In this document: positions 1 to 64,000 of the stretch, one piece after another
How the letters are laid out: each line of letters begins with the position of its first letter
Position numbering within the stretch: position 1 is the stretch's first letter
Source: Clostridium sp. HBUAS56010
GTDB taxonomy: Bacteria; Bacillota; Clostridia; Lachnospirales; Lachnospiraceae
Assembly: GCF_007115105.1 (NCBI RefSeq)
Contig: NZ_SULJ01000004.1
Coordinates: forward strand, 186,001-250,000
Reading direction: 5' to 3'
DNA length: 64,000 nucleotides
Position numbers and translations under genes: made by a program
Notes under the pieces: model-generated
What the model was told of the DNA's origin: nothing
What the model saw: only the letters and a program-made list of their open reading frames with translations
Database searches by the model: none

Positions 1-302
1 GTAGTCAGTCTTTCATCCCAAAGGATTATTGGAAGACCCGTCCGCCTGGCAAGCATTTCTTTAAACTGTTCTGTTTTCTCAGCCCGGTCACCTATGGTAT
101 TATTCATATTCTTAGGATATCCCAAAACGATGGTTTCAATCTCATATTCCCGAATCAATTCTTCAATCCGGGCACAGGTTTTTCTCAGTTTATTCTCGTC
201 TTCCCTCGTAATTGTCTCCACACCCTGGGCAGTTATACCCAGTAAATCGGAGACTGCAACTCCTACAGTTTTAGAACCGTAATCTAATCCCATGATTCTC
301 AT
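1..302 (-). CDS. ruvX: RuvX/YqgF-type Holliday junction resolvase family protein (partial)
   Basis: The N-terminal 100 residues are present and the 3' end lies outside the window. The protein opens with [19 protein letters not shown], the RNase-H-like nucleotide-binding start of the YqgF/RuvX family, and contains [10 protein letters not shown], the second conserved strand of that fold. The family is implicated in 16S rRNA 5'-end maturation and/or Holliday junction resolution. The ATG at 302 is preceded by a GGAG site. It lies downstream of ireB, as in many Firmicutes. Confidence 0.85.
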
Positions 303-360
303 ATTTTTTTCTCCACGTCAAATTTATGCAACAAAACAAAGCTGGTGCGCAGCCAACTGT

Positions 361-405
361 ATAAAAACAAACTGCCAGAATCCGCCTTTTCACTTCATCT
401 GACAG
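361..405 (-). terminator. Hairpin between ireB and ruvX
   Basis: On the minus strand an 8-bp stem (arms at 398-405 and 372-379, one G-T pair) is followed by a T-rich run. It lies just downstream of ireB, so it probably terminates or attenuates transcription before ruvX. Confidence 0.5.
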
Positions 406-430
406 CTAGACTTAAAGATTATCCACGTCG

Positions 431-700
431 TTACTTTAACATCGTATTAATATAAACACTCATCAACTCTTCCAGAATCTCGTCCCGCTCCACTTTCATG
501 ATCAGACTTCTGGCATTCTTATGACTGGTTATATAAGTTGGATCTCCTGACATAATATATCCCACGATCTGGTTAATCGGATTATATCCCTTCTCTGTAA
601 GGGCAATATAAACCTGCTCCAGAACCTGACTTACGTCCATTTTATTTTCCTGCACTGCTTTGAAAAATTGTGTGTTATGAATATCGCCCATGTTCCTCAC
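431..700 (-). CDS. ireB: IreB family regulatory phosphoprotein (UPF0297)
   Basis: An 89-residue protein that matches the small IreB/YrzL family over its whole length (VSQVLEQVYIALTEKGYNP, then QIVGYIMSGDPTYITSHKNA). In Enterococcus the homologue is a substrate of the IreK Ser/Thr kinase and affects cephalosporin resistance; in Clostridia the role is not established. It lies next to ruvX, the usual neighbourhood. No membrane segment is visible. Confidence 0.9.
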   Translation of the reverse strand: MRNMGDIHNTQFFKAVQENKMDVSQVLEQVYIALTEKGYNPINQIVGYIMSGDPTYITSHKNARSLIMKVERDEILEELMSVYINTMLK

Positions 701-758
701 GTCCTTTAACTGTTCTATTATATTCTAAACCATAATCTCAATTTCGGCAAGACAAAAA

Positions 759-2090
759 TTAATTTTGTCCATCTATGTTTAAAAATATTACTTCTTCATT
801 GAGCATTTCGCCAAGAATTCCTGTTACGATTTTCCCTTTTAAGCCCTCTTTATAAGGAACCACTGCTTTTACATATTCTCTGGTATGACCGATCATATAA
901 GTCTTTCCATTAAGCTCAAAGGTTTCTTCCATAAGAACTTCTGCCTTGCTTCCCACAAAGGATCTGCGGTATTCTATGGACATTTCCTTTTCCAGCTTTA
1001 ATAATTCATTACTTCTTGCGGTTTTTTCTGATTCCGGCACCTGATCCGGCATTTCGGCTGCTCTGGTTCCGTTTCTTTTAGAGTATTTGAACACATGCAT
1101 TTCATAAAAACGCACCTTTTCCAGATATTGTCTGGTAACTTCAAATTCTTCTCTGGTCTCTCCAGGAAAACCTACAATTACGTCTGTGGTAATTGCCGGA
1201 TTGCAAAACGCTTTTCTTAAAATGCCGCAGCAGTCATAATATTCTTTTGCAGTATAGTGGCGATTCATTCGCTTTAACGTATTGTCACAGCCGCTTTGCA
1301 GGGATAAATGAAAATGAGGGCATATCTTATCCAGTTTTGATAAGACATCAACGAATTCTTCGGTTACAATCCTCGGTTCCAGAGAACCGAAACGAATTCT
1401 TTTTAATCCTTCGATCTTATGAATGCGGACAATCAGATCCAAAAGAGTGATCCGCTCTTCTTCCTTAAAATCTTTTCCATAAGAACTTAAATGGATTCCC
1501 GTAAGCACGATCTCCTGGTATCCTGATTCAGTCAGACGGGTAATCTCCTCTGCCACTTCTTCCGGTCTGCGGCTGCGGACCTGTCCTCTTGTATAGGGAA
1601 TGATGCAGTAGCTGCAAAACTGGTTGCAGCCGTCCTGGACTTTAATAAAGGCTCTTGTATGATCTGCAATTTTGTCAATTGACAGACTTTCATATTCTCT
1701 GGTCCCCCGGATATCAATGATGGTGTCTTCCGGTTCTTCCTCTCTGCCGGAAAAATAATCTTCCAGAATGGAAACCAGCTCTGTCTTTTTATTATTTCCG
1801 ATCACAAGGTCCACTGCCTCATCTTTTTTCAGTTCTTCACCTGCTGCCTGGACATAGCAGCCGGCTGCTACCACCACTGCTTTGGGGTTTAAGTTCTTTG
1901 CCCGGTGAAGCATCTGTCTGGATTTGCGGTCCGCAATATTGGTGACCGAACATGTATTAATGATATAAACATCCGCCTCCTGCGCAAAGGGGACAATCTC
2001 ATATCCTGCGTTTTCCAGAAGCTGCTGCATCGCCTCTGTTTCGTATGAATTCACCTTGCATCCAAGGTTGTGCAGGGCTGCCTTTCTCAT
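759..2090 (-). CDS. mtaB: tRNA t6A37 methylthiotransferase MtaB
   Basis: A 443-residue radical-SAM methylthiotransferase that converts t6A37 to ms2t6A37 in ANN-decoding tRNAs. The N-terminal UPF0004 domain has its three cluster cysteines (HNLGCKVNSYE near residue 11, NTCSVTN near 47, AAGCYVQ near 78). The radical-SAM core has DGCNQFCSYCIIPYTRG near 150-165, giving the C-x3-C-x2-C cluster, and a TRAM-like domain ends the protein. The HNLGCKVN start fits MtaB rather than MiaB or RimO. It is the last gene of the dnaK-to-mtaB neighbourhood. Confidence 0.93.
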   Translation of the reverse strand: MRKAALHNLGCKVNSYETEAMQQLLENAGYEIVPFAQEADVYIINTCSVTNIADRKSRQMLHRAKNLNPKAVVVAAGCYVQAAGEELKKDEAVDLVIGNNKKTELVSILEDYFSGREEEPEDTIIDIRGTREYESLSIDKIADHTRAFIKVQDGCNQFCSYCIIPYTRGQVRSRRPEEVAEEITRLTESGYQEIVLTGIHLSSYGKDFKEEERITLLDLIVRIHKIEGLKRIRFGSLEPRIVTEEFVDVLSKLDKICPHFHLSLQSGCDNTLKRMNRHYTAKEYYDCCGILRKAFCNPAITTDVIVGFPGETREEFEVTRQYLEKVRFYEMHVFKYSKRNGTRAAEMPDQVPESEKTARSNELLKLEKEMSIEYRRSFVGSKAEVLMEETFELNGKTYMIGHTREYVKAVVPYKEGLKGKIVTGILGEMLNEEVIFLNIDGQN

Positions 2091-2238
2091 TTTATTTTCT
2101 CCTATCTAAATTATCGTTCTATTCTGATTTTTTTCATATAAAATTACCATTGACTTTTACATAATATGCCAGTAGTATGAAAGGGAAATGAGGGTCATTC
2201 TCTCAATAAAAAAGAGTCCATTAAAGGAGGGTTTTTAT

Positions 2239-2472
2239 ATGAAAACAGTTCGTATTTCTTTAAATTCCATTGACAAAGTAAAATCTTTTGTAAATGATCT
2301 GACAAAGTTTGATACTGATTTTGATCTTGTTTCCGGCAGATATGTAATCGACGCAAAGTCAATTATGGGCATTTTCAGCCTGGATCTTTCCAAACCAATT
2401 GATTTAAACATTCATTCCGAGAATGAAGTTGATGAAATCGTTAAGATTTTATCTCCCTATATTGTCGATTAA
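2239..2472 (+). CDS. HPr-like protein lacking the active-site histidine
   Basis: A 77-residue HPr-fold protein on the strand opposite to its neighbours. The ATG at 2239 follows AAAGGAGG with good spacing and fits the family better than any upstream start. The segment DAKSIMGIFSLDLSKP corresponds to the HPr regulatory-serine region (KSIMGxxSL). The N-terminal segment, where PTS carriers have the phosphorylatable His15, reads SLNSIDKVKSF and has no histidine. It therefore cannot be a PTS phosphocarrier of the usual kind and is more like a Crh-type regulator; that role is inferred. Confidence 0.75.
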   Translation: MKTVRISLNSIDKVKSFVNDLTKFDTDFDLVSGRYVIDAKSIMGIFSLDLSKPIDLNIHSENEVDEIVKILSPYIVD

Positions 2473-2493
2473 TGAAGAATCAGATTTTAAAAT

Positions 2494-2526
2494 GGGGCCC
2501 GGCCTTTGATGCCGGTCCCCTTTTTA
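2494..2526 (+). terminator. Rho-independent terminator after the HPr-like gene
   Basis: A GC-rich hairpin (GGGGCCCGGC pairing with GCCGGTCCCC, one mismatch) is followed by TTTTTATTT. It sits between the convergent HPr-like and thiI genes. Confidence 0.8.
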
Positions 2527-2536
2527 TTTCATTTCT

Positions 2537-3715
2537 TTAACACCAGACTTTTTCTACGGTGCTGATGGCTGTTTCCACCAGTTCTTCGATCTTCTCCGCC
2601 AGTTTTTCTTCGGAACGCTCAATCATCTTTAAATTAGGTTTCGTTACCGGATGCTTTGCCACAAATATGGTACAGCAGTCTTCAAAGGGAAGAACAGAGG
2701 TTTCATAAGTGCCGATCTTTTCTGCCACATCCACAATCTCCTGCTTGTCAAATCCAATAACCGGACGAAATACAGGAATCGTTGCTGCTGCATCGGTTGC
2801 TGCCAGAGACTGCATGGTCTGGGAAGCCACCTGCCCAATGCTCTCTCCGGTAATCAGAGCCGAAGCACCGCTTTCTTCTGCCAGCCGTTCTGCAATCTGC
2901 ATCATATAACGTCTCATAATAATGGTAAGCTCCTCATGAGGGCATTTGTCATAGATATAGAGCTGAATATCCGTAAAGTTCACAATATGAAGACGGATTG
3001 GACCGGAATATCTGGAAACCAGTTTCGCAAGATCCACAACCTTCTGCTTTGCACGGTCGCTGGTATAAGGCGGCGCATGAAAGTATACGGCATCAATCTT
3101 CACGCCTCGTTTTGCAATCATATAACCTGCTACCGGACTGTCAATTCCTCCAGATAAGAGAAGCATGGCTTTTCCATTGGTTCCAACCGGCATACCGCCA
3201 GGACCTGGAATCACATGGGAATAGATGTTGATTCGGTTTCGCACTTCCACATGAAGCATGACCTCCGGCTGATGAACATCTACTTTTGTCTCAGGGAATG
3301 TATGAAGAATAATCTCTCCAAGATCCCGGTTAATCTGCTCAGAATTTACCGGATATTGTTTGTTCCCTCTTCTTGTATGGACCTTAAAGGTAAAATTCTT
3401 ATCTTCATAAAATTCTTCCACATAAGATAATACCTGTTTTTTCAAATCTTCATATCCAGTATCCTCTACCTGAACCATAGGACAGATAGCAGCAATTCCA
3501 AAAATTCGTTTTAAAGCAGCTACCACCTCATCAAAATCGTACTCTGATTCTGCTGTGGCATAGATTCTCCCTGATTCTTTGGTAACCTCAAAATCTCCAT
3601 CCACTCTCTTTAAAGAATGACGAATCTGGGTTACAAGGGCGTCTTCAAATAAATAACGGTTTTTCCCCTTTACGCCGATCTCAGCGTATTTAATTAAAAA
3701 TGATTTATATTGCAT
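2537..3715 (-). CDS. thiI: tRNA 4-thiouridine synthase ThiI
   Basis: A 392-residue ThiI that adenylates U8 of tRNA and transfers sulfur from a cysteine desulfurase; it can also feed thiazole synthesis. It shows the N-terminal ferredoxin-like and THUMP region, then the PP-loop LLLSGGIDSPVAGYMI near residue 185. It ends near residue 390 with no C-terminal rhodanese domain, the short form typical of Firmicutes. The cysteine desulfurase gene lies 27 bp upstream, which supports a dedicated sulfur-relay pair. Confidence 0.94.
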   Translation of the reverse strand: MQYKSFLIKYAEIGVKGKNRYLFEDALVTQIRHSLKRVDGDFEVTKESGRIYATAESEYDFDEVVAALKRIFGIAAICPMVQVEDTGYEDLKKQVLSYVEEFYEDKNFTFKVHTRRGNKQYPVNSEQINRDLGEIILHTFPETKVDVHQPEVMLHVEVRNRINIYSHVIPGPGGMPVGTNGKAMLLLSGGIDSPVAGYMIAKRGVKIDAVYFHAPPYTSDRAKQKVVDLAKLVSRYSGPIRLHIVNFTDIQLYIYDKCPHEELTIIMRRYMMQIAERLAEESGASALITGESIGQVASQTMQSLAATDAAATIPVFRPVIGFDKQEIVDVAEKIGTYETSVLPFEDCCTIFVAKHPVTKPNLKMIERSEEKLAEKIEELVETAISTVEKVWC

Positions 3716-3742
3716 CTGCTGTCCTTTCTCTTAAACTGCTTC

Positions 3743-4897
3743 TTATCCCCTCTGATAACGCCGGAGAACAGGAAGGAGTTCCTTTAACCTGTCTATACAG
3801 TAATCCACTTCTTCTCTTGTATTAAAGATTCCAAAACTGAACCGGAGGGTTGAATCTAAAAGCTCTTTTTTTACCCCGATTCCCTTTAAAGTGCCGCTGA
3901 CCGCCGGATGATTGGAAGAACAGGCCGATCCTGAGGAGACAAAGACTCCCTTGTCTTCTAATGCGTGCAAAAGCACTTCGCTCCGGGTTCCCGAAAAACC
4001 GGCGCTGACGATCTGAGGGGCAGAACCCTCTCCTTTATAACTGTTAACAGTTACGCCCTCTAATTCACTTAACCGGTCAATCATATAATCTTTTAAATCA
4101 GTCAATGCCTGTATCTTTTCCTTGTGATTGGTATACATCATTCCTGCTGCCACTCCAAGACCTGCAATTCCGGGCACATTCTCCGTTCCCGAACGCAGTC
4201 CTCTTTGCTGACCGCCCCCATAGATCAGAGGTTTTATTTTTACCCTCTGGTCAATGTAGAGGAATCCCACACCTTTGGGTCCATGAATTTTATGAGCGCT
4301 GACCGATAACAGATCAATCCCCTGTCTTTTGGGACGGATCAGAAGCTTACCGTAAGCCTGAATGGCATCTACATGAAAAAGAATTGCCGGATTTTTCTTT
4401 TTTATTATCTTTGAAATTGCCTCCACCGGCTCCACTGCGCCGATTTCATTGTTCACATACATGACGGAAACCAGGATTGTCTCCGGACGAATTGCCTCTT
4501 CCAGTTCCTCTAAAGAAATGTGTCCCTTTGCATCCACAGAAAGATAGGTAACAGAAAATCCCTGTTCTTCCAGATATGCCAGCGGATTATACACCGATGG
4601 ATGCTCAATCCCTGTGCTGATAATATGATTCCCTGCCCGCCTGTTTGCCATGGCAGTCTCAATTAATGCCATATTATTGGACTCAGAACCGCCTGAGGTG
4701 AACACAATCTCTTTGGCAGTAACCTTTAAAGTATCCGCAATGATTTCTGCAGCTTCTTTAATATAAGTCTCTGCTTCCATTCCTTTTTTATGCTTTGCAG
4801 AAGGATTGCCATAATCCTCTGTCATAGCTTTGATTACCACATCTTTTACCGGCTCCAGCACTCTGGTTGTCGCCGAGTTATCAAAATATACTTCCAT
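3743..4897 (-). CDS. Cysteine desulfurase, NifS/IscS type
   Basis: A PLP-dependent class V aminotransferase-fold enzyme that removes sulfur from cysteine as a persulfide. It starts MEVYFDNSATTRVLEP. The PLP lysine is in SVSAHKIHGPKG and the catalytic cysteine loop is SSGSACSSNHPA. An upstream GTG would add four residues, but the ATG at 4897 has the better ribosome-site spacing. Its position directly before thiI suggests it serves tRNA thiolation (the NifZ role in B. subtilis). It could also supply Fe-S assembly. Confidence 0.9.
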   Translation of the reverse strand: MEVYFDNSATTRVLEPVKDVVIKAMTEDYGNPSAKHKKGMEAETYIKEAAEIIADTLKVTAKEIVFTSGGSESNNMALIETAMANRRAGNHIISTGIEHPSVYNPLAYLEEQGFSVTYLSVDAKGHISLEELEEAIRPETILVSVMYVNNEIGAVEPVEAISKIIKKKNPAILFHVDAIQAYGKLLIRPKRQGIDLLSVSAHKIHGPKGVGFLYIDQRVKIKPLIYGGGQQRGLRSGTENVPGIAGLGVAAGMMYTNHKEKIQALTDLKDYMIDRLSELEGVTVNSYKGEGSAPQIVSAGFSGTRSEVLLHALEDKGVFVSSGSACSSNHPAVSGTLKGIGVKKELLDSTLRFSFGIFNTREEVDYCIDRLKELLPVLRRYQRG

Positions 4898-4911
4898 TCT
4901 TTCTCTCACTC

Positions 4912-5649
4912 CTATGGTTCCAGTAACAATGACAGCATGGAAAGAACACAGAGTCCTGCTGTTTCTGTCCGTAAAATCCGTTTACCCAGGGAAATGGGAC
5001 TGATGCCGGACTTTTGTGCAAGTTCAATCTCTGCGTCTTCAAATCCGCCCTCCGGTCCGATGAACACGCCAACACTCATTCCCGTCTTCACAGAAGAAAA
5101 CATCTGTCTTGTAAAAGCCATCCCCTCCGCATGTTCAAAGGGAATCACATTCATGTCAAATTCTCTGGAAAAAGCAAACGCTTCCGAAAGGGTCATAACA
5201 GGAAGTACCTTAGGAACAAGGAGCCGGCCAGACTGTTTTGCTGCACTTTCAGAAACAGCGTTCCAGCGGCGCAGTTTGGATTCCTGTTTTTTCTTATCCA
5301 GTTTTACAATGGTCCTTCTTGTCTCTACCGGAATGACCTGATAGACCCCAAGCTCCACGCATTTCTGAATAATAAACTCCATCTTGTCACTTTTTGGAAG
5401 ACCCTGAAAGAGATAAACCCTTGCCGGAAGTTCCCTTCCCCCTTCTTCCACGGACAAAATCTGTGCCGTCACTTCCGTTTTGGTCACAGAAAGAATCCGG
5501 CACAGATAATCCTTATCAATCCCATTGCTCAATAGAACTTCTTCGCCTGCACCCATGCGCAGTACATTCTTTATATGGTTCACATCCGGACCTGTAATAA
5601 CAATGGTCTCTGGTCCCACCTGGTCCTGTTTCACAAAAAAGTGATACAT
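4912..5649 (-). CDS. rsmE: 16S rRNA (uracil1498-N3)-methyltransferase RsmE
   Basis: A 245-residue SPOUT methyltransferase. The N-terminal PUA-like part carries DVNHIKNVLRMGAGEEV. The C-terminal knot has VFIGPEGGFEDAEIELA and the SLGKRILRTETAGLCVLS loop that binds SAM in RsmE. It methylates N3 of U1498 in 16S rRNA. It follows prmA with a 13-bp gap, the conserved arrangement, and is probably cotranscribed with it. Confidence 0.95.
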   Translation of the reverse strand: MYHFFVKQDQVGPETIVITGPDVNHIKNVLRMGAGEEVLLSNGIDKDYLCRILSVTKTEVTAQILSVEEGGRELPARVYLFQGLPKSDKMEFIIQKCVELGVYQVIPVETRRTIVKLDKKKQESKLRRWNAVSESAAKQSGRLLVPKVLPVMTLSEAFAFSREFDMNVIPFEHAEGMAFTRQMFSSVKTGMSVGVFIGPEGGFEDAEIELAQKSGISPISLGKRILRTETAGLCVLSMLSLLLEP

Positions 5650-5662
5650 CTTATTCCTCTTT

Positions 5663-6625
5663 CTACTTCTTTCTGACCGTTACGGAAACCCATTCGCCCT
5701 GATAGGTGATCTCAATCAGTTCAAAAGCCTGATTCTCTGCAAATGCCTGTTTTACTGCTTCCTCTTTCATATTAATGATTCCGGAAGTAATAAATATGGC
5801 ACCTTTTTTCATATGAACTGGAATCTCCTTTTGGAGAAGAATGATAATATCTGCCAAAATATTGGCAACCACTACATCGTAAGCCTCCAGCCCCACTTCT
5901 TTTTTCACTTCTGGATCGTCAATGATATTTCCTTTTAAAACTTTGAATTTATCCGGAGCAATCCCGTTTGCTTCCATGTTCTCTTTTACTGCAACAATAG
6001 CATTCTCATCAAGATCTGTGCCGAAGACCTCCTTTGCTCCCAGCTTTAAGGCGGTAATTCCTAAAATACCGCTTCCTGTCCCCACATCAAGAATTCTGGT
6101 GTCTGGCGTCACATACTTTTTAAGCTGGCGGATGCAAAGCTGGGTGGTCTCATGCTGACCGGTTCCAAATGCAGTGCCTGGATCTATCTCAATTAAAAGC
6201 TTGTCCTTATGTTCTTCTGGTATCTCTTCCCAGGTTGGTTTAATGAGAATGTCATCAACCGTAAATGGCTTAAAATACTGTTTCCAGTTATTGATCCAGT
6301 CTTTATCCTCTGTCTCACTGGTCTCTATGGTACACGCCCCTAAATCAGTGAACATGGACAGTTCTTTCAGACCTTCGTCTACCTTTTTTAACATTCCGTC
6401 AATGTCCACATCGGAATCCGGATCAAGATAAAAACTCACCTTTGCAATTCCTTCATCAGGGGGAAGTTCTGGTAAAATATCAATAAACATGCCTTTTGTC
6501 TCTGCTTCCGTCAGAGGCGTATTGTCTTCAATTTCAATTCCTTCTATTCCGATTTCGTCAAACATGCTGCTCACTAAATCCACAGCCTGTGTGGTGGTGG
6601 TCAGTGTAAATTTCTTCCACTTCAT
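5663..6625 (-). CDS. prmA: Ribosomal protein L11 methyltransferase PrmA
   Basis: A 320-residue class I SAM methyltransferase that methylates ribosomal protein L11. It has the small N-terminal L11-binding domain (MKWKKFTLTTTTQAVDLVSS), then the SAM motif ILDVGTGSGILGITALKLGA near residue 175 and the NILADIIILL post-motif. Length and order fit the family. It normally follows dnaJ; here a TSUP transporter and a wall-binding protein gene have been inserted between them. Confidence 0.95.
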   Translation of the reverse strand: MKWKKFTLTTTTQAVDLVSSMFDEIGIEGIEIEDNTPLTEAETKGMFIDILPELPPDEGIAKVSFYLDPDSDVDIDGMLKKVDEGLKELSMFTDLGACTIETSETEDKDWINNWKQYFKPFTVDDILIKPTWEEIPEEHKDKLLIEIDPGTAFGTGQHETTQLCIRQLKKYVTPDTRILDVGTGSGILGITALKLGAKEVFGTDLDENAIVAVKENMEANGIAPDKFKVLKGNIIDDPEVKKEVGLEAYDVVVANILADIIILLQKEIPVHMKKGAIFITSGIINMKEEAVKQAFAENQAFELIEITYQGEWVSVTVRKK

Positions 6626-6635
6626 TGCAATTCCC

Positions 6636-7379
6636 CTATCCTTTTATAATTTTCACAAACAGGCAGATGAGCACAATAAATATCACTGGGCGCACAATCT
6701 TTAACCCGTTCTTTACAACAAGACCTGATCCCACATAATGACCTGCAATGCTGAATATACCCGAGGCAATGCCAAGAGGAATCAGAACCTTTCCATTTAT
6801 TAAAAATGTTACCAATGCCGCAACATTGGAAGATAAATTAATTACTTTCGTTGTGCCGGAAGCACTTCTTACATCCATACCGGCCAGTCCGGTCAGTAAA
6901 AGCAGTAAAAACGTCCCTGTTCCAGGACCGTAAAATCCATCGTAACAACCTACGGTAAAAGCAGATGCCATGGCAATGATGAGTTTTCTCTTATAGGAAA
7001 TGTCCCGTTCTCTTTTCTTATCCAGGTCTTTATTTTTAAAAACATAAAAACCCACAATAGGAAGAACTACGATCATCATTCCTTTTAATATCCCTTCACT
7101 GGCAAGCAGTGACAAATGGGCACCAAGAACAGAACCCAGTATTGCAAAAAGTGCAGCGAGTAAAGACAGCTTCCCATCAATATACTTATTCCTGGCAAAC
7201 CTTGCTGTGGAAACAACGGTTCCCATAGCTGAACTCATCTTATTGGTTCCAAGGGCAAGATGAGGCGGAATTCCTGCTGCCATATATGCGGGCAGGGATA
7301 TCAGTCCCCCTCCCCCTGCAATGGAATCAATCACCCCTGCAAGAAAAACCAATGGACATACGATTAAATACTGGTACAT
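6636..7379 (-). CDS. TSUP (TauE/SafE) family membrane permease
   Basis: A 247-residue polytopic membrane protein with about seven to eight hydrophobic segments. The hallmark of the TSUP/DUF81 family is near the N-terminus (LAGVIDSIAGGGGLISLPAY), and a second half-motif GCYDGFYGPGTGTFL lies near residue 140. Such proteins are implicated in export or import of sulfite, sulfonates or other small organic anions; the substrate cannot be told from sequence. It lies 10 bp upstream of prmA and is probably cotranscribed with it. Confidence 0.88.
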   Translation of the reverse strand: MYQYLIVCPLVFLAGVIDSIAGGGGLISLPAYMAAGIPPHLALGTNKMSSAMGTVVSTARFARNKYIDGKLSLLAALFAILGSVLGAHLSLLASEGILKGMMIVVLPIVGFYVFKNKDLDKKRERDISYKRKLIIAMASAFTVGCYDGFYGPGTGTFLLLLLTGLAGMDVRSASGTTKVINLSSNVAALVTFLINGKVLIPLGIASGIFSIAGHYVGSGLVVKNGLKIVRPVIFIVLICLFVKIIKG

Positions 7380-7728
7380 AAAAGGGGTTCCTTTCTTTTG
7401 TCTAAACTAAACCACATGATATCATAACATACAATGAAATTGGTTGCAAGCGTATATAATCATAGAGGTTTTACGTGTTTTCCCCTCTTTTTTAAAAAAA
7501 TTTAAAATTTTTAATAAAATATGCAATAAAAATACCAGCTTGTGCATTAACTAGTTGAACGGATGAAAAAGGCTTCTGTTTCGATCCGGATACAAGGGCA
7601 AAAAAACATATCAAGTAAACGAAATTCCTTGATGCATTACACCCCATCACACCCGCCTGAGTTTCTGGATTGAAACAGGATCTATTTTCACAAAATTACA
7701 ATCTCAAGCAATAAAAAATTGTAATAAA
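7380..7728. other. Intergenic region, 350 bp
   Basis: AT-rich sequence upstream of the TSUP gene and beyond the end of the small wall-binding gene. I see no gene. An imperfect inverted repeat (about 14 of 17 positions; 7573-7590 against 7664-7680) is present, of unknown meaning. A promoter for the TSUP-prmA unit must lie here, but I cannot place one with confidence. Confidence 0.5.
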
Positions 7729-7780
7729 AAAGAGGCATACCTGACGAACAATTATATGAACTGTCGGGTATGTCTCTTTT
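7729..7780. terminator. Terminator downstream of the small wall-binding protein gene
   Basis: A long stem (AGAGGCATACCTGAC pairing with GTCGGGTATGTCTCT, G-T wobbles only) has A-runs on the left and T-runs on the right, so it can act on either strand. It ends the transcript of the gene at 7782-8330. Confidence 0.8.
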
Positions 7781-7781
7781 T

Positions 7782-8330
7782 TTACTTTAATGCCCCATCG
7801 GCACCTACCTGATATCCGTCAGGAGTTACGGTATTGACCAGAAGTCTTCCCTGGAACCCATCGGACATGGTATTAAAATAATAGGCTTTGCCGTCAACGA
7901 TCTGCCAGCCAATTCTCATGGAACCTAACGTTCCATCATCCACGGGATTTAAGTAATAACGGTACCCGTTCTCATCGGTATACCAGCCAGTCAGCATATG
8001 ACCGCCGGCATTAAACCGATACCAGCGGCTGTCAATCTGTCTCCAGCCATTCGAAGGCCAGGTCCCATCCCTATACTGAAACCACCAGCCCCCGGGACTG
8101 TAACGCCATCCTCTTTCATAGCTGTAACCGCCCGGTCCATCATCGTCTTCCTCTTCATCCTCATCCAGACAATCGAAAAAGGGATCTTCTCTAAATGTTG
8201 TACCCGAACCATGAAAACCAGGAAATCTACGGACTTCCTGGCTTTCATCAGCCATAATACTCATAGGAAATAACATCGTCAGAACCAGTAAAACTGCAAC
8301 AAAAAACAGCTTTCTTTGAACTTTTCTCAT
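7782..8330 (-). CDS. Small secreted cell-wall-binding-repeat protein
   Basis: A 182-residue protein with an N-terminal signal peptide (KLFFVAVLLVLTMLFPMSIMA). An acidic linker follows, then two to three tandem repeats of the choline/cell-wall-binding type (GWRQIDSRWYRFNAGGHML, TGWYTDENGYRYYL, IGWQIVDGKAYYFN). The C-terminus (TVTPDGYQVGADGALK) is the same type of ending as on the giant proteins at 22.5-33.3 kb. There is no catalytic domain. It has its own terminator and lies between dnaJ and the TSUP gene, an accessory insertion in the heat-shock neighbourhood. Confidence 0.8.
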   Translation of the reverse strand: MRKVQRKLFFVAVLLVLTMLFPMSIMADESQEVRRFPGFHGSGTTFREDPFFDCLDEDEEEDDDGPGGYSYERGWRYSPGGWWFQYRDGTWPSNGWRQIDSRWYRFNAGGHMLTGWYTDENGYRYYLNPVDDGTLGSMRIGWQIVDGKAYYFNTMSDGFQGRLLVNTVTPDGYQVGADGALK

Positions 8331-8370
8331 TCTTTCCCTTCCTTCTCCTTAACATAACTACTGAGAACCT

Positions 8371-9510
8371 TTACTTAAAGATGCCCTTCTTTTTCGGCTT
8401 CTCTCCGTCTGTAATCCCCTTCATTGCATCATCAAACTTACGAAGAGCCTCTTTCTGGGCTTCTGTCATACGTTCGGGCACCTGAACAACCAGTGTCACA
8501 TAATGATCTCCACGGACAGCACGATTTCTTAAAGACGGAACCCCTTTGCCTTTTAAGCGCACTTTAGTATCTGTCTGAGTTCCTGACTTCACTTCATATT
8601 CCACTTCACCATCTACTGTCTTGATGCGGATCGTTCCGCCAAGTGCGGCATCAGCAAATGAAACTGGAACGGTAGAAAAGATGCTGGTGTCCTGACGCTT
8701 GAAAATCGGATGGTTGGAAACGACTACTTCCACCAAAAGATCTCCTCTTTCTCCGCCATTGGTTCCTGGTTCTCCCACACCTGCCAGACGTACCGCCTGA
8801 CCGTTATCAATTCCAGCCGGGAAATTTACTTTAATCTTCTTTCTCTTTGTCTTATATCCTGTTCCATAACAATCTGGGCATTTATCTTTAATCACCTTAC
8901 CGGTTCCATCGCAATCCGGGCAGGTCTGAACATTCTGCACCTGACCAAAGAAAGACTGCTGGGTGTACATGATTTTCCCTTTTCCATTACATTTTGGACA
9001 TGTAACCGGTGAAGTTCCTGCTTTGGCACCGCTTCCGTGACATGAAGCACATTCTTCTTTGTAATTGATCTCCGTCTCTTTTTCACAGCCAAAGATCGCC
9101 TCTTCAAAGGTAATACGCATACTGGTTCTGACATTTGCACCTCTTGATGGTCCATTGTAATTAGCGCCGCCTCTTGTTCGTCCGCCGCCGAAAATATCCC
9201 CGAAGATGTCTCCGAAAATATCTCCCATATCCGCTCCGCCAAAGTCAAATCCGCCGAATCCGCCGGCTCCGGCACTTCCGTCAAAAGCGGCTGATCCGAA
9301 CTGGTCATACTGACGTCTCTTATCGGGGTCACTTAATACGCTGTAAGCCTCAGAAGCCTGTTTAAACTTCTCTGCAGCCGCAGCGTCACCAGAATTCGTA
9401 TCCGGATGGTACTTCTTCGCTAATGCCCTGTAAGCCTTTTTTATTGCTGCATCATCTGCATCTTTTGGAACGCCCAGGATCTCATAATAATCTTTTTTAC
9501 TCTCTGCCAT
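8371..9510 (-). CDS. dnaJ: Chaperone DnaJ
   Basis: A type I J-protein of about 379 residues and co-chaperone of DnaK. It has the J domain with YHPDTNSGD (HPD motif), the Gly/Phe-rich linker ([15 protein letters not shown]), four CxxCxGxG zinc repeats ([32 protein letters not shown]) and the C-terminal substrate-binding domain. The ATG at 9510 ([13 protein letters not shown]) fits homologues; an upstream ATG at 9528 has no ribosome site. Last gene of the hrcA-grpE-dnaK-dnaJ cluster. Confidence 0.96.
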
Positions 9511-9543
9511 CTTAGGTCTACCTTTCATAAACTAAGGAAATCC

Positions 9544-9600
9544 GGCAGGATACTTCCTGCCACTGCGGAAAAAGTGCTGTATCACTACAACACTTTTTCC
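9544..9600 (-). promoter_or_regulatory. Tandem hairpins in the dnaK-dnaJ gap
   Basis: Two perfect hairpins lie back to back in the 117-bp gap. One has a 7-bp stem at 9544-9561 (GGCAGGA/TCCTGCC, 4-nt loop). The other has a 10-bp stem at 9567-9600 (GGAAAAAGTG/CACTTTTTCC, 14-nt loop). Neither has a strong T-tract on the minus strand. They may attenuate transcription or act as processing or stability elements that set the dnaK:dnaJ ratio; that role is inferred. Confidence 0.55.
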
Positions 9601-9627
9601 AGAGCCCTGTCAATCGACCTGACTAGT

Positions 9628-11496
<1,869 letters not shown>

Positions 11497-11544
11497 CTAT
11501 TTGAAACAAATGTAAATTGTTTGCTGTCTTCTATCATCTATTTA

Positions 11545-12180
11545 CTAATTAGCTACCTGAACCATGGAATGTCTGACCACAGTATCACGGTAGGTATAAC
11601 CTTTTAACAATTCCTGGGAAACAACATTCTCTCCCAGAGATTCATCTTCAATGTGCATAACTGCATTATGGAAATTCGGATCAAATGGCTTGCCGACTGC
11701 TTCAATCGGTTTCACATCTGCCTCTTCCAGAGACTTTACAAGCTGTTTATAGATTTTCTCCATGCCTTCAGCAAATGGGGAATTCTTCTCCTCTTCCGGA
11801 ATGGTTAAAAGACCTCTCTCGAAATTATCTACAACTGGTAAAATCCGTTCAATAATATCTTTTGCTCCAATTTCAAACATGGCTGATTTCTCTTTTTCTG
11901 TTCTCTTTCTAAAATTATCAAACTCAGCCATATTTCTCTGGAGACGGTCTGTCAGCTCTTCGATCTTCTCATCTTTTGGATCTTTCTTTTCTTTCTTTTT
12001 ACCAAAGAAGCCTTTTTTTTCTGTTTCTTCTCTGGCTTCGTCTTCTGCCTTTTGATCTGCCTCTGAATTCAGCTCTTCTGCACAGGAATCTGCACCATCT
12101 ATCTCTTCATCAGAGGAAACCGCATCAACAGGCTCTACTGCCTCGTCTGCCAGTTTTTCATCTGTTTTTACTTCTTCCAT
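11545..12180 (-). CDS. grpE: GrpE nucleotide exchange factor
   Basis: About 211 residues. An acidic, low-complexity N-terminal tail precedes the long coiled coil (DEKIEELTDRLQRNMAEFDN) and the GrpE core (FRKRTEKEKSAMFEIG, then VGKPFDPNFHNAVMH). It releases ADP from DnaK. The start is either the TTG at 12186 or the ATG at 12180; I prefer the ATG. The gap to hrcA is 17 bp. Confidence 0.94.
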   Translation of the reverse strand: MEEVKTDEKLADEAVEPVDAVSSDEEIDGADSCAEELNSEADQKAEDEAREETEKKGFFGKKKEKKDPKDEKIEELTDRLQRNMAEFDNFRKRTEKEKSAMFEIGAKDIIERILPVVDNFERGLLTIPEEEKNSPFAEGMEKIYKQLVKSLEEADVKPIEAVGKPFDPNFHNAVMHIEDESLGENVVSQELLKGYTYRDTVVRHSMVQVAN

Positions 12181-12197
12181 GCTCAATTCTTCTACCC

Positions 12198-13247
12198 TTA
12201 CCTTTCATCTTTTTTCAATATTGTATCAAGCTGCGTCATAAGATTCCGCAGAGTGCTTAAAACCTTCTCATAATCCATGCGCTTGGGACCAATGATTCCA
12301 ATGGTTCCCCGCAGTCCTTCGCCAAGCTCATAATTCGCTGTTACAATACTGCAATCCTTCATATTCTTGACAGGAGCTTCGTCGCCGATGTATACCTGGA
12401 TTCCTGAACTGCTCTCAGAGTCATTGACATCATCCACCAGTTCCTGCAGCAGTTCCTTTTGTTCCAGTGTTCCAATCAGCTTGCTCGCCTTATCTCCATC
12501 GCTTAACTCCGGATATTTAAAAATGTTCGTAGCTCCGCTGGTATAAATCTGAAGGTCTTCATCATCTGCCCAGATCGCTGCTGCCACTTCTGTAAGAACC
12601 CGGTCCACAACCTCGCTGTGGGGACCTGCCTGGGCTTTCAGCCTGCTGATGACTTCAAGATTAATTTCTTCTATACTTAATCCGTTTAAGGCACTGTTAA
12701 GAAGAATGTTAAGATTCAATATTCCTTCGTCTGCCATCTCCCGATCCATGGGAATAATGGCATTCTTTATAATGTTCCCCTCTATGACAATAACTACAAG
12801 AAGCTTTCCTTCGTCTACTTTTGAAAGCTGGATAAACTTCAGTTTGTTACGATGATACTGGGGGGCACTTATCATGGCTGCATAATTGGTGTTCTGGGCG
12901 AGGAGCTTTGCCATCTGCTTTAATAAAACTTCAACCCGGTCTACCCTTTTTAGCATCATATCCTTGATCTCAGTAACTTCGTCTTCCTTTTCCTGCATGA
13001 TCTGATCTACATAAAAGCGGTAACCTTTATCAGAAGGAATCCTGCCTGCCGAAGTATGAGGCTGGACAATATAACCCAGCTCTTCTAAATCAGACATCTC
13101 ATTCCGGATGGTGGCGGAGCTTAAATTCAAATCGGTGTACTTTGATATCGTACGGGAACCAACCGGCTCTCCAGTTTCTAAATAAGTTTTAATGATGGCT
13201 TTTAAAATAATTACTTTCCGTTCATCAAGCTGGTCTTTATCCTTCAA
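12198..13247 (-). CDS. hrcA: Heat-inducible transcription repressor HrcA
   Basis: A repressor that binds CIRCE, with its activity tuned by GroE. It has an N-terminal winged helix (GSRTISKYTDLNLSSATIRNE) and the HTSAGRIPSDKGYRFYVD segment typical of HrcA, followed by the GAF-like domain. A longer reading starting at 13286 would begin inside the CIRCE operator. The TTG at 13247 (MKDKDQLDERKV) has an AAAGGAG site 9 nt upstream and gives about 349 residues, the family length. First gene of hrcA-grpE-dnaK-dnaJ and probably autoregulated. Confidence 0.93.
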   Translation of the reverse strand: MKDKDQLDERKVIILKAIIKTYLETGEPVGSRTISKYTDLNLSSATIRNEMSDLEELGYIVQPHTSAGRIPSDKGYRFYVDQIMQEKEDEVTEIKDMMLKRVDRVEVLLKQMAKLLAQNTNYAAMISAPQYHRNKLKFIQLSKVDEGKLLVVIVIEGNIIKNAIIPMDREMADEGILNLNILLNSALNGLSIEEINLEVISRLKAQAGPHSEVVDRVLTEVAAAIWADDEDLQIYTSGATNIFKYPELSDGDKASKLIGTLEQKELLQELVDDVNDSESSSGIQVYIGDEAPVKNMKDCSIVTANYELGEGLRGTIGIIGPKRMDYEKVLSTLRNLMTQLDTILKKDER

Positions 13248-13275
13248 ACTGCCACTCTCCTTTCCTGATGCTTTG

Positions 13276-13302
13276 TTAGCACTCAACGTTTAGGAGTGCT
13301 AA
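13276..13302 (-). promoter_or_regulatory. CIRCE operator
   Basis: A perfect consensus CIRCE element: TTAGCACTC, nine spacer bases, GAGTGCTAA. It lies between the hrcA promoter and the hrcA start codon, so HrcA represses its own operon. Confidence 0.98.
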
Positions 13303-13315
13303 TATCTTCTTTCAT

Positions 13316-13344
13316 AATATATGCTTTTTTTCTACATTTGTCAA
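13316..13344 (-). promoter_or_regulatory. Sigma-A promoter of the hrcA operon
   Basis: On the minus strand, -35 TTGACA (13339-13344), 17-bp spacer, -10 TATATT (13316-13321). CIRCE starts 13 bp downstream of the -10, the expected position for repression. Confidence 0.9.
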
Positions 13345-13443
13345 TACATCCGGGGAAAAAAATTAAGTTAAGATTTTATGACTTGTTTCTACATTTTCTC
13401 TTAGGATTCAAGTATTTATTACAAAGGTGTTGACAAATTCTTC

Positions 13444-13471
13444 TTGACATTTAACACTTTTGTAATATAAT
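13444..13471 (+). promoter_or_regulatory. Promoter of the first 3D-domain gene
   Basis: TTGACA (13444-13449), 16-bp spacer, TATAAT (13466-13471), 41 bp before the ATG at 13513. Both hexamers match consensus fully. Confidence 0.85.
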
Positions 13472-13512
13472 AGTTAATGATACACCATAACAACACGATT
13501 GCGAGGTAAATC

Positions 13513-14082
13513 ATGAAGTGTTTTTCAGGTAAATTACGAATCACCGGGCTCCTGACATTCCTTTGTATCCTGCTGTTATCCATGACTGCAATGGCAGACG
13601 AGACAGCTGGGGGAGACCAGACAAAAGCAGATGCACAATCCGGGAATGTACAGACAGATCCCCAGACCATACACAAGGATACAGGAATAGAAGAAAGTAA
13701 AAAAGCCAATACAGAGCCGGAGATCGGACCTGGTATTAAGAAAGAAGCAGCAGAACCACCAAAGACAGAGCCAGAAGGACCTGTTTATGAAAAGGGAGCA
13801 TCACTGGGAATTTTCTCTGCCACCGCTTACTGCCCAAGTAAGAGTGGAAAGATAGGAAAGACTTACTCCGGTACTGTTCCAAAAGCGCAGCATACGTTAT
13901 CGGCTGATGTCACACTTCTGCCAATTGGTACAAAAGTGATGATTGATGATGTGATTTATACCGTGGAAGATACGGGGAGCAGCATTAAGGGCAATAAGAT
14001 TGATATCTATTTTGCCAGCCGGGAAGAGGCACTGAAGTTTGGAAGACAGAAGAAAGAATTGTTTGCAGTGATTGTAAAATAA
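13513..14082 (+). CDS. Secreted 3D-domain protein
   Basis: A 189-residue protein with a signal peptide (LLTFLCILLLSMTAMA), a charged linker of about 75 residues rich in Lys, Glu and Pro, and a C-terminal 3D domain. That domain shows the conserved aspartates in SADVTLLPIGTKVMI, YTVEDTGSSIKG and NKIDIYFAS, the double-psi beta-barrel related to MltA and Rpf/YuiC-type lytic transglycosylases. It probably acts on peptidoglycan, but activity is not proven by the sequence. It is transcribed divergently from hrcA with its own promoter and terminator. Confidence 0.85.
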   Translation: MKCFSGKLRITGLLTFLCILLLSMTAMADETAGGDQTKADAQSGNVQTDPQTIHKDTGIEESKKANTEPEIGPGIKKEAAEPPKTEPEGPVYEKGASLGIFSATAYCPSKSGKIGKTYSGTVPKAQHTLSADVTLLPIGTKVMIDDVIYTVEDTGSSIKGNKIDIYFASREEALKFGRQKKELFAVIVK

Positions 14083-14098
14083 TAGAACAAGTCTACAT

Positions 14099-14143
14099 GG
14101 CACCCAGAAAAGTGATTGTATTCGCTTTCTGAGGTGCTTTTTT
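14099..14143 (+). terminator. Rho-independent terminator
   Basis: A hairpin (GCACC-CAGAAAG pairing with CTTTCTGAGGTGC, one bulge) is followed by TTTTTT, directly after the first 3D-domain gene. Confidence 0.8.
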
Positions 14144-14260
14144 AATAGAAAAAGTGTAAAATATGTACTTGCACCTCATTTATTACGAAACTGTTACATA
14201 TAATTATAATATAGTTAAATTATATTACATTCCGTAAAAAAGAAAGGAAGTATTTGTAAC

Positions 14261-14974
14261 ATGCAAAGAAGAAAACATATACACTTTATTTTGGGTTTTT
14301 TACTCATGATGGCATCTGTATTTCTAAGTACATTTGACGCTTATGCTTTTTCAATAACCGGGATCATCGACGGAGTTTATGACACTGGCATCCGGGGCTG
14401 GGCTTTTAACAGCTCTGATCCGGAATCAGAACTTGATGTGAAGGTAGTGATTACCAACCAGGCCAGCGGGCAGATTGTTTCAGAACTTCATACCAATGCG
14501 GCTTTACACCGGAAAGACCTTGCCGAACAGGGAAAAGGGACCGGCAATTACGGGTTTGAAGTAGAGGTTCCCTGGGACACTTATGGCGACGGTTCCTACT
14601 TAATAGAAGCCTATGGAGCCGGACAAAAGCTTTCTGGAACCCAGATACACGGGGTGGGAGCCGCTGCTGTCTCAACTCCTGCCCTGCGTTCTCTGGGAAT
14701 CTTCCGTACCACTGCTTACTGCCCCTGCAGACAATGCTCCGGTAAATGGGGCGGACGGACCAGCACCGGCACCATTGCTTCTGCCAATCACACCATATCC
14801 GTTGATCCAAGAGTGATTCCTTATGGGAGCAGACTTATGATCGGGGGTGTAATCTATACCGCCGAAGACTGCGGCGGCGGCGTAAAAGGAAATCATGTGG
14901 ATATTTATTTCAATACCCACGGAGAGACCAGAGCCTATGGTTCCCGTAATCTGGAGGTTTATCTGGTACAATAA
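14261..14974 (+). CDS. Secreted protein with beta-sandwich and 3D domains
   Basis: A 237-residue protein with a signal peptide (FILGFLLMMASVFLSTFDAYA). A domain of about 90 residues (IDGVYDTGIRGWAFNSSDPE to SYLIEAYGAG) looks like a beta-sandwich with an Ig-like repeat. A C-terminal 3D domain follows, with ISVDPRVIPYGSRLMI, YTAEDCGGGVKGNHVDIYF and a CPCRQC cysteine cluster. A secreted wall-active enzyme, probably a lytic transglycosylase relative. It is a diverged paralogue of the neighbour at 13513. Confidence 0.83.
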   Translation: MQRRKHIHFILGFLLMMASVFLSTFDAYAFSITGIIDGVYDTGIRGWAFNSSDPESELDVKVVITNQASGQIVSELHTNAALHRKDLAEQGKGTGNYGFEVEVPWDTYGDGSYLIEAYGAGQKLSGTQIHGVGAAAVSTPALRSLGIFRTTAYCPCRQCSGKWGGRTSTGTIASANHTISVDPRVIPYGSRLMIGGVIYTAEDCGGGVKGNHVDIYFNTHGETRAYGSRNLEVYLVQ

Positions 14975-14982
14975 CAAACATA

Positions 14983-15026
14983 CTCCCCTCTTTAACGGAC
15001 ATCTTTCTATCCACTTTAGAGGGGAG
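14983..15026. terminator. Weak hairpin between convergent genes
   Basis: A 9-bp perfect stem (CTCCCCTCT/AGAGGGGAG) lies between the end of the plus-strand 3D gene and the end of the minus-strand TasA-like gene. There is no T-tract, so termination is only probable. Confidence 0.4.
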
Positions 15027-15034
15027 CATGAGAA

Positions 15035-16051
15035 TTATTTTATATTCTGTTTGCTTAACCAGTTTGCATTTCCGCTGTCTTTTCCTGTATTGAACTGATC
15101 CCAGAGAAGATCTACAGAAATTGCCACACCTTTATCCTGGCTCAATGCGTCTTTTTGTGTATCTTCTGCATAACCAGCCTTATCTGTGCTTCCGGTTGTA
15201 TAGACACCCTCTGCATCAGGGTCCATTGCTACCGCAATGAATAAATCCATACGGTTATCACTGTCTGGTGCACAAAGAAGATTGGATTCTGTAATAACTG
15301 CTTTAATCTCTTCATCAGACAATTTGTCTAACGCAGAAAGACGAAGGAAATCAACTTCACCAACCTTAAAACTGTTTGTCTCATCTGCAAGAGATTTACA
15401 TAACTTAAAGATTCCCTTGCCATGGTCAGAGGTGTTGTAATTATAAGCTTCCTGATCAATCATCAATGCGATTCCAAGCATGTCCCTGGTTGTATCATTA
15501 ATTTCCATTCCGTCAACGGCTTTTACGTCAAACTTCATATTGCCAAGCTTTGCCGCAATGGAGCCAACATTTAAGATATCCGTACGGAATGCCTGTGCGT
15601 ATCCAGGATACATGTTTTTAACGGTAAGAAGAATATTGTCGCTGCCATCTACCTGTCCTTCCACATAGGGACCTACCGTCTTTTTGATCCTGGCCTTATC
15701 AACCAGTTCTGCATCAAATTCTACGTCGTTAAAGCCTTTGGAGCGGTTTTGGTAGGATTCAATGCTGCCGTCCTTTGCTATTTTATTATAAGCCTCACCC
15801 CTGGTAAAGAATCCATCGTCTACATATCCGGCATCGCCGATTCCATCTACAATGCTCCAGCCCCCATGCAGTACTTCACTGCTATACTGTGCATATAATC
15901 CTAAATCTGCAAATGTCACATCAAACTCTCCGGTTGTTGCTTTGGTGGTTACATTGAGTGTATCCGTCCAATATGCGTAACCAGTTCCAGTTAGAATCAA
16001 TGACAGTGCCACAATTCCTCCTGCTAATGCCTTTTTTCCTGATCGTTTCAT
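15035..16051 (-). CDS. TasA-like secreted protein with SipW-type signal sequence
   Basis: A 338-residue protein. The N-terminus (KALAGGIVALSLILTGTGYA, then YWTDTLNVTTKATTGEF) is the SipW-cognate signal class: a hydrophobic stretch, a cleavage site and the conserved W-T-D/T-G-E-F start of TasA/camelysin-like proteins. TasA forms extracellular matrix fibres in B. subtilis. The ATG at 16051 has the better ribosome-site spacing than 16057. A terminator upstream (16142-16170) means it is transcribed separately or by readthrough. Its processing peptidase is encoded at 17286-18476. Confidence 0.85.
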   Translation of the reverse strand: MKRSGKKALAGGIVALSLILTGTGYAYWTDTLNVTTKATTGEFDVTFADLGLYAQYSSEVLHGGWSIVDGIGDAGYVDDGFFTRGEAYNKIAKDGSIESYQNRSKGFNDVEFDAELVDKARIKKTVGPYVEGQVDGSDNILLTVKNMYPGYAQAFRTDILNVGSIAAKLGNMKFDVKAVDGMEINDTTRDMLGIALMIDQEAYNYNTSDHGKGIFKLCKSLADETNSFKVGEVDFLRLSALDKLSDEEIKAVITESNLLCAPDSDNRMDLFIAVAMDPDAEGVYTTGSTDKAGYAEDTQKDALSQDKGVAISVDLLWDQFNTGKDSGNANWLSKQNIK

Positions 16052-16100
16052 TCTCATCTCTCCTTTTTTCTACATGGATAAAGTAATATAAGATTCCTTA

Positions 16101-16112
16101 GATAACGTTATC
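16101..16112. promoter_or_regulatory. Perfect 12-bp palindrome upstream of the TasA-like gene
   Basis: GATAACGTTATC lies in the 90-bp leader between the terminator and the start of the TasA-like gene at 16051. It may be an operator, perhaps for the response regulator encoded nearby. A chance palindrome is possible. Confidence 0.3.
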
Positions 16113-16141
16113 TTCTCCAGTTCCAGTATGCCACATATGGT

Positions 16142-16170
16142 AAAAAAAAGAATCCCACTTTCGTAGGATC
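16142..16170 (-). terminator. Rho-independent terminator after the DUF5305-like gene
   Basis: On the minus strand a 7-bp stem (ATCCTAC, loop GAAA, GTGGGAT) is followed by TCTTTTTTTT. A longer outer repeat (CATATGGTAA against TTACCATATG) encloses it. Confidence 0.8.
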
Positions 16171-16216
16171 TTTTCTATTACCATATGCGATAAAACCGGT
16201 TGACCAAAGGAGTATT

Positions 16217-17293
16217 TTACCAGGGCGTGTCTGAAAACTGGTAGAGGTAAACGGTTTCTTCCTCCACTGCCCAGAAAAGTCCCCTTTCGGGAAGCCCTTC
16301 CTGATCCAGACAGTAGAATACGGGTCTGCGCACTTCTTCTGCCATGACCATCAGACTTTCTAAATCTTTTAGTTCCGTACAGTTGTCCATGTTCTCTTTG
16401 AAAACCACTTTTAGTTCCACCATTCTGGAACCATATTTCCTTAAAATTGCTTTTAGCCTTACCCTGCGGATCTCTTCCAGAGACGGCAGACGTACCAGAA
16501 AGATACAAATAATAAGGAGCATGATGCCGCCGGTTCCTGTCAAGGCAGATAACACAATGAACCCAGGATTTAGGGAGTTTTTTTCCACCGTTGTTTCTTT
16601 TAAGCTTCCTTCCAAAACTGCTTTATCCGGCTTTTGAATTTCATACAGACCGGCTCCATTTCCCAGAGGGATGGATATCTGATAGGAAAACTCTTTTTTA
16701 TCGTTTCCAAATTCTGTTTCAATGGCAAACCAGCCGGAAAAATTGATGTAAAAATCTTTTGCTGTTGAAGTTCCAAGCGCCTGCTCTGCCATTCTGGTAT
16801 ATTCCAGCCAGGTCTCCGGATCAATGCTGCAGACGGCTTCCATGAAAGCCTGGTCGGAATCTTTTTGAATTCCCTCTCCCTGTAGAAGGGGAAATTGTTT
16901 GTCGTACACTCTTTTTTTACTTTCACCGCTGGTCTGATATCCTTCTATCATTCCAAAAACCTCATATGCTCCGGTAATACGGGCAGGACCAGAACCTTGT
17001 AACGCTGCTTTCATTGTCACTTCAATGGAGTCAGTCAGGCTTTGTGCATATACCTTCCCCTCTTCCAGCCACTGCTCCTGAAACAGCGGATTCTCTTTCA
17101 GAAAGACCCGGTAAGAGGAATCTGCTGTGACTTCATAAGAATACCTGGTCTGTTCCGTGGTATTGGTGCCGGGATCACACAGATTTTTTATCCCAGCCAG
17201 TGAAGTTCCCAAAAGAATCACACCTGCTGCCAGAAGCAGCGACCTGGTACTTTTTTGCAGAGGAATTTTTTTTATCTTTTTGCTTTTACTCAT
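16217..17293 (-). CDS. DUF5305-like membrane protein of the SipW locus
   Basis: A 358-residue protein with an N-terminal membrane anchor (SLLLAAGVILLGTSLAGI), an extracytoplasmic region of about 200 residues (YSYEVTADSSYRVFLKENPL onward), a second membrane segment near residue 255 (IVLSALTGTGGIMLLIICIF) and a cytoplasmic tail. The layout fits the DUF5305 family, which occurs beside signal peptidase I genes. It overlaps the end of the sipW gene by 8 bp, so coupled translation is likely. Function unknown; perhaps an accessory to export or assembly of the TasA-like proteins. Confidence 0.7.
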   Translation of the reverse strand: MSKSKKIKKIPLQKSTRSLLLAAGVILLGTSLAGIKNLCDPGTNTTEQTRYSYEVTADSSYRVFLKENPLFQEQWLEEGKVYAQSLTDSIEVTMKAALQGSGPARITGAYEVFGMIEGYQTSGESKKRVYDKQFPLLQGEGIQKDSDQAFMEAVCSIDPETWLEYTRMAEQALGTSTAKDFYINFSGWFAIETEFGNDKKEFSYQISIPLGNGAGLYEIQKPDKAVLEGSLKETTVEKNSLNPGFIVLSALTGTGGIMLLIICIFLVRLPSLEEIRRVRLKAILRKYGSRMVELKVVFKENMDNCTELKDLESLMVMAEEVRRPVFYCLDQEGLPERGLFWAVEEETVYLYQFSDTPW

Positions 17294-18476
17294 CGTCCGT
17301 TACTCCTTCCGGAATCTCCTCACCGCTTTTGAGCACAAGAATTGGTATCCCCGCTTTTGGTATGGATCCAACCACAATACCCTTTAAATCCTGTGGATCT
17401 ACGGTTTCATTATCTGGTGACCGGTTATTGTCCCCTTTGGTCTGAAAAGATACGTTTCCCGCTTCATCCCGAAGCACTTTCGTGATTCGGTGTGTAATGG
17501 TAATGGGTCCTCTTGTAAAAGTAATGACATCTCCTGACTTTAACCGATATATCATCTCTTCCTGCTGGATCTTCTTGATCAGGACAACATCTCCCGGTTT
17601 AATATCTGGCTCCATACTTCCAGTTAATACAACGGAGGGATAAAGGGAGAAAACCCCTACACAAAACCAGCAAAATATCACGGACAGACCAAGGACCACA
17701 GTCTGTCTGACAACCCCTTTTTCCTGATCCGGCAGATGTTCTCCTGCCGCACTGGTACATCGGTCCTGGATATAAACAGCATAAAATACAGGAAAGGCGA
17801 TTCCAATAACGCTGTCGGCAAGCCAGGAAAGATTGGGGAGAAAAGGGAAAATGCGCTGGAAAATCTGAATCATTCCAGAATAAAAAATCCCTGCCTTTGC
17901 ACCTCCATAAAAAACAAGGACTGATAAAAGAATACTTCTGGAAAAAAGAGGTGCAACATCTTTTGCCAGAAAAATAAACCAGGTCTTGGCATCCGTCAGG
18001 GTGCCAGCCTTACTATAATTGATTTCAAGGACTGCCATGAAAACCGAAACCGCCCCAATAAACCAATGCCGGAACCTGCGGTTTCTCCACGCTGTTCCCA
18101 TACCATATTCCCTTACCAGCTCCTTTGCCGAGGCACAGGGAAGAATGGAAAGGAAATGATAAAATATGCCGTACAAAGAATGGTCATAGGGGGAAGCTGC
18201 CAGTTCTTTTAGCAGCACCCCAAGCAAAAAGGACAGCGCCAGATAAATAATTGCTCCAGAACAGGCATATCCAACGGTCATATCCTTTAAGGACCATCCT
18301 CCCGGGGCATATACTCTGGGTATCCGAAACAGAACAAAACCTGCAATAAGCATAAACCCCACAGGTCTGGCATACATTCCAAAACCAATCTCTGAATGAA
18401 CTGGAAGGAACGTAACCAGTGTGATACATAGAACGAATATCAGGCTGTAAAACCGGTAAGCTCTGCTCCAATCCAT
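17286..18476 (-). CDS. sipW: SipW-type (ER-type) signal peptidase I
   Basis: A 396-residue membrane protease with about seven N-terminal membrane segments and a C-terminal S26 domain. The nucleophile serine is in VVLTGSMEPDIKPGDVV. The general base is a histidine (PITITHRITKVL) where the bacterial P-type has lysine, and QTKGDNNRSPD supplies the acidic motif. This is the ER/archaeal class, like B. subtilis SipW, which processes TasA and TapA. The extended multi-pass N-terminus is unusual, since B. subtilis SipW has only about 190 residues. Its likely substrates are the SipW-type proteins encoded on both sides. Confidence 0.9.
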   Translation of the reverse strand: MDWSRAYRFYSLIFVLCITLVTFLPVHSEIGFGMYARPVGFMLIAGFVLFRIPRVYAPGGWSLKDMTVGYACSGAIIYLALSFLLGVLLKELAASPYDHSLYGIFYHFLSILPCASAKELVREYGMGTAWRNRRFRHWFIGAVSVFMAVLEINYSKAGTLTDAKTWFIFLAKDVAPLFSRSILLSVLVFYGGAKAGIFYSGMIQIFQRIFPFLPNLSWLADSVIGIAFPVFYAVYIQDRCTSAAGEHLPDQEKGVVRQTVVLGLSVIFCWFCVGVFSLYPSVVLTGSMEPDIKPGDVVLIKKIQQEEMIYRLKSGDVITFTRGPITITHRITKVLRDEAGNVSFQTKGDNNRSPDNETVDPQDLKGIVVGSIPKAGIPILVLKSGEEIPEGVTDDE

Positions 18477-18745
18477 TGAGGTTCTCCCTTTGTTTCAACC
18501 GTGTCTGCTTCTGTCTCTCTCATTTCTTTTTCCTGCTCCTGCTTTTCTGGCTGATGTTCCTGTTCCTCCAGCTCTGGCTCTTCCTCTGACTCTTCCTCTG
18601 ACTCTTGCACCACAATCTCAACTGGATAAAGCACGTTTACCGAAAGCCCAACCTCTAGTTTATCTCTCCAGTAACCATAAGAATAAATTCCTGTAACGAT
18701 CATAAGAATACAAAAAACAAAGACAAATTTCATGTTCTTTTTCAT
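18440..18745 (-). CDS. Small membrane protein with SipW-type N-terminus and acidic tail
   Basis: About 101 residues from the ATG at 18745, which has a CAGGAG site; longer readings overlap the upstream gene. One hydrophobic segment (FVFVFCILMIVTGIYSYGYW) is followed by RDKLEVGLSVNVLYPVEI, the same layout as the start of TasA-like proteins. A highly acidic Glu-rich tail follows. It could be a minor anchor or chaperone of the fibre, similar in position to TapA. No homologous domain is recognised. It overlaps sipW by 37 bp. Confidence 0.6.
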   Translation of the reverse strand: MKKNMKFVFVFCILMIVTGIYSYGYWRDKLEVGLSVNVLYPVEIVVQESEEESEEEPELEEQEHQPEKQEQEKEMRETEADTVETKGEPQWIGAELTGFTA

Positions 18746-18764
18746 TCCATCCACGCTCCTGTTT

Positions 18765-19493
18765 TTAATCATCTGGCTCCCCCATATTCTGGGACAGATA
18801 AAATGGTATTTCACATTGATAGGTCACTGCAATTCCTGCATCAAAATCCTCTGCTTCTTCTGCTTCTTCTGCTGATAGTTCTACCGTTTTATAAGACTGG
18901 ATCAAATCGGTTACCAATTCCTGGCTTTCATCTGTAAGTTTCATATACAGACTTCCCTTTAACTGATCCGTCTCTTTCCATATCTCCTGGAACACATAAA
19001 AGCGAAGGGGGTTTTTATACAGATCCTGTTCCTCAAACTTATGGTCTTTTCCCGATATCTGAAGAGAGATATGAGAAGCTTCCATTGATACCTCAAAGTC
19101 AGGAATCTGGAAATCCGCTTCTTTTGGTTTCAGGTCTTCAAATGTGCTTCCTTCCTTTTTTTCCATGGAAAATTCAAATTTTATATAATTACCCTCCAGC
19201 AATTGGGCGGGAATTCCCCCTTCAAAGGAAACCCGGATTCCTTTTTTGTCATTTGTAAGTTCATAGGAAACCGACTGGTCTGGAATCTCTATGACAGAAC
19301 CAGCTTCATCCACCAGACAGGCAGCTCTGTCTTCTTCCCCAACGATCATATCAAAAATACCGGTTGTGGCACTTCCTGTGACGGAAGTGGTATCGGTCCA
19401 GACGGCATATGTCCCTCCCATAATCCCAAGACCAACCGCCACTGTGCCTAAGGGTAACCATTTACGAAGAAACCTTTTCCTTTTTGTTTGCAT
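18765..19493 (-). CDS. TasA-like protein with SipW-type signal sequence
   Basis: About 242 residues. The ATG at 19493 has a strong GGGGAGGA site 7 nt upstream and gives MQTKRKRFLRKWLP. A hydrophobic stretch follows (LGTVAVGLGIMGGTYAVW), then TDTTSVTGSATTGIFDMIVG, the SipW-cognate pattern. The mature part is rich in beta-strand-like sequence and acidic residues, without cysteines in conserved pairs. Likely a surface fibre subunit or regulator, a distant paralogue of the protein at 15035. It follows the response regulator gene with a 1-bp gap, so the two are in one unit. Confidence 0.8.
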   Translation of the reverse strand: MQTKRKRFLRKWLPLGTVAVGLGIMGGTYAVWTDTTSVTGSATTGIFDMIVGEEDRAACLVDEAGSVIEIPDQSVSYELTNDKKGIRVSFEGGIPAQLLEGNYIKFEFSMEKKEGSTFEDLKPKEADFQIPDFEVSMEASHISLQISGKDHKFEEQDLYKNPLRFYVFQEIWKETDQLKGSLYMKLTDESQELVTDLIQSYKTVELSAEEAEEAEDFDAGIAVTYQCEIPFYLSQNMGEPDD

Positions 19494-19494
19494 G

Positions 19495-20148
19495 TCAATC
19501 CTCCCCTTCTGAATTCCCATATCCGTTACACCGCAACAACTGACTGTTTCTGTTTGCAAACAGCATGGCTTCCATCCTGCTTTTCATCTCCAGCTTGTTT
19601 AGGATACTGGTAACATGTTTTTTGGTAGTTCCTTCCGTAATAAAAAGATGCTGGCTGATGGTTCCATTGCCAAATCCACGCCCTATAAGAGAGAGAACTT
19701 CCATCTCCCTGTGTGTCAGACGGTCTATGAGCTGTTCTTCTTCGGATATCTGGTTCATCGCTTCCACAAGAGCCGGAGAATAAAACTTTCCGCCCCGTTC
19801 CACCACCTTCATTCCGTACATAATTTCATCAATAAAGGCATCTTTAAGTACAAAAGCATCTACCCCCAGCTTTCTTGCATAGGAAAAATCAGCCCGGGAA
19901 GAAGAGGATGTAATAAAGAACTTTTTGCTGTCAGAATTTTTCTTTACCAGCCATTCTAAAAAGTCAAACCCGCTTTCCCCCTTAAGATTTACATCAATAA
20001 AAGCCATTTCAATATCGTTTTCCTCCATACAGCGAATGGCTTCCCTGACACTGCCAGCCTGGCTGATCTTCTCCTGTGGACGAAGCATCTGTATCACTGC
20101 TTCCATTCCCTTTCTTGCCAGAGGGTGGTCATCTAAAATAAGTATCAT
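19495..20148 (-). CDS. Response regulator, NarL/LuxR type
   Basis: A 217-residue regulator. The receiver domain has MILILDDHPLARKGMEAVI with the acidic pair, the phosphoacceptor aspartate in EMAFIDVNLKG, and the conserved lysine in LKDAFIDEI. The LuxR-type helix-turn-helix follows (LTHREMEVLSLIGRGFGNGTISQHLFITEGTTKKHV). The start codon overlaps the kinase stop (ATGA). It is directly upstream of a TasA-like gene, so it probably controls the surface locus. Confidence 0.92.
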   Translation of the reverse strand: MILILDDHPLARKGMEAVIQMLRPQEKISQAGSVREAIRCMEENDIEMAFIDVNLKGESGFDFLEWLVKKNSDSKKFFITSSSSRADFSYARKLGVDAFVLKDAFIDEIMYGMKVVERGGKFYSPALVEAMNQISEEEQLIDRLTHREMEVLSLIGRGFGNGTISQHLFITEGTTKKHVTSILNKLEMKSRMEAMLFANRNSQLLRCNGYGNSEGED

Positions 20149-21785
20149 ACGCTATCACCTCCTTTTGGAAACCGGATGGATATAGTGCTGCCTTTCCCTG
20201 GCTCCGATTCAATCAAAAGCCTTCCATGGAACAGATAAACCATACGCTTTATACTGGTTAACCCCTTTCCCCCTAACGGCTCCTGTTTTTCTTCTTTAAA
20301 GCCAGTCCCATTATCCCGGATAATCAACTCAATTTTTTCTATCTCAAATCTTACCCTTACTTCCACCGTGGTTGCTTTTCCATGGCGGATTGCATTATTT
20401 ACACACTCACAGATGATCCGGTAAAGGGCAATGCTCTGCCCGGTTGACATAAATGCAGACGCTTCCTCAATCGCTACTTCTATCCTGGTTCCGTATAACT
20501 CCTGGATTTCTCTCATGGACTGCTTTACCTTATTAACAAATGACTGCCCATCATGAGCCTCTAACTCTCTTCCGTAAATCGTCTCCCTCAGCTCTTTCAT
20601 GATCATTTCTGCCCAATGGCGCAAGGTTTTAATCTCTTCCTTTGCTTCCGTTTCCGTCAGAGTCTCTATCTTCTGTTCCAGTATCTTAATCCGGCACACC
20701 AGTCCAAACAGTCTCTGTATGGCGGTATCGTGAATCTCATCGGCAATCCGGTTATGCTCTTCGGAAATAAGATAATTTTCCAATTGTTCCTGCAGCTCCA
20801 TATTTTTAAAAAGCGCCTCTAAAATGCGAAGATAAAAATAATCCTGAGTACGGTCCTTATCCAGGTATTCCCCGAAAGGTCTTATCAGAATCAAAAGAGG
20901 AAACAGCCCTATACCGGAACTACTGATCTCATAGAACTTTCCGTCTGCTTCCACCCTTTTTTTGTCTATGGATTCTGTTAATATAAAATTATCTCTATTG
21001 ACCAGATTCTCAGCGAGATTCTCCGGCATCTGGAGGTTGATTTTTCTCTTTATCTTTTTTCTTTCATCCACTTCTGCCAGAACACAGCCATAAGGCGCCA
21101 ATGTTTTATGAAGAAATTTTTCTAATTCTTTCATAATTGATTCTCTGCCATTCATAACAAAAAAGTTATATATTTCATACAAATCTGTGATCTGATTAAG
21201 AGCCTGTTGATTTTTTTCTTTTTCCAGAATCAGGTTCCGGTTTAAATCTATTTGAGCTTTATGGTGCTGATCCTGGCGCTTCAAATAATAAAGCAGCGCA
21301 TAAAACCCTTCTGTAACAAGTAAAATCCCAATACATACATTTAACTGCATATAAATGGACCATTCCCCCGGCTGTCTGCGAAAGCTGCCTGCCATTGCGC
21401 AAATCAGACACCATGCCACTGCCAAAAATACGGGAACAACCCGGCATTCAAAAGACATCATCAGGAAAAGACACCCCATATAGTACCAAAGATAAGGGCT
21501 TGAAAAACCACCGCTGAGAAAAATAAAGATACCATTTGCAAACAATTCCATGCCAACGGTAACCAGAAACCAGATGATTGCCCTTTCCTGAACAGACATC
21601 TTTGTATACAGATAATTTCCAAACACACAGGCACACAGCATTCCAGCCGCAATCACGCCCGGTCCCAATAGACCGGTTCCATGAAAATATGCAAAAAGCA
21701 AGTAGATGATTGTCAACAAGGTTATGGATATCATTCTATATTGGATGCAGATTGGAATGTATCCTGTTTTTTCTGTCTTTTCCAT
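20145..21785 (-). CDS. Sensor histidine kinase, NarX/LiaS/DegS type
   Basis: A 546-residue membrane kinase. The N-terminal region has about six hydrophobic segments (residues 15-175), then a coiled linker and a GAF-like stretch. The HisKA_3 box is EEHNRIADEIHDTAIQRLFG with the phosphorylated histidine near residue 350. The HATPase domain has NNAIRHGKAT (N-box) and IIRDNGTGFKEE (G1). It pairs with the LuxR-type regulator immediately downstream (4-bp overlap). The signal is unknown; many membrane spans without a large external loop suggest a membrane or envelope cue. Confidence 0.9.
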   Translation of the reverse strand: MEKTEKTGYIPICIQYRMISITLLTIIYLLFAYFHGTGLLGPGVIAAGMLCACVFGNYLYTKMSVQERAIIWFLVTVGMELFANGIFIFLSGGFSSPYLWYYMGCLFLMMSFECRVVPVFLAVAWCLICAMAGSFRRQPGEWSIYMQLNVCIGILLVTEGFYALLYYLKRQDQHHKAQIDLNRNLILEKEKNQQALNQITDLYEIYNFFVMNGRESIMKELEKFLHKTLAPYGCVLAEVDERKKIKRKINLQMPENLAENLVNRDNFILTESIDKKRVEADGKFYEISSSGIGLFPLLILIRPFGEYLDKDRTQDYFYLRILEALFKNMELQEQLENYLISEEHNRIADEIHDTAIQRLFGLVCRIKILEQKIETLTETEAKEEIKTLRHWAEMIMKELRETIYGRELEAHDGQSFVNKVKQSMREIQELYGTRIEVAIEEASAFMSTGQSIALYRIICECVNNAIRHGKATTVEVRVRFEIEKIELIIRDNGTGFKEEKQEPLGGKGLTSIKRMVYLFHGRLLIESEPGKGSTISIRFPKGGDSV

Positions 21786-21821
21786 ATGACACTCTTCTCC
21801 TATGAATGATGACTCAGTCTG

Positions 21822-22346
21822 TTATCTGACGGGTCTGCTTTCGTCGGGTCTTATGATAACTTCTTTTAACATACGCATCAGTTCCAGTGCACTCCGAAAC
21901 ATTATATATTGTTTCCCTGTAAGCTTTCCGATGACCCTGCCTTGCATACTGGCATTCTGGCGATGGTCGATCTTAATCATCAGAGTTTCCTTTGCACGAA
22001 TGGCGCGGGAACTGAGAGTTTCACTTTCCTGTAACTGGATTTTTGCTTTTACAGGGATGTTATTTCTTCCTTTTGTTCGATACAAGTATTGGTCTGCCAT
22101 TTTCTTATTTAAAAATCTGGGATTAAATGCAGGGTGAGGGCAGCCAATCCAGTCACAGATCTCATCAAGCTTTAATATAAGATCCCCAATCCCGGAAAAT
22201 TGAACTGGCGTGTCTATATAACTGTTAAGAATCTCCCCATATAAATCTTCTCCCTTTTTTCCATGAAAACAGATAAGCATGGTACTGATCCGTTCTGCTT
22301 CCGTTAAACGGTGGCAGATTGTTTTGAGTTCATCACGTTTCATCAT
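21822..22346 (-). CDS. Unknown protein upstream of the two-component system
   Basis: About 174 residues from the second start (ATG at 22346, GAGG 8 nt upstream); an ATG at 22361 is also possible. It is soluble in appearance, without signal peptide or membrane segment, and has a predicted helical N-terminus (RDELKTICHRLTEAERISTM) and a basic C-terminal half. I do not recognise the family. It lies 36 bp upstream of the kinase gene and just after a hairpin that ends the giant-protein transcript, so it may be the first gene of the regulatory unit. Confidence 0.6.
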   Translation of the reverse strand: MMKRDELKTICHRLTEAERISTMLICFHGKKGEDLYGEILNSYIDTPVQFSGIGDLILKLDEICDWIGCPHPAFNPRFLNKKMADQYLYRTKGRNNIPVKAKIQLQESETLSSRAIRAKETLMIKIDHRQNASMQGRVIGKLTGKQYIMFRSALELMRMLKEVIIRPDESRPVR

Positions 22347-22392
22347 CAGTTTTTTCCTCATTTGTACTGTCTTTGTGTGAATAATCTTTCTA

Positions 22393-22432
22393 AAGAAAGG
22401 GAGAGTGAATATCTTTCCACTTTCCCTTTCTT
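22393..22432 (-). terminator. Strong hairpin downstream of the 1499-residue surface protein
   Basis: A 15-bp stem with one imperfect position (22393-22407 against 22418-22432) and a 10-nt loop, in the 101-bp gap after the surface protein gene. The T-tract on the minus strand is short and interrupted, so partial readthrough into the regulatory genes is likely. Confidence 0.6.
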
Positions 22433-22462
22433 ACAATCAGTTGATTCCTATATCAAATTACA

Positions 22463-25400
22463 TTATGGAGTTTCCGGTATCCATCTTCCATCCGCTTCCA
22501 CATCATATCCGTCTGGAGTCCGTTCTTTTTGGTACATAGAACCAAGAGGCCGTTCTCCAAGACCTTTATAGATCCATTGGCCTGCTGCTTCCTGGTAATA
22601 CCAGGTCTGCCGGCTGTTATTTTCTGTTAGATAATACCAATCTCCATTAATCTTCTGCCAGCCTGTGAGCATAACTCCGTTGACAAGACTGAGATAATAC
22701 CATCTGCCATCATTTTCATCCAGATGCCAGCCTGTCTTTCTTTTTCCAAACCAGCCATCATGAAGGGTAGAAAGGAAATACCATTTGCCGTCTGAGTCAT
22801 AATACCAGCCATTTTCCATAACTCCCTGCTGGTTAAAATGATAGGTTTCTATCTTGCTTGTTCCATTATGGAGATACTGGATATTTGCCCACTGGTCTTT
22901 TACTGCCGTTCCATCTGTTAAGACAAAGGACCAGATATGATTTTCAGAATCAAGCAGATTCCAGTGCCCATCCAGATCATTGGTGTATGTCTTATAAACT
23001 CCCACCCGATAAGCTCCCGGACCCAGACTTCCGCTAAAACCTTTTCCTGAGCTGCCTTTCGAACCTCCTCCAAAACCGCCTCCGGAGTTCCCGCCGCCAG
23101 TGCTTCCGCCGCTGGAATTACCTCCATTTTCCGAAGTTCCGCCGCCAGGTCTGCTGCCTTCTCCAGAATTTGATCCTCCTTCTGAACCCTCTTCGGTACC
23201 GCCTCCGCCTGTATGACCTCCATTTAAGACTCCGTCGACAATTTCTTTCAGGCTATGGTAGGCATCATTTAATTCCTCTACGGTTGAACGGGGCTGCCTG
23301 TCACGGACTTCCATGGCGTCTGTGATTGCCCTTTCCAGTGCATCTCTGTTTTCTTCACTGACTGTGCCATTGTTTTTTAATCCATTGGCAATATTGATCT
23401 GGTTATCCAGGCGGTCTTTTGCCTGCTGCCATAAAGAGTTATCTTCCTGTTCATACAGTGCATAAAGGGAAAGATCCTTTCTGACCGGCTGTGTAACATC
23501 ATATAGCTGGGTTGCATTCATCTGTTTTCCAAACCCTTTAAATTCATATACAATTCCTGAATCAGGGTCTACATAATCTTCCATACAGGAAAGGTCCAGG
23601 TATCCGTCTGCGTTCTCAAAAGAAGTTCCTGATTGAACCTTTAAAATGCTTATGGTTCCTCTCTTTGGATCGGTAATGGTTACATGATGAGACTTTGAAT
23701 AGGTAAGGATTAAAGTGTCTCCCACATTGGCATCAAACCAGAAACTTCCGCTGAATCCGGAATCCGGATCATTGGGGTCAGGGTACATAGAAACTTCTGT
23801 ACACACCGGATCACTGTCTGCATCGGTTATACGAAACAGACGGTAATTCATATTTCCCTGAATGGTTCTGTCCATACCTGCATAAACCTGAATCTCTGGT
23901 GTGGAATTTCCGTCCTCCGGAACAGCCTTATTGATGTGGTCTACCTTTCTAAGCAGGTCAATATTTAGCACCCACGGAATCTTAATGCCATCTTCTGTCT
24001 CTGAAACGGCTCTTACTGCATTGGATTCTGTCGCAGTCGGAACACTCCGGCGCTGAAAACGAATCTCATAATCCACCTGATGGTCCGCTGAAAGAAGAGC
24101 CTGGTCTTCAGAATTTCCTGATAGCTCTGAACGTAACGTTTCTACCCGCTCTGCCTCCATATTTAAAGCAAATAACCCATTTTTCGGAGAATAATCTACA
24201 GAAGCACTGGAAGCGGTTGCAACATTTACAGGTTCATAAACCGCCTGCACAATCACATCAGAATCAGGAATTATGATTGTCTGACTCTGTCTGTCAGGAT
24301 AAATGTTTACATTTCCAATAAGACAATTCCAACGTCTGAATGAATTTCCATCGGAATCAGTTTCAGGAGCTTTTATCTTTACCCGATCTCCCTTTAATAC
24401 CTGAACGGAATCGGTTTCTTCTATACTTATAGAAACTCCATCCCGGTTAATCTCCGTTGCATATCCGCCGTTTAGCAGATATAGTGTATTGCTGTGTAAA
24501 ACCTCCTGCTCTCCGCTTTCAAGGAAAATAGATGTTCCAAGAGGAAGTTTTTCAGCAGGAGTCTGATTTTCTCCTACCTGTCTTGCTACTGCTGTATAGA
24601 ATTTACCTGACTCCAATCCGGAAACTGTAATTTCTCCTGTATCTCCAGTTGATTCCAACCAGCCTTCTTCTGCGCCTTCTGGCGTCCATAGGTTTCCTTC
24701 CCCATCTAAAAACGCATATTGGGTATGGGGAGCTGCCGGACGGATAAGAAGATTTTTGGTCCCTCCTTCCGCCTGGGATATGGAATAATTTCCTCCTAAG
24801 GTTTCGATTCCGACAGTTGCCGGCTGGCTCATCATGGAACCGTCTACCTGACTGGCTAAAGGCTGTCCTTTTACAGGTGCTGCCAATTCTGAAAGCTCAT
24901 AAAGAGAATAATAAGAACAGGGATCCAAGGATACAAAATTCCTGTTTTGAAGCTGGAAACCAGTCATCACATCAATCACAATTCCTTCTGGGCTGGTGAC
25001 TGCGTACTTTCTAAGGGGATTGGCTCCATTTACCCTGATTTCCCCGGTTCCTGCGCCTCCAATCGTTCCCTGCCCATCTGGAATGGATAAAATCCCATCA
25101 TCAACGGCAATTGGAACAAATCTTGCTGTATAGGTCTGGCTGGAAAGAATCTGCATGGTGTTGTGTACCTGGTTATCATTTTCATCAAACCAGCCTGCAA
25201 ACAGATACTGGTCTGATGGGACCGGTTCCGGCAGTGTTAAATCTCCAAAAACAGTACCCCGGGGTACATGAACAGATGGATTACCGGTTATTCCGCCGTG
25301 ACTTCCCGCTGCAAATGTTAAATCATACCATTCATCCGGGTCTTCTATAAAGTTTGCATAAAGTTTTGTATTGCCATTGATTAAAATGTCACCAGAAAGC

Positions 25401-26962
25401 TTTGATCCGATCTTTCCTGTTCCTGTGTCATTGGCATAATACCAGCCATCAAATATATAATAATCCTGTGGCGATAGAATGATATGACCGGTTAGTTCCT
25501 CCAGAGTATAAGTACCAAGACTGAGAGATCTGGGTGAAATATCGCCAGTTAAATTTCCGTTGGCACTATTGTAATATTCAATTCTGCCCCAGTACTCTGG
25601 ATTGCTTAAATCTTCGGTGTAAGTCAGGGTAATACTTCCTCCGACTATACCGGTGCGGAAGGAAAGCACATGTTGAGCTTCATCCAGATTTAAATCAGAG
25701 ATTGTTCCTTCCCACTTTACATTGGGCGGGTATGTGTAACCTGGCTTCTCTGGAGCAGATACTGTCACGCTCTCAGAAGGTAACACAGACAGATTCTGCT
25801 GCTGATCCAGAATCTGATTGTGATTATCTACGGTATTGACAATTACACGAGTGGTGTAATCCGGATCAACACGGTATTCATATGTAATTACTACAGACTG
25901 GTTGGGCATAGTTCCAGAAAATCTATAGTCTGTATCAAATCTGCATCCTGCCTTTGCTGCAGAATAGATTCCCCTTGTATTTAGATCATCTATTGTTCCA
26001 TACCCATCTTTTATCTGCGCTCCTGCCACATTGTAGGCAGGAATCTCTGACGGAGAAACAGAAAATGGGGTTTCTGCTGAATAAGCAAAGGACTCCGGAC
26101 TTTTTATGGCTACTCCGTTCTGGTCCATATATTCCACGCGAAGTGTGAACTTTTTGGTCTGATCGGGTTCATACCGGTATGCAATCGTTAGATCGTCATT
26201 TGGCATCTGCCCTCTGACCGCTTTGGTGGAAGAATTAATTGATGCCGCCTCTTCCATGGTTCCTTCCCCGCTTTGATCTCTGAAACTCCGGATCCGATTG
26301 TTTTTTAAAAGAACTGATTTTAACTTATATCCTGGAATATTTCTTTTATAAGTGGCAGAAACCGGAGTATTGGCTGTTACAGACTGGGTCCAGCTTCCAT
26401 CAAAAAATCCGATGATCTGGCTGTCTTCTGCCTGAGGCCATGCAAGCGGATCTGTTCCTTGTGTAATCTCATCTCTCTGAGAGTTAAAATCACGGTAGTG
26501 CATTACGGTAAAATCAAAGGGTGTGCTGTTATTTCCTTCCCAAACCGCTTTATAGGTTGTTTTATCCTGATAGGGAAATGCGAATGGCAGATTCAGCATT
26601 TTATTTCCATCTTCATTGTACCAGCCGTTAAAGGTGTATCCGGGCCACTCCACTCCAAACTCGGGAAGTCTCGGTCTTGGACCAGAACCTCTGTCCTCGG
26701 TATCAATTCCAGAAAAACCACCCGATTCTGTCAGGGGATGCCCCGCTTTGCCAGTGGCATAGGAAATCCCGTTTTCATCTTTGGGCATTTCTGCATAAGT
26801 GGAATAAGACAGATCCGGTCCCCATTGGGGATCAAATTGAAGGACGGAATCGTCCCCATATTCAAGCTGTGCCGCCGCCGCAGGCGGTGCCGCCATGGCT
26901 GTTACCATGGCGGCAGTTAAAAGCCATGCCGTCAACACCTTTCCTTTTCTTTTGTTTCTCAT
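22463..26962 (-). CDS. Giant secreted surface protein with InlB-type and cell-wall-binding repeats
   Basis: A 1499-residue protein with a signal peptide (TAWLLTAAMVTAMAAPPAAAA). InlB-type B repeats follow (YTFNGWYNEDGNKM, FDGWYYAN, LFAGWFDEND). About three modules end in the pattern G-x-M-P-N-x-x-x-x-x-Y-x-Y (residues 200-470). A central beta-rich part follows, then a Gly/Ser-rich linker (near 1240-1310) and five to six C-terminal W/Y/G cell-wall-binding repeats. It is a likely adhesin held to the wall non-covalently. No LPXTG motif. It follows the 2105-residue paralogue with a 10-bp gap. Confidence 0.85.
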   Translation of the reverse strand: MRNKRKGKVLTAWLLTAAMVTAMAAPPAAAAQLEYGDDSVLQFDPQWGPDLSYSTYAEMPKDENGISYATGKAGHPLTESGGFSGIDTEDRGSGPRPRLPEFGVEWPGYTFNGWYNEDGNKMLNLPFAFPYQDKTTYKAVWEGNNSTPFDFTVMHYRDFNSQRDEITQGTDPLAWPQAEDSQIIGFFDGSWTQSVTANTPVSATYKRNIPGYKLKSVLLKNNRIRSFRDQSGEGTMEEAASINSSTKAVRGQMPNDDLTIAYRYEPDQTKKFTLRVEYMDQNGVAIKSPESFAYSAETPFSVSPSEIPAYNVAGAQIKDGYGTIDDLNTRGIYSAAKAGCRFDTDYRFSGTMPNQSVVITYEYRVDPDYTTRVIVNTVDNHNQILDQQQNLSVLPSESVTVSAPEKPGYTYPPNVKWEGTISDLNLDEAQHVLSFRTGIVGGSITLTYTEDLSNPEYWGRIEYYNSANGNLTGDISPRSLSLGTYTLEELTGHIILSPQDYYIFDGWYYANDTGTGKIGSKLSGDILINGNTKLYANFIEDPDEWYDLTFAAGSHGGITGNPSVHVPRGTVFGDLTLPEPVPSDQYLFAGWFDENDNQVHNTMQILSSQTYTARFVPIAVDDGILSIPDGQGTIGGAGTGEIRVNGANPLRKYAVTSPEGIVIDVMTGFQLQNRNFVSLDPCSYYSLYELSELAAPVKGQPLASQVDGSMMSQPATVGIETLGGNYSISQAEGGTKNLLIRPAAPHTQYAFLDGEGNLWTPEGAEEGWLESTGDTGEITVSGLESGKFYTAVARQVGENQTPAEKLPLGTSIFLESGEQEVLHSNTLYLLNGGYATEINRDGVSISIEETDSVQVLKGDRVKIKAPETDSDGNSFRRWNCLIGNVNIYPDRQSQTIIIPDSDVIVQAVYEPVNVATASSASVDYSPKNGLFALNMEAERVETLRSELSGNSEDQALLSADHQVDYEIRFQRRSVPTATESNAVRAVSETEDGIKIPWVLNIDLLRKVDHINKAVPEDGNSTPEIQVYAGMDRTIQGNMNYRLFRITDADSDPVCTEVSMYPDPNDPDSGFSGSFWFDANVGDTLILTYSKSHHVTITDPKRGTISILKVQSGTSFENADGYLDLSCMEDYVDPDSGIVYEFKGFGKQMNATQLYDVTQPVRKDLSLYALYEQEDNSLWQQAKDRLDNQINIANGLKNNGTVSEENRDALERAITDAMEVRDRQPRSTVEELNDAYHSLKEIVDGVLNGGHTGGGGTEEGSEGGSNSGEGSRPGGGTSENGGNSSGGSTGGGNSGGGFGGGSKGSSGKGFSGSLGPGAYRVGVYKTYTNDLDGHWNLLDSENHIWSFVLTDGTAVKDQWANIQYLHNGTSKIETYHFNQQGVMENGWYYDSDGKWYFLSTLHDGWFGKRKTGWHLDENDGRWYYLSLVNGVMLTGWQKINGDWYYLTENNSRQTWYYQEAAGQWIYKGLGERPLGSMYQKERTPDGYDVEADGRWIPETP

Positions 26963-26972
26963 TGCTTCCTCC

Positions 26973-29900
26973 TTACTGCATTAAGGCTCCGTCTGTGTTT
27001 ACATGGTATCCATCCGGTGTCTTTTCATTTACATACATGGAACCAAGTGGTTTTTCTGTATTATTTTTAAACACCCACTTTCCGGTTGCCAAATCATAGC
27101 CATATGTCTCCATGCTGTTTTGTGCGGTAAAGTAATACCACACACCATCAATATTTCTCCAGCCCTTTGCCATGATTCCGGTATCCGGGTCCAGATAATA
27201 CCAGCGGTTATCTTCCACACTGTGGTACCAGCCTGTTTTCATCTTTCCAAGGAGTCCGTCCGCTTTTGTATTACAATAATACCAGTTAAGCTTTTCATCC
27301 CTGAACCAGCCATAATCCATAATTCCGTTGTCATTAAAGTGATACCAGCCATTCTGGTTCAAATCACCAGTTTTGTAATCAAGCTTTGCCCACATTCCGG
27401 TCAGCCTGATTCCTCCGTTTAACACAAAGCTCCACCGATCATCTGCTCCTTCAAGCTTTTCCCAGTTTCCATTGGTACCCACTGTATAATGTTTCTCCAA
27501 CGTCGGATTATGGGGTTTGACACTGGTTCCTTTTCCGCTTCCGCCGCCGCCTCTGCTGCTGCCTCCCTTATTGCCAGAATCCTGGATTACCTCATAATGG
27601 TTATAACGCTTGTCAAGAATCTTTTCCAAAGGTCTGGTTACACCAGTCAGCTGATGAATCGCATCTGTTAATTCTTCTGCTGTGGCTTTTGGGGCGGTTC
27701 TGTCAAGAATATCCAGTGCATCCTCGATTGCACGTTTCAGCTTCTCGGTTTCCTTTCGTGTCAGGAAGTGATCATCACTCATATCAATGGCTTTTTTCAC
27801 TTCCTCTTCTAACTCATTTCTGCCCTTATTTACTTCTTTGTGATTATCTTTATAGTAGGCATACACATAAGTTTTTCTGTTTATCTTATTGTCAGGATCA
27901 AACGCTTTGAGCTTGTCATCCCGGTAGCTCCAGTCTTCAAAGTTGTACTCAATTCCATCTTCGCTGATATAAATATCTGCCGGTTCTTCTACCTGTGCAT
28001 ATTCAGAGGAATAATATCCATCTCCTGCCGCTTCTCCCTTTCTTACCTTAAAATAATACTGGTATTTTGGAAGAACTGTCTGGTTTAAGAAGTAGAGCCT
28101 GTATGCCTTGGAATAAACAAACACATATCTGCTTCCTGCTTCCGCATAAAAAGTAAATAAACCGCCAGTCTCTTCCGGATTGTCTGACATTGATACCGGC
28201 TCTGCCTGCATGGATCCATCGTCCGGATCTGTTACAATCCGGTATAGCTGATAATCCATCATATCCACATCTTCTTTATCCAACTGAACATAGGTAGAGA
28301 ATTGAGCCTGGGATGGTGTGGCAATCTCTGTCTTTCTCCCGTTTACATACCGTTCAATATCTACATTCAGTCCAAATGCTCCCTTGTATGCCTGGCTATG
28401 GCTGTTATCATAGGAAGCAGAGGATTTTACTGCATTGGATTCGGTCGCTTTTACTTTGTTCTTTGTATACACTACTTTGTAGGTTACATCTGCATGGTTT
28501 TCATCCAGCAGTGTGCGGTCTTTTTCTGTTGTCAAAACCTCTTCCAGTCCTGATACCTCGTCAGGATTCAGGGCAATCTCATCTCCCCGTCCTCCCCGGA
28601 CTTCATCGACTACTGCTGCATTGCTTGGAGTTGCTGCCGGACGGCTATAATAAGCAGTAAATACCAGATTGGTATCAGGCATTTCAAAAGCCAGTTCTCT
28701 GGTTCTTATCTTTCCACCAAATCCTGGAACCGTTCCGATTGTTATCTTCCAATAGTCAAATTGTTCGTCAGCATCATTATATTCCCGGGCTGTAAGAACC
28801 ACCTGATCTCCTTTGTGGGCTTCTTCATACCGTTCTGTTCCAATCTGCTGACCATCAACACTGGTTACCGTTCCATATATGGTTTCGATAATATACTGGG
28901 GAATATCCAGTGCTCCGCCTGGATCTGTAACAATTGCTGATCCGTCTGGTCTTCTGCTTTCAGGAGTAATTTCTTCCACTCCTTTTGGTCTGGCTACAAC
29001 AATGTATTCCTCATCATAATTTAAACCGCTAAAAGATATGGTTCCTGGATTTCCTTTGACAGACTGCCAGCCGCTTTCTTCTGTTTCCGGTGTCATTACC
29101 ACCTGTCCATCCTTATCTAAAACTGCATAATCGGATTTTTTATCCGCCGGTTTTATCACCAGTTCTGTCTTTCCGTCATGTGTCTCATCGTAAAGAATCT
29201 GATAGTTGGTATCCACTACTGGTGTTAAAACTTCCACCGGATCACTGATGACTCCCTCAATCTCTGAAATTTTATTTTCTGGTGAAGCCTGAACATTGCC
29301 TGCTGCCTCATATACCAGATATCTGGCTCCAGGGTAAAGAGAATCAAAATAAACTCTTCCTGAAATGCTTCCTCTTTCCACCAATAGAATGTTCCCGTCT
29401 AAATCAGTGATAATATACTGATAACCAGGTGAGGTGTTATATATAACAACTTTTCCTTTCCCTTCCCCATTTAGACCTGCCATCGCATCCGGAGGTGCTA
29501 CATCGGTTCCAAAAACTCCAGGATCGGGATAAAAATGTATGGTGTAGGTATGTCCATTTTTTAAGACATCATGATCTTCCACTTCTGCATCTCCATCGTA
29601 CCAGCCATCTGGCAGATAATTGGCTTCTGGTATATAAGCAGGACGCTGATCTGAAATATCTTCCCATTTCATATCGTACTTCACGTGCAGAGACTGAGCG
29701 GCACTCTCTAAAAGCGCTCCATGCTCTCCTGCTGCAAATGAAATATCAATCCATTTTTCCGGATCTTCTTCAAATAATGCAGTTACAGCCGTGTCTTCTG
29801 TAAAACGGTAATCTTCTGCTAAAATCTCTTCTCCGTTATCCAGCTTTCCATTCTGGTTGCTGTCCACAAACCAGCCTGCAAACCGGTAATAGGAATCTGC

Positions 29901-32900
29901 CTGAGGTTCTGGAACCAGATGTTTTTCTTTCACTTCGCTCCAGGTATAGCTGTCTGCCTGTCCCTGCAAAGATCCATCATTTTTCAAAACTCTGGTTTTA
30001 TATGTTTCATTTCCGCCAGACTGAACATCAGAGGATGTATCATTTCCAACCGTAATAGTTCCGTTCAAACCTGCATGATAGGTAATCTGTACCCATTTTT
30101 CAGAAACTCTGTCGTAATAATAGAATACCGACAGATCATTATTTGGCATGGTTCCTGTAAAATTGCTGGCTCCGTCAAAACTTCCCTGTCCGTTTGGCAC
30201 TGCGGCAGCCCGCTCCAGACTGTATCCATATAATTCCTGGTAGTCTGCACGAACCTGGACGTCTGCTTTTTTCTTCTGGATGTCCGGTGCCAGAACATTT
30301 CTCAAACGATTGTCCGTGGTCCCGTTATCCTTATAATTGACTGCAAAGTTATATCCCTCTTCTGTTGCTTCATATATATAGGTGATTTCTACAGGCTGAT
30401 TTGGCATAATTCCTGTAAAACGGCTGTTGCTGTCAAAAGTTCCCTGTACTGCACTGACAAGATGACCATCTGTGCTGTCACTTTCATTGCCTCCAGTGAT
30501 CTCTGCAGATACCAGCCGGTATCCATAAACATCAACTGGAGAAGCAGTAATCTCATCCTCCGGGAAATAGCTGGTTGTATTCGGAGCATGAACCACAGTC
30601 TGACTCTCTGTGATATACTGCACGTTCAGATCAGATCTGGCGTGGGGATTACTGCGGTCCACCTTATAGCCAAACCGAACTGCCGCATCCTGCCCCGGCA
30701 TCCTGCCTTCAAAACTTCCGGTACCTCCATGAAATGTTCCCACAGGTTCAGCACCCAATCCGTTGTAATCATACTCTGCCGGACTTGTAGACGAATCTTC
30801 CAGGCTCCATATATATCCATGAATGTTCTTTTTCTGTGACTGAATCTGGGCTTCTACGGAATAAGCATGTTCTGTCGTTCCGGACTGAAACACAATTGAC
30901 CCATTCTGATTGGTATAGCTCACTGTGTAATGAAACTTTACCGCAGGATCTGCTTCCCATATTGCATAATAAGTAATTGGCTCTTCCTGGAACACACTGG
31001 GCAGTGCTGTGATAATCTGGGGCTCCGTCTGGCTGTTTACCTTACTCCAGCCTCTAAAAATATAGCCATACCGGCTTACAGTTGGAAGAAGCGCATTGAC
31101 ACTGGTCCCTGCGGTTCCTGTCAGAGTTTCCTGCTGGGGAGTTCCCCCATTGACTACAAAAGCAATGGAAGCTTCCACTCGGGTGTATTCATAAGTAACC
31201 ACAACATCCTGAGCCGGCATGAATCCGGTTATGCTGCCATACTCATTTTCTTCCTCTACAGGAACAAGTAAGGTCTCATCCCCCTGTTCAATCTCAATCC
31301 CGGTCAGTTCATAACCAGGTATTTCGGAAGGTTTAGAAATTAAAACCTCCTGTCCGCCACCAAAGGATTTTGGAACAATCTCTGTACTTCCGTTTACCGT
31401 TCCTCCTGTGGAAGCATCTCTGGTGATAAAGCTGATGGTATACCCATTACGTTTTAAAACCGTATGGTTATTGTTATTTAAAACCGAGGACCCTACTGTT
31501 GCAAAAATCCCGGACATATTGCCGGTATCTCCATCTGCAAAGAAGTTATCTGCAAAAGGACAGGCAGATATACTGCCAGGATAGTTGGCAGATGGAACCG
31601 CAATCACTACCTCCTGGGATTGTTCTGTTGTCTCCCCTACGGATGCAGCCGGAACCTGTCTGGTTGTAACTCCTATGAGGGAAGACCCAAGATCCCCCTC
31701 TACGGTTATGTACTTTCCTTCCGCCAGAATAACATTCGCCTTTTCTCCTGCCTGATTCACATTATCTGCAATCTGTATCTGATTTATTGCTGTAAATTTC
31801 CCAGAGCTGTCAAAATAAACTGCTCCGGCTCCTGCAGAGGTATTATTGGAAATTGTGCCGGAATTCATTCTAAGGCTGGCACTTCCGGTTACATTGATTG
31901 CGCTTGCAGTTGTCGAATCTGTTACTTTATTTCCTGTAAGAGCGGCTCCTGAATTAATCTGAAGTTCCCCACTTACTGCGTTGATCAGAGGATAACTGCT
32001 TTCTACCCCATTCCCATCTAATGTAATATTATTAAATCCCAGCTTTACCTGATTGGAATTTATTATAAACATGGGACCCCTGGGTTCGGAAGCTCTCTTT
32101 AAACCCACATTCTCGGAAATTGTCGAACCGTTTTCGTCAAAGTTGCTGCTTAGTACTGTAATGTCCGTACCTGCTGCATTGGGCACCTGGATAGGATCCT
32201 GAATGGGGGCATAATCCATGATATAGATATACCCTCTTTTTCCCTGGAGCTTTGACATGGCATAATCAATGGTTGAAAATGGCTCTGCAAAAGAACCATC
32301 ACGGGAACTACTATTTTCTCCTCTCTGGGAGGATACATAATAGGAAGTTGGACGAACCGTATAAGCCACACGGCGATGGGCAACTTCGTAAGGACGGACA
32401 TCCACTTTCCAGGAATAAGCAAAGGCAGAATCCACATATCTATTTGGATTATTTAAAGCATTTGCTTTAATATCTTTTGTTGAGTTAAATTCACTTTTAT
32501 TTTCTTTAAACACATAATGCTCATAACCTCTGTTTTGATATACAGACTGGAACTCATCTGGCTGTGTAATCAGGTGATTACACTGATAAGTGGTGCTGTA
32601 TGCTCCTATCCAACGTTTGACTCCCCATTCATCCCCATAGATTCTCAGTTCGGGATCATTGGTGATACATTCAAAAGTAGCCATTGCATCAGTACCATCT
32701 TTTCCGTTTACCATATAAAAACCTTCTCTGCTTCCAAAGGTTCTTGCCAGATCTGCGCCGTCATCATCTCCAATCTGGACATCGGCAGTCGTACCAATAT
32801 ACATGGTTTTTGTTGTCAGATTCTTATTATAGATGTAATAATCTACAAATACATATTGTCCATCCGGACTGCTGTCAGTCTTTACAGAAACCTCCATATT

Positions 32901-33290
32901 GGGGAATTTCTCATGAGTGTCTGGAAATTCCATAACTCCCCCATTGTATCTCCCCTGATTGGGTATATAAGTAATTTTCCCCTCCTCCAGGGTGGAGTCG
33001 TTTATGTAGGTGTGATACCCCTTAAAACCATATACAGTCTGGAGAACCCTGGAATTATCTTGTTCGTAGTTATACACTCCGCTTTTCTTAATTCCCACCA
33101 GATCAAACTTGGCTCCATTATCTTTCTCAGCCCAGATTGTATTGTCATTATGACCATTTGCAATTCGGTTATTGTCAATTTCTGTCGAGGCATATACTAC
33201 CATCTCCCCTTTTGCAGGAAAGCCGCCTAAAACAATACAAAAAATCAGAATTCTTGCGATTATCCGTCTGATATCTGCTTTTATACGCAC
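26973..33290 (-). CDS. Giant secreted surface protein with beta-helix, MPN-type and cell-wall-binding repeats
   Basis: A 2105-residue protein with a signal peptide (RILIFCIVLGGFPAKGEM). A beta-rich head of about 330 residues is followed by a right-handed beta-helix segment (near 335-560, starting DGSFAEPFSTIDYAMSKL). About four modules each end in GxMPxxxxxxxYxY (GFMPAQDVVVTYEY, GRMPGQDAAVRFGY, GIMPNQPVEITYIY, GTMPNNDLSVFYYY). An ATPSN/ATESNAVKS linker region, a Gly/Ser stretch (near 1900) and C-terminal cell-wall-binding repeats follow. Adhesin or matrix component by architecture. Its C-terminal half resembles that of the 1499-residue protein, so the two look like a tandem duplication. Confidence 0.85.
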   Translation of the reverse strand: MRIKADIRRIIARILIFCIVLGGFPAKGEMVVYASTEIDNNRIANGHNDNTIWAEKDNGAKFDLVGIKKSGVYNYEQDNSRVLQTVYGFKGYHTYINDSTLEEGKITYIPNQGRYNGGVMEFPDTHEKFPNMEVSVKTDSSPDGQYVFVDYYIYNKNLTTKTMYIGTTADVQIGDDDGADLARTFGSREGFYMVNGKDGTDAMATFECITNDPELRIYGDEWGVKRWIGAYSTTYQCNHLITQPDEFQSVYQNRGYEHYVFKENKSEFNSTKDIKANALNNPNRYVDSAFAYSWKVDVRPYEVAHRRVAYTVRPTSYYVSSQRGENSSSRDGSFAEPFSTIDYAMSKLQGKRGYIYIMDYAPIQDPIQVPNAAGTDITVLSSNFDENGSTISENVGLKRASEPRGPMFIINSNQVKLGFNNITLDGNGVESSYPLINAVSGELQINSGAALTGNKVTDSTTASAINVTGSASLRMNSGTISNNTSAGAGAVYFDSSGKFTAINQIQIADNVNQAGEKANVILAEGKYITVEGDLGSSLIGVTTRQVPAASVGETTEQSQEVVIAVPSANYPGSISACPFADNFFADGDTGNMSGIFATVGSSVLNNNNHTVLKRNGYTISFITRDASTGGTVNGSTEIVPKSFGGGQEVLISKPSEIPGYELTGIEIEQGDETLLVPVEEENEYGSITGFMPAQDVVVTYEYTRVEASIAFVVNGGTPQQETLTGTAGTSVNALLPTVSRYGYIFRGWSKVNSQTEPQIITALPSVFQEEPITYYAIWEADPAVKFHYTVSYTNQNGSIVFQSGTTEHAYSVEAQIQSQKKNIHGYIWSLEDSSTSPAEYDYNGLGAEPVGTFHGGTGSFEGRMPGQDAAVRFGYKVDRSNPHARSDLNVQYITESQTVVHAPNTTSYFPEDEITASPVDVYGYRLVSAEITGGNESDSTDGHLVSAVQGTFDSNSRFTGIMPNQPVEITYIYEATEEGYNFAVNYKDNGTTDNRLRNVLAPDIQKKKADVQVRADYQELYGYSLERAAAVPNGQGSFDGASNFTGTMPNNDLSVFYYYDRVSEKWVQITYHAGLNGTITVGNDTSSDVQSGGNETYKTRVLKNDGSLQGQADSYTWSEVKEKHLVPEPQADSYYRFAGWFVDSNQNGKLDNGEEILAEDYRFTEDTAVTALFEEDPEKWIDISFAAGEHGALLESAAQSLHVKYDMKWEDISDQRPAYIPEANYLPDGWYDGDAEVEDHDVLKNGHTYTIHFYPDPGVFGTDVAPPDAMAGLNGEGKGKVVIYNTSPGYQYIITDLDGNILLVERGSISGRVYFDSLYPGARYLVYEAAGNVQASPENKISEIEGVISDPVEVLTPVVDTNYQILYDETHDGKTELVIKPADKKSDYAVLDKDGQVVMTPETEESGWQSVKGNPGTISFSGLNYDEEYIVVARPKGVEEITPESRRPDGSAIVTDPGGALDIPQYIIETIYGTVTSVDGQQIGTERYEEAHKGDQVVLTAREYNDADEQFDYWKITIGTVPGFGGKIRTRELAFEMPDTNLVFTAYYSRPAATPSNAAVVDEVRGGRGDEIALNPDEVSGLEEVLTTEKDRTLLDENHADVTYKVVYTKNKVKATESNAVKSSASYDNSHSQAYKGAFGLNVDIERYVNGRKTEIATPSQAQFSTYVQLDKEDVDMMDYQLYRIVTDPDDGSMQAEPVSMSDNPEETGGLFTFYAEAGSRYVFVYSKAYRLYFLNQTVLPKYQYYFKVRKGEAAGDGYYSSEYAQVEEPADIYISEDGIEYNFEDWSYRDDKLKAFDPDNKINRKTYVYAYYKDNHKEVNKGRNELEEEVKKAIDMSDDHFLTRKETEKLKRAIEDALDILDRTAPKATAEELTDAIHQLTGVTRPLEKILDKRYNHYEVIQDSGNKGGSSRGGGGSGKGTSVKPHNPTLEKHYTVGTNGNWEKLEGADDRWSFVLNGGIRLTGMWAKLDYKTGDLNQNGWYHFNDNGIMDYGWFRDEKLNWYYCNTKADGLLGKMKTGWYHSVEDNRWYYLDPDTGIMAKGWRNIDGVWYYFTAQNSMETYGYDLATGKWVFKNNTEKPLGSMYVNEKTPDGYHVNTDGALMQ

Positions 33291-33322
33291 TCCGTTTTTC
33301 CTCCTTTGTACAGTCCTTTTTG

Positions 33323-34975
33323 TCAGAAATTCAAACGTTCTTCTGAAGGAAGACTCTCTATATCAGGGTCCATTCCATATCCTGTAATCATGCCTTCATG
33401 GTATGGATTCTTTTTGTGATCTCTGTCATAATGGTAAAAACCAGTTTCTCCTGGTATGCTTCTCCATCTTGGTTTCTGCTCATCTTCCACTCTTGCTGCA
33501 AACCGGTTATTCAGGATTATGAGATACGCACCATCTTTATCACGTACAACCTTTTTCTCACCTTTTACGATTTTTCCGTTTTGGTCCACTACCTGATAAT
33601 AGGTTTCCTGATCTGTCTCTATTTTCACTACACCATATCCGTATTCTTTCTCTGCTTCCAGTCTTAAACCGTTGATATAGTATTTATCCTCTTTTTTCTG
33701 CAGCCTGTTTTTATTTCCATATGCTTTTCCGTTACTGGAAAATCCAAATGTAAATACTCCGTCTGCAAGTTCAACTTTTATTTCTTTTCCTGTCTGCATG
33801 GAGCCATCGTTTAACTCATCGGGAGCGAACAGATACAGGTCTGATTTTTCAATGCCGTAGAGGGTGCCTTCTTTATAAGCATTGGAATCCCATGCTTCCA
33901 CATCATACTGGGCAACAAATTCTGATTTCCCGTCAAACAACACAAAACCGGTTCTCATTCTGCCAATTCCGTCAAAAGCATAGCTTTTTCCATTGATATT
34001 ACGAATCCGGTTCCGATACACTTCCCCTTTTTCATCGGTGTACCACCAACTGGATTCCTGATCATAATAATCTGCTGCATCCAGATTTTCTGACGGATAC
34101 ATAAAAAACCACTGGCTGCGGAATAATTTTCCTCCGTCATAACCGGAATAGTACCTGGCTGATGTAGAGCTGGTAGGATTGCTTTTATCTGCATTGCTGA
34201 CTGATGCCACCTTGCTCCACCATGGAATCATGATTCCGTTTTCATCAAAGCCATAGGAAGACCCGTTAATGTTCTTCTGGCGAAGGGTATCGCCTTTGGC
34301 TGATATCTTTCTGGAATTATCATCAAAATAAATCCACATTTTTTCATAGTCCGAATAATTCCGTCCTGTCACATGGCTATCCAAATCAGAACCGCCAATT
34401 CCATGATCAATATTTCCATAATCCATCCACTGCGCTGTATAAAGAGCACCGTCTGTATCAGAATAATAAACACCTTCTGCAAATGGCTGGTCAGATTCGT
34501 CCACGCTATGTCCATCTTCATCAAGCCAGCCTGTCAGCATAAGCCCTTCCTCGTCAAAAATATAAGTCTTTCCATTGATCTTTTTCTTGAAGCTGTTATT
34601 TTTCCTCTGATATGCTTTTCCATCGGAACCAAAATAATACCAGCCCTCTGAAATAGCTTCACTCTGGCTTTCAGACCGGGCGATCCAGATCCAGCTATTT
34701 TGAACCATCTTCCCAACCGCATCCACATAATAATTGGCATTTCCCCATTGCAGAAAGCTGTTTTTTAAAATCTTGCCTTCTTCCTGCAAATAGTACCAGC
34801 TATCTTTAGACTGCTTCCAGCAGTTGGTCATTGGCTGGTCATGAGAATCAAGATAGGACCATTCCCCATTCTCTGATTTCCATCCTTCCGCCGCAAAAAC
34901 TTGTCCGTTAGAAAAACACTCCAAAAAAAGAACAGAAAGTGCGAAAGCGGTTAAAACGCTTAACTTCTTTTTCAT
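33323..34975 (-). CDS. Secreted cell-wall-binding-repeat protein, first gene after the inversion switch
   Basis: A 550-residue protein with a signal peptide (LTAFALSVLFLECFSNGQVFA). Almost the whole mature part is W/Y/G-rich wall-binding repeats (GEWSYLDSHDQPMTNCW, DSWYYLQEEGKILKNSF, GWYYFGSDGKAYQ and more). The repeats become irregular toward the end, and the C-terminus is a distinct sequence (RSIPGETGFYHYDRDHKKNP). No catalytic motif is seen. The ATG at 34975 has a GGAAGG site. It is the first gene downstream of the invertible segment and is followed by the 2105-residue gene after 32 bp. Confidence 0.82.
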   Translation of the reverse strand: MKKKLSVLTAFALSVLFLECFSNGQVFAAEGWKSENGEWSYLDSHDQPMTNCWKQSKDSWYYLQEEGKILKNSFLQWGNANYYVDAVGKMVQNSWIWIARSESQSEAISEGWYYFGSDGKAYQRKNNSFKKKINGKTYIFDEEGLMLTGWLDEDGHSVDESDQPFAEGVYYSDTDGALYTAQWMDYGNIDHGIGGSDLDSHVTGRNYSDYEKMWIYFDDNSRKISAKGDTLRQKNINGSSYGFDENGIMIPWWSKVASVSNADKSNPTSSTSARYYSGYDGGKLFRSQWFFMYPSENLDAADYYDQESSWWYTDEKGEVYRNRIRNINGKSYAFDGIGRMRTGFVLFDGKSEFVAQYDVEAWDSNAYKEGTLYGIEKSDLYLFAPDELNDGSMQTGKEIKVELADGVFTFGFSSNGKAYGNKNRLQKKEDKYYINGLRLEAEKEYGYGVVKIETDQETYYQVVDQNGKIVKGEKKVVRDKDGAYLIILNNRFAARVEDEQKPRWRSIPGETGFYHYDRDHKKNPYHEGMITGYGMDPDIESLPSEERLNF

Positions 34976-35088
34976 TGCTCATTAGTACCTTCCTTTCTCT
35001 TAAGTTACATCTATATAAATTCCTTTGCAGGAAGTTTTTTCCAAATTATGGAAATATTCAAGAAGAAAAGAGTAGTTTTTAATGAACA
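34976..35088 (-). promoter_or_regulatory. Untranslated leader between the switch and the surface genes
   Basis: A 113-bp AT-rich leader. It contains two small palindromes (TTTCCA-aatta-TGGAAA at about 35037-35053, and TTCCT-ttgc-AGGAA at about 35022-35035). I see no convincing promoter here, so a promoter inside the invertible segment is plausible. A short reading frame that crosses the left repeat looks spurious. Confidence 0.5.
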
Positions 35089-35113
35089 ACAACAGAATTC
35101 CTATTTTGTTGTA
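35089..35113 (+). repeat. Left inverted repeat of the invertible segment
   Basis: A 25-bp arm, perfectly complementary to the right arm at 35327-35351. Its core contains GAATTCCTATTTTGTTG. Confidence 0.95.
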
Positions 35114-35127
35114 AAATAAATCAAAAA

Positions 35128-35168
35128 AATATCCAAAAACCTTACAACAATAAAAGTTTTTGGATGTT
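35128..35168 (-). terminator. Directional terminator inside the invertible segment
   Basis: A perfect 10-bp stem (ATCCAAAAAC/GTTTTTGGAT, extendable by three pairs). On the minus strand it is followed by ATTTTTTTGATT; on the plus strand there is no T-run. It would stop transcription coming from the recombinase toward the surface genes in the present orientation, and would face the other way after inversion. Its left arm on the minus strand overlaps the TAACAT promoter element. Confidence 0.6.
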
Positions 35169-35190
35169 AATTTGATTCTATATGCACGAC

Positions 35191-35231
35191 AAATAGGCTG
35201 GTTTTTCATAATAAACGTAACCAGCCTGTTT
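35191..35231. other. Second hairpin inside the invertible segment
   Basis: A 13-bp stem with one T-G pair (core AGGCTGGTT/AACCAGCCT) and a 15-nt loop, in the middle of the segment. No clear T-tract on either side. It may insulate the two halves of the switch. Confidence 0.5.
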
Positions 35232-35325
35232 CCTATATTCAATTTTTTAAAAATGTGAGTTTTTTAAGAAAAATAGTGGGTTTGGGTTCTAAAATATGGT
35301 GGAATAATCTGAGAAGGAAGACAGA

Positions 35326-36216
35326 CTACAACAAAATAGGAATTCTGTTGTCAACCGGAAGAAGAAGCCGCAATTTCTCTAACTGTCTGACGTGGCTATA
35401 ACCGCTTTCGATGGTATAAATCCGGGTTGTATTCACATTGCTGTGCCCTAATATATCTGCAAGTCTTGATAAATCTTTTTCCAGATTATAATACGTTCTG
35501 GCAAATAAGTGACGTAAATTATGAGGATATACTTTATCCTTTACGATCTGCGCTTCGCTGCATAAACCTTTCATGTCCCGCCATATATTACTTCTGTCCA
35601 ATGCAGTGCCATTTCGTGTAATAAAAATCATACCGTTTTGTATCTGTTTCTTTTTTGCATATTTTAATAACATATCACAAAGAGTACCCGTAAGAAAAAC
35701 AGTCCGTACCTTTCCCTTACAGTCCACTTCTGCTTTGCCCTTTTTTGCTGCCTCTACGGTAATAAACTGTAGCTCAGATACACGGATTCCAGTGGAACAG
35801 ATCGTCTGCAGCAAAAGTGCAAGTCTCTCCTTCCCATTACGGTATGCAGTTTTTACCAGTTTCTGATATTCATCTTTTGATATTTCTTTATTTTCAGAAC
35901 AGAAAGTATTGCGGTTCACTTTTAAAAACTTTGTCTTACAGTCTAACCATTTACAGTAAGTAAAAAATCCATTTAAAGCGGACAACGCTCCATTGACAGT
36001 GACCGGCGCAAAATGTTCTCTTAAAGAACCTTTCCATAAAATCACAATCTCTTTGTTTACAGATCTGCCGTTTAAATAGTTCATAAAAGAACAAAGATGA
36101 TACCGGTATCTTAAAATGGTATCTTTGCTCTTTTCACAACCATGCAGCCATGTACAATATTCTTCAATCAACGAATCCGTTACGAATCTATTTTTATGTA
36201 TACGGGTTTTTCCCAC
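35326..36216 (-). CDS. Tyrosine site-specific recombinase of the inversion switch
   Basis: A 296-residue XerC/D-like recombinase with a SAM-like N-terminal domain and a C-terminal catalytic domain. The catalytic set is complete: Arg in CSTGIRVSELQF, Lys in KGKVRTVFLTG, H-x-x-R in YPHNLRHLFART, His in LADILGHSNVNT and the nucleophile Tyr in TTRIYTIES. The GTG start at 36216 follows AGGAGG. Its 3' end is part of the right inverted repeat, which ties it to this switch. The nearest phage-like genes are over 6 kb away in another island, so a phage integrase role is unlikely. Confidence 0.92.
   Translation of the reverse strand: MGKTRIHKNRFVTDSLIEEYCTWLHGCEKSKDTILRYRYHLCSFMNYLNGRSVNKEIVILWKGSLREHFAPVTVNGALSALNGFFTYCKWLDCKTKFLKVNRNTFCSENKEISKDEYQKLVKTAYRNGKERLALLLQTICSTGIRVSELQFITVEAAKKGKAEVDCKGKVRTVFLTGTLCDMLLKYAKKKQIQNGMIFITRNGTALDRSNIWRDMKGLCSEAQIVKDKVYPHNLRHLFARTYYNLEKDLSRLADILGHSNVNTTRIYTIESGYSHVRQLEKLRLLLPVDNRIPILL
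35327..35351 (-). repeat. Right inverted repeat, overlapping the end of the recombinase gene
   Basis: The second 25-bp arm. It encodes the last seven residues of the recombinase (NRIPILL) and the first two bases of its stop codon. The third base is supplied by the invertible segment: TAG now, TAA after inversion. Confidence 0.95.
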
Positions 36217-36587
36217 TTTGACCTCCTACTAAATGAAAAACAGAAACCATCCTGTAAAATCCAACAAGAAGATTTCTGTCCTTATGATAAAACGAGAATT
36301 GCCCAAAATCATCAGCTTTTCGTACCTTGCATTTAAAATCCGCTTTATTATATAATCAGACAAAAAGCAGTGCTTCTATCTTCGTTGTAATCAGGTTATT
36401 CTATATATTTTTTTATTCCACTTTTTCTTTCTTATTCACACACATCTTATATCCTACTGCATGTTAAGATTTTTTAACGTGAAATGTTCCGAATACCCTC
36501 TTATTTGTACTGAATAATTGTCCGATTGCAGATTTTAATAAAACACGAAATCCTGCCCATGATACAAGACTGGACCTTCCCGGTTAT
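36217..36587. other. Intergenic region upstream of the recombinase gene
   Basis: About 370 bp of AT-rich DNA. A TATAAT-like -10 on the minus strand near 36347-36353 could serve the recombinase gene, but its -35 is poor. I see no gene and no clear terminator for hemW. The junction between the surface island and the lepA-hemW backbone lies here. Confidence 0.4.
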
Positions 36588-37799
36588 TTAAAATAAAAAC
36601 TGGCTCATAACGTAATTACTGACATCAATCCCCCTGGGAGTGAGCCGGTAATAGCCGTCTTTCAATTCCATCAATCCTAACTCATTCATGGAATCTAAAA
36701 CTTTTCCATACACACTTCGTATGTTCTGACCAAAATTGCTGATAAATCCATATGCAGAGATTCCAGAAGTGAGGCGAAGCCCCAAAAACATATACTCCTC
36801 CATCTTATCTTCAATGGTCAGTCTTTCAAAATCTCTCATGAGAATCTTATTCTCCCCCTCCTGATCCAGGTTTGTGCTGATATATTCTTTGAAATCAGAA
36901 GTATTATGAAACCGGCATCCATCAAGATAAGAAGAAGCTCCAAGCCCAAGCCCAAGATAGGAAATTCCGGTCCAGTAACCGATGTTGTGTCTGCACTCAT
37001 ATCCTTTTTTTGCATAGTTGGATATTTCGTACCGCTCATAGCCCTGTTCCTTTAAAAAATCCTGGGTCATATAATACATGGTTCGCTCTGCATCTTCATC
37101 CGGCAGAGGGGGAAGTGCCATTATCTGGTGACGCTCCGCCTTTGTAAGGTCATCTTCCGTATCTTCCACATGGCTCCCGTACCGCTCATAAAATGGGGTT
37201 CCTTCTTCCACAATCAGACTATAGGCAGAGATGTGCTCGGGCTTTAACATGGTTACTTTCTTTAATGTATTCTTCCATGATTCCACGGTCTGTCCCGGAA
37301 TGGCTGAAATCAAGTCCACATTTACATTGTCAAAGCCTGTCTTACGGACTCTTTCATAACTTTTTAAAAATTCGTCGTAAGTATGGATTCTCCCTAGATT
37401 CTTTAGTTCCTGATCATCTGCTGACTGCAGTCCTATGCTGATCCGGTTCACTCCTGCTTCTTTATAGGAAGAAAGCCCTTCTAAGGTAACGGTTCCGGGA
37501 TTCACTTCCATACTGATCTCCGCTTCCGGAAGAATGGAAAAATGTTCCTTTAGTGATTGAAGAAGAAGTACCATATACTCAGGTTTTAATACGGAAGGAG
37601 TACCTCCTCCGAAGAATACACTGATGACCTGGTATTCTCCGGTGCCAGCACTCCGGACCTCTATCTCTTTTAACAGTTTTTCCGTGTACTCCCACTGCAT
37701 CCGGTCATTCCCCGAAAAAGAAAGAAAATCGCAGTAAGCACATTTGCGTGCACAAAATGGAATGTGCACATAAAGCTCTAAATTCTTTTTATTCATCAT
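36588..37799 (-). CDS. hemW: Radical SAM heme chaperone HemW
   Basis: A 403-residue protein of the HemN/HemW family with the cluster motif [13 protein letters not shown] near residue 14, GGGTPSVL and the HemW-type C-terminal domain. HemW binds heme and is thought to insert it into respiratory enzymes; it is not a coproporphyrinogen oxidase, despite the old hemN name. It overlaps lepA by 11 bp, the conserved lepA-hemW pair. Confidence 0.92.
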
Positions 37800-39603
37800 C
37801 TAATTTCAGTACGCTCATAAATGCCTTCTGCGGTATCTCTACATTACCGATCTGGCGCATACGTTTTTTACCTTCTTTCTGTTTTTCAAGAAGTTTTTTC
37901 TTTCGTGATATATCGCCGCCGTAACATTTTGCAAGAACATCTTTTCTCATTGCCTTCACAGTCTCACGGGCAATAATCTTTCCGCCCACGGCTGACTGTA
38001 TGGGAATCTCAAAAAGCTGTCTTGGAATCTCATTCTTTAACTTCTCACACATTCTTCTTCCTCTGTCATAGGCAGATTCTGCATGGACGATAAAGGAAAG
38101 GGCATCCACTTCTTCCTTGTTCACCAGAATGTCCAGTTTAACCAGTTCCGAACGTTCATAGCCTTTCAGTTCGTAATCAAAGGAAGCGTAGCCTTTGGAA
38201 CGGGATTTTAAAGCATCAAAGAAATCGTAGATAATCTCATTGAGAGGCAGTTCATACCTTAAAAGTGCCCTTGTTGTCTCCATGTATTCCATGCCAAGAT
38301 ATACCCCCCTGCGTTCCTGGCACAAGGTCATGATGGCACCCACATACTCTGTAGTTACCATGATCTCTGCCTTGACAATGGGTTCTTCCATGTATTCAAT
38401 CTCGGTTGGGTCAGGAAGATTAGATGGATTGGTAAGCTCCATCATCTCGCCATTTCTCTTATATACACGGTACACAACACTGGGGGCTGTGGTTACAAGA
38501 TCTAAATTATATTCCCGTTCCAGACGTTCCTGAATTACTTCCAGATGCAGAAGTCCCAGAAATCCGCAGCGGAACCCAAAACCAAGTGCCAGAGATGTCT
38601 CTGGTTCAAAAAACAGGGATGCATCGTTTAGCTGAAGCTTCTCGAGTGCCTCACGCAGATCGTTATAGCGCGCCCCGTCCGCCGGATAAAGTCCGCAGTA
38701 AACCATGGAGGTAACCTTCTTATATCCTGGAAGAGGAGTGGTACAGGGTCTGTCCGCATGAGTGATGGTATCTCCAACGGCAGTATCCTTTACATTCTTT
38801 ATGCTGGCTGCCAGATAGCCTACCATGCCGGCACTCAGCTGATCACAGGGGATAAACTGACCGGCACCGAAATATCCGACTTCCACCACGTCCTCCACCG
38901 CACCGGTTGCCATCATACGCACTTTGTCCCCTTTTTTCAGTGTTCCTTCCTTTACACGGAAAAACACAATAACGCCCTTATAGGAATCATAAAAAGAGTC
39001 AAAGATCAGAGCCTGCAAAGGGGCATCAGGGTCTCCCTCAGGCGCAGGAATCTTCTCCACAATGGCATCTAACACAGCTTCCACATTCAGTCCGGTCTTT
39101 GCAGAGATCCTTGGTGCATCATGGGCCTCAATTCCGATTACATCTTCAATCTCCTGCACAACCCGCTCAGGATCGGCACTTGGAAGATCAATCTTATTGA
39201 GAACCGGAAATACATCAAGGTTATGATCCAGAGCCATATACACATTGGCAAGGGTCTGGGCTTCAATTCCCTGAGAAGCATCTACAACTAAAATTGCACC
39301 GTCACAGGCTGCAAGGCTTCGGGAAACCTCATAGTTGAAATCCACATGACCCGGGGTATCAATCATATTAAAAATATATTCTTCGCCGCTTTTTGTCTTA
39401 TAAATGGTACGGACAGTCTGGGCTTTGATGGTAATTCCCCTCTCCCGTTCCAAGTCCATATTATCGAGAACCTGTGCCTGCATCTCCCTGCTGGTCAGCA
39501 GTCCGGTCTTTTCTATAATCCTGTCTGCAAGGGTTGACTTCCCGTGATCAATATGAGCGATAATACAAAAATTTCGTATCTTATTCTGCTGGACAACTGC
39601 CAT
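37789..39603 (-). CDS. lepA: Elongation factor 4 (LepA)
   Basis: A 604-residue translational GTPase. G1 is [15 protein letters not shown]3 is [13 protein letters not shown] and G4 is [10 protein letters not shown]. The C-terminal LepA-specific domain follows ([28 protein letters not shown]). It acts on ribosomes under ionic or translational stress. Start at ATG 39603. Confidence 0.97.
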
Positions 39604-39707
39604 AAAGTAACTCCTCTTTTCTGATGTTTCTAAATAAATTATATCTATAAAAATATACCATTAAAACCGTCAATTGTCCACTGGGAAAGCATTTCGCCTG
39701 CTTTTCT

Positions 39708-41051
39708 TTAGTTTCCCTGGAGTACCATATCGAGAACTTCTGCCAAAGGTTCCATGGCATTTAATGCCTCATCATAGGAATTGGTCTGGGCACCAACTTC
39801 AATTAAAGTAGATCTTGCCCTTAAATGCTGATTATAGCGAAGCCCTTTTATGTAGATTTTACGGGTCAGACCAGGAAAGTAGGCGGCGGAATCAAGCTGA
39901 AGCTGAAAACTGAATGCAAGATTTTTTGTCCGGTAAGGATTCGGCAGATACTCAATGGGACCTTCCGGTGTCATGCTGACGCCATTAAAAAACATGATAG
40001 GTGCCGTTTGTTTCCCGTTTACCTGATTGACCATATGAAGGCTTTCGTTTACTCCATCCCGGTGAATATCCAGAATCACTTCTATGGAAGGATTCTCCTG
40101 GAGGATTCCTGAAATTCCATCTAAGGCATACGTATACGCTTTATTCCGGTCCAGTTTCCCATTTTGCAGATCGTACACCGAAGTATCATGTATTACATGA
40201 TATCCTTTGTCTGTCAAAAGTTGGGTTAAATAGGTTCCTACTCCAACAACCGTTGCTTCTGGTTTATCTGGTCCATGATCAGAATACTCCTCCTGGGAGT
40301 GGGTGTGGTAAATTAATATCTGGGGTTTATCATTGCCGGTTTCCAAGGTGAAATCCTCTGCCAGAAATTGATCTGCTTTCATCATATCTCTGGGTGCAGT
40401 GGTTGAGGTGTGGACATTGTAAAAATGTTTCATCATAAAATCATAGTCAGCAAGCTGCTCTTTTAAATAGGTAGTTCCTACGATGGGCCAGATACTGCTT
40501 GCAGCACAGGTAAGTGCTTCATCCTTTCCTTCTTTCACGGTCTTATTATGAAGCGGAGTTTTCTCTTCTGTATTTTCTGCGGTTACATTTGTCCCTGCAT
40601 TAACAGAACCATCCTCCCCGCTTTCTTCCCCTCCATCATAAAGAAGAAAACTGTGTTCTTCATAGAATTTCCCCCTCTCCAGATATGCACGATAAGAGGG
40701 GTCTTCTTCCTTGTAATCCCTATCCTTGTTTTTGTCTGTATCCGCATAGCGGTAAAGAGGGGACTGATTTAAAAAGAAATGAAAGATGGCACTTCCAACG
40801 GATTTGTTTTCCGGAACCTTCTCCCTGCTGCCAACCTTCTCATCCCATACGACTGCCGGGTATTGATGCCGCCAGATATAGGAAAGCCCTAAACCAGCCC
40901 CCTCTTTTATTAACGCTTCTGCCTTACCCGGGTCCGCCTTTTTCCCAGTTTCTGAAACTTCTCTTATACTTAAGAAAACGGCCAGAATCAGGCTTACCGC
41001 AATCATCATGATTTTTATTACTTTGTTCAAAAAATTGTTATTCTTATTCAT
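39708..41051 (-). CDS. spoIIP: Stage II sporulation protein P
   Basis: A 447-residue protein with one N-terminal membrane anchor (KIMMIAVSLILAVFLSIREV). The SpoIIP amidase/endopeptidase domain starts near residue 210, with QILIYHTHSQEEYSDHG holding the zinc-ligand histidines, VILDIHRDGVN and the C-terminal LIEVGAQTNSYDEALNAMEPLA. With SpoIID and SpoIIM it drives peptidoglycan remodelling during engulfment. It lies directly downstream of gpr, as in B. subtilis. Confidence 0.94.
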   Translation of the reverse strand: MNKNNNFLNKVIKIMMIAVSLILAVFLSIREVSETGKKADPGKAEALIKEGAGLGLSYIWRHQYPAVVWDEKVGSREKVPENKSVGSAIFHFFLNQSPLYRYADTDKNKDRDYKEEDPSYRAYLERGKFYEEHSFLLYDGGEESGEDGSVNAGTNVTAENTEEKTPLHNKTVKEGKDEALTCAASSIWPIVGTTYLKEQLADYDFMMKHFYNVHTSTTAPRDMMKADQFLAEDFTLETGNDKPQILIYHTHSQEEYSDHGPDKPEATVVGVGTYLTQLLTDKGYHVIHDTSVYDLQNGKLDRNKAYTYALDGISGILQENPSIEVILDIHRDGVNESLHMVNQVNGKQTAPIMFFNGVSMTPEGPIEYLPNPYRTKNLAFSFQLQLDSAAYFPGLTRKIYIKGLRYNQHLRARSTLIEVGAQTNSYDEALNAMEPLAEVLDMVLQGN

Positions 41052-41106
41052 AGCCGCCTTCCTGCATAATCATTCTTAATATCCTATGCAGAAAGTCTGT
41101 CATTTA

Positions 41107-42084
41107 CTACGAATCTTCCTGTCCCAAAAATGCCATGTGAATGCCTTCTGAGATGGTAAAACTCAGTTGTTTCACTGTTTCATCAATGTCAGGCGGGGTT
41201 ACATAGAGAGGACCAAATTCCGGTTCCAGCAATTCCTTAATCAGATTATACTGTTCATCGGAACTGAGATTGCCGATAAAATCACCCATTCCTTTTGTTT
41301 CCATGCTTTTTGACAGCGCTCCAATCATAGCGGATACGGTATCGTGTACAATGGCTGCTGCCCCTACAACTGTAGGAACTCCGATTGCCATGACAGGAAC
41401 ACCAAGACTTTCTTTTGTCAGACTGTGTCTGTGGTTGCCAACACCTGATCCGGGATGAATTCCTGTGTCCGTAAGCTGAATGGTTGTCCCCAGACGTTTT
41501 ACACTTCTTGCCGCTAACGCGTCAATGGCAATAATTAAGTCGGGTTTTGTCTCTTTTATAATTCCCTGTAGGATTTCAGCACTTTCCATCCCTGTCTGCG
41601 CCATAACTCCAGGAACAATGGCACTGATTACCGGCATGCTTCTTCCTTCCCAGAAATCATCTCCATACTGGACTTTTAAATGCCTTGTTACCTGCAGATT
41701 ATTCAGCACTCTGGGTCCAAGAGAATCCGGAGTTACAGATGAATTGCCAAGTCCTGCCACCAGTACATGAAAATTTGATTTCTGGTAACTCTTTCCCTCC
41801 AGCAGGTGGCTGATCTGTCCTGCCAGTTCTTTGGAAACTTCTCTATGATAATCTTCATCTTTTAAGGAAAGCTCATCGGCTTCCAGTGTAATGTAGGTTC
41901 CAATGGGTTTCCCCATGGCTTTTTCCCCTTTTTTATCCAGAATTCTGACCTCAGTCATCTTAATCCGGCTGTCAGGTCTGTGCCATTCCCGCAGAGAAAC
42001 ACCGGATATCTCGCCTCCATCACCTGGGAAACTTTCTTTTTCTTCTACAGCAAGGTCTGTGCGCACTTCAAATGTGTTTTCCAT
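41107..42084 (-). CDS. gpr: Germination protease GPR
   Basis: A 325-residue aspartate-type spore endoprotease that degrades small acid-soluble proteins on germination. The N-terminus (FEVRTDLAVEEKE) carries the E-x-x-T-D-L-A propeptide cleavage signature. Further motifs are LVAGLGNSSVTPDSLGPRV and IAIDALAARSVKRLGTTIQL. It faces away from rpsT and is expected to be sporulation (forespore) controlled; I could not place a sigma-G promoter. Confidence 0.95.
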   Translation of the reverse strand: MENTFEVRTDLAVEEKESFPGDGGEISGVSLREWHRPDSRIKMTEVRILDKKGEKAMGKPIGTYITLEADELSLKDEDYHREVSKELAGQISHLLEGKSYQKSNFHVLVAGLGNSSVTPDSLGPRVLNNLQVTRHLKVQYGDDFWEGRSMPVISAIVPGVMAQTGMESAEILQGIIKETKPDLIIAIDALAARSVKRLGTTIQLTDTGIHPGSGVGNHRHSLTKESLGVPVMAIGVPTVVGAAAIVHDTVSAMIGALSKSMETKGMGDFIGNLSSDEQYNLIKELLEPEFGPLYVTPPDIDETVKQLSFTISEGIHMAFLGQEDS

Positions 42085-42142
42085 TTCTTCCTCCTTTCCA
42101 GCTATTCTTAGGTATTTTCTGCAAAAAAGCAGGAATTATGTA

Positions 42143-42171
42143 TTGACATCTGGTGTAAAATTCGTTAGAAT
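42143..42171 (+). promoter_or_regulatory. Promoter of rpsT
   Basis: TTGACA (42143-42148), 17-bp spacer, TAGAAT (42166-42171), leaving about 85 bp of leader before the rpsT start. The leader may carry S20 autoregulation, which is unproven. Confidence 0.85.
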
Positions 42172-42261
42172 ACAAAGGTATGTTTACATTGAACTGTCCG
42201 TGTCCAGGCTTTGATGCAAAACAAAGAATAATCATATATCATTTTATTGGAGGTGTACAGA

Positions 42262-42525
42262 TTGGCTAACATTAAATCTGCAAAGAAAAGAATTTTAGTA
42301 AACGAAACAAAAGCTGCTAGAAACAAAGCGATCAGATCCAAAGTGAGAACATCTATCAAGAAGGTAGAAGCTGCAATTACTGCCGGTGACAAGGCTGCTG
42401 CACAGGCTCAGTTACTCAGCACTATCACAGATATTGATAAGGCTGCTACAAAGGGCGTATATCATAAAAACAACGCTTCCAGAAAAGTATCCAGAATCAC
42501 AAAAGCTGTTAACGCTATGGCTTAA
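42262..42525 (+). CDS. rpsT: 30S ribosomal protein S20
   Basis: An 87-residue, strongly basic protein starting MANIKSAKKRILVNETKAAR, typical of S20. The start is a TTG at 42262 with GGAGG 8 nt upstream; a longer frame from 42247 has no support. TTG starts are common for this gene in other bacteria. It binds 16S rRNA. Confidence 0.96.
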   Translation: MANIKSAKKRILVNETKAARNKAIRSKVRTSIKKVEAAITAGDKAAAQAQLLSTITDIDKAATKGVYHKNNASRKVSRITKAVNAMA

Positions 42526-42542
42526 TTTATAGAAAAGACTTT

Positions 42543-42581
42543 TATCCCGTTCAGACTAACCCGCTGGATGGGATTTTTTGT
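42543..42581 (+). terminator. rpsT terminator
   Basis: A hairpin with a TATCCC / GGGAT outer stem and CAG / CTGG inner pairs is followed by TTTTTTG, 18 bp after rpsT. Confidence 0.75.
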
Positions 42582-42620
42582 TATACTTTTATGTGGGATA
42601 TTTTTTTAGTTCATAGAGAA

Positions 42621-42667
42621 AGCGGGACCGTTTTTGTCTTTACAAACCGGACTCCCGCCTTTTTTAT
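42621..42667. terminator. Terminator at the boundary of rpsT and the tailocin island
   Basis: A GCGGG...CCCGC hairpin with inner TTTGT pairing is followed by a plus-strand T-run. It separates rpsT from the convergent tailocin amidase gene, and probably ends the long minus-strand tailocin transcript too. Confidence 0.65.
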
Positions 42668-42686
42668 TCTTTTTTATTAAATTTTT

Positions 42687-43517
42687 TTATCCCATTCGAA
42701 ACGCACCTTTTTCGTCTGTTTTTACAATCAGGCTCCCCTCAAACATGCTTCCGTCTTCTGTTACCCGATACAAGTCATCTTTCCACACAACCCACTGGTT
42801 CACTGCCATGGAACCATCGTCTGACAGATAATACCATTTTCCATCAGAACCTGTTTTCCAGGTATTTTTCACCATATGTCCGGCACCGTCAAACCAGTAC
42901 CACTTCTCTCCGTCCTGATACCAGTCATTGGTTACTGGATTACCTGTGTCTCCCAGATAAAATCTCCAACCGCCCTCTTCTTCTCTCCAGCCTGATTTTA
43001 CCTCCGTTGCAAGAACCAGACTTTCTTTAAAACCGTTCCATGTATGTCTGGTCTGATTGTAGACATAAGGGTTGGGGCAGATTTTTCCGGTTACATCGTA
43101 ATGTCTGATTACATGATCTTCTTTTACTCCATATTTTTTCATAAGTTCTGCAGTCAATTCCTTTGCAGCTCTTACGGTGGCATCTTCAAAGTACCAGTCT
43201 TTACTGGTATCGGTCTGAACCCCTTTATTTCTCACACATAATTCTACGGAAAGGCTATTGCTGTTTCTGCATTCTTTGTGTCTGTATGATTTCGCACCAC
43301 AGTGCCATGCGATATTTTTGTCTTCCACAGACTGCCAGATCTCTCCGTTAAATCCTACAAAATAGTGGGCACTGGCTCCAATGTATCTGGAAGCATAATA
43401 TTTACAGTTAGCTTCTGCACCGCCTAAGGCGCCCACATAGTGAATCACAATATATTTGATACGGTCAATATCACCGTTTGAATAGTTATACGGGGTTAAT
43501 AATTGGTGAATCTCCAT
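42687..43517 (-). CDS. Tailocin endolysin: N-acetylmuramoyl-L-alanine amidase with wall-binding repeats
   Basis: A 276-residue protein. It has an Amidase_2 domain (IKYIVIHYVGALGG, SAHYFVGFNGEIWQSV, IAWHCGAKSY, VIRHYDVTGKICPNP) with the zinc-binding histidines, and three to four C-terminal W/Y/G repeats (GWRFYLGDTGNPVTNDW, EKWYWFDGAGHMVKNTW, GKWYYLSDDGSMAVNQW). The ATG at 43517 has AAAGGAGGGGG upstream. It degrades the host wall to release particles. The repeats resemble those of the surface proteins in the other island. Confidence 0.92.
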   Translation of the reverse strand: MEIHQLLTPYNYSNGDIDRIKYIVIHYVGALGGAEANCKYYASRYIGASAHYFVGFNGEIWQSVEDKNIAWHCGAKSYRHKECRNSNSLSVELCVRNKGVQTDTSKDWYFEDATVRAAKELTAELMKKYGVKEDHVIRHYDVTGKICPNPYVYNQTRHTWNGFKESLVLATEVKSGWREEEGGWRFYLGDTGNPVTNDWYQDGEKWYWFDGAGHMVKNTWKTGSDGKWYYLSDDGSMAVNQWVVWKDDLYRVTEDGSMFEGSLIVKTDEKGAFRMG

Positions 43518-43518
43518 G

Positions 43519-43674
43519 CTATACCCCCTCCTTTCTTCCTGAAAAGCCCATCTCATCGGGATTAAAGGACTCCCGGAAACGCTTGATTTCCTCATAATCG
43601 GAGTCCTTTAAGTTTTCCTGAATTCCCATCAGTTCCAGACGGGGCATATCCTTGGTCGCCTGACTTTTTACCAT
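43519..43674 (-). CDS. Small protein between holin and amidase genes
   Basis: A 51-residue frame (MVKSQATKDMPRLELMG at the start, FNPDEMGFSGRKEGV at the end) that fills the gap before the amidase start. It has a plausible ribosome site (GGTGAG), and the amidase ribosome site lies in its last codons. No family recognised, but short acidic proteins of this kind are common in lysis cassettes. Confidence 0.5.
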   Translation of the reverse strand: MVKSQATKDMPRLELMGIQENLKDSDYEEIKRFRESFNPDEMGFSGRKEGV

Positions 43675-43758
43675 ATTTCTCACCTTGTCCTTTCCATAAT
43701 ATCTATAGTCTATGATATGAAAAGAAAGGAAAGAATGTCCGTCATGGATTGGTACAGG

Positions 43759-44184
43759 CTATTTTGATACCTCTGATTTCTGGTTTAAAATATCTATGGC
43801 TTTTATAAGAACTGATGGAAGAGGAATTCCCATAAGACCTGCGTTTTCTACCACAGATATCAGTTCATTTACCATAAAGCCGATGACCACTGTGTCCCTT
43901 ATGTAGGTTGTCCCGATTGATAAGTCAAGCCGATGGGCGATTAAGACAAATACCAGGGTCATACTTTTTTTACATAATCCTTTCCAGCCGGCTTTTGATT
44001 CCAAAGTTCCGGTTTCGGTTTTGGTGCTGCTATGAAATACTCCTGCAACTGCCAGACCGGAAAGAAAATCAATTGCCATGAAAAGAATTAATGTGGCAAT
44101 GCTGGTGTCCCAGCCGCCGAATAGAGCGGTTGTCAGGCTGCCTATTATGCCTGCGGCTGTGCAGATAATATTTTTCATTATCAT
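43759..44184 (-). CDS. Phage-type holin (TcdE/UtxA-like family)
   Basis: About 140 residues with four hydrophobic segments (IICTAAGIIGSLTTALFGGW, LILFMAIDFLSGLAVAGVF, SMTLVFVLIAHRL, VVIGFMVNELISVVENAG). The DFLSGL motif and basic mid-loop are those of the phage_holin_4 / toxin secretion-lysis family. The best start is one of the ATGs at 44178-44184; a TTG at 44193 overlaps the previous gene. It pairs with the amidase for lysis. Confidence 0.87.
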   Translation of the reverse strand: MIMKNIICTAAGIIGSLTTALFGGWDTSIATLILFMAIDFLSGLAVAGVFHSSTKTETGTLESKAGWKGLCKKSMTLVFVLIAHRLDLSIGTTYIRDTVVIGFMVNELISVVENAGLMGIPLPSVLIKAIDILNQKSEVSK

Positions 44185-44189
44185 ATTCC

Positions 44190-44330
44190 TCAATCTTTCT
44201 TATAAATTTTTCCTGTGATCTCCCGGTACTCGTCCGCTGTGATCCATTTATCTACTGCGTTCCATACCCAATTTATGGACCATAATTTTGCTGTGTAAAA
44301 ATCCTTTACCTTATTAAAATTTTTGCTCAT
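44190..44330 (-). CDS. xkdX: XkdX family protein
   Basis: A 46-residue frame (MSKNFNKVKDFYTAKLW, then NAVDKWITADEYREITGK) that fits the XkdX family of PBSX-like tails, with the W-I-T-x-x-E-Y-x-E-I-T-G signature. It is too short for most gene callers. It overlaps the start of the preceding tail gene by 17 bp and is followed at once by the holin gene. Confidence 0.8.
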   Translation of the reverse strand: MSKNFNKVKDFYTAKLWSINWVWNAVDKWITADEYREITGKIYKKD

Positions 44331-44783
44331 GAGGTACCTCCGTTTCTACTCCTGAGAGCATTTGCAAATATGCTATTTGAGCATTCAAACTGGTGATCTG
44401 TTTCTGCTGTGTATTTACCTTATCTTCCATACTCGGGGTCCTGTACTCAACGATGACAACCTCACCCATGACTTCTTTGTTTCTGGTTGCAGTGTTTCCG
44501 TTTTCTTCGGTTTCCCGTACTGATTCAATCCCAATTGGGAAAGATGATTGTAAGGACATTTGACCAGTATACACTAGGTTGCCCTGTTTCCATTCTTCTA
44601 CACCGTTCGCATCGTATTTTGTAACGGTAGTATTTTCGGAGAGATTTTTATGTATATCCGTCACCTCATTTGATCCGATGATGATAGCGACCTTGGGGTA
44701 TATCCACTTAAATTATTTAGGCTGCAACTTCCTTTTGCAATATTATAAATCTTATTTCCTACCTTAATTGTTTCATATTTCAT
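44314..44783 (-). pseudogene. Tail gene apparently split by a frameshift (XkdW-like position)
   Basis: Two parts in different frames. The first is an ATG frame at 44783 (MKYETIKVGNKIYNIAKGSC) with a good ribosome site. It leads without a stop to about 44690, then continues in a wrong frame to a stop near 44662. The second frame, open from about 44704 (KWIYPKVAIIIGSNEVTDIH), runs to 44314 as a 116-residue C-terminal part with only a GTG start at 44664. Together they read as one tail protein with a single indel near 44700. The C-terminal part ends in a short coiled coil. It could instead be two genes or a sequencing error. Confidence 0.5.
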
Positions 44784-44799
44784 TAGTTATTCTCCTTTT

Positions 44800-46932
44800 T
44801 TATGAATTGGTTAGGTACGTGCAATTAAGTGAAAAACTATATCCTATCGGAAGATTAACCAATGGATAAATTTGTATATTACCATTTCTAATATAACACG
44901 ATCCAATTTCATTAACTTGGCTAGGGCTCACAGCCGTATCAATAACAACTTCTTTTGGAAATCCATGTAATTGATATAGCACTCCTGCTGAAAGAGTTGT
45001 TATACATGAGAGATGTATGTTTATGGTTACCATTGCTGTACCACTCACGTTTCCATTCCTAATATAACCACCAGTATTGATCTTTCCCCAAGTACAAGAT
45101 AATCCGGAGGAAATTATGGCTGATATTTGCGTACCAGACTCATTGAAAAGCGCAGCTCCGCCACTGCGTACAATCCCATTAGTTGACCCTGGAGAGGTAC
45201 CAATTACTTTTATAGTAGCGTCACCTAATGTTGAAATTCCTGTAGTATTACTGGAGCCTGTACAATCCCAAATATATCCACTAGAGTCCATAAACTCTAT
45301 TGCTTTGTTTCTGAATGATAAATCACAGTGATATAGTTTTATATGTATACCCTTAGAAGCATAAACACCAGTATTACTGGACGAGTTTGCTATTTGTAGA
45401 TAGTGAAGATATACATCAGATGATGATATAATAAAGACTGCCGAGACATTTGTAGTGTTTGAAAATTTAATACCCTTTACTGATATAGATGCTGTGCAAT
45501 ATGAAATATCCATTCTGTCCACAGTTACAGAAGAGGAAATGACATCTGGGGATTTACTCGTAATGGTTAAGTATCCATTATAATAGCCTACCACATTCAC
45601 AGATTCATCATAGACTCCGTTGGCAACACTTATCACCACTTGATGACCGCCTAGATCTTTAGGAATCATCGTTAAGGCTTTTTGTATAGTTTTAAGGGGT
45701 TGTGCTTCTGTACCTGTTCCGAATTCATCAGATCCTGTTGCAGAGACATACCATGTAGTATTGTACGGAAGTGTTCCAATAACCCCACCATAATGGCTAA
45801 CTACTATACTGCTATTGCGTGCAGTAGTTTCAGTAGGGGTTATAGCAGACAAATCATTTTTTTGCCAGCTTACCTGAGAATTAAGCCTTAAAACAGTTCC
45901 AACTGCAAATCCACTTCCTGTAATTGTACCAAAATAACCAGTGGATGAAGCACTTAGGTAAATGGCAACGTCAGTATTACCTGTAAAAGTTATATTGCCA
46001 GTTGCATAAATTTTGCTGCATAAAGATGCATAAAAAGATACTTCATGATCTGATGGATTAAAAGATCCAGTAAGCATAATGTTTATTTGTAGATAAGATG
46101 TCCATGAAGCATAATTAGTAACACTAATCCACCGAGAAGTAATTGTATGAGAAGTTGTATCGAAACTCCTGCAAGTTAGAGTGGTCTTATTTACTATTAT
46201 ACTAGTTACTGTGATATCTCCACTTAATAACAACTGTAATCCTCCAGTAAATCCAGAAATAACTAAATCTTCCGGGTAAGTTCCGCCAGCAACCACAACC
46301 GAAGCCGTATAGCCACTTAATGTCTTTGGAATTTTACTAAGCGCATATGTAATAGTTTTATACGGTGCAATCTCAGTACCATCCCCCTCGATATCACTTC
46401 CAGTAGTTGCAACATACACCGTCATGTCTGCTTCAAGAGGTTTGACGTGTTCCATAAACCTTTTAACCTTAGCCATGTAAACTTTCGCCGTCTCCCCTGC
46501 CTCAGGAATGGGATACTGTTCATTACCTGTTTCCAGCGTTTCAATTACCGTCTCTGATATATCCCCACCTAAAGCCGCAACCTTCCCATTCCAGTCGCCT
46601 TTCTCCTTCTCCGTCACAAACCGGTGGGCTGCATCAGGAATAATATCCTTTGCTTTGCCGGAAAAAGCCACATCTTTCATTTCTGAAAACCACTTTTTTA
46701 CTTTCCCATGAGTTGTAGATAGTGTTTCACCGGATTCAATGTTCTCTCTTAATACTTCCTCTTCAAATTCCGTAACAGCTTGGGAAGCATCTCCCGCTTT
46801 ATCCAGTTTTGATTCATTCATCTCCGTAAGGGAATCATCCAAAGCATCCATTGTCTTGTTATATTCCCTGATGTCATAAAAATCGTCCGTTTCCGGCTTT
46901 AGAAATTTATAATTTTTTGTTTCATTCGCCAT
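44800..46932 (-). CDS. Tailocin tail fibre with two beta-helix modules
   Basis: About 710 residues. The helical N-terminal region (MANETKNYKFLKPETDDFYD) is the baseplate-attachment part. Two repeated right-handed beta-helix modules follow, each starting with the DUF1565-type motif (VATTGSDIEGDGTEIAPYKTI near residue 185; VSATGSDEFGTGTEAQPLKTI near 400). It determines binding to the target cell. The ATG at 46932 has GAGGTG upstream and overlaps the previous gene by 11 bp. A more Ser/Thr-rich composition than its neighbours suggests faster evolution. Confidence 0.85.
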   Translation of the reverse strand: MANETKNYKFLKPETDDFYDIREYNKTMDALDDSLTEMNESKLDKAGDASQAVTEFEEEVLRENIESGETLSTTHGKVKKWFSEMKDVAFSGKAKDIIPDAAHRFVTEKEKGDWNGKVAALGGDISETVIETLETGNEQYPIPEAGETAKVYMAKVKRFMEHVKPLEADMTVYVATTGSDIEGDGTEIAPYKTITYALSKIPKTLSGYTASVVVAGGTYPEDLVISGFTGGLQLLLSGDITVTSIIVNKTTLTCRSFDTTSHTITSRWISVTNYASWTSYLQINIMLTGSFNPSDHEVSFYASLCSKIYATGNITFTGNTDVAIYLSASSTGYFGTITGSGFAVGTVLRLNSQVSWQKNDLSAITPTETTARNSSIVVSHYGGVIGTLPYNTTWYVSATGSDEFGTGTEAQPLKTIQKALTMIPKDLGGHQVVISVANGVYDESVNVVGYYNGYLTITSKSPDVISSSVTVDRMDISYCTASISVKGIKFSNTTNVSAVFIISSSDVYLHYLQIANSSSNTGVYASKGIHIKLYHCDLSFRNKAIEFMDSSGYIWDCTGSSNTTGISTLGDATIKVIGTSPGSTNGIVRSGGAALFNESGTQISAIISSGLSCTWGKINTGGYIRNGNVSGTAMVTINIHLSCITTLSAGVLYQLHGFPKEVVIDTAVSPSQVNEIGSCYIRNGNIQIYPLVNLPIGYSFSLNCTYLTNS

Positions 46933-47476
46933 CAATAAGCACCTCATCTCTTATATGCCTGTGACTCCAGGCTCCTAATTGTTTGTGTTTGTAGTTGCTG
47001 ATTAAACTGTGCTGATTGTAAAGTAAATCTAAATCAATCACCATATTGCAGGGTACAAACTCTTCCAGCATTTCCTTTACTTCATTTAAATTTCGTTTGC
47101 TCTTTAACGCCACCCGCACAATAACTTTCTTTTGAGGATCAATTTCCAACGTATATCCATCTTCCCCACACAATACCGCCAGTCTTTGCTTTAACGTTAC
47201 TTTGGTATAGGGAATAATCCGGTTCCACTTTGTTAATGCTTTAAACCTTCTGTCTTCTAATGTCTCATGAGGCATTACCGGCAGTTGGAGCATTTTTTCA
47301 TAACGCCTTAAACTCTCCAAATTGGAACTTGATATAAATTGATTATCAAATAGAACCTCCGTTTCATTCTCCATTGTTTGAATCTCTGGTTCCATAACTT
47401 CCTGAATTACCCGCATTTCTGTATAATCCTTAAGAAAATCAGGGATATAGGAAAGTAAACTAACTTCTCGAATCAA
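46922..47476 (-). CDS. xkdU: Baseplate protein, DUF2313/XkdU family
   Basis: A 184-residue protein (IPDFLKDYTEMRVIQEVMEP at the start, ALTKWNRIIPYTKVTLKQRL, IRVALKSKRNLNEVKEMLEEF). It matches the XkdU/YmfQ (DUF2313, gpI-like) group that caps the baseplate wedge. It overlaps XkdT and the fibre gene by a few bases on each side. Confidence 0.85.
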   Translation of the reverse strand: MIREVSLLSYIPDFLKDYTEMRVIQEVMEPEIQTMENETEVLFDNQFISSSNLESLRRYEKMLQLPVMPHETLEDRRFKALTKWNRIIPYTKVTLKQRLAVLCGEDGYTLEIDPQKKVIVRVALKSKRNLNEVKEMLEEFVPCNMVIDLDLLYNQHSLISNYKHKQLGAWSHRHIRDEVLIDGE

Positions 47477-48536
47477 TTTTTATTCCTCCATATACGGGAA
47501 TCTGAATTTTATCCAGTTCCAAATTTCCTGCAACTCCATTAATCTGTGTGTTTTTAATATCATAAATTCCTTTTACGGTTAAAATTCTTGCTTCTACCTG
47601 GGATATTCTTACCATGCAGCCATGATCACCAAGTCCTTGCCAGGATGTCCGAAGCTCTTCCAGATAAGCTTCAACCGCACCTTTGATTTCCTCCAGTAGA
47701 CCTTCTTCCCCATAACTGTTCTCATACTCCAGCTCACATTGAATGTGAATGATTACTTCTTCCGCTGTATCAACCGTCACCATATGGTCAATGGGAGCCA
47801 GACCATCTCCATTGCCAGCTACAGGATCCATGGTTTCCTGCACCGTCTGAATCAACACATCTGATGCTTTGTTATAATTGGAATCCAGAATGGTCAGCTT
47901 TACTGTGGACGGACCATTAAAGGCTCTTGTGATTTTTGTTGCTCCCACTCCTGGAATGCCATTGGTCTTATCCAGATAATCTTTTCGGTTTCCGCTAAAT
48001 GCTTTTTCCATGAAGGACTGGATGTATGCCTTTCGAAATTCCTCCGTACCTTCTTCATCCTCTCCAGGTATCAGCAGATCGGTTACCTCCATAGAGACAA
48101 GTCCCGTAATGCTTTCCACTGGAATCAATCGTCCTGCCTGACGGTTTCCAATTACACCCGGTGTTTCACAGGTTAATTGAACCATTCCATCTCCCAGTAA
48201 CTTTGTGATGGTATAATAAAGAGTTCCATAACGGAATCGCTGACCAGCTTCCAATACCACGGTCTGGGGTTCTGCAATGCCTTTTAAGACAGCTTTTGTT
48301 GCAGGATCCGGTTCCATTCCCCTTTCCGAAGCTCTGCGAACCAGATTCTCTCTGGAAGCGGTTTCCGCAAAGGTTTCTTTTAAAATCGTATCAAACTCTA
48401 TGTACATCACCTGCATTTCCGCTGCCGCCGCCGATAGTGCTGTATAAATAAGAGAACCTTCCCTTTTATCCAGCCCTTTTGGAACCCGGTCCAGCATTCG
48501 CTTTATGATGACCTCATACGTCATATCTTCATACAT
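47460..48536 (-). CDS. xkdT: Baseplate J-like protein
   Basis: A 358-residue wedge protein of the gpJ/XkdT family, with LDKREGSLIYTALSAAAAEM near the N-terminus and the KTNGIPGVGATKITRAFNGP core. Its stop overlaps the next gene. Length and order match PBSX and diffocin clusters. Confidence 0.92.
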   Translation of the reverse strand: MYEDMTYEVIIKRMLDRVPKGLDKREGSLIYTALSAAAAEMQVMYIEFDTILKETFAETASRENLVRRASERGMEPDPATKAVLKGIAEPQTVVLEAGQRFRYGTLYYTITKLLGDGMVQLTCETPGVIGNRQAGRLIPVESITGLVSMEVTDLLIPGEDEEGTEEFRKAYIQSFMEKAFSGNRKDYLDKTNGIPGVGATKITRAFNGPSTVKLTILDSNYNKASDVLIQTVQETMDPVAGNGDGLAPIDHMVTVDTAEEVIIHIQCELEYENSYGEEGLLEEIKGAVEAYLEELRTSWQGLGDHGCMVRISQVEARILTVKGIYDIKNTQINGVAGNLELDKIQIPVYGGIKIDSRS

Positions 48537-48937
48537 TAAATCTTCACCTCTTTCTCTGCTTCAATTTCTCCCCATAGGCTATGTACGGTAAACGTCACAT
48601 GCAGACTCCGTTTCGACATTTCAAACGAAAATGAATTCACTTCTGTTATTCTGTCATCCTGCTTTAGAGCTTCCCTGATCCGCTTCTTTACCTTGGCTTT
48701 TACAAATCCTGCTGATTTACCAAATAAGTCATTTAATTCTGTACCATAATTCCAGCTATAGATCAGCCATTCAAATCTCTCTGTATTGAGAATACAGTAT
48801 ACAGATTGTCTGATTGCTTCCAGACCATCTGTCATATCAACAATCCTCTTTTGATCCGTATCCAAACGAAATGTTTTGGAAGGTTTGTATACAATTTTTA
48901 AATTTTTTTGTAAAATATCTCCTGTTACCGGAAGCAT
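48536..48937 (-). CDS. xkdS: Baseplate protein, DUF2634/XkdS family
   Basis: A 133-residue protein with the gp25-like/DUF2634 core (TDGLEAIRQSVYCILNTERF, IYSWNYGTELNDLFGK). This is the lysozyme-like base protein that starts sheath polymerisation in contractile tails. The stop codon overlaps the XkdT start (TAATG). Confidence 0.87.
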   Translation of the reverse strand: MLPVTGDILQKNLKIVYKPSKTFRLDTDQKRIVDMTDGLEAIRQSVYCILNTERFEWLIYSWNYGTELNDLFGKSAGFVKAKVKKRIREALKQDDRITEVNSFSFEMSKRSLHVTFTVHSLWGEIEAEKEVKI

Positions 48938-48951
48938 TACACTCCTCCTTT

Positions 48952-49266
48952 CTACCAGGTTCCAATGACTGCAAACTGTTGTCCGCCCTTTTTTTGTAAG
49001 AGAAGGACCTTTTGACCGGTTTTTAACCCATTTTTAATGAGAACAGATACTTCACCAATGCCCGGAATGCTCATAATCTGAGTGTAATCGGTAAATTGTT
49101 TTGGAATAATAATCTGGGATTGAAATAAAACGGTCTTTTGTCCGATCTGTATCTCCATTGGATTATTCCTGAGCACAGTTCCTGTTATTACATCACAAGG
49201 ATCCTGAGCTTCAACTGCCTGAACAACAATTTTTTTAATATTTTCCACCCACTGAACATCAGCCAT
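48952..49266 (-). CDS. xkdR: DUF2577/XkdR family baseplate protein
   Basis: A 104-residue protein (KIVVQAVEAQDPCDVITGTV, then NPMEIQIGQKTVLFQSQIII) typical of DUF2577 in Clostridial tails. A small beta-barrel hub protein. It overlaps the XkdQ gene by 8 bp. Confidence 0.85.
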   Translation of the reverse strand: MADVQWVENIKKIVVQAVEAQDPCDVITGTVLRNNPMEIQIGQKTVLFQSQIIIPKQFTDYTQIMSIPGIGEVSVLIKNGLKTGQKVLLLQKKGGQQFAVIGTW

Positions 49267-50215
49267 AAATATTTGCTCCTCTCAATGTCAAATCCATAGT
49301 ATGAACACCGGCATCAATTTTATGGGTTACCGATTCCACCAGAAGGTAGTTATTCAGTTTCATATCTTTCAAACCCAAAGTAACAGGAATCAGACAGCCC
49401 GCCCGAACTCTGATATCCCCAAATGCATCCTTGATACTCAGTGTTTTGGACGGCTGGTTATATAAGGTCAAATACTGTTCTGCAAGCTTCTGTCCGTCAA
49501 TTCCTTCATCAATGGATTCATCTTTTTGAAGAATCCCCCACTTGTTAATGGATTCGGTGTTTTTGGTCATGTAGACCTCTCTTTTTTTTGTAGTACTATC
49601 GTCATGATATACCTTGATCTGATTAAATGTATTGCTGTCAATGCTGATCTTATAGTCATAATCCTGTGCTGTCTGGTCATCAATTAAAAGATCCAACTGC
49701 ATCTGTTCCATGTCCCGCAATGTCAGCTTGCCAACATCATCATAAAAAACATACAGCTTCTTTTTACGAATCATTGTCAGATTCAGACTGTTCATGATAA
49801 TGTCAAATAACGTTTTGTCCTTTTCATTTCTTTCCAGCTTCTCTCCGGTATCCTCCAGTTCCCCAACGTTTAAGTTGTAATCCCCGGCAATCATTTTAAT
49901 TACATCTCCAGTCGTTAAACCTGAATAATTGTAGCTATCTTTATTTTTTAAATACCGGAGCTGGTCATAGGCAGTCACTTTCATTTCACCAGTACTGTTC
50001 CAGTTTCTTTCAAATATAAACCCGAGAAAAACCGGAGTTCCATTTACATCCAGCCGTACCGCATTCCCCTCTTCGATTTTTAAAATCTCATCAGGCATTA
50101 CGGTAAATGTACATTTTCCCGGCTGGCTGCTGCGTTGTATTTCCCAGTCTATGCTTCCCTGGACAACGGGTTCGTAGACCTGCTGTTCATGCTGTATATA
50201 TAAATGTACTTCCAC
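49259..50215 (-). CDS. xkdQ: Tail hub protein XkdQ (gpD/gp27-like)
   Basis: A 318-residue protein with GDVIKMIAGDYNLNVGELED and TLSIKDAFGDIRVRAGCLIPV, features of the XkdQ/YqbQ hub family. It joins the tube tip to the spike and wedges. It follows the LysM gene with a 13-bp gap. Confidence 0.9.
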   Translation of the reverse strand: MEVHLYIQHEQQVYEPVVQGSIDWEIQRSSQPGKCTFTVMPDEILKIEEGNAVRLDVNGTPVFLGFIFERNWNSTGEMKVTAYDQLRYLKNKDSYNYSGLTTGDVIKMIAGDYNLNVGELEDTGEKLERNEKDKTLFDIIMNSLNLTMIRKKKLYVFYDDVGKLTLRDMEQMQLDLLIDDQTAQDYDYKISIDSNTFNQIKVYHDDSTTKKREVYMTKNTESINKWGILQKDESIDEGIDGQKLAEQYLTLYNQPSKTLSIKDAFGDIRVRAGCLIPVTLGLKDMKLNNYLLVESVTHKIDAGVHTMDLTLRGANIYG

Positions 50216-50228
50216 TGTTTATTCCTTT

Positions 50229-50894
50229 CTAAGGCATTGTAAGAACCTGTCCCGGATAAATAAGATTTGGGTTCTTCACCTTGTCCTGATTTAACTGATG
50301 GATTTCCTGCCAACGATTCCCATTCCCAAGCTTCTTTTTTGCAATGGACCAGAGACAGTCTCCTTTTACTACGGTATAACTGGACTCTAACACTGGTTCC
50401 CCTGACCGTTCTCCTTCTGTGTTCTCTCCTTCCGCTGTCTCTTTATCAACAATCTTAAATGTTTTAAGTTTCGTCCCGTAATGTCTGTACTCTTTTAAAG
50501 TAAGGGAAACGGATAAATCAAGCCCCTCACTGACATCATCGGAAACCTTAAACTCTTCCAGGGTCACATCCATACTTGTATCAAACAGACTTTCTCCTCC
50601 CATGCTTTCCCGGATTACCAGAAACTCAAACGGTTTTCCCTGCTGTTTCAGTTCTTTCAGTTTTTCTAAAAAATCTTCTGCGCTTTCTACACTTCCATCC
50701 CAGACTGCACTTGGATAATCCATCTGCGGTATGATTACGTCAATGCTGATTTCCGCCAGAGCTGCAGGCTTTACAAGATTGATTTCTTCTCCACTGATTA
50801 AATTTACCGTCTTATTCTGCCCTCCATATTTTACCGGAATCTTCTGGGGAGGCAGGGGCAGAAGCATATCATCAATATAGATTTCATAAGCCAT
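50229..50894 (-). CDS. xkdP: LysM-containing tail protein XkdP
   Basis: A 221-residue protein: a beta-rich N-terminal part (QKIPVKYGGQNKTVNLISG) and a C-terminal LysM domain (YTVVKGDCLWSIAKKKLGNGNRW to LIYPGQVLTM). Typical of gp53-like proteins of contractile tails that contact peptidoglycan. Its stop overlaps the upstream tape-measure gene end by 1 bp. Confidence 0.92.
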   Translation of the reverse strand: MAYEIYIDDMLLPLPPQKIPVKYGGQNKTVNLISGEEINLVKPAALAEISIDVIIPQMDYPSAVWDGSVESAEDFLEKLKELKQQGKPFEFLVIRESMGGESLFDTSMDVTLEEFKVSDDVSEGLDLSVSLTLKEYRHYGTKLKTFKIVDKETAEGENTEGERSGEPVLESSYTVVKGDCLWSIAKKKLGNGNRWQEIHQLNQDKVKNPNLIYPGQVLTMP

Positions 50895-53422
50895 TATCCA
50901 TTTACTCCTTCCGCCCAGGAACTAAGCACCTCTGATGTGGTATCGCTGAGCATACGAATCACATTGTCCACATCTGCTACATTCTTTATTGTATTGTTAT
51001 TGTTGATATCCAGTTTTAAATCTGCAAGGGTAAACCGGTTGATAATCTCCTGTTCTGCGGCATCCCTCATATATTTCAATTCCTCATCCATAGAGTCCAT
51101 CTGATCTGCCATGGCGGCGGTATTCATTGCCGTATCTCCTGTGTTTTTTGTAATACTTTCTGGAATTCCGGCTCCACTAAGCGGATTATTCTCAGCAGGA
51201 TTTTCACTATAAGCAGATTGATCAAAGGCATCTGTCTTACCTTTTAAGATGCTTCCAAAATCACCTAAGCCATCCTTTAAAGACTTCATCCCTCCTTTTC
51301 CGGCCTCGTAACCCTTTTTCATGTTATCCCCATAACTGATATGATTCATAGATAAATTCATATCCGCCATGACCTTATCCATATCAAGAGGTCCCTGTTT
51401 CCTTTCGTACTTTCCGTTACCCAGCTTATCTGCCAGCTTATCTCCATAGGAGGTTAAATTTTCACGCCATACGGTTACAGTTGCTGCCATTTTTGTTCCA
51501 AAAACCAGATCAATTGCTTTTGCTATTTTTTCAATTACACTTAACACTCCATCTGCCATATCAAAAAACAGATGAATAATGGAACCTATGGGATCATCAA
51601 ACAGATTCCCAATAAAGTTCGCAAATGCAATAAATGGATTTACTAGAAACTCAATTACACCAAACACAAGCTCCACGAAAGCCATGAGAATATTTTCAAT
51701 GAATGCCAGTGCACCCATAAATGCCCCACATATAATTCCTGTAGCACTTACAGAAGTTCCAGCTAACTTATTAAAAACTGCTACTGCAGCAAAGAACAAT
51801 GCGATGATTGCAATAATTAATATAATAATCCAGGTAAGAGGACATGCTGCTAAAGCTGCATTTAAGCCATTCTGGGCTATAATCATTGCAATGATTGCCG
51901 CGGTTTCAGCCCAGTCACAAATTGTTTTCCAAGCCATGACTGCTGCTCCTTTTAGTGTTGTAAGCCAGCTTAACCCTGCTGTTGAATTATATACAATTAA
52001 GGCTGCAATTGCTCCCCATATAACAGGTTCCAAAATGGACCACGAATCAGAAATGATGCCGCCTATGGTTCCGGCAACCAAACCAATTCCTCCAAATATT
52101 CCACTGATTTCACCCACATTTCCCTGTAGACCAGTAGTAAAGTCCCTGATCGCACCTGCAATATGATTCACCATATTTCCCACCGTCTGTGCCAGCCCCA
52201 GATTTATTGTATTAACAAGGGAACCAATGGCATCACTTGCATTGTTATACTTTATCTGATTTAACTCCTCTAAACGACTAGTGGAAAGTTCCACCGAACC
52301 ATTTAAATCCGCCATTGCATTGATACCATTCTGACCGAGTTCCCCAAAAGAACTTCCAAACAACTGCATTCCTGCTGCATTTCTGCTTATGGGATCTTCT
52401 ATTTCATTTAGAGCTGCAATTGTCTGTTCAAATGCCGCCCTCGCCGTTTCTCCGCCGCCAGCAAAAGCAGTCTGCATACTTTCTGCATTAAGCCCCAGAG
52501 CGGAAAAAGCCTCTTTAGCCTCTGCTCCCCCGCCTAAAACTCTGGTTGAAAATTCATTCATTGCATTTCCCATGGTACTGATCGAAACATTTCCACTTGC
52601 TGCACCATTGATCAGCATATTAAACATATCCTGTCCGCTGAATCCCAGTTTCTTAAAACTGTCTGCATTTGTATTAATAGTACTTAGAAGTTCTCCATTC
52701 TTATTCAGTCCTGACTGGGTTCCCTGAATAATCAAATCAAAGGCCTGTGCACCTGTTACTCCAAACTTCTGTTCCAGAATTCCCGCAGATTGAATGCTGT
52801 CAGTCAAACCGTATCCAAAGGTATCCTGCATTAATAATCCAGCTCGGGTTAATTGCTCAAGTCCAGCTCCTGTCTTCCCAGTCATCTGCTGCACCGATGC
52901 AATACTGTTTGCGGCATCTTCTGGACTCTTACTGACATGATCGGCATAAAGATTATTCGCACTCTTTTTTGCCATATCAAGGTCAGCTCCCCCCATACCT
53001 GTTTTGGCCTGTATCATATTACCGGCATCTTTTACGCTGCTTGCCCGGTTTACCAGATCCATAAGACTGGTATCAACACCTAATTTCCCCAGCTTAGAAG
53101 TTACACTGCCAAATCCTTTCGACAGCTTCTTCCATACGTCTTTTAAATCTCCAGTCTTTTTCTTTCCATCTTCAATGCTCTTATTTAATCCTTTTTGCTG
53201 TTTTTCTGCTGTAGAGATGCTATCTGTAATCTCCACATACTTCCCATCAATAATATCAAGATTCTTTCTTATTCCTGACATTCCTGGAAATACCAAAGAT
53301 TTTGAAGCACTTATCTGAAAAGCCTGCAGCGATCTGCCTGCCTTTTGAATGGATTCATCAATCACCTTTAGTGCCTTACTTGAACCATCATAAACCTGAA
53401 GTGCATATTGTACTGAAGCCAA
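50894..53422 (-). CDS. xkdO: Tail tape measure protein
   Basis: An 842-residue protein that sets tail length. It has a coiled N-terminal half with a TP901-type core (NASDAIGSLVNTINLGLAQTV and the GMGGADLDMAKKSANNLYAD region), a central block of long hydrophobic segments (near 500-640: IAMIIAQNGLNAALAACPLT and others) and a helical C-terminus. The start is a TTG with GGAGG 8 nt upstream. By the usual 1.5 A per residue rule the tail would be near 120 nm; that figure is an inference. Confidence 0.9.
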   Translation of the reverse strand: MASVQYALQVYDGSSKALKVIDESIQKAGRSLQAFQISASKSLVFPGMSGIRKNLDIIDGKYVEITDSISTAEKQQKGLNKSIEDGKKKTGDLKDVWKKLSKGFGSVTSKLGKLGVDTSLMDLVNRASSVKDAGNMIQAKTGMGGADLDMAKKSANNLYADHVSKSPEDAANSIASVQQMTGKTGAGLEQLTRAGLLMQDTFGYGLTDSIQSAGILEQKFGVTGAQAFDLIIQGTQSGLNKNGELLSTINTNADSFKKLGFSGQDMFNMLINGAASGNVSISTMGNAMNEFSTRVLGGGAEAKEAFSALGLNAESMQTAFAGGGETARAAFEQTIAALNEIEDPISRNAAGMQLFGSSFGELGQNGINAMADLNGSVELSTSRLEELNQIKYNNASDAIGSLVNTINLGLAQTVGNMVNHIAGAIRDFTTGLQGNVGEISGIFGGIGLVAGTIGGIISDSWSILEPVIWGAIAALIVYNSTAGLSWLTTLKGAAVMAWKTICDWAETAAIIAMIIAQNGLNAALAACPLTWIIILIIAIIALFFAAVAVFNKLAGTSVSATGIICGAFMGALAFIENILMAFVELVFGVIEFLVNPFIAFANFIGNLFDDPIGSIIHLFFDMADGVLSVIEKIAKAIDLVFGTKMAATVTVWRENLTSYGDKLADKLGNGKYERKQGPLDMDKVMADMNLSMNHISYGDNMKKGYEAGKGGMKSLKDGLGDFGSILKGKTDAFDQSAYSENPAENNPLSGAGIPESITKNTGDTAMNTAAMADQMDSMDEELKYMRDAAEQEIINRFTLADLKLDINNNNTIKNVADVDNVIRMLSDTTSEVLSSWAEGVNG

Positions 53423-53481
53423 TTGTCATTCCTCCTTTCCTCCCTATTAGGAAGAACGTTTTCAGGCGTTCTTCCTTTCTA

Positions 53482-53646
53482 CTATCTTCTTCCTGCCTTT
53501 GCTTTCGCAGCTTCCTTTTTGTCATTTTCCAGTTTTAGCTGTACTGCTGCAATAATAAAAGCCCGTTCCCTTCGTTCCAGGTTTAAAAATTCATGAGGCC
53601 ATCTGTGAAGCTTGTGGAGGCAATAATAGGCAATGTTTGCCTCCAT
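53482..53646 (-). CDS. Tail assembly chaperone, second frame (GT-like extension)
   Basis: A 54-residue frame starting ATG at 53646 (MEANIAYYCLHKLHRWPHEF), rich in charged residues at its end (KKEAAKAKAGRR). It is in the -1 frame of the XkdN-like gene, and the two are joined through the A-AAA-AAC site at 53664-53670. It is probably made mainly as the C-terminal extension of the chaperone; it could also be translated alone (GGAGG precedes the ATG). Confidence 0.75.
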   Translation of the reverse strand: MEANIAYYCLHKLHRWPHEFLNLERRERAFIIAAVQLKLENDKKEAAKAKAGRR

Positions 53647-53660
53647 ATCGCCTCCTTCAA

Positions 53661-54089
53661 TTAGTTTTTTGCTTCTTCAACCTGTTCTTCCAAAGTAACA
53701 TCAAAACCATTTACCTTCTGAATCTGCTCCACATATCCAGCATACTCTCCTGCTGTCAGCATGACCTTTAATAAAGCATCTGCCCCCATTGCCTGATAGG
53801 AATCCTGAAGAGTCTTGTCATTTAAATTTGGATAAACAGTGCATTCTGCCGCCAATTTACCAAGGTATAAGTTAAAATCAGTCTCCTGGGTGTACTGTCC
53901 TTTTTTTCCTGTTACTGGAACCCGTTTGGTGCATTCTTTTCTTAATTCTTCATCTTTTCTGGAAGTAATGGCTTTGATTTCCCATTCAACCGGTTTTTTA
54001 TCTGCTCCAACAAACCTTTTTGAGGCTATAAATTTTTCTTTGTCTACCTTAATTGCATTCTGACTTAAAAAACAACTTAATTCTCCCAT
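53661..54089 (-). CDS. xkdN: Tail assembly chaperone XkdN-like (G-like)
   Basis: A 142-residue protein (MGELSCFLSQNAIKVDKEKF, then RFVGADKKPVEWEIKAITSR) of the XkdN family, which binds the tape measure during assembly. Its last codons GCA-AAA-AAC are followed by TAA. A -1 slip there reads through into the frame at 53482-53646 (about 200 residues in all), like lambda G/GT. Confidence 0.9.
   Translation of the reverse strand: MGELSCFLSQNAIKVDKEKFIASKRFVGADKKPVEWEIKAITSRKDEELRKECTKRVPVTGKKGQYTQETDFNLYLGKLAAECTVYPNLNDKTLQDSYQAMGADALLKVMLTAGEYAGYVEQIQKVNGFDVTLEEQVEEAKN
53664..53670 (-). promoter_or_regulatory. Programmed -1 frameshift site A-AAA-AAC
   Basis: On the minus strand the heptamer AAAAAAC sits in the exact X-XXY-YYZ phase of the chaperone gene, directly before its stop codon. 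A -1 slip gives AAA AAA CTA ATT GAA and enters the 54-residue downstream frame. The GGAGG upstream of the downstream ATG lies just past the slip site. Confidence 0.8.
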
Positions 54090-54110
54090 TGCTTTACACT
54101 CCTTTTTTCT

Positions 54111-54584
54111 TTACTGCATTCCTTCTACTGTTCCAAAACGTTCCGGCATCTCCCAGCTTTCAAATGTAAACTCAAATTCATCTTCCAGATATTCTCCAGT
54201 TGCATCAAATTTGGTGACAAGACCGCCATTTAAGTTACAATCTTTTAAGATAATAGTCTGTCGTCCAACACTGGAAGTAGGATCTTCGTTGGTAACCTGG
54301 ATATCAAAATAAATATCCTTTCCAGACTGCTGGTATTTGTATAAGAGATCCCTGAAAATACTGGTGTTATAATGAAATGAAGCAGAACCGCTTCCTTTCA
54401 TCCCTACCGTCTTATTTCCTTTCATTGCCCGTCCCAGAATCGGGATTTCGGATTTTACTTTCTCAATTTTTGCCTCCAGCTTTAAAGCCTGCATAAAATT
54501 GTAACGTTCATTTTCAATTGTAATATAGCACTCCGCTTTTGCAGCACTGATTGCATCCCATGCGTTCATCGTAATCTGATTCAT
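54111..54584 (-). CDS. xkdM: Tail tube protein XkdM
   Basis: A 157-residue protein (NAWDAISAAKAECYITIENE, then ILGRAMKGNKTVGMKGSGSA, DIYFDIQVTNEDPTSSVGRQ). It fits the XkdM/DUF2001 tube family of PBSX-like contractile tails. It directly follows the sheath gene, the standard order. Confidence 0.92.
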   Translation of the reverse strand: MNQITMNAWDAISAAKAECYITIENERYNFMQALKLEAKIEKVKSEIPILGRAMKGNKTVGMKGSGSASFHYNTSIFRDLLYKYQQSGKDIYFDIQVTNEDPTSSVGRQTIILKDCNLNGGLVTKFDATGEYLEDEFEFTFESWEMPERFGTVEGMQ

Positions 54585-54600
54585 TTTTTAATCCCCTTTC

Positions 54601-55899
54601 TTATGATACAACGACTGTCATGTATAAAATACTCATGCAGTTCACCGGCTGAACCGGGAAGTTAACAACAACAGATCTTTTTCCTTCGCCTTTATCTACG
54701 GTAATAGATTCTGCGTCAAGCCCTTCAATGGCTCTTAAAACCGCTAGCTGTTTTCCATATGTAACAACATCATTCCAAAGCCCTACCCTGCCTGCAGCAT
54801 CATTGGAAATCTTTCCAAGATAGCGGGTATTAAATAAAGATGCAATATCATTTCCAATCTGGTCAAGAATCCGGACTGTCTGATTATTTGAGAAATCCTC
54901 TCCTTTTTCATCCGTATAGGTAATCAGAGTATTCATATCGGAAAGTACGCGGACATGGTCCCCTACTTTATGGAAGAAAAACTTACCAGCCCTCATACCA
55001 TTTTCAAGCTGTGCCTGTGTATAAGAAGTTTTCACGGTATATTCTCCATCGTAGACCTTATTCTCATTGGTTTTATTGATTTCACAGGCAGCTTCTGCAC
55101 CTGTCACCCAGTAAACAAGACCTGCTGCCGATTCTTCCGCTTCGTTTTCAACGGAAATAATTCCTTCATAGTCAGCTTTTGAATACTGATGGACAATTGT
55201 CTGAAATTTAATCCCCCCTTCCTCTCTTAATCGTTTTGTATAAGCCACAAACAGAGCTTTTACTTTGTCATCTGTAGAAGGACAGCACAGAGTCTGGAAT
55301 GATGTGCTCTCGATCCTGCCTAGAAATTCCGCATAATCTTCTCCTGTCACGCTGGCCCCATTGGTTCCTCCTGTGAAAGAAGTCCCAGCAGTTTCTGCAA
55401 GATCTGCCTCCTTTTTAAATGCAGCATAAGAGTTGTCTTTTAGTTCCATAGCACTTGCAACAGTCTGAGAATCCACCTCTTTTCCTGCAAACAGAGTCTT
55501 TACATCAAACTTATTTTCATCGTCCACATTTTTTGAAATCACTGTCATCAGACTGTTTCCACGCTCTCCGGAGTATCTTGCTTCCGCATAATCATTGGAA
55601 CTGCGAGTACCTGTATTTAACCTGTAAAAAATGCCCTTTGTCATATTTTTAAACAGTTCCCGAACCGGAAGCATGGAGGGTTCATCTGAGGAATAACCAA
55701 AGATCTCCTTTGCATTTTTCTGAAAATCTTCAGAAGTAACTTCAAATACCTCTTTTTCTGGTCCCCAGGAAAGAACCATGGGAATTGCTGCCACTCCTCT
55801 CTTTCCAACGAATACATCTGCTGATGCGCGATTCACAAAGTTTATATACGCACCTGGAAATACTTTGTTTTGAATTGTAAATTTTCCTCCACCTAACAT
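54601..55899 (-). CDS. xkdK: Tail sheath protein XkdK
   Basis: A 432-residue contractile sheath subunit with VFPGAYINFVNRASADVFVG and RGVAAIPMVLSWGPEKEV at the N-terminus. The C-terminal domain of the family is also present (DQIGNDIASLFNTRYLGKIS, then VVVNFPVQPVNCMSILYMTV). Its presence shows that the particle is contractile (R-type) rather than a flexible F-type tail. Confidence 0.95.
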   Translation of the reverse strand: MLGGGKFTIQNKVFPGAYINFVNRASADVFVGKRGVAAIPMVLSWGPEKEVFEVTSEDFQKNAKEIFGYSSDEPSMLPVRELFKNMTKGIFYRLNTGTRSSNDYAEARYSGERGNSLMTVISKNVDDENKFDVKTLFAGKEVDSQTVASAMELKDNSYAAFKKEADLAETAGTSFTGGTNGASVTGEDYAEFLGRIESTSFQTLCCPSTDDKVKALFVAYTKRLREEGGIKFQTIVHQYSKADYEGIISVENEAEESAAGLVYWVTGAEAACEINKTNENKVYDGEYTVKTSYTQAQLENGMRAGKFFFHKVGDHVRVLSDMNTLITYTDEKGEDFSNNQTVRILDQIGNDIASLFNTRYLGKISNDAAGRVGLWNDVVTYGKQLAVLRAIEGLDAESITVDKGEGKRSVVVNFPVQPVNCMSILYMTVVVS

Positions 55900-56090
55900 A
55901 CTTTCACCTTTCCTTTCATAAATCGTTTCATAATTTCATCTGCTTCTGACAGAGAATACAACTTCCCGTCATCAAGCAATGCACAGAGCAGATCGCTCTG
56001 ATTGCAATACTTCTCTGAACACACAAGCTGTCTTTTTGTAAAACGTTCTGAACTTGTCTGTTTTTTTGTTTTCTGTTCACTCTTTGCCAT
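55893..56090 (-). CDS. Small tailocin protein before the sheath gene
   Basis: A 65-residue basic, cysteine-bearing protein (RFTKRQLVCSEKYCNQSDLL, then LYSLSEADEIMKRFMKGKVK). It overlaps the sheath start by 7 bp. Proteins of this size occur at the same place in PBSX-like loci of Clostridia. Function unknown; perhaps it helps sheath or tube assembly. Confidence 0.6.
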   Translation of the reverse strand: MAKSEQKTKKQTSSERFTKRQLVCSEKYCNQSDLLCALLDDGKLYSLSEADEIMKRFMKGKVKVC

Positions 56091-56103
56091 AACTGCACCT
56101 CTT

Positions 56104-56517
56104 TTATCTTAGTTCCACATGATCCATGGATTCTTCTTCCTGGCGGGTTTTTAAAACATAATTTCTATACTCCACTTTAAAATCCAAAATCCCATCTTCC
56201 ATTGACGCATTTTTGCTGCTTCCCCGAAAAGAACAGCCATCTTCTCCTGTAATCTGATCCAGACAATCCATTAACATTTCCAGTACACGGCTGCTCTCTT
56301 CTCCTGCTTTCGGTCCTTCTTTTGGATAATATTGAATAGAAACCTGTGTATTCCGAACCCATCGGTTTCCATTTACCGGACTTTCTGTTGCCCGAAGAAG
56401 GGAAACTAAAAAATATGGTGTTTCCTTCTCTTTCTCACTCCAGGATGAAGCAACTTTTATTTCCGGAAAAAATTCAATAAGCTTTTTTTCAATGGCTTTT
56501 GTCATCTGATTATACAT
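56104..56517 (-). CDS. Probable tail terminator protein (DUF6838-like)
   Basis: A 137-residue protein (MTKAIEKKLIEFFPEIKVAS, then YFLVSLLRATESPVNGNRWV, LEMLMDCLDQITGED). It resembles the tail-terminator group that caps the tube in Clostridial PBSX-like clusters. Position before the sheath gene fits. Confidence 0.7.
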   Translation of the reverse strand: MYNQMTKAIEKKLIEFFPEIKVASSWSEKEKETPYFLVSLLRATESPVNGNRWVRNTQVSIQYYPKEGPKAGEESSRVLEMLMDCLDQITGEDGCSFRGSSKNASMEDGILDFKVEYRNYVLKTRQEEESMDHVELR

Positions 56518-56523
56518 GTTTCA

Positions 56524-56781
56524 TTACCTCCCTCCCCCTCCTTCTCTTTCATATGTAGTCATATCGTCTACATCTTCAGTAAAAAAAATTTCGCCCATCT
56601 TTTTCAGCGATGTAATTCTCAACAACTGGCACAGCCGTTTAATCTCTCCAGCCTTAAACTGGTTTTGATTCTTCATCTTTCGAAGAAGACCATAACTGGA
56701 CAAGCCAAGTTCTGATGCAATCCAGCTTTTTTTCAGCCCCGACTGTCTGATTTCCTCGTTGAGACGAATGGTATCTGTCAT
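56524..56781 (-). CDS. Small HTH protein, first gene of the tailocin operon
   Basis: An 85-residue protein with a helix-turn-helix-like core (LNEEIRQSGLKKSWIASELG, LSSYGLLRKMKNQNQFKAGE). A Cro-like or activator role is likely. Its 3' end contains the second operator (56554-56572), and a Gly-Gly-Gly-Gly-Arg end overlaps a GGAGG site for the next gene. Confidence 0.7.
   Translation of the reverse strand: MTDTIRLNEEIRQSGLKKSWIASELGLSSYGLLRKMKNQNQFKAGEIKRLCQLLRITSLKKMGEIFFTEDVDDMTTYEREGGGGR
56554..56572. promoter_or_regulatory. Operator O2 inside the first tailocin gene
   Basis: A 19-bp imperfect palindrome, TGTAGTC-ATATC-GTCTACA, differing from O1 at one central base. It lies within the coding end of the small HTH gene, 254 bp from O1, so repression by looping or roadblock is possible. 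Confidence 0.75.
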
Positions 56782-56807
56782 ACCGTCCCTCCTTTCCTGT
56801 GATTTTT

Positions 56808-56826
56808 TGTAGTCATTTCGTCTACA
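56808..56826. promoter_or_regulatory. Operator O1 at the tailocin promoter
   Basis: A 19-bp palindrome, TGTAGTC-ATTTC-GTCTACA, with half site TGTAGNC. It begins 7 bp downstream of the -10 of the minus-strand promoter, covering the transcription start. A matching half site (TTTCTACAG) lies near 56889-56897 in the spacer of the divergent repressor promoter. Confidence 0.85.
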
Positions 56827-56832
56827 GTCATT

Positions 56833-56861
56833 ATCATACTCTACTGTTCTGCCTTTGTCAA
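56833..56861 (-). promoter_or_regulatory. Main tailocin promoter
   Basis: Minus strand: TTGACA (56856-56861), 17-bp spacer, TATGAT (56833-56838), then O1. A near-consensus promoter that must be tightly repressed. No LexA-type box is visible. Confidence 0.9.
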
Positions 56862-56879
56862 CACTCTTGGGAAAATTTG

Positions 56880-56908
56880 TTGAAATTATTTCTACAGCGT
56901 GGTATAAT
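56880..56908 (+). promoter_or_regulatory. Promoter of the tailocin regulators
   Basis: Plus strand: TTGAAA (56880-56885), 17-bp spacer, TATAAT (56903-56908), about 20 bp before the repressor ATG, with GGAGGTGAT as ribosome site. Confidence 0.9.
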
Positions 56909-56928
56909 CATAGTATGGAGGTGATCCC

Positions 56929-57411
56929 ATGGATATAGGACAGATCATTAAAAAGAGACGGGAAGAACTGGGAATTTCACAGGAAGAACTGGCACAAAAA
57001 GCAGGATACAAATCCCGCTCTTCCATTAATAAGATTGAAGTGGATGGCAGAGGACTTCCTCAGGCAAAGATCGAAGCAATCGCAAAAGCACTGAGAACTA
57101 CCCCTTCATTTTTAATGGGATGGGAAGATAATACTTCTTCCCCGTTGGAATATGTAAACAGCAGTTTTGGAACAGAAGCAGGAGAGATCCTTGAGAGTTT
57201 CAACTGTCTGAATGAAAAAGGCCAGAAAGAAGCATTGAAGCGTGTAAAAGAGATGGTGCACATTCCAGAGTATCGGAAAGAACAGGAACTTATTAAAATT
57301 CCAGATACCAGAGACCGGTCCTATCTGATACCGGTTGCCGCCCATGAAAGGACAGACATCGAAGTAACGGACGAGATGCGGTACCATGATGATGCCTTTT
57401 TTGATGAATAA
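56929..57411 (+). CDS. XRE-family repressor of the tailocin
   Basis: A 160-residue protein. N-terminal HTH_3 (GQIIKKRREELGISQEELAQ, KAGYKSRSSINKIEVDGRGL), a linker (AGEILESFNCLNEKGQKEAL), and a C-terminal tail (IPVAAHERTDIEVTDEMRYH, DDAFFDE). The tail A-A-H-E-R-T-D is typical of repressors partnered by ImmA-like proteases. It lacks the Ser/Lys autoprotease domain of LexA/CI, so inactivation probably needs the neighbouring protein. Confidence 0.9.
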   Translation: MDIGQIIKKRREELGISQEELAQKAGYKSRSSINKIEVDGRGLPQAKIEAIAKALRTTPSFLMGWEDNTSSPLEYVNSSFGTEAGEILESFNCLNEKGQKEALKRVKEMVHIPEYRKEQELIKIPDTRDRSYLIPVAAHERTDIEVTDEMRYHDDAFFDE

Positions 57412-57435
57412 ACTTTATTTTCTGAGGTGATTTAT

Positions 57436-57891
57436 TTGAACTATGACACATTATTAGAAGAGGCAGAGTCAACGGGTATTACAATCAAGGAAAAACCGCT
57501 GATTGCCAATGACGGACGAATCCGTGGGACAAACATCTTAATCCGCCAGGACATGCCTGTCTGCCAGAAGGCTTGTGTTCTGGCAGAGGAACTGGGCCAT
57601 TATTATACGACCACAGGTGACATTTTAGATCAATCGGAGATTTCTAATAAAAAACAGGAACGTACTGCCAGACTGTGGGCATACAATAAGATGATTACAG
57701 TAGAAAAACTCTTAGCTGCAAAGGAAGCCGGTTGCCAGAATGGATATGAGATCGCAGAGTATCTGGAAGTGACGGAAGAATTTCTAAAAGAAGCCATCTC
57801 CTGCTATGGAGCGAAGTACGGAAAAGGATTTCAAAAAGATCAGTATATTATTCTTTTTGAACCCTTTAATATCTATAAATTAATGGATTGA
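57436..57891 (+). CDS. ImmA/IrrE-like putative metalloprotease
   Basis: About 151 residues from the TTG at 57436 (MNYDTLLEEAESTG; GAGGTGA upstream; a GTG at 57427 sits on that site). It is related to PF06114 proteins, with CVLAEELGHYYTTTGDIL in place of HExxH: the first zinc histidine is a glutamate (EELGH). A second conserved part, ERTARLWAYNKMITVE, supplies further ligand residues. It is likely the anti-repressor that inactivates the XRE protein upstream. The altered motif is seen in related phage-type proteins as I recall them, so the protein may still be active. Confidence 0.82.
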   Translation: MNYDTLLEEAESTGITIKEKPLIANDGRIRGTNILIRQDMPVCQKACVLAEELGHYYTTTGDILDQSEISNKKQERTARLWAYNKMITVEKLLAAKEAGCQNGYEIAEYLEVTEEFLKEAISCYGAKYGKGFQKDQYIILFEPFNIYKLMD

Positions 57892-57949
57892 ATGATTTCT
57901 CTGTCTTGTATGAGATTTCATACATATACTACTTAGAGGTGATGTCTTT

Positions 57950-58144
57950 ATGCAATCCTGTGAACTGGTCATGTTTATCTCCTCTCTCGCCTGCTGCATT
58001 GCCAAAGACAGGACCGATGAGGAGATCGCATTGCTCAGTTGTATTTTTTCCCAACTGGGCGATACTCTGGGCACAATCTCTGCCCAGGAAGCGCTATGTA
58101 CTTATTACGAGGAGAATCCATCCTGCTGTGAAAAAGAGTTCTGA
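57950..58144 (+). CDS. Small DUF6774-like protein
   Basis: A 64-residue protein with five cysteines (MQSCELVMFISSLACCIAKD, DEEIALLSCIFSQLGDTLGT). It resembles the DUF6774 group of small Clostridial proteins. ATG with AGAGGTGAT upstream. It is cotranscribed with the repressor and protease genes. Function unknown. Confidence 0.65.
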   Translation: MQSCELVMFISSLACCIAKDRTDEEIALLSCIFSQLGDTLGTISAQEALCTYYEENPSCCEKEF

Positions 58145-58168
58145 AAGGATTGGTCAGGATACACTGGA

Positions 58169-58203
58169 AAACCCAAAAGTGCCATAACACTTTTGGGTTT
58201 TTT
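58169..58203. terminator. Terminator between the tailocin regulators and holA
   Basis: A 13-bp stem (AAACCCAAAAGTG/CACTTTTGGGTTT) with a 6-nt loop and T-run on the plus strand. A-rich flanks let it act on holA as well. It marks the right end of the tailocin island. Confidence 0.9.
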
Positions 58204-58216
58204 ATAATAGAATAAA

Positions 58217-59188
58217 TCAATATTTATGAGTCAGCAGCAGTTCTACCGCAATCCGGTCTCCCAGTTTTCCTGTTTTAACCGCTTCTTCTGCATCCACACA
58301 CAAGGTTACATAAGATAATATATCTTCTTTGGAAAATGACCTTGCCTGAGGCATAATCTTTCCTGCTGCAAAAGGAGGAATCTTGAGCTTCGAAGCAATG
58401 CCGCTTTTATCCACGCCCTTTCCCATCAGCTCCTTTACCTGAAGCAACTGGTTAAACTGGCGGGCAACCAGGAAAAGAATTCTCATGGGAGGTTCTTTTA
58501 ATGTAAGCAAATCTTCATACAGATCCATGGCTCTCTTGGTCTGCCGGCTGACGATGGCAGAAACCATTTCAAAAATTTTATTGGTGATTCGTTCCGTACA
58601 GATAGCCTCCACATCCTCAGAGGTAATTACATCTCTTCCCAGGGTATAACTGATGAGTTTCTCCAGCTCCATACGGATATTTTCCATATCATCTCCTGTT
58701 TTGCTGAGAAGCAGCTCCATGGTATTACCTGTAATCTTCTTTCCCTCTCTGGAAAGAATCGTACCTGCCCATTTACCAAGCTGTTTCATATCCTGGCGCT
58801 GCATCTCACAGGCATAGCCAAGCTCTTTTACTTTTTTATACATCTTGTTCCGCTTGTCCACTTCTGATTCTACAAATAAAAGGCAGGACGTGTCGGGAAT
58901 CTGGGGAAGATAAGCTGCCAGTTCCTCTGCAGAGCTTTTAAAAAAACCGCTGTCTTCAATCAGAATAAGACGTCTTTCTGCAAAAAAAGGCATGGTATCT
59001 GCCAGACTGATCAGTTCCCTTACATCAATTCCTTTTCCCTCAAACTGATTGAGATTAACCGTATCGCCTTCCGTTATGGCAGCTTTCATTCTGTTTTTAT
59101 AGCTGTTCTTTAAAAATGTTTCCTCTCCATAAATGAGATAAACCGGCTTAAAGCTACGATCCTGCATATCCTTATTTAACGTCTGCAT
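58217..59188 (-). CDS. holA: DNA polymerase III subunit delta
   Basis: A 323-residue clamp-loader subunit (MQTLNKDMQDRSFKPVYLIYGEE near the start). It has the AAA-like fold with RLILIEDSGFFKSSAEEL and the C-terminal collar domain. The ATG at 59188 has AAAGGAGAGG upstream and fits the family; the longer frame has no support. It overlaps comEC by 17 bp. Confidence 0.93.
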   Translation of the reverse strand: MQTLNKDMQDRSFKPVYLIYGEETFLKNSYKNRMKAAITEGDTVNLNQFEGKGIDVRELISLADTMPFFAERRLILIEDSGFFKSSAEELAAYLPQIPDTSCLLFVESEVDKRNKMYKKVKELGYACEMQRQDMKQLGKWAGTILSREGKKITGNTMELLLSKTGDDMENIRMELEKLISYTLGRDVITSEDVEAICTERITNKIFEMVSAIVSRQTKRAMDLYEDLLTLKEPPMRILFLVARQFNQLLQVKELMGKGVDKSGIASKLKIPPFAAGKIMPQARSFSKEDILSYVTLCVDAEEAVKTGKLGDRIAVELLLTHKY

Positions 59189-61679
59189 GATATGTTTCCT
59201 CTCCTTTTTTCCTTCTTTTATTATACCCATGGAATCCGTCTCCGTCAATGTAAGTGGAAAAATGAACTCTTTTTCCATCGGTCCACAGCCGGATGGCACC
59301 GCTTTCTCCTGTCTTAAATACTTCAGCGTTCAGATCTTCCAGACGCTCTAATACTTCCCTATGAGGATGTCCATAAGTATTACGTTCCCCATAAGAAATA
59401 ACAGCCCAGCGGGGAGATACCACCTGGAGAAATGGTTCACTGGAAGAATTCTTTGATCCGTGGTGAGCCGTCTTTAATACGTTAATGATAGAAAGCCCCT
59501 TTTCTCCCACACGCTCCAGCAGACGTTCCTCCTCCTTCTCTCCCATATCTCCGGTAAAAAGCATATGGCAGTCTCCATAATCCATCCGGAGCACTTCCGA
59601 CTGCCCATTAACCGTATCTGCCACATCATCTGTTCCAGGATAAAGACAGGCAATCTTTAATCCTTCCACGGAAACCCCATCTCCTTCTTTCAGATAGACC
59701 ACTCTGGTTCCCCTCTTTCGTGCAAGCATATCCAGATTCTTTATTTCCTTATCTTCCTTTCCCTGATACGGAAGCATCACAGTTTCAATCTTCACATCTT
59801 CACTTTCTTCCAACAGATACCGTACTCCGCTTAGATGATCCAGATCTCCATGGCTTATAAACGCATAAGTAATGACAGAAACTCCAAGACTTTTAAGACA
59901 AGGTTCTAACGTGTACTCTCCCAGCGATTTCTTAGAAGAACTGCCTCCATCTACAAGAATCACAGAAGTCTTTGTGCGCACAAGGATACCGTCCCCCTGA
60001 CCTACATCAAGAAACAGAACCTCTAATCCCCTGATTGGAGCCGGTATAAAAAATAACATGCAGCATCCATAGACAATAAATAAAAGGAAAAGACGTCTGA
60101 GGCAGGAACTTATGGGTTCCTGTTCCTCTTCATTCTGATCTTTTTTCTGTTTTTCTTTTCTTCTCCGCATCGTATAAGCCAGATGTAAAAGAAAAAGAAC
60201 AGCCAGAACAAAAGATCCATAGCCAATTAACCGCTCTGGTCCAGGTCTTCCAAAGGTCAGATTGTAAAAGGGAAGTCTGGCAAACCATTTACAGGCGAAT
60301 TCATAAAAGGTAAGAATATAATTTCCAATTCCAGCCGCATAAGTCCCAAGAACCGGACAAAAGCTTCCAAAAAAGATCACAGCCAGACCAGAATAAACAA
60401 CACCGTCCATAAGGGGGATTGCTAAGAAGTTAAGAAAGATTCCATAAAGAGGTAACTGATAGAAGTGATAAAGAATCACCGGAAGTGTAACCATCTGAAT
60501 GGCGATTGAAGTGGATATTGTCCGGGCAAACAGTTTTTCTGTTCCTACCCAGTCAGCGATTACAGGCATCACACCGCCAATGGCAAATACAGCACCAAAA
60601 GACAATTGTACTCCGCCCTGCATGAGAATAAAAGGAGATTGAAATGACAAAAGAATAATTGCAAAAGATGCAGAAGACAGAAGATCATATGTTCTTCCAA
60701 GATAAGAAGCATAAAACCCAAGAATCATCATGATTACAGCCCTTGCCACCGATGGAGAATTGCCGGTTAACAGCCCGTAGAATACTACAACCACAGAACT
60801 AAGGACTCCTGCCAGACCATAACCAAGACCAGCCCTTCGAAAAATCCGATAGAAGAACAGTCCAATGACTGACATGTGCATACCGCTGATGGCTAAGAGA
60901 TGGGCAATCCCATTTTTCTGATACAGATCCTTGATCTCTTTTGCAACTCCCTCTTTATCGCCAATCACAGAAGCCACAAAAATTCCAGCTTCTTTTTCCC
61001 CAGTCAGCCTGTAAAAAGTCCCGATAATCCACAATTTTGCCCGTCTTATCCCCTCAGGCACTACATCTTTCTGACTATTTACAATGGAAAACTCCTGGCC
61101 ATAAATTTTCATATCCAGGTTCATTGCCTGATAAAACTTTTTTGAGTCGAACTCTCCGGGATTCCTGGGTTTTGTAAACCGTTTCCCCGTTCCCCTTAGG
61201 AAAATGGTCTCTCCAACTCCCAGAGCTTTCATAGAGGGCGCTTCTCCCTCTTTTTCTTTCTGTTTATAATCCTGAATGGTTACAAGCAGCCCATGGATCT
61301 GAATGCCTTTTTGAGCCTTTTTTCCTTTGTCGGCTGCTTTCCACAACCGGTTATCTTTCATGGAAAGTTTTAGAATCCCATCTGATTCTTCAATTGAAGT
61401 AATTCTTCCAAGAATCTCAAGCTCCTGATCTTCCAGTTCTTTTGTTTGTTGATCTCTTTTCTCCCAGTTATTTTGCTGTATCTGGGTCCAGCCGGCACCC
61501 AGGAACAGACAGATCAGAGGCAGGAACAAAAAGCGAAAATCTCTGCCTCTCAAATAACCATATAAAATCATTCCGGCAACAAGTAAAGCCGGAATCGTAA
61601 GCCATGATGTCAGACCCAGCAAAGCGGCAGTCTCTCCAAGTACAAATCCCCCTGCAATCAGACATAATGGACGTTTTAT
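59172..61679 (-). CDS. comEC: ComEC/Rec2 DNA uptake channel and MBL-domain protein
   Basis: A competence-type membrane protein. The N-terminal DUF4131 part and the Competence domain (GIAHLLAISGMHMSVIGLFF, TGNSPSVARAVIMMILGFYA) precede a C-terminal metallo-beta-lactamase domain (VLFLDVGQGDGILV, FISHGDLDHLSGV, LKTAHHGSKNSSSEPF). The open frame from 61679 (ATA-AAA-CGT: xKRPLCLIAGGFVLGETAAL) has the family N-terminus but no ATG, GTG or TTG there; AGGAGG lies 9 nt upstream. The first ordinary start is a TTG at 61622 and would lose the first membrane segment. Confidence 0.88.
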   Translation of the reverse strand: MKRPLCLIAGGFVLGETAALLGLTSWLTIPALLVAGMILYGYLRGRDFRFLFLPLICLFLGAGWTQIQQNNWEKRDQQTKELEDQELEILGRITSIEESDGILKLSMKDNRLWKAADKGKKAQKGIQIHGLLVTIQDYKQKEKEGEAPSMKALGVGETIFLRGTGKRFTKPRNPGEFDSKKFYQAMNLDMKIYGQEFSIVNSQKDVVPEGIRRAKLWIIGTFYRLTGEKEAGIFVASVIGDKEGVAKEIKDLYQKNGIAHLLAISGMHMSVIGLFFYRIFRRAGLGYGLAGVLSSVVVVFYGLLTGNSPSVARAVIMMILGFYASYLGRTYDLLSSASFAIILLSFQSPFILMQGGVQLSFGAVFAIGGVMPVIADWVGTEKLFARTISTSIAIQMVTLPVILYHFYQLPLYGIFLNFLAIPLMDGVVYSGLAVIFFGSFCPVLGTYAAGIGNYILTFYEFACKWFARLPFYNLTFGRPGPERLIGYGSFVLAVLFLLHLAYTMRRRKEKQKKDQNEEEQEPISSCLRRLFLLFIVYGCCMLFFIPAPIRGLEVLFLDVGQGDGILVRTKTSVILVDGGSSSKKSLGEYTLEPCLKSLGVSVITYAFISHGDLDHLSGVRYLLEESEDVKIETVMLPYQGKEDKEIKNLDMLARKRGTRVVYLKEGDGVSVEGLKIACLYPGTDDVADTVNGQSEVLRMDYGDCHMLFTGDMGEKEEERLLERVGEKGLSIINVLKTAHHGSKNSSSEPFLQVVSPRWAVISYGERNTYGHPHREVLERLEDLNAEVFKTGESGAIRLWTDGKRVHFSTYIDGDGFHGYNKRRKKGEETYHADVK

Positions 61680-62659
61680 TATTCATTTCCTCCTGTTTCA
61701 CTTATTGCTTCTTCATTTTCTGCATTGTAATCCAGATTCCGTTCAAATAACTGATTCAAAGAAATGGAATCCCGGAACATAAATTCCTGAGAACCATTGA
61801 CTGTAATCTGTACCTTATTGATTGAAGTTACAGCAGCCAGAGAATTGACAATCGAATAAATGGGAATATATTCCTTTACTTCCAGGGTGTTATTTAAAAA
61901 GGAAGAATCAAAGTTTATATAGCAGACATTTTCATTCACTGACACATTGAGAAGTTTTGTCTCTTTCGGCAAGGTGGGATTTAATCCCGGTCTTCCAGGT
62001 CCGCTGATCAATTGTTCAATAACCAGCTTCTCAAGAGATGAATTCACATTATGAACCACTTCCCTGGTTTCCCGCTCCAGCTTCTCTCCCGTCTGGTCAG
62101 AAAAATACAAAACCAGTTCCGTCTTTTCATAGGAATTGACGTTACTGATGTTATCAATAAAATCAGCATTTGCCATGGGACCTACCGGGCTGCCCGAATT
62201 ATCCATCAGAGGCTGCTCTGCCGTATAGAGCACCACATAATCCACCCCTTTGATCTGGGTCAGAGTTCTGACTAAAGAAGCTCTGCACAGAATCTCCCTG
62301 GTGTTGTTCATCATGGCATAATTATTATCAAAATACAGATAAAGTACCTTATCCTCCAGTTTATACCGTTCAAATCCCACTTTGTCAGGCACTGCTGCCT
62401 GCCGGTCTAAATCATTGGGTACGGTACGAAGCTGTTCCAACAGATTCATAATCTCCCAGTCTGTCTGCGCTTGTTCATAATCCTCTGGTTTCTCCGGCAG
62501 CACATAATCCTGTGGCTCCATTCTGGTCATTGCTGAATTCAAATAATAAATCTTATATTGTTCCACCTTATTCTGTTCTAAGGGATTCCTTCTCTCACAG
62601 CCAGTGAGACAGAGTGCCATAACCAGGAGAATTAAGTATACCGTTCTTCTTTTCATCAT
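61679..62659 (-). CDS. GerMN-domain lipoprotein
   Basis: A 326-residue lipoprotein with lipobox ALCLTGCERRN. GerMN-type repeats fill the mature part (YKLEDKVLYLYFDNNYAMMN, EKLVIEQLISGPGRPGLNPT, VNENVCYINFDSSFLNNTLE). The family (GerM of B. subtilis) acts in sporulation and germination and spore peptidoglycan. It is downstream of a histidine kinase gene with a 14-bp gap, and its stop overlaps the comEC start. Confidence 0.82.
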   Translation of the reverse strand: MMKRRTVYLILLVMALCLTGCERRNPLEQNKVEQYKIYYLNSAMTRMEPQDYVLPEKPEDYEQAQTDWEIMNLLEQLRTVPNDLDRQAAVPDKVGFERYKLEDKVLYLYFDNNYAMMNNTREILCRASLVRTLTQIKGVDYVVLYTAEQPLMDNSGSPVGPMANADFIDNISNVNSYEKTELVLYFSDQTGEKLERETREVVHNVNSSLEKLVIEQLISGPGRPGLNPTLPKETKLLNVSVNENVCYINFDSSFLNNTLEVKEYIPIYSIVNSLAAVTSINKVQITVNGSQEFMFRDSISLNQLFERNLDYNAENEEAISETGGNE

Positions 62660-62673
62660 CTTCTCCTCCTGTT

Positions 62674-64000
62674 TTATGAAATATAAGTAAGAGGTATCCG
62701 GACGGTAAACGTGGTTCCCTCTCCTTCCTTACTTTGAAGTTTCAATGCTCCCTGATGCATCAGTATGATCTTCTTTGTAATCGACAGACCAAGACCTGTT
62801 CCTCCGGTTTCCCTGGACCTTGCCTTGTCCACCCGGTAAAAGCGTTCAAATACATGTTCCTGGAATTCTTCTGGAATTCCAATTCCCGAATCAGCCACTT
62901 TTACATAGAAAAATTTATGGTCCGCATCAAGGGTAACCCGTACCCAGCCGCTTTCCACATTATACTTAATGGCATTTTCCACCAGATTGCTGAGAGCCAG
63001 AGAGAGTTTCATCTCATCCACATCTGCAGTCACCTCACGAATGCTCTCAAAGATCAGCTCGACGTTACGCTTTCCTGCAATTGGACGAAGTCTTTTTAAA
63101 ATCAGTTCCATCAGACCGTTGATGTTAACCTGGGCAATATTTAAATTCCCACCGGAAGTTTTGTCCATGCGCACAAGAGCCAGAAGGTCATCAATGATCT
63201 TGCTCTCCCGCTCAATCTCGACAGAGATATCACTCATAAACTCCCGGTACAGCTCTACCGGAACTTCCTCCATTCCAATGAGTGAATCTGCCAGCACACG
63301 GATTGATGTAATGGGAGTTTTCAACTCATGGGAAACGTTTGATACGAATTCCTCTCTTGACTGATCCACTGCCTTAAGTTTTTTCAGCGTAAGATTAATG
63401 GAATCCGTAATCTTCATGGTTTCCTTATAAGCATGGGAACTTATGGTTTCATCCAGATTCCCTTCTGCCGACCGGTCAAGAAGCCTTTGTAGTTCCTTAA
63501 AAGGCTTCATAATCAGCTTTGCAATAAGCGCAACCACAATGGCAAGAATGGACAGAATCATCAGGTTTAAAAGAGCACCCTTTTCCGATACATCAGAAAC
63601 CCGGCTAATGAGATCCTCACTGGAAGCCGTAACAATCATCACGCCTTCAATCTCTTTGTCCTGGCTATTGGAATAGATCGGTATGGTGAGAGCCGAATAA
63701 CGCTTTTCCGGATTATATTTGTTGGTATTTTCTCCGTTAAAACACCGGATCACTTCTTCTGACACATTCAGTCTTCCAAGGGAAAGAGAGAACGTGTCGC
63801 TGATGATTCTGAAATTCCGGTTAATGACCGCAATCCTTCCATTAAACATGTCGGCTTTCACGGACATCTCATTGTCCAGCAAAGGATCTTTGGGTTCCAT
63901 GGTCAAATAGCCGCTTCTGGTCATCTTATTGCTTAAAATCCAGCACTGATTCTGAATATCCTGCATCCTGGATTCAATCAGACTTTGCCGGTAAGAACTG
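62674..64000 (-). CDS. Sensor histidine kinase, HAMP type (partial, 5' end outside)
   Basis: About 440 residues are visible, and the frame continues past the right edge. It has an extracytoplasmic sensor part, a membrane segment (LLNLMILSILAIVVALIAKL), a HAMP linker (KPFKELQRLLDRSAEGNLDE), the H-box FVSNVSHELKTPITSIRVLA and the HATPase (NLVENAIKYNVESG, DSGIGIPEEF, GTGLGLSITKKI). Close to the WalK/VicK or PhoR class. The partner regulator should lie just outside the window. A wall or phosphate signal is possible. Confidence 0.85.
   Translation of the reverse strand, partial: SSYRQSLIESRMQDIQNQCWILSNKMTRSGYLTMEPKDPLLDNEMSVKADMFNGRIAVINRNFRIISDTFSLSLGRLNVSEEVIRCFNGENTNKYNPEKRYSALTIPIYSNSQDKEIEGVMIVTASSEDLISRVSDVSEKGALLNLMILSILAIVVALIAKLIMKPFKELQRLLDRSAEGNLDETISSHAYKETMKITDSINLTLKKLKAVDQSREEFVSNVSHELKTPITSIRVLADSLIGMEEVPVELYREFMSDISVEIERESKIIDDLLALVRMDKTSGGNLNIAQVNINGLMELILKRLRPIAGKRNVELIFESIREVTADVDEMKLSLALSNLVENAIKYNVESGWVRVTLDADHKFFYVKVADSGIGIPEEFQEHVFERFYRVDKARSRETGGTGLGLSITKKIILMHQGALKLQSKEGEGTTFTVRIPLTYIS

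Follow-up and report, generated by a model that had tools for sequence, protein, structure and literature searches.

Invertible promoters linked to recombinases are already known. In the capsule loci of Bacteroides (Mpi and its kin), promoters lie between inverted repeats and can be inverted, and in the fim-type switches of enterobacteria a short promoter segment has a tyrosine recombinase gene adjoining it. According to passages of PMC5903667, the recombinase is found close to its own switch in most characterised systems, and in Clostridioides difficile short segments that precede surface genes (cwpV, flagella) are inverted by the tyrosine recombinase RecV, which acts on a subset of several switches. 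Passages of PMC11892184 describe an inverton group 139 from a defined gut community, in which 32 of the 33 invertons belong to Clostridia and the strongest link is to tyrosine recombinase (invertase) group 35. Shifts in orientation are reported there from reads for invertons of Clostridium sp. D5 and Intestinimonas, and the coordinates given correspond to 26-nt arms with 205 nt between them in the former and 14-nt arms with 227 nt between them in the latter.

Here we describe a locus of this kind in the window, by which we mean the whole 64,000-nucleotide stretch of Clostridium sp. HBUAS56010 DNA that was analysed (Table 1). With a probability of roughly 0.85, we consider the element to be a self-contained phase-variation cassette, in which the recombinase would invert 213 bp and thereby switch the genes CWB1-CWB2-CWB3. 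A preliminary description of this DNA had taken the system to be undescribed, which does not hold given the recombinase-linked invertible promoters already known and the inverton group in Clostridia with read evidence (PMC11892184, in the passages concerned); there is good support for counting the switch among a kind that is widespread in Clostridia and already recognised. Like group 139 and invertase group 35, it comes from Clostridia and has a nearby tyrosine recombinase and similar arm geometry, and on a comparison confined to geometry and taxon it probably belongs to that family, although the surface locus of the window has no mention in those passages of PMC11892184. Similarly, RecV is a tyrosine recombinase whose switches, like that of the window, are short segments ahead of surface genes, but as described in passages of PMC5903667 it serves several switches, whereas the window has one recombinase and one site pair. 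The fim-type switches, which the same passages mention, are likewise short segments with an adjoining tyrosine recombinase gene, but the recombinase of the window falls far below the NCBIfam model for tyrosine-type DNA invertases (score 28.9, cut-off 222). Bacteroides capsule switches resemble the window in their surface targets and inverted repeats, the promoter between the repeats being a feature of Bacteroides, and differ in phylum and promoter type and in that Mpi acts globally (judging by a reference title cited in PMC11892184). A search of the open PMC literature, outside which most subscription papers lie, found no report of this surface locus or of a recombinase gene that ends inside its own site.

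Table 1. Coordinates of the switch and its neighbouring genes in the window.
Feature	Positions	Strand	Remarks
CWB3	22463..26962	-	1499 aa; wall-binding, MucBP and InlB-type repeats
CWB2	26973..33290	-	2105 aa; wall-binding repeats
CWB1	33323..34975	-	550 aa; choline/wall-binding repeats; first gene past the switch
Left arm	35089..35113	+	putative core site 35089-35112, 10-nt half-sites and 4-nt centre; site reading by way of relatives
Interior	35114..35326	.	segment that would be inverted; same orientation in four orthologs by alignment
Larger hairpin	35119..35177	-	AT-rich, followed on the strand reading into the surface genes by a T-rich stretch; terminator-like
Second hairpin	35191..35231	.	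position conserved in orthologs
Candidate promoter TGGGTT-17-TGGAAT	35277..35305	+	by homology only; points at the recombinase in the sequenced orientation; score not significant
Right arm	35327..35351	-	putative core site 35328-35351, opposite sense, within the 3' end of the recombinase gene
Tyrosine recombinase	35326..36216	-	296 aa; Phage_integrase E 1.5e-24; presumed to act on both arms

The two arms are perfect 25-nt inverted repeats with 213 nt between them, as the preliminary description had stated. The next longest perfect inverted pair in the window (gaps of 90-1000 nt) is 14 nt, and in 20 dinucleotide-preserving shuffles of the window the longest pair was 12-14 nt. When the assembly (3.95 Mb in 66 contigs, 99.85% complete) was searched for the 24-nt core with up to 3 mismatches, the two arms were the sole matches. 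Each arm is nearly palindromic (ACAACAGAAT-TCCT-ATTTTGTTGT), with two half-sites flanking a short centre, as expected if each arm is a full core site for a tyrosine recombinase. These enzymes can exchange strands only between matching centres, and those of the two window arms match in the inverted sense.

The recombinase gene is intact and open, and was rightly called complete in the preliminary description; it had been said there to adjoin the arm, but its final codons and stop fall inside it. The catalytic site of tyrosine recombinases consists of R, H-x-x-R, H and Y, all of which can be read in the sequence. The protein is Xer-like, yet it scores far under the NCBIfam equivalog cut-offs for XerC (122.9 vs 220), XerD (106 vs 329.6) and XerA (102.7 vs 335.15). 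It matches six sequences with solved structures, the top one being labelled a probable XerC-like recombinase. Upon a computed inversion, the recombinase protein was unaltered in 14 of 17 loci, including the window, and gained 8 residues in the other three (L025, L026 and L027). In another relative (L029, G018:C9), two identical recombinase matches flank 3426 N and are accompanied by a third fragment (residues 183-296), which may be a scaffold artefact or a duplication.

Three large genes for wall-binding surface proteins do lie on the other side of the switch. The gaps between them are 32 and 10 nt, a scan listed no minus-strand terminator-like sites in these gaps, and the genes presumably form an operon. 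Upstream of the recombinase gene are hemW and lepA. The order hemW-recombinase-switch-CWB1-CWB2-CWB3 is common to five species, namely that of the window and four same-genus genomes, in which the recombinases are 75-77% identical to that of the window; lepA was within the examined stretch in one of the four. A TasA/SipW-like cluster is also present in the window beside a two-component system, comprising genes for a SipW-dependent signal-peptide protein, an S26 signal peptidase and a DUF5305 protein (15035-19559). The switch had been described as linked to this cluster, but the genes are about 15.5-20 kb away, past the two-component system, and no tie between them and the switch was found.

The interior had been described as holding a directional terminator. 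In three of four foldings, none of 200 shuffles folded as well as the hairpins, and in the fourth a single shuffle did; the T-rich tail of the larger hairpin is on the strand that reads into the surface genes, although a simple terminator scan listed neither hairpin. Candidate promoters had been described in both directions, but a consensus promoter scan of the interior listed none. With a more sensitive score, a single weak site was directed at the surface genes (shuffle P 0.05), and in the recombinase direction the score did not exceed chance (P 0.54). In the four orthologs, the place of the homology-based candidate of the window is taken by TGGATT-17-TAGAAT, where the score is not significant either (P 0.09-0.12 in two of them). 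A classifier called the window weakly ON from the P 0.05 site. We rejected this call because the interior has the same sense as in the four orthologs (z 6.0-7.6, vs 1.3-2.2 inverted) and because the site sits directly before the larger hairpin. In our judgement, the sequenced state is probably OFF, on the grounds of homology and hairpin direction.

All five orthologous loci, with one genome per species, have a single orientation, and no inverted form of the window locus was seen among them. Together with the weak promoter of the window, this would suit a former switch, whose arms and enzyme are intact but which has lost the ability to flip in this lineage, leaving the genes fixed in one state. 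We regard such a loss as quite improbable, as the arms in the window are still perfect and the recombinase genes are open in all five species; moreover, the centre of the window sites differs by one base from that of the other four, and yet the two window arms still match each other. A working cassette remains our preferred reading.

Much of the support for this reading comes from relatives. At an E value of 1e-55, relatives of the recombinase were found in 72 of 397 genomes of the family, and at 1e-60 in 46 of 291 genomes of the class, the window's own genome being included in both counts; below 1e-70, they were found in 14 of the 24 other genomes of the genus. Apart from the window's own place, 129 were listed by the family search; the stretches around 70 of these were used, which with the window, 17 loci from the genus and two further named loci gave 90 distinct loci. 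For the analysis of sites, we kept the 80 loci with at least 450 nt downstream and left out 10 shorter ones. A search with the half-sites only, which ignores the centres, found two sites in 67 of the 80 loci and failed to do so in 13. In 60 of these 67 two-site loci, the first and second sites have central 6-nt stretches that are reverse complements of each other, while the direct form did not occur (0 loci). None of the centres is palindromic, and the 60 matching loci hold 38 different ones; when partners were permuted 5000 times, the mean number of matches was 2.4 and the highest 9. Of the 7 loci with unmatched centres, L113 and L114 had the wrong first site taken, and a repeat search gives matching arms in both. 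The class search listed 63 places besides that of the window; 19 were examined, and two facing sites with matching centres were present in 16. Because matching of the centres is confined to the inverted sense, and strand exchange requires it, the two sites of a locus would recombine with each other and the product would be an inversion. In the window, the recombinase would bind the two facing core sites and exchange strands at their matching centres; with sites that face each other, the 213 bp would be inverted rather than deleted. Variable centres that match between paired sites also provide a simple sequence rule for spotting switches of this kind without reads.

Promoters in the relatives were examined in 73 of the 90 loci, after leaving out 17 without a repeat score of at least 14 ending within 700 nt. 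We used a sigma-70-type score, with matrices of base frequencies, and considered only positions 10-65 nt away from an arm. Sites of at least 10 bits point at the recombinase in 28 of the 73 loci and at the downstream gene in 6, against 0.7 expected from shuffles. Measured from the recombinase-side arm, the -10 box of loci called OFF ends at a median of 41 nt; in loci called ON, it ends 13-55 nt from the other arm. In the class set, where strong promoters were called by eye and without a shuffle control, 10 of 19 loci have one pointing back, 5 have one pointing forward and 4 are unclear. Judging from these sequences, the interior of relatives has a promoter at mirror-image places, facing either the recombinase or the downstream gene. 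The enrichment bears on a further explanation, in which the element does invert but expression depends chiefly on the hairpins, which would block read-through from the recombinase gene or another outside promoter in one orientation and let it pass in the other, and the species has no working interior promoter. Its appeal lies in the window itself, where the consensus scan listed no promoter, the homologous promoter position is poor and the hairpins fold well. Strong promoters at mirror-image places in relatives argue against it, and we think it improbable for this locus. In our preferred reading, the interior would supply both terminator-like hairpins and, in relatives, a promoter.

Both orientations occur among homologous loci of relatives. 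L076 agrees with L078 and L079 in direct sense on both flanks (71-80% identity), and the interior matches in inverted sense only (69-70%; E 3e-12 and 6e-11). Similarly, the flanks of L150 and L160 are both direct (68% and 63%) while the interior is inverted (E 3e-7); L145/L148 and L157/L159 have the recombinase-side flank alone in common. Across 89 interiors compared at E 1e-5, 67 of 77 alignable pairs have the same sense and 10 are inverted, and across 73 interiors at E 1e-3 the counts are 80 and 17, although many of these pairs join closely related loci, and hairpin matches may account for some of the weak inverted ones. Between the window and L035, local alignment prefers the inverted sense (E 8e-9 vs 2e-4, and 1e-8 in a second comparison) and global alignment favours it slightly (z 4.1 vs 3.2), even though L035 itself aligns with L024 in the same sense (scores 23 vs 0.7). 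Contig ends within 500 nt of the switch numbered 10 vs 3 of 88 (P 0.09), a trend that we set aside as evidence. Inverted forms in related genomes, which the preliminary description had set as a test, are thus present in the wider family, in these pairs and in the class set, but not among the five orthologous loci.

As the enzyme belongs to the integrase superfamily, the repeats might instead be read as attachment sites of a mobile element that bears the recombinase. This is very improbable. Sites that face each other make excision impossible, the locus is syntenic in five species, the centres match solely in the inverted sense, and inverted interiors are found between homologous flanks. We rejected the attachment-site reading on the facing sites and the conserved locus. 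The layout of a phase-variation switch, as originally proposed, is strongly supported by the relatives through synteny, matching centres, promoter places and inverted interiors, all of them features of sequence.

If the cassette works as we propose, then in the sequenced orientation the larger hairpin would face the surface operon and block transcription arriving through the recombinase gene, with the promoter pointing away (OFF), and after inversion the promoter would read across the arm into CWB1-CWB2-CWB3 (ON). By our combined rule, 41 of the 73 loci were called OFF, 7 ON (including the call for the window) and 25 undecided, the four orthologs being among the last. The excess of OFF over ON among assemblies could arise because one state stabilises itself, and we offer, as a tentative and rather unlikely idea, that the orientation of the switch feeds back on the recombinase. 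The final codons of the recombinase belong to the site on which it would act; in relatives in the OFF form, transcription from the interior promoter would enter the recombinase gene antisense. A flip would abolish this transcript and, in three relatives, add to the enzyme the 8 residues noted above.

Across Clostridia, this would be a clean and testable cassette of one enzyme and one switch that precedes very different loci. As targets in the relatives, we took the longest ORF that begins no more than 700 nt from the far arm, and searched Pfam with those of 35 of the 73 loci. The families found include pilin-type and other surface proteins, sortase, CpsB/CapC, Polysacc_synt_2, sugar transferase and signal peptidase S26, as well as GGDEF, HD, MCP, response regulator, transglutaminase, 3D, TIR and helicase-associated repeats, among others. 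One target is a prepilin-peptidase-like protein just under the cut-off, and eight of the 35 had no Pfam family. Several targets relate to signalling rather than the surface, namely a GGDEF protein in L041 (11167-11898), an HD-domain protein in L088 (2235-2867) and a chemotaxis receptor in L036 (14502-16418). In L122 (G236:C33), the switch precedes a gene for a TIR_2 and TPR protein (3116-5743, minus strand), and this TIR protein is possibly phase-variable. Helicase-associated (HA) repeat proteins are the targets in L042 and L093, as identified by Pfam, and in L087, by likeness of the first residues.
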